The position numbers and the translations under genes are program-made. Below are positions 1 to 40,121 of a stretch of 40,121 nucleotides of DNA, piece after piece; positions within the stretch are counted from its first letter, which is position 1, and every line of letters begins with the position of its first letter. The stretch is taken from NCBI GenBank assembly GCA_944388865.1, contig CALXKM010000026.1, positions 1 to 40,121 of the forward strand, written 5' to 3'. The DNA is from an uncultured Duodenibacillus sp. (GTDB lineage Bacteria > Pseudomonadota > Gammaproteobacteria > Burkholderiales > Burkholderiaceae_F). Under the pieces are notes generated by a model that was not told where the DNA came from, ran no database searches, and saw nothing but the letters and a program-made list of their open reading frames with translations.

Positions 1-55
1 CGCAAAAGCAGTTGCGAGGCTAATTTTGCCAGTGTGCGAGCCTCTCACACCTTCA

Positions 56-98
56 AAACGTCAATCGGCAGCCTTGGGCTGCCGAATTGGTGACGTTT
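56..98. repeat. Long inverted repeat upstream of mccA
   Basis: AAACGTCA (56-63) pairs with TGACGTTT (91-98), and inside it TCGGCAGCC (65-73) pairs with GGCTGCCGA (77-85) over a 3-nt loop. No T-run follows on the + strand. It may be a remnant terminator or a dispersed intergenic element. I see no credible gene anywhere in 1-447. Confidence 0.6.
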
Positions 99-242
99 GG
101 TTGGGAACTTGCAAGATGCAGGCTAGACAATGCGAGGATAGACAAAACCCGTGTGTCTTAAGCGCGACAGAGTTGAGCAACGCAAACATGAGGGAAAGAG
201 AAGGATGAAATGAAGGGTAAACCCTGTATTTGGAAAGGTTTA

Positions 243-258
243 TTTGATATTTATCAAA
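243..258. promoter_or_regulatory. FNR/CRP-family binding site upstream of mccA
   Basis: TTTGATATTTATCAAA is a perfect palindrome that matches the FNR consensus TTGAT-N4-ATCAA at every position (244-257). Its centre lies about 197 nt before the mccA start codon. A class II promoter would start near 292, leaving a leader of about 155 nt, but no convincing -10 hexamer is visible there. Oxygen or redox control of an anaerobic sulfite reductase is a sensible inference. A CRP-family paralogue could use the same site. Confidence 0.75.
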
Positions 259-394
259 TTTCTACTCCCTTTGGCTTAATCGTGCGCCTAGTCAAGGTAC
301 TTAAGAATAAAGAAAAAATTAGTGGGCTTTCAGACAATCTTAACGTAACCTTACAGTGCTCGCAGAGTGCGAAGGATGCTTTGCGCCCTCGAGA

Positions 395-441
395 CTCTTT
401 TTTTTTCTTATCCCGGGAAAAAAGAGCACAAATACTAGGAG
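395..441 (+). promoter_or_regulatory. mccA leader hairpin and ribosome binding site
   Basis: CTCTTTTTT (395-403) can pair with AAAAAAGAG (418-426), leaving a short loop that contains CCCGGG. The Shine-Dalgarno sequence AGGAG lies at 437-441, six bases before the ATG at 448. The structure directly abuts the ribosome binding site and could affect mRNA stability or initiation. Function is not shown. Confidence 0.45.
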
Positions 442-447
442 ATTGAG

Positions 448-2502
448 ATGACAACAACAACTATCAAAACGGTGGCAAGCGCCCTGTTTTGCTCCGCTGC
501 TTTGGTTGCCGTTGGTGCCCAGGCCGCTGATGCCCCTGGTGTTGGCAACAAGAACCTCAACGCTTTGACGCAGAAGGTTTTGGCCAACCCGTCGACGACC
601 GAAAAGGAAATGGGTGTTCGCACCCTGCAGGACTACATCGTCCAGGAAAAGGAACTTTTCGACTTCCTCTTTGAAAACCATCCTGTTTTCAAGTATGCGG
701 AAGCCGGTCGCATCAAGGGTGTTTACAAGATTTCCACCCGCGGTTCTGAATTCCTCGGCGAAGGCAACGCCCAGGGCTACTCCAAGCTTGCCGGTGGCCG
801 TCCGAAGGCCTCGCAGTACCGTCTTGCCGCCAAGTCGATTCTCGACTATCCGAATCGCTTTGTCGGTCCGGAACGCTGCGGCGAATGCCATGCTATTCAG
901 TATGAAAAGTGGAAGAGAAGCCGTCATGCACAGACGATTCGCTTCCCGGGCGAACATCCCGAAGTCGACAACGATCTGAAAAAGAAGCTCTACGGCTCTC
1001 AGGCTTCCATCCTTCCTGACGGCATCACGCCCGACGTGATCTACGCCACGGTCGGTACGCCGCGTACGAAGTACGGCTACATCGACGCCTGGCTGGTTCG
1101 CGGCGCCTATCACATCCGTGATGGTCTGCTGCGCGACGGCACGGGTACGCTCGTTGCTGGCGGCAACCAGTTCTCCCGCGGCTGGGCTCAGTGGCTCACG
1201 CCCGAGCGCGCCAAGGAAATCCAGAAGGTGATCCCTGACTTCCCGACCGATATGAAGGCCATGGGCGGCTCTGCTTCGCACCAGTGGGGCATGACCTCCT
1301 ACGGTTCCTCCTTCGAGAAGGAATTCCTCTTCCAGCCCGCAAGCTCGTACTGCGAAGTCTGCCATGCCTTCAAGTTTGACTTTAAGGACAAGAAGGAATT
1401 CTTTGCTGCTTTGGGCAATCCGAAGGAACTGCAAAAGCACACCATTTCCCGCGGCATCGCCTGCGAGGAATGCCATGGTGCGGGCGGTCACTTGATCGGT
1501 GCTGAAAGCAACGGCTTCCAGACCAACTGCGAACGCTGCCACCAGCGCTCGAATTTCGTCGAATCCGACCTGAAGAACCCGGCTGCCGACGGCAAGCTTG
1601 AAAAGGGATTCAACGTCAAGACGAAGTCTTCGTGCCCGTCGTGCGGTACCGAAGGCTCGCAGCTCATGATGTCCAAGCACTATGAAAAGGGCATGCGCTG
1701 CGTCACCTGCCACGATCCGCATGAAGTGACCTCCAACGACTGGAAGGACTACTACACCAAGCCCGCTATTCGTCAGACCTGCCAGGACTGCCACGAAACT
1801 CAGGCTGATGTGATGGCCCAGACCAAGACCCACGTCGACATGGACTGCATCGACTGCCACATGCCGTTTACGATGAGCTGCGAAAACTTCACGGCCATCC
1901 AGCGTCCTGACATGGCAGGCTTTGACGCCGTTCGTCGTTCTCACCTCTGGCAGATCAAGGTTGATCCGACCGCCAAGATGATGAACCCGGGCGAAGGTCA
2001 GTCTCGTGCTTCCAACTCCAAGGGTTGGCACATTGCTCGTGACGACGAAGGTCACGGCTACCTCGACCTGATGTGGTCTTGCGCTCGTACGGCCAATGCC
2101 GAACAGGGCGTCATGAACAACAAGGGCTGCCACAGCGCCTTCCTGTCTGAGCTCGAAAAGGGCCTGCAGTACACCGATCAGAAGCAGATCTATGATGAAG
2201 TCATGAAGTGGCAGAATCCCGTTAAGGATGCCTACAAGGCTGCTGTCGCTGCTCAGGAACGCATCGAGAAGCTTCTCGAAGTGACCAAGGTTCCGACCGA
2301 GGCCAAGACTCAGATTCTGATGCTCGTCGATAAGTCCAAGGACATCACGACTCAGATCGAGAAGGACGGCTCCTATGGCGTTCACGCTCCCTCTTATCTC
2401 AAGACCCGCGCAGAAACGGCCAACGCATATCTGACGCAGGCTCAGGCGATCCTCGACAAGGGTGATTTCCCCCTCGTTGAGGCTAAGAAAGAAGCCAAGT
2501 AA
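448..2502 (+). CDS. mccA: Octaheme cytochrome c sulfite reductase MccA/SirA
   Basis: This is a periplasmic terminal reductase that would reduce sulfite to sulfide with six electrons. The 684-aa precursor has a signal peptide with a probable AQA-A cleavage near residue 26. Seven CXXCH heme sites start at C144, C302, C339, C361, C418, C445 and C467. The eighth is C545 and C561-H562, separated by exactly 15 residues: this CX15CH site is the hallmark of MccA/SirA. The family's active site is a heme c plus a Cu(I) held by cysteines. The non-heme cysteines C396, C399 (a CPSC pair) and C478 are the candidate copper ligands. The start has a good AGGAG. Downstream genes supply a quinol dehydrogenase, copper handling and a dedicated heme lyase, which fits the role. 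Identification is very secure; physiological direction is inferred from the family. Confidence 0.95.
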
Positions 2503-2543
2503 TCGGTAACTTCTAAACCAGTCAGCTCACTTTCCTGTGTGAA

Positions 2544-2576
2544 GGGAGCCCGGAAAAGAAAATTTCCAGGGCTCCC
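2544..2576 (+). other. Intercistronic hairpin after mccA
   Basis: GGGAGCCC (2544-2551) pairs with GGGCTCCC (2569-2576), extended inside by GGAAA/TTTCC. No T-run follows, so it is not a classical intrinsic terminator. It could stabilise the 3' end of the mccA message, so that the abundant cytochrome is made in excess of the genes downstream (inference). Confidence 0.65.
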
Positions 2577-2618
2577 GGATCCCAAAGGAAAGAGCAGACC
2601 AACCAAGTCAAAGGAATC

Positions 2619-3044
2619 ATGAAAACGTTTTTGACAGGGCTGGCGGCATGCGCCGCGCTTGCGCTTCCGTTATCGGTTTTGGCCGGCGGCGATGCTCCCA
2701 TTGAAGCAGCTCCGGCTTATGAACGCGCGATCCACAAGATCTCGATTTATGAGGCCGAGGAACTGCTCGGGCAGCCCGAGGTGACGTTCTACGATGTCAA
2801 CACGCTGGAGATCTGGGCCGATGGGTATATCCCGGGCGCCATTTTCTTCAATGTGGGCAACTGGCACAAGCTTCTTCCCGAAGACAAGAACGCGCCTTTG
2901 GTGTTTTACTGCGCCAACCGGTTGTGCAGCTCAAGCGAAATCGCAGCCTACGAAGTGATGAAGCTCGGCTACACCAACGTCATGCAGATGCCTGACGGCA
3001 TCTATGGCTGGAAGCTTGCCGGACGCAAGTTTGAACGCCCCTAA
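2619..3044 (+). CDS. Periplasmic rhodanese-domain protein
   Basis: The protein has 141 aa, an N-terminal signal peptide (probable cleavage near residue 22-24, LAGG) and a single rhodanese fold from about residue 38. The catalytic loop is C98-A-N-R-L-C103-S, so the expected active-site cysteine is present along with a second cysteine in the loop. D59 and the YIPGA segment (70-74) match conserved rhodanese features. AAGGA precedes the ATG. Rhodaneses move sulfane sulfur or bind sulfur compounds. Sitting between mccA and mccB, this one probably handles a sulfur species or a thiol during sulfite respiration or during copper/heme assembly. The true substrate cannot be read from the sequence. Confidence 0.85.
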   Translation: MKTFLTGLAACAALALPLSVLAGGDAPIEAAPAYERAIHKISIYEAEELLGQPEVTFYDVNTLEIWADGYIPGAIFFNVGNWHKLLPEDKNAPLVFYCANRLCSSSEIAAYEVMKLGYTNVMQMPDGIYGWKLAGRKFERP

Positions 3045-3055
3045 GAGAACGTTTG

Positions 3056-3074
3056 ACCGTCTCACGCAGACGGT
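3056..3074 (+). other. Small hairpin before mccB
   Basis: ACCGTCT (3056-3062) pairs with AGACGGT (3068-3074) over a 5-nt loop, 12 nt after the rhodanese stop codon. The run that follows is A-rich, so it is not a terminator on the + strand. The message probably continues into mccB. Confidence 0.4.
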
Positions 3075-3102
3075 TCCTACAAAAAAATTGAGATACAAAT
3101 TT

Positions 3103-3870
3103 ATGTTTGCCATGAAGAAAATCGTGCTGTTTGCCTCCGCTGCGCTCTGTGCGGGGTCTATGGCTTTTGCCGCTCCGCTTCAATCCCAGCAGGACAAGGA
3201 GTCCTACAGCATGGGAGCCTCAGTGGGCAACTACCTGTCCGATCAGATTTTCAAGCAGTCTGAGCTCGGCGCATCGATCAATATGGATCTCGTCGTGCAG
3301 GGTTTTGAAGAAGCGTTGCGCAACAAGAGTCAGCTCTCTGACGATGACGTGCTGAAGTTCCTCAACAGTCGTGCTGAGGAGCTCAACAAGCTCTATGACG
3401 CTCAAAAGAAGAAGATCGCTGCGGAAAATTCCGCCAAGGCGAAGGACTTCCTTGCCAAAAACGCCAAGAAAAAGGGCGTGACGGTAACCAAGAGCGGTCT
3501 GCAGTATGAAGTTCTGAAGAAGGGCAACGGTCAAAAGCCCAAGACCGAGGACGTCGTCACGGTCGACTATGTCGGCACCCTCATTGACGGTACCGTGTTT
3601 GAAAGCACGTACGAAACGAAGGAGCCGGCGCGGTTTGTTCTCATGACGGTGATTCCTGGCCTCGAAGAAGGCATCCGCTTGATGGATCAAGGATCGCGCT
3701 ATCGCTTCACGATCCCTGCGAATCTTGCCTACGGTGCGGATGGCGCCGGACAGATTCCTCCCGAATCTGTGCTCATCTTCGAGCTTGAGTTGGTGAAGGT
3801 TGAGAAGGTCGGAGCTCATAAGAACTTCGGCGAAGCAAACTTAAAAGGCATGACCAATCCTCATCAGTGA
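3103..3870 (+). CDS. mccB: FKBP-type peptidyl-prolyl isomerase (MccB-like)
   Basis: I place the start at ATG 3103 (255 aa); ATG 3112 is equally possible, and neither has a strong Shine-Dalgarno. Upstream in-frame sequence overlaps the rhodanese gene and does not look coding. A signal peptide (cleavage near AFA-APL) precedes a helical FkpA/Mip-like N-terminal domain with many Lys and Ala, then an FKBP domain at about residues 136-238, including VTVDYVGTL, VIPGLEEG and IPPESVLIF. Mcc clusters of Wolinella carry a prolyl isomerase gene next to mccA. The likely job is folding of the large multiheme apocytochrome in the periplasm. Confidence 0.88.
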   Translation: MFAMKKIVLFASAALCAGSMAFAAPLQSQQDKESYSMGASVGNYLSDQIFKQSELGASINMDLVVQGFEEALRNKSQLSDDDVLKFLNSRAEELNKLYDAQKKKIAAENSAKAKDFLAKNAKKKGVTVTKSGLQYEVLKKGNGQKPKTEDVVTVDYVGTLIDGTVFESTYETKEPARFVLMTVIPGLEEGIRLMDQGSRYRFTIPANLAYGADGAGQIPPESVLIFELELVKVEKVGAHKNFGEANLKGMTNPHQ

Positions 3871-3909
3871 TGAGGACTTCGAAGGCTCTTTAACAACAAG
3901 GTTGGCACC

Positions 3910-4563
3910 ATGATTGGGTTGACGGCGGCAATGGCCGCCTGCGGGATGGTCTTTGTTGCGGCGCTGGTGATGCACCACCGCTCGCAAAGAGGCGATGTTC
4001 GCTCCAAGCTGCCCTTCATGGCGGGATTGGCGGCAGCGGTTCTGGTGCTGAGCGCAGCCTCTTATGCGGCGCTCGGGCGGTGGTCCGACTGGCAGGAGCA
4101 AAGGGTTGACCGAGATGTCAGCTATCTGCTTGCGGCCAAAATCACCGAGGCGCAGCGGCGCGTCAAGAACGCGCCCGACAACATTGCCGCCCAGATCGAA
4201 CTGGCCGAAGCCTATCTCGAAGTGGGACGCTACCAGGATGCCGCAGACGTCTTTGACGTGTGTCTGACGTTGGGCGGCCCCAAAGCGGAAATCTTCGCGA
4301 AAAAGGCTTTTGCGCTCTACTACAGAGACGGTCGAAAGATGTCTGCCCAAGCCCGTGCCGCTGCTGATCAGGCATTGGCGCTGAACAAGCTCGATGTTCA
4401 GACGCGAATGCTCCTCGGACAAGATGCGTTCTTAAACGGGCGCTATGACGAGGCGATCCGACAGTGGCGGATGCTGCTGGACTCCGGAGCGGCCCCCGCT
4501 CAGGAAAGAGCGCTTCGAAATGCTATTGCCAACGCCGAGTCGAGAGCTCGGAAAAAAGACTAA
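3910..4563 (+). CDS. CcmI/NrfG-like TPR membrane protein
   Basis: The 217-aa protein has two N-terminal membrane segments (about residues 3-21 and 36-56), followed by a soluble region with TPR-like helices from about residue 80 to 215 (for example AQIELAEAYLEVGRYQDA and LLGQDAFLNGRYDEAI). This is the layout of CcmI/CycH/NrfG proteins, which present apocytochrome c to the heme lyase. In this position it most likely serves the CcmF-type lyase encoded at 10426 and the CX15CH site of MccA. It sits 39 nt after mccB and 49 nt before the mccC start. Assignment rests on topology and context rather than on a unique motif. Confidence 0.75.
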   Translation: MIGLTAAMAACGMVFVAALVMHHRSQRGDVRSKLPFMAGLAAAVLVLSAASYAALGRWSDWQEQRVDRDVSYLLAAKITEAQRRVKNAPDNIAAQIELAEAYLEVGRYQDAADVFDVCLTLGGPKAEIFAKKAFALYYRDGRKMSAQARAAADQALALNKLDVQTRMLLGQDAFLNGRYDEAIRQWRMLLDSGAAPAQERALRNAIANAESRARKKD

Positions 4564-4612
4564 TTGGCGGGTTTCGCTGCGAAAGCGACGAAATCTGTCC
4601 GTGGAGAAAATT

Positions 4613-5299
4613 GTGAGCGAAAGAATCGACAGGAGAAAATTTCTCGCAGGTGCCGGTGCCAGCTCGCTGCTCGTTCTGCCCTTAGCCGGGTGTGGAACAG
4701 GTGGAAAAACTGGCGACGGCAAGCAGCCTCACTATGTGATGGTCTTTGACCAGAACAAGTGCGTTGGCTGCCGCGACTGCAGAGAGGCCTGCAATGAGAC
4801 CAACAAGCTGCCCAAGGGCCGCTCGCGCCTCATTTTGGAACTTCAGGGCGACAAGGTCGAAGGCGAGCGCGGCTACGCTGCAAATCGCAAGTACGTTCGC
4901 GTTTCCTGCCAGCAGTGCAAGAACGCGCCGTGCGTGACTGTCTGCCCGACGGGCGCCGCTCATCGCGATCCGAAGACCGGCATCGTGACTATGGACGCCT
5001 CCAAGTGCGTCGGCTGCAAGTACTGCATCGTTGCCTGTCCCTACAACGCACGCTTTATCAATGAGGAAACCAAGGTTGCCGACAATTGCGACTTCTGCCT
5101 GCACAGCCGCCTGGAAAAGAACCAGCAGCCGGCTTGTGTGGAGAGCTGCAAGTACGACGCCCTTGTCTTTGGCGACATTAATGATCCGAAGTCGTACGTG
5201 AGCCGTTTGCTCGCCGTGAAGGATTCCGTGCGCATTCGCCCGGAACTCGGCACTGAGCCCTCGCTGCGCTACATCCCCATTGTGAAGAAAGGAGTGTAA
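4613..5299 (+). CDS. mccC: MccC/NrfC-like 4x[4Fe-4S] electron transfer protein
   Basis: The best start is GTG 4613, with GGAG at 4603-4606, giving 228 aa. A longer reading back to 4445 runs into the TPR gene. The N-terminus has a twin-arginine motif (DRRKFL) and ends in a lipobox-like LAGC, so it may be a Tat-exported lipoprotein. Sixteen cysteines lie in four NrfC-type clusters: CVGCRDCREAC, CQQCKNAPCVTVC, CVGCKYCIVAC and CDFC...CVESC. It would pass electrons from the membrane partner MccD to MccA. The gap to mccD is 2 nt, consistent with coupled translation. Confidence 0.92.
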   Translation: MSERIDRRKFLAGAGASSLLVLPLAGCGTGGKTGDGKQPHYVMVFDQNKCVGCRDCREACNETNKLPKGRSRLILELQGDKVEGERGYAANRKYVRVSCQQCKNAPCVTVCPTGAAHRDPKTGIVTMDASKCVGCKYCIVACPYNARFINEETKVADNCDFCLHSRLEKNQQPACVESCKYDALVFGDINDPKSYVSRLLAVKDSVRIRPELGTEPSLRYIPIVKKGV

Positions 5300-5301
5300 A
5301 G

Positions 5302-6231
5302 ATGGATATCGCCATGAACTTTACACTGGGTCTGACTGAGGGAATCAGCTGGCCGTGGCCGATCGCCGTCTACCTGTTTTTGGCAGGCATCTCGGGCGGT
5401 GCGGTGGCAGTGGCCATCATGATGAACCTCTATCGCAAGCAGACCGGGACCAATACGCCGCTCTTGAAGGCCGCGACGCTCATCGGCGCCGTGACCATTC
5501 TGCTCGGCATGGTCTGTCTGGTCCTTGACCTGACCAATCCGCTTTATTTCTGGCGCATTTTGGTCTTCTACAACCCAACTTCCGTCATGAGCTTGGGCGT
5601 GATGGCTCTGCTCTTTTACATCCCGCTCGTGTGCATCCTGATGCTCGTTGCCCTGCGCGACGAATTAAAGGACAGCCCTCTGGGATTCCTTGACGGGCTC
5701 GTCGGGTGGTTTGACTCGCATCGCTGCGGTCTGCAGTGGATCGTGCTTGTGCTCGCGCTCACCATCTGCGCGTACACGGGCTTCCTGATCTCTGCACTGA
5801 TCCGCTTCCCGCTGATCAACCAGGCTGTGCTGCCGGCGCTGTTTGTGGCGTCGGGCTTGTCGGCCGGCGCTGCCGCCTCCAAGATGGTGGCCGCGGGCAT
5901 GTTCGGCGAGAATCAGCATGGTGCGGATCTGAAGCTGCTGCACGGCGCCGAGTGGCCGATCATGGCCGCTGAAGCCTTGTGCATCTTCATGATCGCCGTC
6001 GCTTTGATCAGCGGCAATGCCGCGGCTCAGGCCGCTGCCGCCGCCTTTACGACGGGCGCCTGGGCGACCGAGTTCTGGATCGGCGTCGTGGGCATCGGCT
6101 TTATCGTGCCGATCCTGCTGTCGTGCGCCAAGAGCTCCGCAGCGTTCTATCTGTCCGGCCTCGCATCCGTGACCGGCATGATGTGCCTGCGTTTGTTCAT
6201 CCTCTACGCTGGTCAGCTCTACAGCATCTGA
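5302..6231 (+). CDS. mccD: MccD/NrfD-family quinol dehydrogenase membrane subunit
   Basis: The 309-aa polytopic protein has about eight membrane segments and the usual NrfD length. GGAG at the end of mccC serves as its ribosome binding site. NrfD-family proteins oxidise menaquinol and deliver electrons to the partner iron-sulfur protein. With MccC it should form the quinol:sulfite reductase electron entry module. The alternative start ATG 5314 is in frame. A strong terminator follows, making this the last gene of the first transcription unit. Confidence 0.92.
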   Translation: MDIAMNFTLGLTEGISWPWPIAVYLFLAGISGGAVAVAIMMNLYRKQTGTNTPLLKAATLIGAVTILLGMVCLVLDLTNPLYFWRILVFYNPTSVMSLGVMALLFYIPLVCILMLVALRDELKDSPLGFLDGLVGWFDSHRCGLQWIVLVLALTICAYTGFLISALIRFPLINQAVLPALFVASGLSAGAAASKMVAAGMFGENQHGADLKLLHGAEWPIMAAEALCIFMIAVALISGNAAAQAAAAAFTTGAWATEFWIGVVGIGFIVPILLSCAKSSAAFYLSGLASVTGMMCLRLFILYAGQLYSI

Positions 6232-6244
6232 CCGTGCAAAAGAT

Positions 6245-6312
6245 AGACTTCAGTCTGCGCATCCCTCTAACTCCCTTTGAGGGTGCGCAGCTGAGGTCTT
6301 TTCGTTTTTTTA
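6245..6312 (+). terminator. Intrinsic terminator after mccD
   Basis: A long stem beginning AGACTTCAGTCTGCGCA (6245-6261) pairs with the arm GAGGGTGCGCAGCTGAGG and onward (6280-6300) with few mismatches. A U-rich tail follows at 6299-6311. It separates the reductase genes from the nosL-to-ccmG unit, so the latter needs read-through or its own promoter. No clear promoter is visible in the 34 nt left before nosL. Confidence 0.85.
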
Positions 6313-6345
6313 GGCTTTTGCCTCCTTTTGCTTCAGGAGTTCTCT

Positions 6346-6822
6346 ATGCTCAAGCGCGTTTGGGCGGCTTGTCTTGCCGCCGCATTTCTCATCCCGGCAG
6401 CCAGCGCTGCGGCGCCCGTGCTCACGCAAAAGGATCAGTGCGCCTCTTGTGAGATGTGGATCACCAAGTATCCGGGACCTAAGGGCGCGGTGCAATTAAC
6501 CGACGGGACGGTGCTGAAGTACTGTTCGGCCAGAGGCGCAGCCTGCGGATGGACGAAAGCGCTCAAAGCCGGCAAGGCAAAATCCTTGTGGATGCATGAC
6601 GCTTCAGCCAATGATTGGAAAAAACCGGCCGATGATGCCATGGTTGACGTCAAAGATGCGTGGTTTGTCTACGGCTCCAAGATGAAGGCCGTGATGGGAC
6701 CTTCGCTTGCGCCATTTGCAGACAAGGCCAAGGCCGAAGCATTTCAAAAAGAGCACGGCGGCAAGATCTATCGCCTCAATGAGCTGACGGCCGAAGTGCT
6801 CGGCTGCGGAGCCAAGTATTAA
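6346..6822 (+). CDS. nosL: NosL-type copper chaperone, soluble periplasmic
   Basis: ATG 6346 with CAGGAG six bases upstream gives 158 aa. The signal peptide ends near AASA, without a lipobox. The NosL family metal site is seen as CASCEM, with a downstream KYC. The C-terminal part WFVYGSKMKAVMGP is typical of NosL. NosL binds Cu(I) for delivery to periplasmic copper enzymes. Wolinella mcc clusters encode a NosL-like protein (MccL) for MccA, so the same role is likely. It differs from the next gene in being secreted rather than lipid-anchored. Confidence 0.88.
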   Translation: MLKRVWAACLAAAFLIPAASAAAPVLTQKDQCASCEMWITKYPGPKGAVQLTDGTVLKYCSARGAACGWTKALKAGKAKSLWMHDASANDWKKPADDAMVDVKDAWFVYGSKMKAVMGPSLAPFADKAKAEAFQKEHGGKIYRLNELTAEVLGCGAKY

Positions 6823-6860
6823 AGGATTTGCCGCAAAAAAACGAGAAAGAGGGGGAGTCC

Positions 6861-7349
6861 ATGCTGAAAAAAACGTTTTTTGCGGCTTTTTTGGCCGCGG
6901 CGCTACTTGCGGGCTGCAGCGGCCAGCAAGCGCCGAAGACGCATCAGCCGGCTGCGATCGGAGCACATGACCGCTGCCATTTGTGCGGCATGGTGATCGT
7001 GCACTATGAAGGTCCCAAAGCGCAAATTTTCATCAAGGATGTTGAAGAGCCCTTGAAGTTCTGCTCAGGGCGCGATGCGTTTACGTTTGCGCTGCAGCCT
7101 GAGAATGCCCGCAGGCTTGAGGGCTTTTTCATACACGATTTGGCCAAAACCAACTGGAAAAAGCCTGACGACGCAGCTTTTGCCGATGCCAGAGCCATGC
7201 ATTTTGTCTACGGGCACAAGATTGCCGGTGTGATGGGCAATGAACCGGCGGCATTTTCCGACAAAAAGGCGGCTGAAGCTTTTATGGCCAAAGAGGGCGG
7301 AGCGCTTTACGGCTACAGCGACGTCACGCTTGAACTGCTGGAGAAGTAG
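6861..7349 (+). CDS. nosL: NosL-type copper chaperone, lipoprotein
   Basis: ATG 6861 follows a strong GGGGGAG; the in-frame ATG at 6828 is upstream of that site and less likely. The 162-aa product has a type II signal peptide with lipobox LAGC (C19), the NosL metal motif CHLCGM, a KFC equivalent, and the HFVYGHKIAGVMG segment. It is a second NosL paralogue placed 38 nt after the first, and the stop codon is followed after one base by the nosD start. Two chaperones of different anchoring suggest a relay of Cu(I) from the membrane to MccA (inference). Confidence 0.9.
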   Translation: MLKKTFFAAFLAAALLAGCSGQQAPKTHQPAAIGAHDRCHLCGMVIVHYEGPKAQIFIKDVEEPLKFCSGRDAFTFALQPENARRLEGFFIHDLAKTNWKKPDDAAFADARAMHFVYGHKIAGVMGNEPAAFSDKKAAEAFMAKEGGALYGYSDVTLELLEK

Positions 7350-7350
7350 G

Positions 7351-8643
7351 GTGACTGTGCGCCGCATGGCTATCGGGCTGCTTGCGTTTTTTGTCTGGGC
7401 AGCGGCGGCATGCGCTTCCGAATGCCGGGTGCTGACGCCGGCTGACGACGTGGCGGGCATTGTGGAGGCGGCAAAGGCCGGAGACGTGATCGAGCTTTCT
7501 CCCGGGGTCTATCACACGCATTTGATTGTCCGCGCGGCCATTACGCTCAGAGGTCAGCCTGGCGCCGTGATAGACGCTGGAGGAAAAGGAAGCGGCATTA
7601 CCGTGCGCATGCCCGAAGCGGTGGTCGAAAATCTCACGGTGCAAAACTACGGCGCCAACCTGTATGAGCGCGACGCCGGCGTGCGGGTAACCGACGGGGC
7701 CGATCAGGTCACGATTCGAGGCATGACTCTCAAAGGCCCCGGATTCGGCATTCGCGCTGATCGTCTGATGCGCATCGTCATCGAAAACAACACAATCGAG
7801 GGCAGGCGTCATATGCACGTGCTCGATCGCGGCGACGGCGTGTACCTCAACTACGTGCGCTATCCCAAGCTCACCGGCAACAGCGTGCGCAATGTTAGAG
7901 ACGGCTTTTATTTTGAAAATGTAGACGGCAGCGTGAGCCGCGGGAATTTTTTTACCGGCGCGCAGTACGGCATTCACTGGATGTACACGCGAGACGACAG
8001 TGCGTTTGACAATGTGGCCGCAGGCGTCATCGGAGGCTTTGCGCTGATGAGCTCCAAGCGCATTCACTTTGAAAACAACACTTCCAAGCAAAGTGTCGAG
8101 TTCGGCATCCTGCTCAATGTGTGCGATCGCTGCACGGTCAAGGGCAACCGCGTCGAAGGCGTGCACAATCCCAGGGGACGCGCGGCGCTCGACAACGAAG
8201 GCAAGGGGCTTTTCATCTACGGCCCCGGCGAAAACACGGTCGTGCGCAATTGGTTTGAGGGCGGCGACATCGGCGTGGGCGTTGCTTTGGGCGGCGAAGG
8301 AAACGTCCTGACGGAAAACACCTTCATCAACAACAAAATTCAGGTGCGCTACGTCGGCCGCGCTCCGCTTGAGTGGAGTTATGAGGGCCGAGGGAATTTC
8401 TGGAGCACATTCATGGCCTGGGATTTTGACGGCAACGGCATTGCCGACAAGCCCTATCAGCCCAACGACAGTCTGGACCGCATTTTCTGGATTTATCCTG
8501 AGGCGCGGTTTTTGATGGATAGTCCCGTTGTGGCGCTTTTGCGCTGGCTTGCGCAGCAGTTTGAAATTGACCGCGGCAAGGGCGTCACGGACAGCTTCCC
8601 GCTGATGGCTCCCATTGACGTGCCGGGTGCGGCGCAGCGGTAG
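7351..8643 (+). CDS. nosD: NosD-like periplasmic beta-helix copper protein
   Basis: GTG 7351, with GGAG at 7340-7343, gives 430 aa; ATG 7366 is an alternative. The signal peptide is cleaved near ACA-SE. The body consists of repeated parallel beta-helix rungs of the CASH/NosD type, rich in GN, EN and G-V-Y-L-N turns (for example IENNTIEG, LTGNSVRN, VKGNRVEG and LTENTFINN). NosD works with the ABC transporter NosFY in maturing the copper sites of nitrous oxide reductase. No nosZ lies in this window, so here it probably serves the copper site of MccA. Confidence 0.92.
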   Translation: MTVRRMAIGLLAFFVWAAAACASECRVLTPADDVAGIVEAAKAGDVIELSPGVYHTHLIVRAAITLRGQPGAVIDAGGKGSGITVRMPEAVVENLTVQNYGANLYERDAGVRVTDGADQVTIRGMTLKGPGFGIRADRLMRIVIENNTIEGRRHMHVLDRGDGVYLNYVRYPKLTGNSVRNVRDGFYFENVDGSVSRGNFFTGAQYGIHWMYTRDDSAFDNVAAGVIGGFALMSSKRIHFENNTSKQSVEFGILLNVCDRCTVKGNRVEGVHNPRGRAALDNEGKGLFIYGPGENTVVRNWFEGGDIGVGVALGGEGNVLTENTFINNKIQVRYVGRAPLEWSYEGRGNFWSTFMAWDFDGNGIADKPYQPNDSLDRIFWIYPEARFLMDSPVVALLRWLAQQFEIDRGKGVTDSFPLMAPIDVPGAAQR

Positions 8644-8654
8644 AAGGAACAAAA

Positions 8655-9554
8655 ATGACCCATTCATCGACTTCGATCAGCTGCAGTCATCTGGTATTTA
8701 AGCGCGGCGCCCGAACGATTCTCAACGACATTTCCTTTGATTTGAAAAAGGGAGCATTGACGGCGCTGATCGGGCACAACGGCGCGGGAAAATCGACGCT
8801 TCTGAAGCTCGTCCTGGGGCTGCTGGAGCCCTTTTCCGGCTCATTGACGGTGCTGGGCGCGGCCCCAGGCAGCAATCCCCTCAAGGTGGGCTATCTGCCG
8901 GAAAACGTGAGTTTTTACGATCAAATGACGGTCAGAGACCATCTTCGCTACTTTTCTGCGCTCAAATGCGTGAGCGAGCGCCGCGTTCAAGAGCTTGTCG
9001 AGCAGCTGGGCCTGACGGAGGTCATCGGACAAAAGCTCGGCCAGTGCTCAAAAGGGCAGCGCCAGAGGCTCGGACTTGCGCAGGCGCTTCTGACGAACCC
9101 CGAGCTGCTGATTCTCGATGAGCCCACCGTGGGACTGGATCCTGCAGCCTCTCTTTTGATGTACCGCGAGCTTTCAAGGCTTCGGGATGAGGGCTGCAGC
9201 GTGGTGGTCTGCACGCATGAGCTGGCGCTTGTTGAACATTATCTTGACAATGCGCTTGTGATTTCGCGCGGGCTTCTGGCCGGCGCCGGGACGCTCGACG
9301 AGCTGCGGGCGCAGGCAGGGCTTGCGGTGAGAATCACGCACATCGACACGGCAAAAATCAAGGCGCATGCCGAACTTTCAGCGCTGCTGCGCGGCGATGA
9401 TCTGCTGGTGCGCGCCGAAGAGCTCGAAGCCGTGATTGAAAAGCTTACGCGCGAGTGCGGAATTTTTGATTTTGAGGTCAAAAAGGCTGATTTAAGTGAA
9501 ATCTTCCGCTACTTTGTACTAAACGAAAAAGACCTCAGGGCGGAGACCCATTGA
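8655..9554 (+). CDS. nosF: NosF-like ABC transporter ATPase
   Basis: The 299-aa ABC ATPase has Walker A GHNGAGKST at residues 40-48, a signature region CSKGQRQR near 131-138, and Walker B with ILDEPTVGLDP (D155). A C-terminal domain of about 90 aa follows. AGAAGGA precedes the ATG. It energises the NosY permease, a membrane complex that supplies a sulfur or copper-related factor to NosD. The order nosD-nosF-nosY is that of nos clusters. Confidence 0.92.
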   Translation: MTHSSTSISCSHLVFKRGARTILNDISFDLKKGALTALIGHNGAGKSTLLKLVLGLLEPFSGSLTVLGAAPGSNPLKVGYLPENVSFYDQMTVRDHLRYFSALKCVSERRVQELVEQLGLTEVIGQKLGQCSKGQRQRLGLAQALLTNPELLILDEPTVGLDPAASLLMYRELSRLRDEGCSVVVCTHELALVEHYLDNALVISRGLLAGAGTLDELRAQAGLAVRITHIDTAKIKAHAELSALLRGDDLLVRAEELEAVIEKLTRECGIFDFEVKKADLSEIFRYFVLNEKDLRAETH

Positions 9555-9555
9555 C

Positions 9556-10356
9556 ATGCGAGAAACGCTCATTGTTGCCCGCAAGGAATTTATGGATTGT
9601 TTAAGAAGCCGCTGGCTCATCTCGGGCAGTCTGCTCTTTGCCATTCTCTCGATTGCGGTTTTTTTCGGCACGGCGGCCATTGGCGGCTCGCTGCAGTTTC
9701 AGCCTTTGGCCACGGTCGTCAATTCTCTTTTGAGCCTGACGGTATTTCTGCTGCCGCTTTTGTCGCTGATGCTGTGCTACGACGCCTTTGTGGGCGAGGC
9801 CGAGTCTGGGACGCTGCTGCTGATGCTCACGTATCCGCTTTCTAGAACGCAGTGGCTTCTGGGCAAGGCGCTTGGGCAAGGCTCGGCGCTGGCTGTCGTC
9901 CTTGTGCTTGGCTTTGCCGCGCTGCCTGTGCTGCAGGCTTTTTTAGAAGTGCCTTATCCCATGGGAGAGCTTTTGACTGCGCTTGGAAAGCTTGCCGCAA
10001 GCGGCTGGCTGCTGGCGCTTGTCTTCATGCTGTTGGCCTACTGGGTGAGTTTGATTGTGCGGCATAAGGCGCAGGCGCTTGCCGCTTTGCTGGTGCTTTG
10101 GTTTGTGCTTGTGCTTGTCTACGATCTGGCTCTTTTGGTGGTGAGCGTAGCGGGAGCCGACGTGTTTGGCCGAAGCGTTCTTTCCGGCATGATGCTTGCC
10201 AATCCTGCAAGCGTATTTCGTTTGATCAATCAGATGGGAGCTGCCGATGCGGCGCTTGTGCGGCCTGAGGCGGCGGTGCTCGCAGGCATTCTCATCGGCT
10301 GGGTGCTGGTGCTTTTTTTCATTTGCCGTTGGGTTCTCTTAAGACGGCGCATGTAA
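9556..10356 (+). CDS. nosY: NosY-like ABC transporter permease
   Basis: The 266-aa membrane protein starts one base after the nosF stop codon, so translation is probably coupled. It shows six membrane segments and the YDAFVGEAESGTLLLM region characteristic of the ABC-2/NosY family. It would form the NosFY transporter with the preceding ATPase, working together with NosD and the NosL chaperones. Confidence 0.9.
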   Translation: MRETLIVARKEFMDCLRSRWLISGSLLFAILSIAVFFGTAAIGGSLQFQPLATVVNSLLSLTVFLLPLLSLMLCYDAFVGEAESGTLLLMLTYPLSRTQWLLGKALGQGSALAVVLVLGFAALPVLQAFLEVPYPMGELLTALGKLAASGWLLALVFMLLAYWVSLIVRHKAQALAALLVLWFVLVLVYDLALLVVSVAGADVFGRSVLSGMMLANPASVFRLINQMGAADAALVRPEAAVLAGILIGWVLVLFFICRWVLLRRRM

Positions 10357-10374
10357 TGTGCTGGGACGATTCGT

Positions 10375-10428
10375 GCACGCTGCAAGCCGGCGTGCGCATC
10401 AAACATTGATGAAAGGATTCATGTTTTG
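10375..10428 (+). promoter_or_regulatory. Hairpin, ribosome binding site and minimal ORF before the ccmF-type gene
   Basis: GCACGC (10375-10380) pairs with GCGTGC (10390-10395). AGGA lies at 10414-10417. It is followed by a two-codon ORF, ATG TTT TGA (10421-10429), overlapping the UUG start codon of the next gene at 10426. This arrangement could limit or couple initiation at the weak UUG start. Confidence 0.5.
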
Positions 10429-12306
10429 ATTCCCGAACTTGGTCTTTTTCTGCTGGTTCTGGCCTCGATGACGGCTTTGCTCGGAGCGGCCGTCGTAGCC
10501 TGGGGACTGCGGCGCGCTGATGCTTATTTGACCGGACTGTGGCGGCCGACGGGGCTTTTTGCCGCTGCGGCTTTTCTGGCAAGCGCGGCGTGTCTTTGGA
10601 GCGCGTTTTTAAGCGACGATTTTTCCGTTGCCTACGTTGCCGACAACTCCAATACGGGGCTTGAGAGCATCTACAAATTTGCCGCCTTCTGGGGCAGCCA
10701 CGAGGGCTCGATGATGCTCTGGGTCGTGATGATTGCGCTGTGGGCGGCTGCAGCCGGGTGCTCTCGCGTCACAGACAAACTCTTTATGGCGCGCCTAGAG
10801 GCAGTGATGCTTGCTCTGGCGGGGCTTTTCGGCGCATTTTTGCTTGCCACCTCCAATCCGTTTGCACGAAATCTTCCGCTGGTTCCCGTCGAAGGACGCG
10901 ACTTGAACCCGATTCTGCAGGACGTCGGCATGATTTTGCATCCGCCAGTTCTTTTTATGGGATACGCGGGGTTGGCGCTGTGCTTTGCCGCAGCCGTGGC
11001 GCTGCTGCTTTCCGGCCGCTGGGAAAAGACGCCGGTGCGATTCATGACGGCATCGGCCGTGGTCACCTGGATTTTTCTGACAGCAGGAAATGCGCTTGGT
11101 TCCTGGTGGGCGTATACGGAGCTTGGCTGGGGCGGCTGGTGGTTCTGGGATCCGGTGGAAAACGCTTCGTTTATTCCATGGCTGGGCGTGAGCGCTCTTT
11201 TGCATGCGCTGATTTTGGCGCAGTACAAGGGGCAGCTCAAGCGTCTGTGCGTGGCGCTTGCCTTGACGTGCTTTGCGTTTTGTCTGCTGGGCACCTTCAT
11301 TGTGCGCTCGGGCATGATGCAGTCGGTGCACGCCTTTGCTTCCGATCCAAATCGCGGCATTGCGCTGCTGGTCATCTCGGCCGTGGTGCTGGTGCCGGCG
11401 TTCATTCTCTACGGTTTTCGGGTTGAAGCATGCTGCAGGGACACGGAAACAGAGCTCACGCGCGAAGACATTTTGATGACTGCCGGGGTCTTTCTGCTTT
11501 CGGCGGCCTGCGCTGCCGTGCTCATCGGCACGGTGTATCCGCTTTTTTACGAACTTTTTGCCGGCGCAAGCTTGACCGTAGGGGCGCCGTACTTCAATCA
11601 ATTTTTTGCGCCGATGGCCATCATTGCAGCGATATTGATCGGCTTGATTCAGGCGCTGCGCGCGGGCTCGATCGTGCTTGCTGCGGCCGCAGGACTCGTC
11701 TCCGTCGGGCTGGCAGGGGCGATCGTGGCGCTCACGGACCCGCGCGAGGCGCTGATGGCCTTTGCTGGAATTGCCGCCGCGCTCTGGCTGCTGCTGACGG
11801 CTGCGGCGGGGCTGCTGCCGGGCTTTAAGCGCCTGGGACTTGCCGCGACGATAGCGCATGCGGGCATTGCGGTGAGCATGCTGGGCGCAACAGGCGTCTC
11901 TCAGTATGAGTCCGAGGCCCTCGTGCGCATGGATCCGGGCTCGGGCAAGCCCGTTGCAGACGTCATCTTCGTCAACCGCGGAATCTACAAGGTCAATGCT
12001 CGCACGTATTTTGGCGACGCGGCCCGCATTGAGGTTCTGGATGCCGCAGACGAGTCGGTGTTGACGGAACTCTATCCGATGCGGCAGACGTTTATTTCGA
12101 GCGGCATGCAGATGTCGGCGGCAGGCATCGAACACGGACTTTTTCGCGATTATTATGTCTCAATGGGCAACAAGCTTTCGCCCACAGAGTGGCTTGTTCG
12201 ATTAAGCGTCAAGCCGCTTGCCTCCTGGATTTGGGCGGGCGCCGTCATTATGATGGCCGCCGGCGTCGTGATTTTGCTCAGACGCCGCGTTCGCAGCAAG
12301 GCATAA
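10426..12306 (+). CDS. CcmF/NrfE-type cytochrome c heme lyase
   Basis: The start is TTG 10426, supported by the N-terminus reading IPELG, which is the conserved beginning of CcmF proteins, and by AGGA nine bases upstream. The 626-aa product has many membrane segments, the tryptophan-rich WWD domain at about residues 226-246 (ELGWGGWWFWDPVEN), conserved histidines in WGSHEGS and LHPPVLFMGY, and a periplasmic domain before the last membrane helix. CcmF attaches heme to apocytochrome c. Its place beside mccA, as with SirE in Shewanella and in parallel to NrfE, suggests a dedicated lyase for the CX15CH heme. Confidence 0.92.
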   Translation: MIPELGLFLLVLASMTALLGAAVVAWGLRRADAYLTGLWRPTGLFAAAAFLASAACLWSAFLSDDFSVAYVADNSNTGLESIYKFAAFWGSHEGSMMLWVVMIALWAAAAGCSRVTDKLFMARLEAVMLALAGLFGAFLLATSNPFARNLPLVPVEGRDLNPILQDVGMILHPPVLFMGYAGLALCFAAAVALLLSGRWEKTPVRFMTASAVVTWIFLTAGNALGSWWAYTELGWGGWWFWDPVENASFIPWLGVSALLHALILAQYKGQLKRLCVALALTCFAFCLLGTFIVRSGMMQSVHAFASDPNRGIALLVISAVVLVPAFILYGFRVEACCRDTETELTREDILMTAGVFLLSAACAAVLIGTVYPLFYELFAGASLTVGAPYFNQFFAPMAIIAAILIGLIQALRAGSIVLAAAAGLVSVGLAGAIVALTDPREALMAFAGIAAALWLLLTAAAGLLPGFKRLGLAATIAHAGIAVSMLGATGVSQYESEALVRMDPGSGKPVADVIFVNRGIYKVNARTYFGDAARIEVLDAADESVLTELYPMRQTFISSGMQMSAAGIEHGLFRDYYVSMGNKLSPTEWLVRLSVKPLASWIWAGAVIMMAAGVVILLRRRVRSKA

Positions 12307-12328
12307 CTAAAACAGGACGACAGCAAAG

Positions 12329-12856
12329 ATGCGGTTTCGAATTGGTTCAGGCGGCGTGCTTGTGATGGCGCTTCTTCTTGGAGGCTTCATCAGCTGGTAT
12401 GCCGTGCCGACGGCATATGACCAGACAAGTTCTGCGCAGAAGATGGCGGCAGCTACGCAAATGATGGATGCTGCCCATGCTGCCGGCAAAGAAGATCAAA
12501 AAGGCGGCGCTCAGGCAAAGGGACTGCGCGGCCAAGAGCTTTACGACGAGGCCATCGCCATCTCAAAGCTTTTGCGCGACCCGTCTTCGGCAAACTACAC
12601 GCTTTACGACTCGGAAAGCGCCATTGCAGGGGAACTCAAGGCGCGCATCTACGAGCAGCTGCGCGAGGGAAAAACGCGCGAAGAAATTTTTGACTTTATG
12701 GTTGCGCGCTACGGCGAGATGATTCGCTACGAGCCCGACTTCAATGCGGGGACGGCGCTTTTGTGGGCTGCTCCCTGGCTTGCCGTGGCCGCAGGCATCG
12801 TTTTTCTGTGGAGGCGCCTGAAGCGCCGTCCGCAGCGAGAGCAGAGCAAAGTTTGA
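12329..12856 (+). CDS. CcmH/NrfF homologue lacking both redox cysteines
   Basis: The 175-aa protein has a membrane segment at about residues 9-28, a three-helix CcmH-like domain and a C-terminal membrane segment (about 137-158). The stretch VARYGEMIRYEPDF followed by LLWAAPWL matches the CcmH family closely. In the family the domain starts with LRCxxCQ; here it reads L82-R-D84-P-S-S87-A-N, so both cysteines are replaced. The whole protein contains no cysteine. It cannot act as a thiol oxidoreductase. It probably keeps a structural role, presenting apo-MccA to the lyase, in place of CcmH/NrfF. The gene lies 22 nt after the lyase gene. Confidence 0.85.
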   Translation: MRFRIGSGGVLVMALLLGGFISWYAVPTAYDQTSSAQKMAAATQMMDAAHAAGKEDQKGGAQAKGLRGQELYDEAIAISKLLRDPSSANYTLYDSESAIAGELKARIYEQLREGKTREEIFDFMVARYGEMIRYEPDFNAGTALLWAAPWLAVAAGIVFLWRRLKRRPQREQSKV

Positions 12857-12879
12857 ACAATAAAACTCAAGAGGTGTTG

Positions 12880-13503
12880 ATGATGAAGAAGTTTTTGAGC
12901 GTTCTGGCAATTGCCGCCGGTCTGCAGCTTGGACTGGTGCAGGCGGCGCAGGCCGTTGATGTTGCAAACCTGCCTGCTTTCCAGCAAAAGCTCTATGCAA
13001 ACGGCGAGCCGATCAAGGCCAAGCCCTTGGTGCTGCGCGACTTTATTGAACTGCGCAGTGCGCGCGGCTTTTCCAAGGCAACGCTCGAAGACCTCGGCGG
13101 CAAAAAATACGCGCTCAACGGTTTTAAGGACAAGCTTGTGATGATCGATATCTGGGCGACGTGGTGCGAGCCCTGCATCCGTTCGCTTCCTGCGATCAAA
13201 AAGCTTCAGGAGCGCTTCAACAACGACAAGAGCAGCGTGCGGGTTGTTTCCATTTCAATCGACAAGAAAAAAAGCGACGTGGTCGACTTCATTGAAGATC
13301 ATGATTTGAAGGGGTTTACAACGCTTCTCGATCCGAAGCAGTCTGTGGGCGATGATGCGCCGCTCGATGTGGTTCCGAGCGTTTTTATCCTTGACGGCAA
13401 GGGCAATCTTGTTGGGTTCGTGCGCGGCTTCGTGGATTGGTCCGACGACAAGGTGCCCGCTTACATTGAAGCGCTTGCACAGAAGTACGCGGTGCGCAAG
13501 TAG
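12880..13503 (+). CDS. CcmG/ResA-like periplasmic thioredoxin
   Basis: ATG 12880, or ATG 12883 immediately after it, follows GAGG at 12871-12874; longer readings overlap the previous gene. The product has about 207 aa with a signal peptide (cleavage near AQA-V) and a thioredoxin fold of the TlpA/ResA class. The active site is WCEPC (C96 and C99). These proteins reduce the cysteines of apocytochrome c before heme attachment. As the last gene of the unit, next to a cysteine-free CcmH homologue, it may carry the whole reductive step for MccA. Confidence 0.88.
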   Translation: MMKKFLSVLAIAAGLQLGLVQAAQAVDVANLPAFQQKLYANGEPIKAKPLVLRDFIELRSARGFSKATLEDLGGKKYALNGFKDKLVMIDIWATWCEPCIRSLPAIKKLQERFNNDKSSVRVVSISIDKKKSDVVDFIEDHDLKGFTTLLDPKQSVGDDAPLDVVPSVFILDGKGNLVGFVRGFVDWSDDKVPAYIEALAQKYAVRK

Positions 13504-13513
13504 GAGCGCTGCA

Positions 13514-13566
13514 TCAAAAAGAAGCCGGCGCGCTGCCGGCGCACTGCCGCGGAGGGCAGCGCCGGC
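13514..13566 (-). terminator. Terminator between converging units (best on - strand)
   Basis: GCCGGCG (13535-13541) plus CTGCC (13544-13548) pair with GGCAG (13555-13559) and CGCCGGC (13560-13566). The + strand A-run at 13516-13520 gives the T-rich tail for transcripts of the - strand AsmA gene. The same stem could slow + strand transcripts of the mcc/nos/ccm unit. Confidence 0.65.
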
Positions 13567-13644
13567 ATGTGCTTGAATGCGCTTGTTCGTGCTTTCTGCC
13601 GCAGAGAATCAAGCGGTTTGGCTAAAAATGCCGCACGCAAGAGA

Positions 13645-16326
13645 TCAAAACTTAAAGAAGTCCCGTACGCTCTGCCAAATGCTGCGGCTTTCCTCATGAG
13701 GAGCGTCCTTGGCTTCGCTCTTGGGGGCGCCCAGCATCGGACGGCCCTGTGCGCGCGACAATGCTCCCGAGGCCTGCGCCCAATCAAATGTCCAGACCGG
13801 TGCAGAAGCGGCTCCGCTGACGGTTGCCGTCAGATAAATGGAAGGCACGCCGTGCATGGGAGAAAAGACGTTTTTCACGGCGGCCGAAACTTCGCCGGAT
13901 GCAAGATTGACCTGCCAGGCTCCCGTGCTCTTCAAGTAGACGGAGCGCGCGACGATATTGCTGATCTTGAGCTGCTCTTTTTCAATATGCACCAGCGCTG
14001 AGGCTTCGTCGAAGGGAGATTTTGCGCCTTTGCGCGTGATGCCGGTCTGCTCTCCTGTGCCCATGACAACGCGGCGCGCGGCATCTGCGTCGATGCCGTG
14101 ATAGGCTCCGCGCAAAACGCGCAGACGGCTGGAGGCTTTAAGCGCTGCTTTGTCAAGCCTGTTGCCCGATACAAAGAGTTCGCCGCTGGCTGCGCCCGAA
14201 ACGAGCGGCGCTGTGCCGAAGCCCGCCAGAAGCTTGTCGGTGCTGATGCCGTCAAGTCGGCCTTCGAAATTCCAAGCGCCTGCAGCATCAATCTTTGCCT
14301 TGCCGATGATGCGGCCGTCAGCCGTGTTGACAATCAGGTCGTCAAGGTGCATGAGTCCTTCGCCGGCAGACAGCTGTGCGTGCAGCTGCGTGGCGGAAAA
14401 AGGTCCCGAGACGATGCTTCCGATGCGCAGGGTGCCGGCAAAGTCTATGAGCTGCAGCCAGTCGAGATTCTTGACGGCCGGCAGCGCTGCCGTGTTGATT
14501 TCTCCCACCATCAGGTCGCCCCTGAGCCGCGGCATGCCCTCGGAAACATCAATGGTGCCGTTGTAGGAAATGGGGGCGCCGGCAAAGGATCCGGAGAGCC
14601 CCACTTCGGCAGCGCGGCTGCCAAGATCGGCATGCACAAAGCCTGAAAGCGATGCTGCAAAGTCTGACGGCAATGTTTTGTCGCCCGTGACCGTCACCCG
14701 CGCCGAGAAGCTCTCAAGATTGGTCTTTTTCTCGACAAGGTCGGCACGAACGGTGCTGGAAATCTCAAAGCTTGTCGCGCGGCCGTCTTCCATGAAGCTG
14801 TGCGCTACGCGCATTTCCGGACTTTCGAATATCCCGGGGCGCAGCCGAAAATCAACGGCCCCGAAGTGAAGATCTCCCGAGACTTCCTGCGGGCGCGAGA
14901 GCGATGCAGTGGCGTTCATGCCGGAGAGCTCTTCACCCTTAAAGCGAATTACGTCGGCCTTGGCGACCGCCGTGTAGTGCGTCTTGTTGTAGAAGAATTC
15001 TCCCGAGAAGTTCAGATTTTCAAACATCACGTACCGATTGGCGGTAGAGATCGTGATGGTGCCGGTAGAAGACAAAAGCCCAGCGCTCTTGGAAGGATCA
15101 AAAGTCGTGAAAATCGAGTCGGCTGCGTTGGAGGCGTTTTGTGTGCCCGCTGGTTCTGCGTGAGCTTCAGAAAAGATAAGCCCGGAAAGAGCCGACGACT
15201 GCGCAGGGGGTTCGGCCGGCGCCTCAAGGGGCGCTTCTTCGCGGCGCTCGATTGCCCGCTGATCATTCGAGGAAGGCGCAGCTGCGGCCTCTTCATTGTG
15301 AGTTTCAGCGGCAGCCTCTCCGGGGGCTTCTGCCGTTGGAGCAGCACTTTGCTGAGCAGCATCCGCAGGCGAAGTCTGAGTCGACTGGGGGGCTGCGGCA
15401 TTGTTTTCAGAAACGCCTTCATCAGCGGGCGGCGTGCCGGCGCTCGTTTCTTCGACAGGCTTGACCTCAGCCGGCGCTTCCTGAGTAGGAGAATCTGCAG
15501 GCGCGCTGCCGGCAGCGTCAACGGCTGGGGCATTTTGGGCAGGATCCGTCGGCAGAGCTTCTTTGGGTTCGTCGACTGCCGGAGCGGCATTTGCGTCGGC
15601 AGCAGTCTCAGAAGAGGCGGCATCGTTTGAGAGGTCGACAGAGACGTCGGCGGAGTTTGCGGAAGGCAACTCGGCTGGCGCGGCAACCGGCAGCGGCTCA
15701 TCCTGCGGGAGACTGACAACGTTGCCTTCGGCATCAATCGCTTCAAAACGCGTGCTGAGCTCAAAGGGCGAAGTCATTTCAGGCGAAAAGCGCCCGAGAG
15801 AGAGCTCCAGATCCGTCAGAAGAAAACGGTGCGGCTTTTCATGGGTCGTGACGTCAACCGTGAGGCATGCCCGCGAAAGCTTAAATGTTGAGAGGCGCAG
15901 ATCGGCAGGGAAGTGAACAGCGCCAAATGTAGAGTCAAAAAGCGCATTTCCCGAGAGGTTCGGCACCGACAGGGCTCCCTCAAGACCGTCAATGGAAAGA
16001 GATTTGACATGCACAGCACCCAGCGCCAGGGACCAGAGCGAGACATCGGCGCGGGCGCCGGCAATGCGTCCGATTTCCACGTCTGTCGACTTGTCGATGA
16101 ATTTGATGGCCGGCAGCTCAATTTCAAGCGTGGAGAGCCTTTTAAGACCGATGGGACCGTCAAAGCGGGCGTAGGCTCCCAGCGCAGTGTCGGCAAATTC
16201 TTCCACCGTTTTCTGTACGGCTTTCTCATTGACCCAGACAAACAAAGCGGCAACAGCGCCCAGACAGGCGAGAGCAATGAACAAAATCAGGCCGACAACA
16301 AAGCGCTTGACGCGGGAATCAATCAT
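13645..16326 (-). CDS. AsmA-family protein with long Ala/Pro-rich insert
   Basis: ATG at 16326 gives 893 aa; a GTG at 16332 is also possible, and neither has a clear Shine-Dalgarno. A single N-terminal membrane anchor (about residues 10-33) is followed by an AsmA-like N-terminal region. Then comes a low-complexity segment of about 200 aa (genome about 15,100-15,715) made almost entirely of A, P, E, S, D, T and Q. A C-terminal AsmA-like beta-rich domain follows (ARSVYLKSTGAWQVNLASG). AsmA-like proteins span the periplasm and are linked to outer membrane lipid homeostasis. The insert looks disordered and may be variable between strains. The role is inferred from family resemblance. Confidence 0.75.
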   Translation of the reverse strand: MIDSRVKRFVVGLILFIALACLGAVAALFVWVNEKAVQKTVEEFADTALGAYARFDGPIGLKRLSTLEIELPAIKFIDKSTDVEIGRIAGARADVSLWSLALGAVHVKSLSIDGLEGALSVPNLSGNALFDSTFGAVHFPADLRLSTFKLSRACLTVDVTTHEKPHRFLLTDLELSLGRFSPEMTSPFELSTRFEAIDAEGNVVSLPQDEPLPVAAPAELPSANSADVSVDLSNDAASSETAADANAAPAVDEPKEALPTDPAQNAPAVDAAGSAPADSPTQEAPAEVKPVEETSAGTPPADEGVSENNAAAPQSTQTSPADAAQQSAAPTAEAPGEAAAETHNEEAAAAPSSNDQRAIERREEAPLEAPAEPPAQSSALSGLIFSEAHAEPAGTQNASNAADSIFTTFDPSKSAGLLSSTGTITISTANRYVMFENLNFSGEFFYNKTHYTAVAKADVIRFKGEELSGMNATASLSRPQEVSGDLHFGAVDFRLRPGIFESPEMRVAHSFMEDGRATSFEISSTVRADLVEKKTNLESFSARVTVTGDKTLPSDFAASLSGFVHADLGSRAAEVGLSGSFAGAPISYNGTIDVSEGMPRLRGDLMVGEINTAALPAVKNLDWLQLIDFAGTLRIGSIVSGPFSATQLHAQLSAGEGLMHLDDLIVNTADGRIIGKAKIDAAGAWNFEGRLDGISTDKLLAGFGTAPLVSGAASGELFVSGNRLDKAALKASSRLRVLRGAYHGIDADAARRVVMGTGEQTGITRKGAKSPFDEASALVHIEKEQLKISNIVARSVYLKSTGAWQVNLASGEVSAAVKNVFSPMHGVPSIYLTATVSGAASAPVWTFDWAQASGALSRAQGRPMLGAPKSEAKDAPHEESRSIWQSVRDFFKF

Positions 16327-16548
16327 GACCACAACTCAACGAACAGAAGTTTCAGCCGTTTTGCATCCATCAAAGAGCTCGTTTGGGAGTCAGATGCAAA
16401 GCGGACTCTTAATGGTAAAGCACTTTGCGTTTCTTCGCGCACTCGGCGAAGGCAAAGATGAGCGCCGGATGCGGCAAAAAAGACGCATGCTCAGGTTGTT
16501 GCGTTTGGCTTCATGCGTTAATGCAAATCAAATGACTGAGGTTTGTGC

Positions 16549-16576
16549 AAATGATTCTCATAGAGATTCTCATTTA
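16549..16576. promoter_or_regulatory. Fur-like element upstream of the P-type ATPase operon
   Basis: The nonamer GATTCTCAT occurs twice (16553-16561 and 16565-16573) in an AAATGA...TCATTT frame. The inner TCTC-ATA-GAGA is palindromic. Such runs of GATTCTCAT resemble Fur boxes. It lies 80-105 nt before the first gene of the metal-transport operon. Another Fur-family regulator (Zur or Mur) could use it. Confidence 0.45.
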
Positions 16577-16599
16577 GATGTGACAAAATACGCCCGTCA

Positions 16600-16622
16600 G
16601 CGGACGCAGTCGTCCGCTTTTT
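16600..16622 (+). terminator. Intrinsic terminator inside the leader of the P-type ATPase operon
   Basis: GCGGAC (16600-16605) pairs with GTCCGC (16612-16617) over a 6-nt loop, directly followed by five T. No + strand gene ends upstream, because the flanking AsmA gene diverges. It therefore lies in the leader of the operon and may act as an attenuator. The rest of 16,333-16,653 shows no gene. Confidence 0.75.
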
Positions 16623-16653
16623 GAGCATAGAGCAAAGCTTCAGGAGACTAAAA

Positions 16654-16992
16654 ATGGACAACACGACGAAATACGGACTTTTCTTTTTAGGCGGTTTGGT
16701 AGTGGGAGCGTTGGGCGCCATGGCCGTTACGCGAGGCAAGCTTGAGATCAAGCCTCTGGCTGCCGATTTGATCAGCGGAGGCATGGAGCTGCGCGACAAG
16801 GTGATGGCGGGCGTTGAAAGCGTCAAGGAAGATATTGAAGACGTCGTGGCCGAGGCGCAGGTCAAGGCTGAGGAACGCCGTCAGTCGCAGGAAGCCAAGC
16901 AGGCTGCGCAAAGCGTGCAGGCCGCACATCCCGCTGACAGCGAAGCCGAAGTTGCGCCGCAGGAAAAAACCGTGGCCGCGGCTGCCGGCTAA
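16654..16992 (+). CDS. Small PacL/DUF1490-like membrane protein next to P-ATPase
   Basis: ATG 16654 with CAGGAG gives 112 aa. One membrane helix (about residues 7-26, rich in Gly) is followed by an amphipathic charged region (GGMELRDK, VKEDIEDVVAEAQVKAEERR) and an Ala/Glu/Gln tail. The order helix, LR.., E-rich, DVxAEA recalls the mycobacterial PacL proteins, which bind zinc and support P1B ATPases. The C-terminal Asp/His metal site of PacL1 is missing here. It is the first gene of the operon, 68 nt before the ATPase. A scaffold or partner role for the pump is inferred; family membership needs a profile search. Confidence 0.7.
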   Translation: MDNTTKYGLFFLGGLVVGALGAMAVTRGKLEIKPLAADLISGGMELRDKVMAGVESVKEDIEDVVAEAQVKAEERRQSQEAKQAAQSVQAAHPADSEAEVAPQEKTVAAAAG

Positions 16993-17060
16993 GCCGCATG
17001 CCGCAGCAATGGAAAATGGTTCGTTTGCTTTTTTAAGCTTTCGGTTTCAAGGAACGCAGC

Positions 17061-19442
17061 ATGCGTTTTCATCTTATTCATGAAGTCGGCAATCGGCAGC
17101 GCTGGAAGACGGCCTCAGTCTTGACGCGAGCCAGTGCAGAGCTCGTTGCCGATGAGCTTTCGACCGTCAAGGGCGTTGCCGGCGTCAAGATAAACCCGCG
17201 CACTGGGTCGGTCGTTGTGTTTTATGAGACGGCTGCTGCGCGAGCCGCTGTCTGCAGCTATTTCGACAGTCTGCAAGCCAAGCCACCCATGCTGCGCGAC
17301 GGCCGTCAGGAGCTTGTGCACAAGGTGCGCTGCCAGCAAGCGGCAAAGCTTGAGAAGACAGGAGCAGGGGTTGATGTTTCCAGGCTCTTTGCCAAGGGAT
17401 TCGGCGCCATGCCCGTCGTCAAGGCTGCGGTGCAGCCTTTTAAAAAGCTGCTGCCGCGCGTGTCTGTTGCTGCTGTAGCAGGTGCCCGCGGAATCGACCT
17501 GGCGCCGTTGGTAAGCTGGGTGGTTGTGCGGCCGCTCATGCCGCTGCTGGTGCAGATGGCCAATGCCGTGATCGGCTCCATCCCGATTTTGCTCAAAGGA
17601 CTGGCGGAGCTCAGGCACGGCAAGCTCAATGTCGAAGTGCTCGATGCCTCGGCAATTGCGGTGTCGCTGCTGCGGCGAGATTTCAAGACGGCAAGTCTTG
17701 TAGTGCTTTTGCTTGGGCTTGGCGAAATGCTCGAGCGCTATACGCGCAAAAAGTCGCTCGAAAGTCTGGCCGATCAGCTTGCGCTTAAGGTCGACAAGGT
17801 CTGGATTCGGCGTGATGAGGCCGTCGTCGAGGTGCCGCTCAAGGATGTTGGCGAGGGCGATGTCGTCGTCGTGCGCGCCGGCAGCACGATTCCTGTTGAC
17901 GGAAAGGTCGTTGCCGGTACGGCGGCAGTCAATCAGGCGACCATGACGGGCGAGCCGCTTGCTGTGGCTCGATCGGCTGGAAGCGTCGTCTTTGCCGGAA
18001 CCGTTGTCGAAGACGGCGAAATTGACGTGCTGCCTACGCAGATCGGCAAGAATACGCGTCTTAATCAAATCATCCACTTCATTGAAAACAGCGAGCAGAG
18101 CAAGGCCGGCATCCAGGGCAAGGCCGAGCGTCTGGCCGATGCGATCGTCCCCTACAACTTCGCGCTTGCCGGACTGGTCTTTTTGCTCACGCGCAGCCTT
18201 ACGCGTACGGCTGCCGTACTGCTTGTCGACTATTCCTGCGCGCTGAGGCTCGCAACGCCGCTGGCCATTCTGACGGCAATGAAGGAGGGAACGCGCGAAG
18301 GCATGCTGATTAAAGGCGGCCGCTATCTTGAGGCGCTCTCCGAAGTCGATACGGTCGTGTTTGACAAGACGGGAACGCTTACGGCGGCTGCGCCCGAACT
18401 CACCGACGTGATCAGTCTTGATGCTGCGGCAAGCGAAGATCAGGTATTGAGTCTGGCGGCCTGTCTCGAAGAGCATTTTCCGCATCCGGTTTCGCGCGCC
18501 GTGGTGCAGGCTGCAGCCGCCAAGGGGCTCTACCACGCAGACGAGCCGCACGATGCGCAGGTGCGCTACATCGTCGCGCACGGCATCTGCTCGAGCGTGC
18601 AGGGCCAAAAGGTCATCATTGGCTCGCGCCACTTTGTTGAAGACGACGAGGGTGTCGACTGCAGCGCGGCGCAGCCTCACGTTGAACGGCTGGCGCTGCA
18701 GGGAAAGTCGATTTTGTACATGGCTCAAGCCGGCGTCTTGATAGGACTGCTGGGCATCATTGATCCGGTTCGTGCCGAGTCGCGCGAGGTGATCTGTGCG
18801 CTGCGCAGACGCGGCATCAAGCGTGTGGTCATGCTCACGGGAGACGATAGGAAAACCGCGCGAGCCGTCGCCGAGCGTCTTGGCATCGATGAGTTCGAGG
18901 CGCAGGTGCTGCCTGTCGACAAGGCCAGCTACGTGCAAAAGCTTCGCGCGCAAGGCTGCCGCGTGCTGATGGTGGGGGATGGAATCAACGACAGTCCTGC
19001 GCTTTCTTCGGCCGATGTCGGCGCCACGCTCAGAGAAGGCAGTGCGATCGCTCAGGAAGTCGCCGATCTTGTGCTCACGCGCAACACGTTGCAGGATCTG
19101 CCGCGTGCGATCGACCTGGGGCGGGCTTCGATGGCTCGCGTGAAGGAAAACTTCGGCGTGTCCGTCGGCCTTAATACCGCCTTCATGGCTGGCGGCCTGG
19201 TCGGGCTGCTTCAGCCGGCGCTTGGAGCCGTGCTGCACAATCTCACGACGATCGGCGTTTGCTTGAATGCCATGCGCTCTCCTCTGCAAAGAGAACTCAA
19301 CATCAAGCGGGCGCTGGATGAATTTCGAAAGCTGTTGCTGATGCAGGGCGCAGAACCGATGGAAGGCGCCGTGAAGGCAATTGCCGGCAGTGCGGCGCAA
19401 GACTGCGTCAACGACGGCTTGGTGATGGAGAAAAAATCATGA
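17061..19442 (+). CDS. P1B-type metal-transporting ATPase with SCA motif
   Basis: This is a 793-aa ATPase; AAGGA precedes ATG 17061. The N-terminal domain of about 80 aa resembles HMA folds but has no CXXC. The A-domain TGE is at 296-298, the phosphorylation motif DKTG starts at D435, a modified HP motif is in EEHFPHPVSRAV, and the hinge GDGIND is at 639-644. The membrane motif that is CPC or CPH in most P1B pumps reads VDY-S392-C393-A394-LRLATP. The last helices carry HNLTTI and CLNAMRSPL. It exports or imports a transition metal, but the altered motif makes the ion (Zn, Mn, Fe or another) unclear. Overlap with the next gene by 4 nt indicates translational coupling. Confidence 0.9.
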   Translation: MRFHLIHEVGNRQRWKTASVLTRASAELVADELSTVKGVAGVKINPRTGSVVVFYETAAARAAVCSYFDSLQAKPPMLRDGRQELVHKVRCQQAAKLEKTGAGVDVSRLFAKGFGAMPVVKAAVQPFKKLLPRVSVAAVAGARGIDLAPLVSWVVVRPLMPLLVQMANAVIGSIPILLKGLAELRHGKLNVEVLDASAIAVSLLRRDFKTASLVVLLLGLGEMLERYTRKKSLESLADQLALKVDKVWIRRDEAVVEVPLKDVGEGDVVVVRAGSTIPVDGKVVAGTAAVNQATMTGEPLAVARSAGSVVFAGTVVEDGEIDVLPTQIGKNTRLNQIIHFIENSEQSKAGIQGKAERLADAIVPYNFALAGLVFLLTRSLTRTAAVLLVDYSCALRLATPLAILTAMKEGTREGMLIKGGRYLEALSEVDTVVFDKTGTLTAAAPELTDVISLDAAASEDQVLSLAACLEEHFPHPVSRAVVQAAAAKGLYHADEPHDAQVRYIVAHGICSSVQGQKVIIGSRHFVEDDEGVDCSAAQPHVERLALQGKSILYMAQAGVLIGLLGIIDPVRAESREVICALRRRGIKRVVMLTGDDRKTARAVAERLGIDEFEAQVLPVDKASYVQKLRAQGCRVLMVGDGINDSPALSSADVGATLREGSAIAQEVADLVLTRNTLQDLPRAIDLGRASMARVKENFGVSVGLNTAFMAGGLVGLLQPALGAVLHNLTTIGVCLNAMRSPLQRELNIKRALDEFRKLLLMQGAEPMEGAVKAIAGSAAQDCVNDGLVMEKKS

Positions 19443-19993
19443 TGCAGATTCAAGAATGCGTCCGCAGCCTTGTTCCCGGACGCGTGCGCATTCGGCATCC
19501 GGCGCTCAAGGGGCTGACGAGCGAAGATGAAAAGCTGCTGGTGCAGACGGCAAAGTCCGTTGAAGGCATTTTGGCGGTGCGCGTCAATCCGGCCGTGGGA
19601 AGCCTTTTGATTGTCTGGGACGAGGATGTTCTCTCGCAGCAGGAACTGTGCGAAGCGCTCGAATTTCTGGCGACGGCTCTGGGGCTTGACGTCGGCAACG
19701 GCACAGCGTCGACGCCGCAAGCCGGTGCGCAGACAAGCGCCGTGCCTGCTTGGGGCAAAAAAGACGCTGCCAGCCGTCTTCAGGAGACGGCCGACGTTTT
19801 GGTGCGCACGCTGGTGCCTGACGTCAAGAACATCAAGCGCGCCCGTCGCATGGCGCAAAATCGAGTGATGCTGGGGTTGGGTGCGGCATGCGTGGCGGCG
19901 CTGGCGATGAATAAGCGCCTGCACGGCGTTTTGGGGTATGCTTTTACGGCATTGGCGCTTGTGCACTCTTATCAGCACAGACGCGTGATCTGA
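19439..19993 (+). CDS. HMA-like domain membrane protein coupled to the P-ATPase
   Basis: ATG 19439 overlaps the ATPase stop codon as ATGA. The 184-aa protein starts with a ferredoxin-like HMA-type domain (about residues 7-78: RSLVPGRVRIRHPALKG and VEGILAVRVNPAVGSLLIVW) that lacks a CXXC. A linker and a C-terminal hydrophobic region (about 140-176) follow. The N-terminal domain looks like the one at the front of the ATPase. It may be a regulatory or docking partner of the pump. Its metal-binding ability is doubtful, because the usual cysteines are absent. Confidence 0.75.
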   Translation: MMQIQECVRSLVPGRVRIRHPALKGLTSEDEKLLVQTAKSVEGILAVRVNPAVGSLLIVWDEDVLSQQELCEALEFLATALGLDVGNGTASTPQAGAQTSAVPAWGKKDAASRLQETADVLVRTLVPDVKNIKRARRMAQNRVMLGLGAACVAALAMNKRLHGVLGYAFTALALVHSYQHRRVI

Positions 19994-20032
19994 AATTTTT
20001 GACCTTTCTTTGCCGGGAGCTTGCTGGGCCGT

Positions 20033-20407
20033 ATGGAGAGCTTTTGCGCGAAATGCGCCAAGGGCGTTGTGTTGTTCATTTTGGCTTGCGCTGCGGCAGC
20101 GGCTGCAGCGCTCGCTTTGGGCTTGGCGCTCTTGGCTTTGGCTTTGGTGATCGTGCTGCTGCTGGCCGCGCTGATTCTTAACCCGGCGGGCGTGCGGGCC
20201 CTGATGCGCCAGGCGGCGGGAAAGATTGACGATTGGATGCAGGTGCTTGAGAAGTTTGCTCAGTCGATGAAGGATGTTTTGAGCAGCCTTTCTGAGGCCG
20301 CTCAGGCTGCGGCGGGGACTTCAAGCGCAGCCGGCGCTCAAGGCAGGGACGCCGTGCAAGGAAAAGACGCTGCCTCGCCGAACCCGCAAAAGCAAAAGCT
20401 CGAATAA
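20033..20407 (+). CDS. Small membrane protein, end of the metal-transport operon
   Basis: ATG 20033 gives 124 aa; TTG 20021 is in frame but lies too close to the GGGAG at 20015-20019. One or two very hydrophobic Ala/Leu helices cover residues about 12-50, after a CAKC near the N-terminus. An amphipathic segment (MRQAAGKIDDWMQVLEKFAQSM) and a polar tail follow. I do not recognise a family. The 39-nt distance to the preceding gene and the terminator downstream place it in the same operon. Confidence 0.6.
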   Translation: MESFCAKCAKGVVLFILACAAAAAAALALGLALLALALVIVLLLAALILNPAGVRALMRQAAGKIDDWMQVLEKFAQSMKDVLSSLSEAAQAAAGTSSAAGAQGRDAVQGKDAASPNPQKQKLE

Positions 20408-20460
20408 GGCCTCAAGCTGCTGACAGCTGAAAACGGACTGTCCTGACCAGCAAAAAAGAG

Positions 20461-20510
20461 AGCCGCCAGCCGGTGCAAAGCGTCTTTGCTGCACCTGTTG
20501 GCGGCTTTTA
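20461..20510 (+). terminator. Terminator of the metal-transport operon
   Basis: AGCCGCCA (20461-20468) pairs with TGGCGGCT (20499-20506), with an inner GGTGCA/TGCACC stem, and TTTTA follows. It lies 54 nt after the last stop codon. Confidence 0.8.
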
Positions 20511-20596
20511 GGCAAAGAGAAGCCGCTTTTCGCTTTTTGCAAAAGGCAGCAAAAGCGCTGCAGCGGCCGAAACAGACATCCGAAGGGCGAGCAGCG

Positions 20597-20971
20597 CTAC
20601 TCGTGCGCGAGCGTGGCTCGGATTCGGCTTTTAATATTGGGCGCCAGACGCTCAAGGGCGTCGAGCGTCATGAAAACCGAGGTGCGGCCCTTGAGAGACA
20701 GTTCGCGAAAGCGCCGCAAGAGTTCGCTTTCTTCCTGCACGGGCTTGTAGCGCTCGCCGGTGATGATGAACAGCACGTCAAAGCCGCAGGAGTGCAGCCG
20801 CGACATGGCAAAGGTGCTCGTGTCGGCATCTCCAGCTTCCTGTTCGGCGTAAAGCGCCTCAGGCACTCCCAGCAGCTGAGCAATCTGCAGCTGCGTAAAC
20901 CCGAGTCTTTCACGTTCATGGGCAAGACGCCCGCCGATCTCCCTGCGTAATTTCGTCGTTGTTAAGGACAT
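20597..20971 (-). CDS. XRE-family helix-turn-helix regulator
   Basis: The start is ATG at 20971 (124 aa); a further upstream TTG would add 23 residues without support. A Cro/C1-type helix-turn-helix spans about residues 8-62 (IGGRLAHERERLGFTQLQIAQLLGV). It is followed by a segment seen in short XRE regulators (SRLHSCGFDVLFIITGERY) and a charged C-terminal helix. No target operator is recognised. It lies alone on the - strand, downstream of aspS and convergent with the metal-transport operon. Confidence 0.82.
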   Translation of the reverse strand: MSLTTTKLRREIGGRLAHERERLGFTQLQIAQLLGVPEALYAEQEAGDADTSTFAMSRLHSCGFDVLFIITGERYKPVQEESELLRRFRELSLKGRTSVFMTLDALERLAPNIKSRIRATLAHE

Positions 20972-21084
20972 TGCGATTGAGGCTTGAATTTGTAGGGTTT
21001 TTCCTATGAACGCCGACAGTATAGCGGCAGCACCCCTCAATCAATGCCTGCCTCAGCCGTACGGATGATGATTTCGAAGGGACG

Positions 21085-21122
21085 AAAATGCCGTCGTTGC
21101 CAGCGGGCAAAGACGGCATTTT
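21085..21122 (-). terminator. Terminator of aspS (bidirectional stem)
   Basis: AAAATGCCGTC (21085-21095) pairs with GACGGCATTTT (21112-21122), with inner TTGCC/GGCAA. The - strand stem ends in TTTT. Confidence 0.75.
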
Positions 21123-21135
21123 GAAGGCCTTGAAG

Positions 21136-21165
21136 GCGCAAAGCACATGATGTTGTGCTTTGCGC
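21136..21165. repeat. Second perfect inverted repeat after aspS
   Basis: GCGCAAAGCACA (21136-21147) pairs perfectly with TGTGCTTTGCGC (21154-21165) over a 6-nt loop. It lies between the aspS stop codon and its terminator and has no T-run. It may protect the 3' end of the message. Confidence 0.6.
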
Positions 21166-21193
21166 AGTTGCAGCTTCGATTTGTATCGAAGTA

Positions 21194-22993
21194 TTAAGCC
21201 TTGGGTTCGTTGCGCAGACGAATGTGCAGTTCGCGCAGCTGCTTTTCGTCGACCATCGTGGGAGCGCCGGTGAGCAGGCACTGTGCTCTCTGGGTCTTCG
21301 GGAAGGCGATCACGTCGCGAATCGAAGCAGCGCCCGACATCATCGTAACGATGCGGTCAAGGCCGAAGGCGATGCCGCCATGGGGCGGAGCACCGTACTG
21401 CAGAGCGTCGAGCAGGAAGCCGAACTTCACACGAGCCTCTTCCGGACCGATCTTGAGAGCTTCAAAGACCTTGCTCTGCACGTCGGCACGGTGAATACGC
21501 ACGGAGCCGCCGCCGATTTCCCAGCCGTTCAAGACCATGTCGTAGGCCTTGGCGTAGCAGTTTTCCGGATCGGAGACAAGCTTGTCGACGCAGTCGTCGT
21601 GCGGAGCCGTGAACGGATGGTGGCAGGCCATCCAGCGGTTTTCTTCCTCGGAGAACTCAAACATCGGGAAGTCAACCACCCACAGCGGACGCCAGCCTTC
21701 TTCAAAGAGGCCGTTCTTCTTGCCGAAGTCGCTGTGGCCGATGCGAAGACGCAGTGCGCCGAGGCTGTCCCAGACGATCTTGGCCTTGTCGGCGCCAAAG
21801 AAGATGATGTCGCCCGTTTCTGCGCCCGTGGCTTCGAGCAGCTTGGCGAGAACCTCGTCCGAGAGATTCTTGACGATGGGGCTCTGCAGACCTTCACGGC
21901 CGGCAGCCTTGTCATTGACCTTGATGTAGGCCAGACCCTTGGCGCCGTAGATCTTGACGAATTCCGTGTAGCCGTCGATTTCCGAGCGCGGCATGACGCA
22001 GGCGCCGGGAACGCGCAGGGCAACAACCTTGCCGTTGTGCAGGTTCTTGACGGAGCTAAAGACCTTGAAGTCGCTGTCAACGACGATGTCGGTGACTTCA
22101 ACAAGCTGGAGCTTCACGCGCAGATCGGGTTTGTCCGAGCCGTAAAGCGCCATGGCGTCGCGGTACTGCATGACCGGGAAGCGGGCATCGGGCGCAACGA
22201 GATCCACGTCAAGGCACTGCTTGAAGACGTGACGGATGAGCTTTTCCATGATCTCGCGGATTTCGACTTCGTTGAGGAACGAGGTTTCAATATCGACCTG
22301 CGTGAATTCAGGCTGACGGTCAGCGCGCAAGTCTTCATCGCGGAAGCACTTGACGATCTGATAGTAGCGGTCAAAGCCGGCGACCATCAAAAGCTGCTTG
22401 AAGAGCTGCGGGGACTGCGGCAGAGCAAAGAAGTGACCGTCCATCGTGCGCGACGGCACGAGGTAGTCGCGGGCGCCTTCGGGCGTGGACTTCGTCAAGA
22501 ACGGCGTTTCGATGTCGATAAAGCCGTTGTCGTCAAGGAAGTGCCGGAAGGCCTGCGTTGCCTTAAAGCGCAGCTTGAGGTTTTTCTGCATCTGCGGACG
22601 GCGCAGATCGAGCACGCGGTAGGTCAGGCGAGCCGATTCGCTCACCGTGTCGTCGTCGAGCTGGAAGGGCGGCGGCAGCGAAGGATTGATGATTTCCAAA
22701 TCGTGGCAGAGCACTTCAACGCCGCCCGAGATGAGCGCGGGATTCTTAGTGCCTTCGGGGCGGGCGCGCACCAGGCCGACCACCTTCAGGCAGAACTCGT
22801 TGCGCACTTTGTCGGCGGTTTTGAAAACGTCCGGACGATCCGGGTCGCAGACAACCTGCACGAGACCTTCGCGGTCGCGCAGATCAATGAAGATGACGCC
22901 GCCATGGTCGCGACGGCGATGAGCCCACCCATAGAGGGTGACAGTCTGGCCGATGTACTTTTCATCAACCAGACCACAATAAACGGTACGCAT
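21194..22993 (-). CDS. aspS: Aspartyl-tRNA synthetase
   Basis: This 599-aa class II synthetase attaches aspartate to its tRNA. The N-terminal OB-fold anticodon domain reads [21 protein letters not shown]. Motif 2 is [18 protein letters not shown], and motif 3 is in [14 protein letters not shown]. The bacterial GAD insertion lies in the middle. GGAG lies six bases before the ATG at 22993. Length is normal for the bacterial enzyme. It may be discriminating or also charge tRNA-Asn; this cannot be settled here. Confidence 0.97.
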
Positions 22994-23365
22994 AGGTGCT
23001 CCGGTGTTTGTGGTTTTCTATAACAGCGGGGCGCGGAAACCGGAACCTGCTTCGGAACACCTGATTTCCGCGCTGAATGAATCTGACGAAATCATTAGTT
23101 TAACGCTTTGCCCTGCTCTTTGGAAATCATTTGACGGCGCGCAGTCCCTAAAGCCGGTGCATCCTTTTATGAAAAAAAGCGCAAGCAAAGGACTTAGCCT
23201 ACTGTTTTTGGGGTCATTGAGAGAATGTGTGTTTTTGCAAATCATCAAGAATCGCCCGCAAAGCAAAGGCTAAAATGGCGCACCAAACATTGTGCAAACA
23301 CGGATTCGGGATTGAATCTTCGCCCCCGTTTCCGACCAGAGCCCTCAGCTCACACAGAGGTAGAC
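22994..23365. other. Intergenic region between aspS and the sugar phosphomutase gene
   Basis: This 372-nt divergent region must hold the promoters of both flanking genes. I see no gene and no strong promoter hexamers or hairpins that I would defend. Confidence 0.6.
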
Positions 23366-24748
23366 ATGAAAGCAGACCGTTCAATTTTCAAAGCCTATGA
23401 CATTCGCGGCATCGTCGGCAAAACACTCACAGTCGAAGTGGCCCGCGCCGTTGGACAGGCCTTGGGCACGCTGGCCGTTCGCGCTGGCATCAGCGAATTT
23501 TGCGTGGGCCGAGACGGACGCCTCTCAGGGCCCGAACTTGCCGCAGCATTGATTGAAGGCATTGCCGCCGCAGGGGTCAACGTCATCGATATCGGCATGA
23601 CGCCCACCCCCGTGCTTTATTTTGCAACGACCTACTTTAAAAACGGCACGGGCGTGGCTGTGACGGGCTCGCACAATCCTGCCGACTACAACGGCTTTAA
23701 GATGATGCTGGGCGGTCTGACGCTTTTTGGCGAAGGCATTGCGCATTTGGCCGACATGATCGACGCAGGCGATCTCGTGACGGCCGAGAAGCCCGGCACG
23801 GTGCGTGAAGCAGACGTCATCGGTCCTTATCTTGAAAAGGTTGCCGGCGACGTCAAGCTCGCCCGTCCGATCAAGGTGGCGGTCGACTGCGGCAACGGCG
23901 TCACCGGCCCCACCGTGCGGCGCATGTTCAAGGCTCTCGGGGCAGACGTGACCGAGCTTTATTTTGATGTGGACGGCCATTTCCCGAATCACCATCCAGA
24001 TCCGAGCAAGCCGGCCAATCTTGCCGAACTCATCGACGTCGTAAAGAACACGGACGTCGAGCTTGGACTAGCCTTTGACGGCGACGGCGATCGCCTGGGC
24101 GTGGTGACGAAGTCGGGTTCGATCATCTACCCTGACCGTCAGATGATGCTTTTTGCTGCGGACATTTTGCAAAAGCACCCCGGTGCTCAGATCATTTACG
24201 ACGTCAAGTGCACCCGTGCTCTCGTGCCCTGGATTCGCGAGCACGGCGGCGTGCCGACGATCAGCGCAACAGGCCACTCGTTGGTGAAGGCGCGCCTGCG
24301 CGAGACTGGAGCGCCTTTTGCCGGAGAAATGAGCGGACATCTCTTTTTCAATGACGGACGCTGGCCGGGCTTTGACGATGGTGCCTACGCCGCAGCGCGC
24401 CTTTTGGAAATCGTGAGCCGCTCAGAAAATCCCTCAGAGATGCTCGATGCGCTGCCGACGGCAGTCAACACGCCCGAGCTGCAGATTCCGATGGCCGAAG
24501 GAGAAAACAAGCGCTTTATCGAAAAAATCCGTGCGGCGGCAAAGTTTGATGATGCTGAGGACGTGATTTTGATCGACGGACTTCGCGTGGAATTTAAAGA
24601 CGGCTTTGCTCTGGCGCGCGCTTCCAATACAACGCCCGTGGTCGTGCTTCGCATCGAGGGCGACACGCCTGAGGCCTTGGAGCGCATCAAGGTGCGTTTC
24701 GGCGAGTTTTTAAAGAGCGTCGATGGTTCGATCACGCTGCCCTTTTGA
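23366..24748 (+). CDS. Phosphomannomutase/phosphoglucomutase
   Basis: ATG 23366 with AGAGG upstream gives 460 aa; longer readings lack a ribosome site. It is an alpha-D-phosphohexomutase of the AlgC/ManB type, interconverting hexose 6-phosphate and 1-phosphate for cell-surface sugars. The phosphoserine loop is TGSHNP (S102), the metal loop DGDGDR begins at D238, and the sugar-binding GEMSGH and the C-terminal phosphate-binding RASNTTPV are present. Length fits the bifunctional PMM/PGM enzymes of proteobacteria. Confidence 0.93.
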   Translation: MKADRSIFKAYDIRGIVGKTLTVEVARAVGQALGTLAVRAGISEFCVGRDGRLSGPELAAALIEGIAAAGVNVIDIGMTPTPVLYFATTYFKNGTGVAVTGSHNPADYNGFKMMLGGLTLFGEGIAHLADMIDAGDLVTAEKPGTVREADVIGPYLEKVAGDVKLARPIKVAVDCGNGVTGPTVRRMFKALGADVTELYFDVDGHFPNHHPDPSKPANLAELIDVVKNTDVELGLAFDGDGDRLGVVTKSGSIIYPDRQMMLFAADILQKHPGAQIIYDVKCTRALVPWIREHGGVPTISATGHSLVKARLRETGAPFAGEMSGHLFFNDGRWPGFDDGAYAAARLLEIVSRSENPSEMLDALPTAVNTPELQIPMAEGENKRFIEKIRAAAKFDDAEDVILIDGLRVEFKDGFALARASNTTPVVVLRIEGDTPEALERIKVRFGEFLKSVDGSITLPF

Positions 24749-24802
24749 TCTCTTTTGAGGGCTGTTTGGCAGGCGGCTGAAAAAATCGAGCCTGAGAGCA
24801 AA

Positions 24803-24858
24803 AAGCCGGCAGGTGTCGGCAGAAGGCAAGACTTTCTGCTGGCAGTGCCGGCTTATTT
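24803..24858 (+). terminator. Terminator between converging mutase and larC genes
   Basis: AAGCCGGCA (24803-24811) pairs with TGCCGGCTT (24846-24854), with an inner imperfect TGTCGGCAGAA/TTCTGCTGGCA stem. ATTTC follows. The + strand A-run before it (24799-24804) makes it usable from the - strand too. Confidence 0.7.
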
Positions 24859-24954
24859 CATGCATCAGGCGCTCAGAGTGCTGACCAGTCCTTTGCAAAT
24901 TGCCGCAGTGCGGCAGGCATTTTGCAGCGTTTCGATCGGCTTCCGTTTGTTTGG

Positions 24955-25713
24955 CTACGACTGCAGAGCGTCTCCCAAGGCAAAAAGAAGACCATTGGCG
25001 CAGCCGTTGAAAACTTTTTTATTGTGAAAGGCCGTTGCGTGACGCCGCACGCGCATCTGCGGCCAGCAGTCAAATCGCGCGCCAAGACCAAGAAGAATCG
25101 CAAGGCCCGTGGGCGTCACGGCTTCTCCTTCGCCTGCAAAAGGCTTCACGGCCACGCCGTCAATCATCGAAAGCAGAGCCGGGGCAGGGTTGGTGACAAC
25201 GCCGTGGGCGCAGACGACTTCGCCGTCTCCGAGCGGCACTGGCGAGCAGACAAAATCAATTGGGTTGACCGCGGCGAATACTTCAGCAATCAGCCCTATG
25301 GCCAGAATGTTGCTCATGCGGCCTACTTCGTGAAAGTGCACGTCTTCAACGCAAGCATCGTGCACGCGCGCTTCGGCATGCGCAATCACCGACCAGATGC
25401 GGCGCGTGATATCTCGAGCTGCAGGAGTCAATGCACTTTCATTTTCGTAGATGGCCTCGATGTCTGCGGGCGTGCGGTGCACGTGCTCGTGCGGACAGTC
25501 CAAGCGGCAGGAAAATCCCGCAATGTGGTTCACCGACAAGGGATAGAGCAAAGCGTGCGCCTTGCTGCGGGGAAAAGCTGACTTTAAAAGATCCTCGAGG
25601 TTGAAAAGCTCAGCCGGGCCTGCAACGCTCAAAAGTCCGGCCAGGAAGCTTTCGGCATTAAGCCCTGAATGGATGCGGACCGTGAGAATGGGACGGGAAA
25701 AAACGTTCACCAT
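24955..25713 (-). CDS. larC: LarC-like protein (DUF111), N-terminal part only
   Basis: ATG 25713 gives 252 aa; the longer reading runs antisense-like into larB. LarC inserts nickel into the pyridinium pincer cofactor of LarA enzymes. Family features are seen in HRTPADIEAIYE, VHDACVEDVHFHEVG, SPVPLGDGEVVCAHGVVTNPAP and EAVTPTGLAILL. The usual N-terminal FSGISGDM motif is changed (HSGLNAES). The chain ends about where LarC1 ends, and a terminator stands 100 nt downstream, so there is no room for the LarC2 domain. It may be a short functional variant, a specialised paralogue, or a decayed gene. Confidence 0.78.
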   Translation of the reverse strand: MVNVFSRPILTVRIHSGLNAESFLAGLLSVAGPAELFNLEDLLKSAFPRSKAHALLYPLSVNHIAGFSCRLDCPHEHVHRTPADIEAIYENESALTPAARDITRRIWSVIAHAEARVHDACVEDVHFHEVGRMSNILAIGLIAEVFAAVNPIDFVCSPVPLGDGEVVCAHGVVTNPAPALLSMIDGVAVKPFAGEGEAVTPTGLAILLGLGARFDCWPQMRVRRHATAFHNKKVFNGCANGLLFALGDALQS

Positions 25714-25747
25714 GGCAGTAAAGATGTAGGAGCAAAAATTTTTTGAT

Positions 25748-26434
25748 TTAGACGTCAGGATACATCGCGCGCAGCACGCGCGCCGCAGCGCAGGCCGCAC
25801 CGTAGCCGTTGTCGATGTTGAAGACGCCGATGCCCGGGGCGCATGAAGCGAGCATGCTCGAAAGCGCGGTTTTGCCGTGTTCGGCAATGCCGTACCCTAC
25901 AGAGGTCGGAACGGCAAAAAGCGGCTTGTCGGTGAGGCCTCCTACGACGCTTGCCAGCGCAGCGTCCAAACCCGCGACGACAATCACGACGTCGGCCTTG
26001 TTGATTTCGGCAATGGCCGACTGTATGCGCCACAGGCCCGCCACGCCGCAGTCTTCAAAACGCTCGGCGCTCCAGCCGAGGTATTGAAGCGTGCGCGAAA
26101 CCTCGCGCGCGACGCTGCCGTCGGCTGTGCCGGCACTTACGACGGCGGCCTTGCCTTTGGCGTGCGGCGCAAGCGTTGTGCGCCAGGCCGTGCGGCTTAA
26201 GCTTTCATAGTCGTACGCTTGCTGCAGGTGCTGCGGCAGAGAGTTAAAGACTTCAGGCGACAATCGAGTAAAGAGAATAGGTTTTTCCTTAGGGTCGGCA
26301 AAACGCTCGAGAAGCGTTTCGAGCGCCCGGCGGGGCTTTCCCTCGCAGAAGACGGCCTCGGGAAGACCGATGCGCACGTCGCGTTCAGTATCAAAGCGAA
26401 TGCAGGGCGAAGAGGCTGGCGTCGGAACAGGCAT
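25748..26434 (-). CDS. larB: LarB, pincer cofactor carboxylase
   Basis: ATG 26434 gives 228 aa, while ATG 26485 would add 17 residues; neither has a clear Shine-Dalgarno. LarB carboxylates nicotinic acid adenine dinucleotide as the first step of the nickel-pincer nucleotide. It is related to PurE, seen in ADVVIVVAGLDAALASVVGG, VPTSVGYGIAEHG and the final NIDNGYGAACAAARVLR. The GLPEAVFCEGK segment matches the LarB start region. The N-terminus is somewhat shorter than usual. It lies 34 nt upstream of larC. Confidence 0.9.
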   Translation of the reverse strand: MPVPTPASSPCIRFDTERDVRIGLPEAVFCEGKPRRALETLLERFADPKEKPILFTRLSPEVFNSLPQHLQQAYDYESLSRTAWRTTLAPHAKGKAAVVSAGTADGSVAREVSRTLQYLGWSAERFEDCGVAGLWRIQSAIAEINKADVVIVVAGLDAALASVVGGLTDKPLFAVPTSVGYGIAEHGKTALSSMLASCAPGIGVFNIDNGYGAACAAARVLRAMYPDV

Positions 26435-26565
26435 GGCGGCAATAAGGCAATAAAACGAAGTTGAGCGAAGGCTAGCACGGCTCATGCGCAATGCCGGCAG
26501 AATGCCCTCAACTTTGAGACAAACAGGCACGGCTTCACGCAAGAACAAATGAGCGAACAGATACT

Positions 26566-26612
26566 TAAAAAGAATTCGGCTTCGCTCGAGATTATTCTGA
26601 AGCGAAGCCGAA
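26566..26612 (-). terminator. Terminator between larA and larB
   Basis: TTCGGCTTCGCT (26575-26586) pairs perfectly with AGCGAAGCCGAA (26601-26612). On the - strand the stem is followed by TTCTTTTT. It lies 37 nt past the larA stop codon, so larBC are made by read-through or from their own promoter. Confidence 0.85.
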
Positions 26613-26649
26613 GTCGATGTGCAGCTCTCAGAGCCTGCAGCTTGAGAAC

Positions 26650-27924
26650 TTAGTTCTCAACGCGCGGCACGGTCAGACTGCCTTCGGGCATGAGAATGAT
26701 CGTGGGCTTTTCGGGCAGATAGGGCTTGGCGACTTCAAGCGCCTCTTCAACCGTGTCGACGGCTCCCGTAAAGAGCATCGTGCGGGCCATTTCGCGGTCA
26801 AGGCTTGTGACGAGAATGAAGCGGGCGCGGGAAATGGGACGCGAGACGGCAAAGGCCTTGTTGGCGCCGATCTGGAAGTTCTTTTCGAGCTCAGCCTTGA
26901 TGGCCTCAGGAGTCTTGAGACGCTTGAAGCTTTCTTCCAGGAGCTTGGAGCCGGAGCCCTCCTCGCAGTCGGCAAGCAGAATCACCACGCCGCCCTTTTT
27001 CACGGCGCAGGCGGCATTGTCCATCGTCTTTTGCATTTGATAGACGTTGATGTCCTTGGGATAACCGCCGCAGGAGGCGATCACGAGATCGGCTTCTTCA
27101 GGGATGACGCAGCCGTAGACTTCATCGACGAACTTGCAGGCTTCCTTGTGTGCGGCGATGTAGTCGCCCGCAAACATGCGAAGGAACTGGTGCTGAGCGT
27201 TGAGAATGGCGTTGAAGAGGAAAAGCGAGCGGCCCTTGGCAAAGAGAGCCACGCCTTCCATCTGATCTTCATAGACGGGGTTGCCCGTGGTGCGGCCAAG
27301 ACCTGCGTTTTCATCGAGCATGAAGCTATGGTTGACGCGAACCGTTTCCATGGCCGCGCAGCCGGGCAAAATGGCCTTGCGGCCGCCGCCGTAGCCCGAG
27401 AAGTAGTGGTGCACGATCGTGCCGGTCATGATGATGTGGTCGACGTCGCACAAAAGCTTGTTGATCCACACGGGCGTGCCGCGGCTCGTGGTGCCGAAGT
27501 ACTGGAAGTCTTCGGCCTTGGTGGCCGTGCTGTTGTACATCTTGATGCGCGAGGCCACTTCTTCGCCCACGGATTCAACCATTTCTTCATGGGGCATGTC
27601 GCGGTGGGTGCCCAGCGAAAACACGATGCGCATGTCTTCGTCCTTGACGCCGAGACGGTTCATTTCGTTGACGAGAATGGGCATGAAGTCAAAGCTGTTG
27701 GCCACGCGCGTGGGATCGTTGCAGATGAAGGCAACAGTGTCGCCCGGGCGGATGATCTTGTCGATGGGCTCTGAGCCGATCGGGTTGTAGATGGCTTCAA
27801 GAACGCCCGACTTGATGTCTTCCATTACCGGGAAGGGCTTGGTGCGGACTTCCTTGATGACGAGCTCTTCGTCGATCTTAAACTTCTTGCTCGAGCGCCC
27901 GTAGGCAAACTCATAGGTTTTCAT
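26650..27924 (-). CDS. larA: LarA-family nickel-dependent racemase
   Basis: ATG 27924 follows GAGGGTAAGAG and gives 424 aa. The founding enzyme racemises D- and L-lactate with a nickel-pincer cofactor; relatives act on other 2-hydroxyacids. Key residues of LarA are all in place with a shift of about one: R73 (DPTR), H107 (GTH), H173 and K183 (FSGYGGGRKAILPG), the lysine that binds the cofactor, and H199 near the nickel. The gene has its own terminator. Cofactor genes larB and a short larC follow. LarE, also needed, is not in this window. The true substrate is not certain. Confidence 0.93.
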   Translation of the reverse strand: MKTYEFAYGRSSKKFKIDEELVIKEVRTKPFPVMEDIKSGVLEAIYNPIGSEPIDKIIRPGDTVAFICNDPTRVANSFDFMPILVNEMNRLGVKDEDMRIVFSLGTHRDMPHEEMVESVGEEVASRIKMYNSTATKAEDFQYFGTTSRGTPVWINKLLCDVDHIIMTGTIVHHYFSGYGGGRKAILPGCAAMETVRVNHSFMLDENAGLGRTTGNPVYEDQMEGVALFAKGRSLFLFNAILNAQHQFLRMFAGDYIAAHKEACKFVDEVYGCVIPEEADLVIASCGGYPKDINVYQMQKTMDNAACAVKKGGVVILLADCEEGSGSKLLEESFKRLKTPEAIKAELEKNFQIGANKAFAVSRPISRARFILVTSLDREMARTMLFTGAVDTVEEALEVAKPYLPEKPTIILMPEGSLTVPRVEN

Positions 27925-28064
27925 GCTCTTACCCTCGTTAAATTCAATTTCTTGAGATTGCGGCTGCATGGCGAAACGAAATTCTGCATTTCTTTGTTTT
28001 GGTTAGAAGGCAAAGGCGCTGCTTAGCGCAAAAAAGCAGGAATTTCTTCGCACGTTCAACCGAT

Positions 28065-28070
28065 TATTAT
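28065..28070 (-). promoter_or_regulatory. Candidate -10 element upstream of larA
   Basis: The - strand reads TATAAT at this place, about 140 nt before the larA start, after a T-run. I see no good -35 at the right distance, so this is a weak call. The surrounding intergenic stretch (27,925-28,189) shows no gene. Confidence 0.3.
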
Positions 28071-28189
28071 AAAAAGAGGAATGTTCTTGAATTTTCTTGC
28101 CGCGTGCGACACAAACGCGACAAGTGAAAGGCGGGCGACCTGCGTCAAGAAACTGAGCAAAACTTACAGCGATCAGAACTCGCTCAAGA

Positions 28190-29401
28190 CTAGGCTTTGA
28201 GTTCTTCGCCTTGCGACGGGCGAGCTCTTCTTGATTGGCGCAGCAGCCAGTAGAGCGGAATGCCCGCAAGCACAATGAGTCCGTTGATGCCGTAGATGTC
28301 GGCGTAATCGAGCACATCGGCAAAAAGGCCGAAAAGGTAGGGAGCAATGCCGATGCCGAGGTCAAAGAAGATGTAAAAGGTGCTCGTGGCCTGCGTGTAG
28401 CGCTCGCGGGGAACCATGGAAACGGCTGTTGCCTGACCAAGGGACTGAATGTTGCCGAAGCCAAACCCCATCAGAACGCCTGCGGCAAGCACGCACCAGC
28501 CGCCCCATGCGCCCCACAAAAGCCCAAGGCCGGCGGCAAGCGAGACGATGGCTGGATAAAAAACGACGGCAGGTCCGTGCATGTCGTAGATCTTTCCCGT
28601 AAAGGGGCGCGAAATCAAAATGGCCGCAGCATAAAACAAAAAGAAAAGCGAGGCGGCTGCCGTGACGTCAAACTGCTTGCCGTAGGAGGCCAGAAAAGCC
28701 TGCGTACAGCCCCAGGCAAGGCAAAATAGTCCGATCAAAAGGCAAAACGGGATGAGCCGCACGTCAATGAAGTCTGACAGCGAAATCGGGTGCGGACGGC
28801 TTTTGACGGCCTCATGGTCAATGTGCAGCAAAAGTGCGATGACAACGGAGACCACGGAGATGCCCGCGCAGATCATGAAAATGCCTGCGTAGCCCAAAAT
28901 GTCCAAAAAGGCGATGCCGAGAAACGGGCCGAAGCAAAGCGCCAGCGCCGTGCTCATCGAAAAGTAGGCAATGCCGCGCCCCAGCAGGGGCTTGGGCGTA
29001 ATGACCGCCACGACGGTTCCCGTCACCGTGCCGATGACGCCTACAGCTACGCCCGAAATAAAGCGCACGGCAAAAAACAAAGCAACACCCTCATCAACAA
29101 GATAGCCGAAGTTGGTGAGCATGTAGAGAATGACGCCAAGCACGAGAATGCGCTTGTAGCCTGCTTGATTGACGATGCGGCCGATGAAGAAGCGCCCCAC
29201 CAGGCAGCCGATCACGACGATGCCGGTCGCAAGCCCCGCCGTGCTTGTGCTCGATTGATAGGTCTGCGTGAGAAAGCTGGTGCTTACGACGAAGGTGGCG
29301 TAGTAGGACACCATGCCCAGAAAGTTGATGAGCGAGATGCCGATGAAGGTAAGCGAGAAAAGGTCGCGAAATCCGGGCTGCCGAATCTGTTGTGCGGGCA
29401 T
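28190..29401 (-). CDS. Major facilitator superfamily transporter
   Basis: The 403-aa protein has about twelve membrane segments, with the central loop near LHIDHEAVKSRPHPIS. MFS signatures include GRFFIGRIVNQAGYKR between helices 2 and 3, and FISGVAVGVIGTVTGT. The ATG at 29401 lacks an evident Shine-Dalgarno. It lies between larA and aroD on the same strand. The substrate cannot be told; a small organic anion or drug is possible. Confidence 0.88.
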   Translation of the reverse strand: MPAQQIRQPGFRDLFSLTFIGISLINFLGMVSYYATFVVSTSFLTQTYQSSTSTAGLATGIVVIGCLVGRFFIGRIVNQAGYKRILVLGVILYMLTNFGYLVDEGVALFFAVRFISGVAVGVIGTVTGTVVAVITPKPLLGRGIAYFSMSTALALCFGPFLGIAFLDILGYAGIFMICAGISVVSVVIALLLHIDHEAVKSRPHPISLSDFIDVRLIPFCLLIGLFCLAWGCTQAFLASYGKQFDVTAAASLFFLFYAAAILISRPFTGKIYDMHGPAVVFYPAIVSLAAGLGLLWGAWGGWCVLAAGVLMGFGFGNIQSLGQATAVSMVPRERYTQATSTFYIFFDLGIGIAPYLFGLFADVLDYADIYGINGLIVLAGIPLYWLLRQSRRARPSQGEELKA

Positions 29402-29456
29402 GAGTCTGGGAGTGCGGCTGCAGCAGAAAAAAGAGAATCAATCCAACCATTATGCG

Positions 29457-29480
29457 CTTTTTTGCAAAGCTGCAAAAAAG
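29457..29480. repeat. AT-rich inverted repeat between aroD and the MFS gene
   Basis: CTTTTTTGCA (29457-29466) pairs perfectly with TGCAAAAAAG (29471-29480) over 4 nt. It lies 62-85 nt after the aroD stop codon on the - strand and could end or slow aroD transcripts, or be an operator for the MFS gene. Confidence 0.5.
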
Positions 29481-29541
29481 TTCCGCTGCCTGCGCATTGA
29501 GCGCTGATGCGTCGAAAAAAGATCTGCTGCGTCGGGCAAAG

Positions 29542-30300
29542 CTAAAAAAGCTCCTGCATGAGCTTTTTGGCTGATGTGATGGAAAACTGCCCCGGAGCGG
29601 AAACCTTGTCGATGCTTGCAAAAGTCGCGCAGGAGCCGAACAGGGTGCCTGCGACGCGCGAAAGCGCTCCCCATCTGCCCATGCTCATGCTGATGACGGG
29701 CTTTTGCGTGCACCGGCGAACGATGCAGGTTGCCTCCAGCAGCGCGAGCACGTCTTCGGGCTTTTGCGGCATCACGGCAATCTTGAGAATATCTGCGTGC
29801 AAAGCGTCCATTTCAAGGCAAATGTCCACCAGCTCTTTGATCGGGGGCGTTTGGCTGAAGTTGTGATAGCTCATGACCACGGTCGTGTTGGCTGCGTGCG
29901 CCAGCGCGGCATCGTCTTTCGTTGCGCCCCGCTTGAGCTCCAGATCAATGGCGTCGACAAGCCCGGATTGGGCAACGCAGCGCACGAGCTCCAGATAGTT
30001 TCCTTCTTCGGGGAAAAGGCCGCCCTCGGCTTTCGTTCTGAGGGTAAAAAGCACGGGCTTTTCAATGCGCTGCTTGAGTTCGAGCGCTGCGGCGATGAAG
30101 CTGTTGATTTCGGGAGCGCCGAAGAAGTCAGCGCGCCACTCCAAGATGTCTGCCGGCTGCTTTTGATAGTCGAGCGCCGTCTCAATCAAATCAGAAATCG
30201 CCGAAGCCATGATGCTTGTCAAAATTTTGACGGGCTGAGGACCGAGCAGGACGGGTCCGATGCGTGCGGGCTTTTTGGGATCGGCTAGGGCGGTAAACAT
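29542..30300 (-). CDS. aroD: 3-dehydroquinate dehydratase, type I
   Basis: ATG 30300 gives 252 aa, the usual size of type I enzymes; a TTG further upstream is unlikely. It dehydrates 3-dehydroquinate in the shikimate pathway through a Schiff base. Active-site residues are visible: EWRADF (54-59), H146 in SYHNF, the Schiff-base lysine K173 in ILKIAVMP, and SMGRWGALSR near the C-terminus. It lies alone, apart from other aro genes in this window. Confidence 0.95.
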   Translation of the reverse strand: MFTALADPKKPARIGPVLLGPQPVKILTSIMASAISDLIETALDYQKQPADILEWRADFFGAPEINSFIAAALELKQRIEKPVLFTLRTKAEGGLFPEEGNYLELVRCVAQSGLVDAIDLELKRGATKDDAALAHAANTTVVMSYHNFSQTPPIKELVDICLEMDALHADILKIAVMPQKPEDVLALLEATCIVRRCTQKPVISMSMGRWGALSRVAGTLFGSCATFASIDKVSAPGQFSITSAKKLMQELF

Positions 30301-30634
30301 GACGAAAAAATACTCTTTGGAAACGTGCGGTGCAGCCAAGACAAACCGAGGGCTGTGCGGCCGAAAGCTTAAAGGTTTTTGTCAGAAGCTGCTTTCTTTT
30401 TGATCCAGACATCGTAAAGCGCACGAAATTTGACGCGACGCGCAAACAGGTCTTGCCGCAGGCCAACTGCTGGGAGTAGCATATCCGCTCGCCCTAAAAA
30501 AAGAGGCTTCTCGGCGCGCGCATACACAGGCAATTTAATAAAAAGCGCTCGCCAAAAGAGGTCTGGGGCGCAAAAGCGCCGGCAAAAGGCGCAGACAAAC
30601 AAAAAACAATTTGTTCAATAGGGAGACCATCATC
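30301..30634. other. Divergent intergenic region between aroD and cstA
   Basis: This 334-nt region holds the promoters of both genes. A short hairpin GGCGC-AAAA-GCGCC lies near 30569-30582. An AT-rich TTTAATAA near 30533 may be a -10 for cstA, but no -35 is convincing. A 77-codon reading on the - strand (30369-30602) has no ribosome site and odd composition; I do not call it. Confidence 0.5.
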
Positions 30635-32320
30635 ATGTCCGGTCTTGGGATCATGCTGATTGCCGTTGCGGCTCTTTTGGCGGGCTACTTCGGCTATGCA
30701 AAATGGCTTGAAAAAACCTGGGGGATCAACCCGGATGAGCCCACGCCCGCCGTTCGCATCAACGACGGCAAGGATTTTTCGCCCGCCTCTCGGTGGACGG
30801 TTTTTGCGCATCAATTCACATCGATTACGGGCGCAGGTCCCGTGACGGGGCCGATTATCGCCGCCATGTTCGGCTGGCTGCCGGCATTGTTGTGGATGAT
30901 CGTGGGCGGCATCTTTTTTGGCGCCGTACAGGACTTCACCGCGCTTTATGCATCCGTGAAAAACGGCGGACGCTCGGTGGGCATGATCATTGAAGACTAT
31001 GTGGGGCGCACGGGGCGTCAGCTTTTCTTGCTTTTTTGCTGGCTCTTTACGCTCTTGGTGATTGCCGCTTTCTGCGACATGGTGGCCAACACCTTCAACG
31101 GCTTTTCCAAGACGGGCGCTGAGCTCATGCCCAACGCCGCGGCGGCCTCGATTTCGCTTCTGTACATGTTTGTGGCCGTTTTGTTCGGCATCTATCTGAA
31201 GTACGTTCGCCCCTCGGCCGGCGTGCAGCTTGCAGTGGGCATCGTGCTGATGGTGGTGATGCTTGCCGTGGGCATTTCCTTTCCGATTTATGCTGATGCC
31301 GTCACCTGGCGCTATGTGGTCTTTGCCTATCTTTTTGCAGCATCGGTGATGCCGATGTGGCTTTTAAAGCAGCCGCGCGACTATTTGTCGATGTTTTTGC
31401 TGATCGGCATGATTTTGTGCGCGGTGGTGGGCGTCTGCATTCAGAACCCGACGATGAATATGCCTGCTTATGTGGGCTTTACGGTCAATAATCTTGACCT
31501 TTTCCCGATTCTTTTCGTGACGATTGCCTGCGGCGCGGTTTCGGGCTTTCATTCACTGGTGAGCTCGGGCACAAGTTCGAAGATGATTTCAAGCGAAAAG
31601 GACATGCGCTTAGTGGGCTACGGCTCAATGTGCGTGGAAGTGGTGCTGGGCGTCGTGTCGCTTGTGGTGGTGTGCGCCGCGGCCTCCAACGGCAAGCTTC
31701 CGGCAGGAACGCCGTTTCAGATTTTCTCTGGCTCGGTTGCCTCTTTCTTAACGGAGATTTTCGGTGTGCCGCAGCAGATTTCCGCCTGCATTCTCACGAT
31801 GTGCGTCTCGGCCTTGGCTCTTACCTCGGTTGATGCCGTGGCTCGCATCGGGCGCATGTCGCTGCAGGAACTTTTCATGCCGCCTGCGGGGCAGGAAAAG
31901 AGTGCTGTGCAAAAGCTCTTTACCAACACGGCCTTTGCAACGGTGCTCACCCTTTTGGGTGGATACGCGCTTTGCATTGCGGGCTACATGAGCGTCTGGC
32001 CGCTTTTTGGTTCAGCCAATCAGCTTCTGTCGGCTCTCGTGCTCACCGGCATGGCGGTGTTTCTTAAGTCCACCGGCCGCAAGGGGTGGATGCTTTACGC
32101 GCCGATGACGATCATGTTCATTGTGACCATGACGGCTTTGGTAAGCCAGATCATCAAGATCGTCAAGGCGGCAATGGACGGAACCTTCGTGATGATGGTC
32201 CACGGCCTGCAGTTTGTGGTGGCAGCTGCCCTGATCGTGCTTGCGCTCTTGGTGGTCTATCACTGCGTGCTGCGCCTGCGCGATGCGGCGCCCATCATCA
32301 ATCGGCAGAAGGCGCAATAA
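30635..32320 (+). CDS. cstA: CstA-family carbon starvation transporter
   Basis: ATG 30635 with GGGAG at 30621-30625 gives 561 aa. The protein has many membrane helices and the CstA signatures ASRWTVFAHQFTSITGAGPVTGP and ISSEKDMRLVGYGSM. Members import pyruvate or peptides when carbon is scarce. It is the shorter form of the family. Together with the nearby larA it hints at use of lactate or pyruvate-like acids, but this is only context. Confidence 0.93.
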   Translation: MSGLGIMLIAVAALLAGYFGYAKWLEKTWGINPDEPTPAVRINDGKDFSPASRWTVFAHQFTSITGAGPVTGPIIAAMFGWLPALLWMIVGGIFFGAVQDFTALYASVKNGGRSVGMIIEDYVGRTGRQLFLLFCWLFTLLVIAAFCDMVANTFNGFSKTGAELMPNAAAASISLLYMFVAVLFGIYLKYVRPSAGVQLAVGIVLMVVMLAVGISFPIYADAVTWRYVVFAYLFAASVMPMWLLKQPRDYLSMFLLIGMILCAVVGVCIQNPTMNMPAYVGFTVNNLDLFPILFVTIACGAVSGFHSLVSSGTSSKMISSEKDMRLVGYGSMCVEVVLGVVSLVVVCAAASNGKLPAGTPFQIFSGSVASFLTEIFGVPQQISACILTMCVSALALTSVDAVARIGRMSLQELFMPPAGQEKSAVQKLFTNTAFATVLTLLGGYALCIAGYMSVWPLFGSANQLLSALVLTGMAVFLKSTGRKGWMLYAPMTIMFIVTMTALVSQIIKIVKAAMDGTFVMMVHGLQFVVAAALIVLALLVVYHCVLRLRDAAPIINRQKAQ

Positions 32321-32347
32321 AGACAAAAAATTTTTCATGCAAGCAAA

Positions 32348-32387
32348 AGGCCGCTCAAAAGACTTCGATCCTTTGGCGGCCTCTTTA
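32348..32387. terminator. Bidirectional terminator between cstA and psiE
   Basis: AGGCCGC (32348-32354) pairs with GCGGCCT (32376-32382), with inner CAAAAGA/TCCTTTG. T-rich tails lie on both sides: CTCTTTAA on the + strand and TTTTGC on the - strand. Confidence 0.75.
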
Positions 32388-32416
32388 ATGGTTTGTACTT
32401 TGCTCGCTTGGATGCC

Positions 32417-32860
32417 TTAATGCTTTTCGCTTTTGCGCACGATCCAAAGGCTTAAAACAAGAATCAAAATGGCGCCCGAAAGATAAGCGATGTAGAGCGC
32501 GTCGATGTGTTCGACGTCCACCATCAGGTAGCGCGCCACGGCCACAATAGCCAGCGCAATCGGCGTATGAATCGGAATTTCTCTTGTGCCTAGGCGCGAG
32601 CCTTTAACCATGGAGAGAATTTCAAGATAAAGAAAAATCAACAAGAGCATGCCGATTTCGATCGAATTGTGCGAAAAGAGCTTCAGAATCGAGTCGCCCA
32701 CGCCATAGAGCGCCGCGGCGGCGATGGCAATGAGCGCAACCGCTTGACCGACGGTGATGATTCGATTGAAAAGCGTGATCAGCATGTTTGAGTTTTCGTC
32801 TGCAGCCTGCCCGGTCGGTGCTTGCGTGCGCGAATCGCTGTTGCCGGAAAGATTCGTCAT
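32417..32860 (-). CDS. psiE: PsiE-family membrane protein
   Basis: This 147-aa protein has a polar N-terminus of about 25 residues and then four membrane helices. PsiE features are the second-helix LLLIFLYLEILSMV and the following REIPIHTPIALAIVAVARYLMVD. PsiE is named as phosphate-starvation inducible in E. coli; its biochemical role is unknown. It shares a terminator with cstA. Confidence 0.88.
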   Translation of the reverse strand: MTNLSGNSDSRTQAPTGQAADENSNMLITLFNRIITVGQAVALIAIAAAALYGVGDSILKLFSHNSIEIGMLLLIFLYLEILSMVKGSRLGTREIPIHTPIALAIVAVARYLMVDVEHIDALYIAYLSGAILILVLSLWIVRKSEKH

Positions 32861-32957
32861 AAGAAGTCAAAAAAGAAAGATGGCGTTGAAGAAAATCGAA
32901 AGCAAAGCATGCCATAAAAAAGCTTTCGGTTGGCTGCAAGTGTTGGAAATTTTGGTC

Positions 32958-32990
32958 AAAAATGCCTCGAAAGCAGAAGTCTTTCGAGGC
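32958..32990 (-). terminator. Terminator of the RibD-C-like gene
   Basis: GCCTCGAAAG (32964-32973) pairs perfectly with CTTTCGAGGC (32981-32990). On the - strand ATTTTTGACC follows. Confidence 0.8.
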
Positions 32991-33023
32991 GCCGGAAAAA
33001 ACAGGATGAGGCAAAAGATCGGT

Positions 33024-33731
33024 TTAAGCCTTTGTAACCGCGTAGCGAAGCCATACGATGCCGCCCGCCAACGTCGTTGACGAGATGAATTCAAGCTTTT
33101 GACCGTCAGCGGGCTTTTCTCCTTCTTTGCCGGGCCAGCTGACGATGGAAGAGACGCCGGCGAGCCCGTCGATGGCTGGGTAAATCAAAAAGCTCAATTC
33201 GTCAATAAGTCCCGCCTTGAGAAATGCGCCGTTGATGATGCCGCCTCCTTCCAAAAGCAAAACGGGTGCGTTGAAGGTTTTTTCGATCTGCTGCAAGGCG
33301 CCGGCAATGGGATGCTGTTCGTCTTCAAAGACGTAGGAGACGCCGACTTGGCGCAGCTCTTCAAGATACGCTTCGCACACCTTGGGCGAGAGGACGGCAA
33401 CAAGATGCTCTCCAGTAGGAAGCCCAGATTCTTCGTAGTGAAGTTTTCCCTGGGGATCAAAAACGACGGCAAGCGGCCGATCCTGACGGTCGCCGACAAA
33501 GACTTCAGGCACTTTGCCGTCGTTGCGAAGCAAGGCAGGTGCCTTTTGGCTGATGTTTGCGGCATGTTCGGCCATTGTCGTGCGTCCGACGATCCAGCCG
33601 GCAGCCTTGAATGAATCTGCGGCAGACTCATAGCTTGCCGAGATGTTGGCGTTTTCCGGACCCGGCGTCCAGCGATCGGGATAAAGACGGCCGTCGACGG
33701 AAGCGATCATGTGGCAGATGATTTTGGGCAT
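33024..33731 (-). CDS. RibD C-terminal/dihydrofolate reductase-like protein
   Basis: The 235-aa protein has a DHFR-like fold of the RibD-C family: an N-terminal MPKIICHMIASVDGRL strand, GWIVGRTTMAEHA, LVAVLSPKV and LLEGGGIINGAFLKAGLIDEL near the C-terminus. RibD-C proteins reduce a pyrimidinone intermediate of riboflavin synthesis with NADPH. The deaminase part is absent, so it may be a free reductase with another substrate. It sits alone. Confidence 0.88.
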   Translation of the reverse strand: MPKIICHMIASVDGRLYPDRWTPGPENANISASYESAADSFKAAGWIVGRTTMAEHAANISQKAPALLRNDGKVPEVFVGDRQDRPLAVVFDPQGKLHYEESGLPTGEHLVAVLSPKVCEAYLEELRQVGVSYVFEDEQHPIAGALQQIEKTFNAPVLLLEGGGIINGAFLKAGLIDELSFLIYPAIDGLAGVSSIVSWPGKEGEKPADGQKLEFISSTTLAGGIVWLRYAVTKA

Positions 33732-34050
33732 GGGACTTTCTAAAGAATGCAGGTTAAAAACAGAGAGCGCTGCGTGTGGTTATGGTAGCAAGCGCAAGGA
33801 AAGCCGCAGCATCCGCGAGCGTCAAAAGAGTGCCTGAAAAACGCAAAAGAAAGCCTCTCTTTGCGTGTTTTGAAAAAGAAGGATCGCTGAAAGAAGTTCC
33901 ACGTCCAGTCCGACAAAGACGCAAGCCGCTAAAAAAGTCCGGGTGAGAGCAAAAAGAAAGATAAGGTAGGCTGAGAAAAGAAACGCCCGCCGTGGAGGCT
34001 TGCGCAACCACGGCGGGCGTGTGAAGGATTCTTGGGTACCTGATCAGAAA
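33732..34050. other. Intergenic region with trpS terminator
   Basis: ACGCCCGCCGTGG (33983-33995) pairs perfectly with CCACGGCGGGCGT (34008-34020). On the - strand it is followed by a T-rich run, which is the trpS terminator. The rest (33,732-33,975) holds the promoter area of the RibD-C-like gene. The - strand reading at 33754-34011 starts inside the terminator and I do not believe it. Confidence 0.75.
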
Positions 34051-35403
34051 TCAGGAAGCTGATTTTTGCGCGGCTTTTTGTGCAGCCTTGCGTTCCTGCT
34101 CGGCCTTCATGTCGCGCAGTGCAGCTTCTACGTCAGAGGCGCTCACGTTCTCAGCAAGCACGACTTTTTCAGAAAGTCCTTCAAGCGAACAGGAGTTTTT
34201 AAGCATCCCCACCGTTTGCCCTGCTTCGCGTCCGCTGGCAAAGCCAACGGATGTGAGCAAAACCTCGCCCGAGGGCAGCGCAAGCTTGAAGTAGAAAAGT
34301 CCGTCAGACTCGCGGTATTGCTTAAAAGAGGCAAGCTGAGCGCTCTTTTTAACTTCGGGAGCTGACTTTGCTTTGCCTGTCGAAATTGCATGAAAGCGGC
34401 GCAGTCCCACGGCTTCGCGCAGGCGCTCCATGAAGGGAGCGGAAATCTTGCGCGCCTTGACGGCGCCCGCCAGCAGAATATCTTCGAGTTCTTCGGTGTG
34501 CGTGGTGTAGTAGGCGTACTTTTCACGCATAGGGCCAATCTCGGATTCAATCTGCTCAATCAGGCGCTTTTTGGCTTCGCCCCAGCCTAAGCCCGCTTTG
34601 AGCTCTTCGCGGAAGGCTTTGCTTTCTTCTTCAGTTGCAAAGGCATCAAAGATTTGGGTAAGCGACGTACTCTCGGGATCTTTGGGCTCTCCGGGCAATT
34701 TGCTGTCGGTCACAATGCGGCCGATCGCCTGCTCAAGCGCCTTTTTGCCGCCTTCAAAGAGCGGAATGACGTTGTTGTAGCTTTTGCTCATCTTGCGGCC
34801 GTCAAGGCCCGGAAGAATCTGCACGTGTTCGTCAATCTGCTCAAAGGGCATGACGAAGAAGTTTTCCTGCACGCCGTAAAGGTTGTTAAAGCGCGTGGCA
34901 ATGTCGCGGGCCATTTCAAGGTGCTGCGTCTGGTCTCGCCCGACGGGAACAAGATTGGCATTGAACATCAAGATGTCCGCAGCCATCAGCACCGGATAGC
35001 AGAAAAGCCCCATCGAGACCCCGTTGTCGGGATCTTCATTTTTTGCCTCATTGGCTTCAACCATGGCCTTGTAGGCATGCGCGCGGTTCATCAGGCCCTT
35101 TGCGCAGACGCAGTTGAACATCCAATTTAAAAGAGGAATTTCAGTGATGTCGCTTTGGCGATAGAAAGTCACTTTGTCGGGATCAAGCCCCGCGGCAAGC
35201 CAGCTTGCCGCAATCTGCATGCGGCTCAGCTCAATGCGGGAAGGATCCTGACATTTGATGAGCGCGTGCAGATCGGCCATGAAAAAGAAGCTTTCCACGT
35301 CGCTTCTCTTGGAAGCACGAATGCAAGGGCGAATCGCACCGCAATAGTTCCCTAGATGAAGGGTGCCGGTGGTGTTGATGCCCGTTAAGACACGCACGGT
35401 CAT
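34051..35403 (-). CDS. trpS: Tryptophanyl-tRNA synthetase with C-terminal extension
   Basis: ATG 35403 with AAAGGAAC gives 450 aa, about 110 more than the E. coli enzyme. It is a class I synthetase: the HIGH equivalent is GTLHLGNY and the KMSKS motif is GRKMSKSYNN. The core ends near residue 345. The extension has a segment starting FKQYRESDGLFYFKLAL and ending AGQTVGMLKN, resembling DUF1508/YegP repeats, and a lysine/alanine-rich tail. I recall similar extensions in other Burkholderiales, which supports the taxonomic guess. The role of the extension is unknown. Confidence 0.95.
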   Translation of the reverse strand: MTVRVLTGINTTGTLHLGNYCGAIRPCIRASKRSDVESFFFMADLHALIKCQDPSRIELSRMQIAASWLAAGLDPDKVTFYRQSDITEIPLLNWMFNCVCAKGLMNRAHAYKAMVEANEAKNEDPDNGVSMGLFCYPVLMAADILMFNANLVPVGRDQTQHLEMARDIATRFNNLYGVQENFFVMPFEQIDEHVQILPGLDGRKMSKSYNNVIPLFEGGKKALEQAIGRIVTDSKLPGEPKDPESTSLTQIFDAFATEEESKAFREELKAGLGWGEAKKRLIEQIESEIGPMREKYAYYTTHTEELEDILLAGAVKARKISAPFMERLREAVGLRRFHAISTGKAKSAPEVKKSAQLASFKQYRESDGLFYFKLALPSGEVLLTSVGFASGREAGQTVGMLKNSCSLEGLSEKVVLAENVSASDVEAALRDMKAEQERKAAQKAAQKSAS

Positions 35404-35776
35404 TTTTGTTCCTTTTGGTGGAGTATCTATATATAGAGGTCGGTACTGTAGCAAATTCCAAGATGTCCGCACAGGCGGCGGGAGGAAGGAAAAACAGCAA
35501 AGCTTGATCTATCGAAAATGCTGATGCGAAATTGTCGGGGCATCGCAAAGCACTGAAAACAACGGCTTCTTTAGCTGTGTTGCCTGATGTTCTCGGGGAT
35601 AATACCTACTTTTAAAGATTGGTTCAGAAAAAATGGGCTATCCGAAAAGATAAGACCATAATGGAACCTGTCCTCGAAGAGGTGTAGCGGGATTGGATTC
35701 CCCGCGCTCCGGGATTTGAGCGGGTCCGCTCATTTCTCAGCATCTTTTCAGGTGATTCTTTCTAGGAGAAATTTAA
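35404..35776. promoter_or_regulatory. Divergent region trpS/porin 1 with leader hairpins
   Basis: Two hairpins precede porin 1: GCGGG (35687-35691) with CCCGC (35701-35705), and TGAGCGG (35717-35723) with CCGCTCA (35726-35732), followed by TTTC. The second lies about 45 nt before the start codon. A TAGGAGAA ribosome site is seen at 35763-35770. On the - strand TATATATAGATAC, near 35430, may be the trpS -10. No gene is seen here. Confidence 0.5.
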
Positions 35777-36910
35777 ATGAAAAAGACTCTTGCTGCAGTT
35801 GCTGTTCTCGGCGCTTTTGCCGGTTCCGCTATCGCTGCTGATGTGACGCTCTATGGCCGTATTGATACGGGTGTTGGCTATAGCCACATTGATGCTGATA
35901 CGGCTGGTGTTGAAGACGTTGATAACTTCAGCATGGAATCCGGTCAGCAGTCCGGCTCCCGCTGGGGCCTGAAGGGCACCGAAGACCTCGGCAATGGCCT
36001 GACGGTTGGCTTTGTTCTGGAAGATGGCTTTACCTCTGACGACGGCGCCGAAAAGGGCGTGATGTTTGATCGTGAATCGAGCCTGTTCCTCGAAGGCGGC
36101 TTCGGTAAGCTCGCTTTCGGCCGCATCGGTTCCATCAACAACGGCACCTCGTCCTGGGCTCAGATCGGCATGATCAATGCCTTCGGTACGTCTTCTTGGG
36201 GTGGTCATTCCCTCCAGGTCGGTAGCGTCATGGCTACCGCTGGTGTGTGGGACAACATGGTTGCTTACCAGACCCCGAACTTCGCTGGCTTCACGGTTTA
36301 TGCCCAGTATTCTATGGGTGATACGACCGATGCAATTGCCGACGGTGTGGACGGTCATGAAAATGAATCTGATGCAGATCGTTACTATGTCATCGGTGCT
36401 ACGTATGAGAATGGCCCGATTGCTGCCTACTTCGCCGTTGATTCCACGAATTACCAGTCCTGGAAAAATGGCCCGCAAGATGTTGATGACAGCCTGACGG
36501 TGACCCTGGGTGGCAGCTACGACTTTGACGTTGCCAAGGTTTATCTTGGCGTTCAGTACTTCGATGAAGTCGACGGCGATGATTTCAGCGGCGTGATCAA
36601 TGATGTTGATGGTGCTCCTACTGTTGGCATGATTAAGGGCTACGGCGTGAGCTTGACTGCTGATGCTCCTGTTGCTGGCGGTAAGGCCATGTTCGGTATC
36701 GGCTACATGGATGCCGAGGCTGCTGATAGCGAAAACACTGACTTTGACCTCACCCGCTATGTCGTGAGTGTTGGCTATTCCTATCCGTTCAGCAAGCGCA
36801 CGGACGTTTACGCCGCTGCTTCCTACATGCAAGACAAGTACGAGCAGGGCACGACCGAAGTGGAACCCTCCGCTTACGGCCTGTACGTTGGTCTGCGTCA
36901 CCTGTTCTAA
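35777..36910 (+). CDS. General porin 1 (Gram-negative porin family)
   Basis: The 377-aa outer membrane beta-barrel porin has a signal peptide cleaved at AIA-ADVTLYG and ends in RHLF with the C-terminal phenylalanine needed for barrel assembly. SGSRWGLKGTEDLG and FGRIGS are typical of betaproteobacterial porins. AGGAG lies at 35764-35768. Porins pass small hydrophilic solutes. It is close to the porin at 38542-39738: signal peptides and the first barrel strands are near identical, external loops differ. Confidence 0.95.
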   Translation: MKKTLAAVAVLGAFAGSAIAADVTLYGRIDTGVGYSHIDADTAGVEDVDNFSMESGQQSGSRWGLKGTEDLGNGLTVGFVLEDGFTSDDGAEKGVMFDRESSLFLEGGFGKLAFGRIGSINNGTSSWAQIGMINAFGTSSWGGHSLQVGSVMATAGVWDNMVAYQTPNFAGFTVYAQYSMGDTTDAIADGVDGHENESDADRYYVIGATYENGPIAAYFAVDSTNYQSWKNGPQDVDDSLTVTLGGSYDFDVAKVYLGVQYFDEVDGDDFSGVINDVDGAPTVGMIKGYGVSLTADAPVAGGKAMFGIGYMDAEAADSENTDFDLTRYVVSVGYSYPFSKRTDVYAAASYMQDKYEQGTTEVEPSAYGLYVGLRHLF

Positions 36911-36913
36911 TCT

Positions 36914-36977
36914 AGTTTCTTAAGAAACTGATTTGATCATGGGCCCCTCTGAGTCTTTTGGCTTGGAGGGGCGTTTT
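36914..36977 (+). terminator. Terminator of porin 1
   Basis: GCCCCTC (36943-36949) pairs with GAGGGGC (36966-36972), followed by GTTTT. Just before it lies a perfect 16-bp palindrome AGTTTCTTAAGAAACT (36914-36929). The whole stretch is conserved, inverted, after porin 2. Confidence 0.85.
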
Positions 36978-37163
36978 ATATGTAGGATCACAGTGTTCTC
37001 CGGGTGAACTAAAACCGGCCTGCTTTAAGTCTGTTGAGTGAATAAGACGTGAGAGTAAAGGTTTGGCAACCCAATCAGTCCAGCAGTGAAAAACTGTCAA
37101 GCGCTTCGGGCAAGCACAAAATTTCAGTCGTAAATTAAGGAGAAGGATCTGCGATCAGCATAC

Positions 37164-37197
37164 TGGACAAAATTTATATTTCTGAGTAATTTGTCCA
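37164..37197. promoter_or_regulatory. Operator-like inverted repeat before the ATPase gene
   Basis: TGGACAAA (37164-37171) and TTTGTCCA (37190-37197) form perfect inverted arms separated by 18 nt of AT-rich DNA containing TTATATT. This spacing suits an operator overlapping a promoter. GGAGGTGA lies at 37209-37216, but 18 nt before the ATG; AGAAG at 37222-37226 is better placed. The remainder of 36,978-37,163 shows nothing further. Confidence 0.5.
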
Positions 37198-37234
37198 TTA
37201 TGATGAACGGAGGTGAGATTCAGAAGTTTTCTCT

Positions 37235-38449
37235 ATGCTGTACGTAGCTCGCCCTTCCTATCTCGAGAAACTTCGCCAATTCAGGGAAAAGGACTTAATC
37301 AAAGTCTTGATGGGACCTCGGCGAAGCGGAAAATCTGTTCTGTTGGAACTCTTTCAAAATGAGTTGCGCAAGGAAGGCGTGGACGATGAACACCTGATCG
37401 CCTTCAATTTGGAAGACTTTGGGTGTTCCGATTTGCAGGATCCCCAAAAACTGCATCAAGCTGTTCTGAGCCGCGTAAAAGACAACTCTCAGTATTTCGT
37501 TTTCATCGACGAAATCCAGTGGTGCAAAGGATTCGAAAAGGTTGTCGACAGCCTGTACCTCAGAAAAAATCTTGACATTTACATCACTGCTTCAAACGCT
37601 TTTCTTTTATCCGGCGAATTGGCAACGTTGCTGACAGGCCGCTGTTTGCCGATAGAAGTGCTTCCTTTTTCATTCTCTGAATTTAGAACAGCTGTCCGAG
37701 AAGATGGTAAGGGACCTGACGAAGACTTTAGGCGGTACCTAGACATTGGATCGTTTCCGCTTGCTGTTCAAGCACGAGCCGATTCACAATTGGTCGCTGC
37801 GTTTTATGACATGCTGCGGGACTCAATGCTGATCAAGGATGTAGCTTCTCGCTTGCAGATAAGAGACACATCTCTTTTGACCAGAATCACGGCTATGCTT
37901 GCCTCAATGGCAGGCAGCTCGGTGTCGGCGAGAAAGATTGCAGATACTTTGTCCTCAAACAAAGTTGCAGCGTCGCCCACAACCATCACTGCTTATCTCA
38001 AGGCGCTTTCTGATTCGTATTTTTTCTTCCGAGTTCCCCGGTACGACATGGTCGGCAGAAAGATGCTGGCATCATTGGAAAAGTTTTATCTGTGCGATCC
38101 CGGATTTCATAGACACTTGGTTTCAGGGAGAGATCGAGCGTTGGGCAGACTGATAGAAAATGTTGTATACCTCGAACTCCGGCGACGCTACGCCAAAGTG
38201 TGCACTGGCCGAATAGGCGACAGAGAAATAGATTTCATTGCGCAGACGGACAATGATGTCGCCTACTATCAAGTTGCAACAACAGTGATGGATGAGGGTA
38301 TTTTTGATCGGAAAGTCAGTGCTTTTGAAAAGGTAAGAGGTCCCTACCCTCAGTATCTGTTGACGCTTGATCGATTTGGCACAAACGAGACAGTGTGGGG
38401 AATCAAGATTTTGAATCTTGTTGATTGGCTGCTTGGCAATACTCCGTAG
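37235..38449 (+). CDS. AAA ATPase with DUF4143 domain
   Basis: The 404-aa protein has an AAA_14 P-loop (GPRRSGKS, residues about 27-34), Walker B FVFIDEIQW (about 89-97), and a sensor-like IYITASNAFLLSG. A winged-helix-like part (SVSARKIADTLSSNKVAASPTTITAYLKAL) is followed by a C-terminal DUF4143 nuclease-like region (IENVVYLELRRR, REIDFIA). Such ATPases are scattered in gut bacteria, often as isolated accessory genes, and have no settled function. Codon use looks less GC-rich than its neighbours. It is enclosed by two porin genes in inverted orientation. Confidence 0.9.
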   Translation: MLYVARPSYLEKLRQFREKDLIKVLMGPRRSGKSVLLELFQNELRKEGVDDEHLIAFNLEDFGCSDLQDPQKLHQAVLSRVKDNSQYFVFIDEIQWCKGFEKVVDSLYLRKNLDIYITASNAFLLSGELATLLTGRCLPIEVLPFSFSEFRTAVREDGKGPDEDFRRYLDIGSFPLAVQARADSQLVAAFYDMLRDSMLIKDVASRLQIRDTSLLTRITAMLASMAGSSVSARKIADTLSSNKVAASPTTITAYLKALSDSYFFFRVPRYDMVGRKMLASLEKFYLCDPGFHRHLVSGRDRALGRLIENVVYLELRRRYAKVCTGRIGDREIDFIAQTDNDVAYYQVATTVMDEGIFDRKVSAFEKVRGPYPQYLLTLDRFGTNETVWGIKILNLVDWLLGNTP

Positions 38450-38474
38450 GATTGCGCGTGCTCGTGGGCGAATG

Positions 38475-38509
38475 AAAAACGCCCCTCCGAACAAATAGTC
38501 CAGAGGGGC
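38475..38509 (-). terminator. Terminator of porin 2
   Basis: GCCCCTC (38481-38487) pairs with GAGGGGC (38503-38509). On the - strand the stem is followed by GTTTTT. It is homologous to the porin 1 terminator. Confidence 0.85.
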
Positions 38510-38541
38510 TCAAGATCAAATCAGTCTCTTAGGAAACTAGA

Positions 38542-39738
38542 TTAGAACTTGTGGCGCATGCCGAGCATGAGGGTGTAGGACTGGGGATTCCACTCGTCGT
38601 TGCTGTAGTCGCCATTGCCTTCAAACTTGTCGTTAACATAGGCGCCAACAGCGTAGACATTGGTGCGCTTGCTGAGCGGATAGTCGTAACCGACAGAGAA
38701 GCTCCAACGGGTGAAATCGGCATCAACAACATCGTCAGAGTTGCTGGCAGTTTCAGCGTCCATGTAACCAGCAGCAGCCATCACCTTGCCGCCAGCAACC
38801 GGAGCATCAACACCGAGAGTCACAGCATAACCTTCAAGGAAGAGGCTGCTTACCTTGGTGGTGCCGAACGAGTATTCAGAGCCGTAGTCCTTGGTGATAG
38901 CACCAATGCTGGAGCTCTTGACGTTGTCGAAGTACTGAGCGCCGAAGTAGACCTTGGCAACTTCAAAGTCGTAGCTACCGCCCAAGGTGACAGTCAGGCT
39001 GTCATCAAGATCGTGAGCATATTCCGGCGTAGCTGCCACAATCGTTCCATCGTCCTTCAGAACCGCTTCGGGATTATCCGAGTACCAGGTCTTGTAGTTG
39101 ATGGAGTCCACAGACAAAAGGCCGAAGATCGGGCCATTGTTGTAGGTGGCGGCGATGCCATAGTAACGATCGGTCGACGATTCGTTTTCGTCATCGTTGC
39201 CGCCCATGGAGTACATGGCCGTCACCTGGAAGCCGGCAAAGCTCGGCGTACGATAGACGATGGAGTTGTTGTAGCGGGTCGAGGTTGCGAAAACCGTACC
39301 GGCCTGAGCAGCATAACCCCAGGAGGTGCCGAACGGGGTCAGACCGCCGATCAGAGAGAAGGAGCCCTGGCCCTGGTTGAAGGAACCGATGCGGCCGAAA
39401 GCGAGCTTACCGAAGCCGCCTTCAACGAAGAGCATCGATTCACGATCGAACATAGCGTCGCCGCCGTCCTGACCGTCATCAAACGTGAAGCCGTTTTCGA
39501 GAACGAAGCCGACCGTCAGGCCATTGCCGAGGTCTTCCGTGCCCTTCAAGCCCCAGCGGGAGCCGGACTGCTGGCCGGATTCCATGGAGAAGGTGTCAAT
39601 GTCGTCACCCTGGCCGTCCATATCAATGTGGTTGTACTGCAAACCGGCATCAACAATACCGTAAAGCGTCACATCAGCAGCGATGGCGGAGCCGGCAAAA
39701 GCGCCGAGAACAGCAACTGCAGCTAAAGTCTTTTTCAT
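38542..39738 (-). CDS. General porin 2 (Gram-negative porin family)
   Basis: The 398-aa porin starts at ATG 39738 with TTGGAG upstream. The signal peptide is identical to that of porin 1, and the protein ends in RHKF. Shared blocks include FSMESGQQSGSRWGLKG and FGKLAFGRIGS; loop regions differ and are longer. It lies convergent with the ATPase gene and inverted relative to porin 1. Its leader carries a terminator-like fold, and a G9 tract lies next to its likely promoter. Confidence 0.95.
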   Translation of the reverse strand: MKKTLAAVAVLGAFAGSAIAADVTLYGIVDAGLQYNHIDMDGQGDDIDTFSMESGQQSGSRWGLKGTEDLGNGLTVGFVLENGFTFDDGQDGGDAMFDRESMLFVEGGFGKLAFGRIGSFNQGQGSFSLIGGLTPFGTSWGYAAQAGTVFATSTRYNNSIVYRTPSFAGFQVTAMYSMGGNDDENESSTDRYYGIAATYNNGPIFGLLSVDSINYKTWYSDNPEAVLKDDGTIVAATPEYAHDLDDSLTVTLGGSYDFEVAKVYFGAQYFDNVKSSSIGAITKDYGSEYSFGTTKVSSLFLEGYAVTLGVDAPVAGGKVMAAAGYMDAETASNSDDVVDADFTRWSFSVGYDYPLSKRTNVYAVGAYVNDKFEGNGDYSNDEWNPQSYTLMLGMRHKF

Positions 39739-39786
39739 TTTTTAGTTCTCCAAAAAGAGACAAAAGATGCAAGAACGTCTTTGATC

Positions 39787-39847
39787 AAAAACCGCCGGGT
39801 TGGATTCGTTGTGAAGACTCTTGCTGATCAAACACAACCCCCGGCGG
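39787..39847 (-). promoter_or_regulatory. Terminator-like structure in the porin 2 leader
   Basis: On the - strand CCGCCGGG (from 39847) pairs with CCCGGCGG (to 39792), with an inner TTGTG/CACAA stem, followed by TTTTT (39791-39787). It lies about 50-110 nt before the porin start and downstream of the candidate promoter. It could be an attenuator. It could also end a gene further upstream, but none is visible near. Confidence 0.6.
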
Positions 39848-39891
39848 GTCTCTTTTGTTTTTGAGACGATTCCATTGTGGCACCTCAAAAT

Positions 39892-39920
39892 CGCATACTC
39901 AAGAAAAAAGTGGAAGTCAA
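39892..39920 (-). promoter_or_regulatory. Candidate promoter of porin 2
   Basis: On the - strand TTGACT (39920-39915) is followed after 17 nt by TATGCG (39897-39892). The -35 is good and the -10 is weak. The position gives a leader of about 150 nt. Confidence 0.45.
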
Positions 39921-39928
39921 TAGTCGAT

Positions 39929-39937
39929 GGGGGGGGG
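39929..39937. repeat. G9 homopolymer tract
   Basis: Nine consecutive G on the + strand (C9 on the - strand) lie 8 nt upstream of the candidate -35 of porin 2. Tracts of this kind can change length by slippage and alter promoter strength. Confidence 0.85.
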
Positions 39938-40016
39938 TAACCCTGAGAACGAAGAGACACACAAAGGGCTTTTCGTCGTCCGGTGAGCGGTTAATCCGTA
40001 ACGCTAGGAATTAGGT

Positions 40017-40034
40017 ACGCGACTTCGGTCGCGT
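40017..40034. other. Hairpin with TTCG loop near the window end
   Basis: ACGCGAC (40017-40023) pairs perfectly with GTCGCGT (40028-40034) around TTCG, a very stable tetraloop on the + strand. It begins 6 nt past the stop codon of the partial - strand reading. No T-run follows on the - strand. Confidence 0.5.
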
Positions 40035-40040
40035 GCCATC

Positions 40041-40121
40041 TCAGCGAGTCATTGCATTCAAATCAAATTCGTCGATGTGGAAATTGAGTTTGGCTACAAG
40101 TTTCTGAACTGACTTTTTAAT
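40041..40121 (-). CDS. Possible C-terminal fragment of a gene entering from the right
   Basis: An open reading on the - strand runs from the window edge to TGA at 40041-40043 and encodes 26 residues, including VAKLNFHIDEFDLNAMTR. Composition is protein-like and a hairpin follows. Too little is present to name it, and it may be chance. Confidence 0.3.
   Translation of the reverse strand: MKKSVQKLVAKLNFHIDEFDLNAMTR

Follow-up and report, generated by a model that had tools for sequence, protein, structure and literature searches.

A predicted SirA/MccA-type operon for respiratory sulfite reduction in a Duodenibacillus-like member of the Sutterellaceae

Introduction

The closest described counterparts of the locus presented here are the sir genes of Shewanella (sirAIGCDJKLM and sirEFH) and the mcc genes of Wolinella succinogenes and related Campylobacterales. 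According to the accessible sections of PMC6976685, deletion of sirEF abolishes sulfite reduction in Shewanella, and the loss of either SirG or CcmI lowers it. Two Sulfurospirillum species carrying an mccA-like gene are described as unable to use sulfite in the available part of PMC4794192.

The operon type is not new, as it has been known since 2014 in a related gut bacterium, Burkholderiales bacterium 1_1_47, under another predicted substrate. Ravcheev and Thiele (2014; PMC4257093, accessible portion) predicted it to encode a thiosulfate reductase, tsrABCDEFGHIJ, because the Shewanella orthologue is induced by thiosulfate. Within the literature on gut sulfide and respiration, the term MccA is absent from that same portion of PMC4257093, and in the excerpts available of PMC8564485 and PMC13232883 "mccA" stands in lists for cysteine degradation, not as a sulfite reductase. 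No report of sulfite reduction by MccA in Sutterellaceae was found in the titles and abstract openings of the matches listed, a set that lies mostly outside the subscription literature.

Here, we describe a block of 14 genes in a window of 40,121 nucleotides, the whole stretch of DNA analysed. Judged by its genes and by analogy with Shewanella and Wolinella, it is very probably a SirA/MccA-type operon for respiratory sulfite reduction.

Organization of the locus

The 14 genes of the block 448..13503 all lie on the + strand in the same direction (Table 1). The genes named in the original prediction (mccB, mccC and mccD, two nosL, nosDFY, and those for a CcmF, a CcmH and a thioredoxin) were all located in Pfam and NCBIfam profile searches, and the reductase, quinol, copper and heme-attachment modules indeed form one block, as had been proposed. 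Two genes absent from the earlier list, at 2619-3044 and 3910-4563, belong to the same block. The partners known from the sir operon, i.e. C, D, G, the isomerase, NosL, NosD, the ABC pair, E, F and H, are all present. Chance or misannotation as the origin of the block was ruled out by the Pfam/NCBIfam matches together with the phmmer match to Wolinella MccA.

Table 1 Genes of the block, with predicted products and supporting features
Gene or product	Position	Strand	Description
mccA/sirA	448..2502	+	octaheme cytochrome c sulfite reductase (predicted), 684 aa, signal-like N-terminus (by eye)
rhodanese-like	2619..3044	+	141 aa, PF00581 E 2.9e-10, signal-like N-terminus (by eye)
FKBP-type peptidyl-prolyl isomerase, MccB-like	3112..3870	+	PF00254, PF01346; start codon inferred
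NrfG/CcmI-like TPR, SirG-like apocytochrome chaperone	3910..4563	+	TPR_CcmH_CycH, NrfG model
4Fe-4S ferredoxin, NrfC/MccC/SirC-like	4601..5299	+	PF13247; inferred GTG start
NrfD/MccD/SirD-like integral membrane quinol dehydrogenase	5302..6231	+	PF03916 E 4.2e-64
NosL-like copper chaperone 1	6346..6822	+	PF05573; ATG
NosL-like copper chaperone 2	6861..7349	+	PF05573; ATG; lipobox-like LLAGC (by eye)
NosD	7366..8643	+	TIGR04247 372.5 bits, above cut-off 300
NosF-like ABC ATPase	8655..9554	+	PF00005; name from position
NosY-like ABC-2 permease	9556..10356	+	PF12679; name from position
CcmF/NrfE-type heme lyase, SirE-like	10426..12306	+	PF16327, PF01578; TTG start
CcmH/NrfF-like, SirF-like	12329..12856	+	PF03918
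TlpA/ResA-like thioredoxin, SirH-like	12880..13503	+	PF08534, PF00578; start inferred

Several assignments could be refined with family-level models. The ferredoxin carries RRKF close to its N-terminus and scored 230 bits with the NrfC model (cut-off 377.6), while the TPR protein reached 31 bits with TPR_CcmH_CycH (cut-off 42) and 78 bits with the NrfG model (cut-off 306), all three scores being below cut-off. The lyase gave 611.5 bits with TIGR03145, below the cut-off of 927.3, and 404.6 bits with PRK10369, above the cut-off of 394; a second CcmF-like gene, 40% identical to the operon lyase, is found elsewhere in the genome. The isomerase is presumably the protein named MccB. The probable start codons of some genes fall within the mechanical open reading frames.

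As the window is a contig from base 1, 447 bases precede mccA and the region further upstream lies beyond the contig edge. A scan returned no promoter-like sites (4.2 expected) and 22 terminator-like sites (19.1 expected). In the closest relative, a divergent gene, LysR-like in appearance by eye, lies upstream of mccA.

The MccA/SirA cytochrome

The seven CXXCH sites and the exact CX15CH originally reported were recovered at the same residues of the 684-aa reading frame (CXXCH at C144, C302, C339, C361, C418, C445 and C467; CX15CH at C545...C561-H562). When all PDB sequences were searched with phmmer, Wolinella MccA (4rkm/4rkn) was the sole match at E <= 0.001, and the MccA motif set is therefore not attributable to chance. 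The proposed similarity to MccA/SirA thus extends over nearly the full length (residues 12-671, identity 47%, 715.9 bits, E 4.7e-214). Counted by eye, C399 and C478, the cysteines presumed to bind copper in the window protein, correspond to chain residues 411 and 507 of 4rkm. The latter are 96 residues apart, equal to the spacing of Cys399/Cys495, which we take to be the heme-copper site cysteines of Wolinella MccA.

Each of the 95 aligned homologues retains the two cysteines presumed to bind copper as well as the residues of CX(n)CH; seven CXXCH sites are found in 93 of these rows, which were pre-filtered for at least six. The alignment comprises the window protein and 94 reading frames from selected loci, retained if they had at least 600 aa, at least six CXXCH and two short motifs; loci outside it include L021, L082, L087, L105, L106, L110, L115, L138, L139, L142 and L146. 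Some loci represent one place fetched twice (e.g. L095/L125, L104/L044, L018/L045, L030/L046 and L026/L039), and counts over loci are consequently not independent.

A tree of 63 rows was built without an outgroup, the midpoint root serving for drawing only; it includes 4rkm and omits the rows of 32 aligned loci, hand-picked mostly as near-duplicates. The window protein is placed close to Shewanella SirA, in a 16-row clade with support 100/99. A position outside MccA/SirA had been named as the finding that would speak against the original prediction; the protein lies inside the family, and the sequence-based refutation therefore fails.

Host and distribution

The nearest named records come from uncultured Duodenibacillus (99% and 93%), followed by Sutterellaceae and Sutterella metagenome-assembled genomes, with S. 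wadsworthensis 2_1_59BFAA and Duodenibacillus massiliensis among further near records. By these records the host is a Duodenibacillus-like member of the Sutterellaceae, in agreement with the earlier taxon guess, a probable betaproteobacterium. The genera Sutterella, Parasutterella, Turicimonas and Duodenibacillus inhabit the gut, and rectum or colon samples are named in some of the record titles; it is from such relatives only that a gut habitat is suggested for the host.

Of 67 family genomes, 25 carry mccA; the host genome is 98.8% complete. A gene covering only the last four hemes of MccA occurs in nine of the 67 genomes, together with MccC/MccD-like genes, and this group adjoins a Ydh-type tungsten oxidoreductase.

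Other sulfur and N-oxide enzymes in the genome

No match to the NIR_SIR domain (PF01077) was obtained in the host genome, a search in which 11 of the 14 controls were positive; this supports the claim that sulfide would be formed outside the Dsr pathway. As this siroheme sulfite/nitrite reductase domain was not found, MccA is the only recognised sulfite reductase of the genome.

For NosZ, the profile PF18764 matched no control, and TIGR04246, which represents one NosZ type and has a positive genome, was used instead. It found nothing in four Sutterellaceae genomes including the host, gave 917 bits in the control genome, and also matched six of the 14 named controls, none above cut-off. The copper module is therefore without another client found in the genome. 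The NosL/D and the Nrf-like C, D, E, F and G components of the block could also be expected of a nos remnant, or of a nitrite or N-oxide reductase with borrowed parts. Such an origin is exceedingly improbable, given the NosZ result and the nature of the catalytic subunit, which is not NrfA but a complete MccA including its two putative copper-binding cysteines.

Two types of sulfite-releasing enzyme were also searched for. The Xsc match in the host (279 of 676 bits) is probably another thiamine enzyme by its sequence score, since it is below the cut-off and all 14 controls match likewise. No PFL-like enzyme was found in the host genome (three of 14 controls match), and a glycyl-radical isethionate lyase is therefore lacking as well. 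With neither type found, sulfite would have to come from outside or via another route. This result, and the fact that sulfite is toxic, would fit an operon that detoxifies sulfite and does not serve growth. We consider that reading rather unlikely, because quinol-linked NrfCD modules and dedicated maturation sets are characteristic of respiratory systems. Moreover, the Shewanella orthologue was expressed and studied with sulfite as the sole electron acceptor (PMC6976685, accessible sections).

The rhodanese-like protein and thiosulfate

A rhodanese-like gene lies directly downstream of most of the non-Wolinella-type mccA genes examined, and in one branch the rhodanese is fused to a multiheme protein. 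The window protein has the loop C98-ANRL-C103, and the cysteine pair was counted in 62 of 64.

No other gene accompanies non-Wolinella-type mccA as constantly, which favours a primarily thiosulfate-reducing system (Tsr). In one form of it, the rhodanese would cleave thiosulfate to give sulfite and a persulfide on a protein, and the freed sulfite would be reduced by MccA. The thiosulfate induction cited in PMC4257093 points the same way, as do SirA-like octahemes, one of them with raised expression on thiosulfate, that are reported beside rhodaneses in Dethiobacter (PMC10376724, available part). Still, a primarily thiosulfate-reducing system is unlikely: sulfite reductase activity has been demonstrated for the Shewanella orthologue (PMC6976685, accessible sections), no rhodanese was found in the Wolinella-type loci, the window protein has Cys in the loop where the rhodanese 6mxv has Arg (alignment judged by eye), and neither cysteine survives in the fused copy of Mucispirillum. 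Because of the orthology to SirA, sulfite is predicted to be a better substrate than thiosulfate.

Tentatively, and with the odds against it, the rhodanese might be a genuine third part of most MccA systems, acting in the periplasm as a relay for sulfur (or copper). It would then either free sulfite from thiosulfate for MccA or deal with persulfide or copper at the enzyme. If so, sulfite chemistry would be compatible with both the induction by thiosulfate and the Tsr prediction, and these bacteria would make sulfide from both sulfite and thiosulfate.

Proposed function

The assignment as a sulfite reduction operon rests directly on gene content and order, motifs, homology, tree position, the second CcmF and the lack of another recognised sulfite reductase. 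Speaking against it are the report on the two Sulfurospirillum species, the thiosulfate induction of the Shewanella operon, the negative search for two types of sulfite-releasing enzyme, and the FeS/NrfD pair missing from some Shewanella loci (see below). What we infer from Shewanella and Wolinella is the enzyme activity, the path of the electrons, the delivery of copper and heme, and the respiratory use. By this analogy, the NrfD-like protein would oxidise quinol and pass electrons via the NrfC-like ferredoxin to periplasmic MccA. In MccA, sulfite would undergo six-electron reduction to sulfide, catalysed at a heme c/Cu(I) site that C399 and C478 hold in place. For copper delivery, the two NosL proteins would act together with NosD and the ABC pair. 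Attachment of heme to CX15CH may be the task of the operon CcmF, acting with CcmH, the TPR protein and TlpA, and the seven CXXCH sites would be left to the general Ccm machinery. The isomerase may aid folding, and the rhodanese-like protein, which is conserved, would be an accessory factor.

Surveys that rely on dsrAB and asrABC would overlook the predicted siroheme-free sulfite reductase of the 25 family genomes, and the published function prediction (thiosulfate) deserves rethinking. The second CcmF provides a natural test system for heme attachment at CX15CH, and the copper module without NosZ one for NosL/NosDFY serving another enzyme.

Comparison with known systems

The Dsr and Asr systems likewise convert sulfite to sulfide, as proposed here, but by siroheme enzymes. 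The Tsr operon of Burkholderiales bacterium 1_1_47, compared by its published description, shares the cytochrome, NrfG, FeS, NrfD and NosLDFY with the window, in a genome without nosZ; heme lyase and rhodanese go unmentioned in the accessible portion of that description (PMC4257093).

Neighbours similar to those of both Wolinella MccA and Shewanella SirA had been noted; the block resembles the Shewanella plan (CcmF-type lyase, NrfG and rhodanese) more than the Wolinella-type one. Full-length MccA, CX15CH and the two cysteines are common to the window and Wolinella MccA (4rkm), and the order MccA, isomerase, FeS, NrfD recurs in six Wolinella-type loci, related loci of 19 kb each that stand in for the Wolinella genome itself. 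However, none of the six gave a rhodanese or NrfG match within the 19 kb, and four have an 875-900-aa reading frame near NrfD that matches CcmF weakly and is presumably CcsA1, whereas the window lyase is of the CcmF/NrfE type. Wolinella-type MccA also sits on a long branch of the tree.

In 22 Shewanella loci, some of them cut, MccA is 58-67% identical to the window protein. The rhodanese, isomerase and NrfG-like genes are matched in all 22, the lyase genes E, F and H in 21, NosL in 20, and NosD and both ABC genes in 19. The FeS/NrfD pair is matched in 14; of the eight loci without it, the two read gene by gene lack it in the block, so that the quinol link is a variable element of the system. 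Unlike the Shewanella sir loci, the window has two nosL genes, and its E, F and H genes come after the copper genes and share their strand, whereas those of Shewanella lie upstream on the opposite strand.

The operon and its cytochrome

The locus had originally been predicted to encode sulfite respiration; the block itself was correctly observed, and its interpretation as a sulfite-reductase-type locus is supported. The seven CXXCH motifs and the CX15CH motif claimed for the cytochrome were recovered at the same positions.

Locations of the features discussed (window coordinates, or coordinates of fetched homologous loci, L)
Feature	Location	Strand	Description
Operon, 14 co-oriented genes	window 448-13503	+	Genes 1-6: mccA, rhodanese, FKBP isomerase, NrfG-like TPR, NrfC-like FeS protein, NrfD; 7-11: NosL, NosL, NosD, ABC ATPase (NosF position), ABC-2 permease (NosY position); 12-14: CcmF/NrfE, CcmH/NrfF, TlpA
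Rhodanese-like gene	window 2619-3044	+	Gene 2 of the operon
Lar-like ORFs	window 24955-27969		Resemble the LarA/LarB/LarC nickel-pincer racemase set (by eye), beside a transporter-like ORF
Upstream gene divergent from mccA (nearest relative)	L049:8628-9545		LysR-type regulator look (by eye); the window's contig begins too close to mccA to bring such a gene into view
Fused rhodanese	L095:11603-13681		Campylobacteraceae MAG
Half-MccA loci (L031-L041, L043), examples	L038:75-5813; L041:3781-10359		C-terminal four-heme form
Half-MccA with CX16CH as last motif (by eye)	L036:6402-7550; L039:7935-9014; L041:7573-8652		

Wolinella MccA was the sole PDB match of the cytochrome up to an E-value of 0.001, with almost the full length covered at 47% identity. 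Residues C399 and C478 align with two cysteines that we take to be the copper ligands of the Wolinella enzyme, presumably numbered 399 and 495; the aligned positions of the 4rkm chain, counted in the alignment, are 411 and 507, a spacing that agrees with 399 and 495. Both presumed copper cysteines were retained in all 95 aligned sequences (the window MccA and 94 ORFs filtered for at least 600 aa, at least six CXXCH and two short motifs), and all seven CXXCH motifs in 93. Both exceptions come from a single lineage-B locus (see below) that was fetched twice (L030/L046, genome G053); its MccA has only six CXXCH because C445 is replaced by F, for which either an error in the sequence or the loss of a heme may account. 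The spacing of the eighth motif was X15 in 85 sequences, X17 in 8 and X18 in 2, the longer forms being those of the Campylobacteraceae MAG (L095), Mucispirillum (L098) and genomes of the former's order. CX18CH was seen in the MccA of L130 and L132, from that order.

The host genome (2.49 Mb, 98.8% complete) contains a single MccA match. A NosZ model, which matched the control genome, found no NosZ in it, leaving MccA as the only nameable client of the NosL and NosDFY genes. The genome also has another CcmF-like gene outside the operon, with 40% identity to the operon's own, which is thus additional. In the accessible text on Shewanella, SirEF, the equivalent of the operon's CcmF/CcmH, is essential for sulfite reduction, SirG works jointly with CcmI, and SirH is helpful, not essential (PMC6976685). 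No NIR_SIR domain was found in the host genome, and consequently no Dsr, Asr or CysI, so far as an assembly of this completeness can say. Likewise, neither a PFL-like enzyme nor Xsc above cut-off was found there; sulfite for MccA would come from external supply or another route.

Distribution and phylogeny

The closest named records to the window MccA are from uncultured Duodenibacillus MAGs (99% and 93% identity), followed by Sutterellaceae and Sutterella MAGs (86%), Sutterella wadsworthensis 2_1_59BFAA (83%) and Duodenibacillus massiliensis (78%); Shewanella proteins come after these, at 67% or less. MccA matches were obtained in 29 of the 67 family genomes surveyed; 25 of these were judged by reading to carry full or near-full-length MccA, including one (G060) with MccA only as fragments at contig ends. 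The remaining four comprise a genome with the half-length form only (G054) and three with weak matches to other multihemes. The window MccA falls in a 16-row clade of Sutterellaceae and one unplaced Burkholderiales MAG (support 100/99); the Wolinella clade is set apart by a long branch, and support for the backbone among Shewanella sequences is weak.

A second, distant lineage (lineage B) occurs in other Sutterella, such as S. wadsworthensis DSM 14016 and S. massiliensis, with approximately 50% identity to the window MccA and a place within a different tree group (support 100/100). Beyond MccA, the loci of this lineage that were compared match the window genes only in the rhodanese and weak ABC hits. 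The lineage (L099, L104, L114, L018, L030, L044) sometimes has two MccA copies per genome, and LarB/LarC-looking ORFs were also seen by eye near the mccA of L099.

The rhodanese neighbour

Outside the Wolinella-type loci, no gene accompanies mccA as constantly as the rhodanese-like one, which comes directly after 63 of the 70 MccA ORFs found in loci L049-L115. Of the other seven ORFs, four lie no more than 222 bases from a locus end, one is a fragment, and two (L104, L105) truly lack the neighbour. When the set is widened, the gene follows 74 of 94 MccA ORFs, the exceptions being 13 Wolinella-type loci (one cut), three loci cut by their end, and four rows representing two Sutterella lineage-B loci, each fetched twice. 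A C-x4-C pair was present in 62 of 64 rhodaneses. In L095 and L098 the rhodanese makes up the N-terminus of a protein of 693-696 residues that carries six CXXCH motifs; the Mucispirillum domain lacks both cysteines, and the L095 protein, the one of the two that was scanned, also matches a cytochrome-b561 family. Similarly, the match lies within a long downstream frame in L125-L132 (L125 being the same place as L095). The neighbourhood and the fusion to a six-heme protein suggest that the rhodanese may be a partner of the system, working at MccA itself or at the donor of its electrons. Rhodaneses adjoin SirA-like octahemes in Dethiobacter, according to the available portion of PMC10376724; the word "rhodanese" does not occur in the Shewanella sir study (PMC6976685).

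A half-length MccA in Ydh-like loci

A form corresponding to the C-terminal part of MccA only was found in 12 copies in 9 of the 67 family genomes; none was detected in the window's genome at E 0.001. These proteins (333-382 aa) have a signal-like N-terminus by eye and four heme motifs, the last with X15 or X16, and the copper cysteines are gone. The gene order, complete in 10 of 12 loci, is FeS protein, tungsten-type aldehyde ferredoxin oxidoreductase, a protein of approximately 280 aa, half-MccA, MccC-like FeS protein and MccD-like NrfD. In L038 the first FeS gene is missing at the contig start, and on L043, a 4.8 kb contig, only the first FeS gene, the oxidoreductase and half-MccA are seen, with no ~280-aa gene separating the last two. 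The L038 oxidoreductase scored above the cut-off of NCBI model PRK09849, and its ~280-aa protein matched the YdhW model below cut-off; we take these loci to contain probable counterparts of YdhV, YdhW and YdhY of the E. coli Ydh system. Each of the 13 half-MccA rows, in which one locus counts twice, scored highest on average against the MccA lineage to which the window belongs, and the FeS and NrfD proteins of L038 share 62% and 64% identity with their window counterparts. On these similarities, Sutterellaceae appear to have duplicated part of the sir operon and reused its electron relay for a Ydh-type enzyme.

Comparison with known systems

Among 22 Shewanella loci, three of them short or cut (L068, L071, L106), the rhodanese, isomerase and NrfG-like genes were matched in all; the CcmF-, CcmH- and TlpA-type genes in 21, placed upstream on the opposite strand; NosL in 20; NosD and both ABC genes in 19; and the FeS/NrfD pair in 14. 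Read gene by gene, L069 and L064 lack the FeS/NrfD pair in the block, with NosL placed immediately behind the NrfG-like gene; the pair was also unmatched in L065, L070 and L072-L075, where the rest of the sir block is present. The six Wolinella-type loci carry MccA, isomerase, FeS and NrfD in order, with an 875-900-aa, weakly CcmF-like ORF in four and a rhodanese or NrfG match in none.

Among the titles and abstract starts listed in literature searches, none reports MccA sulfite respiration in Sutterellaceae. In the parts of the literature available, a review of proteins of the NrfD type records MccD in 51 species, 35 gamma- and 15 epsilonproteobacterial (PMC8076601). As a caution, two species with an mccA-like enzyme, Sulfurospirillum arcachonense and S. 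barnesii, are reported as incapable of using sulfite (PMC4794192). An operon of this type was already described by Ravcheev and Thiele (2014) in Burkholderiales bacterium 1_1_47; they remarked that nos genes were there but nosZ was not and, as thiosulfate induces the Shewanella operon, predicted the product to be a thiosulfate reductase, tsrABCDEFGHIJ (PMC4257093, in the text seen). The rhodanese partner and the half-MccA/Ydh chimera are two unexpected features worth separate study. The system is of a known kind, its presence in this bacterial group already published under another predicted substrate, and the window operon offers a useful correction and a good test case.
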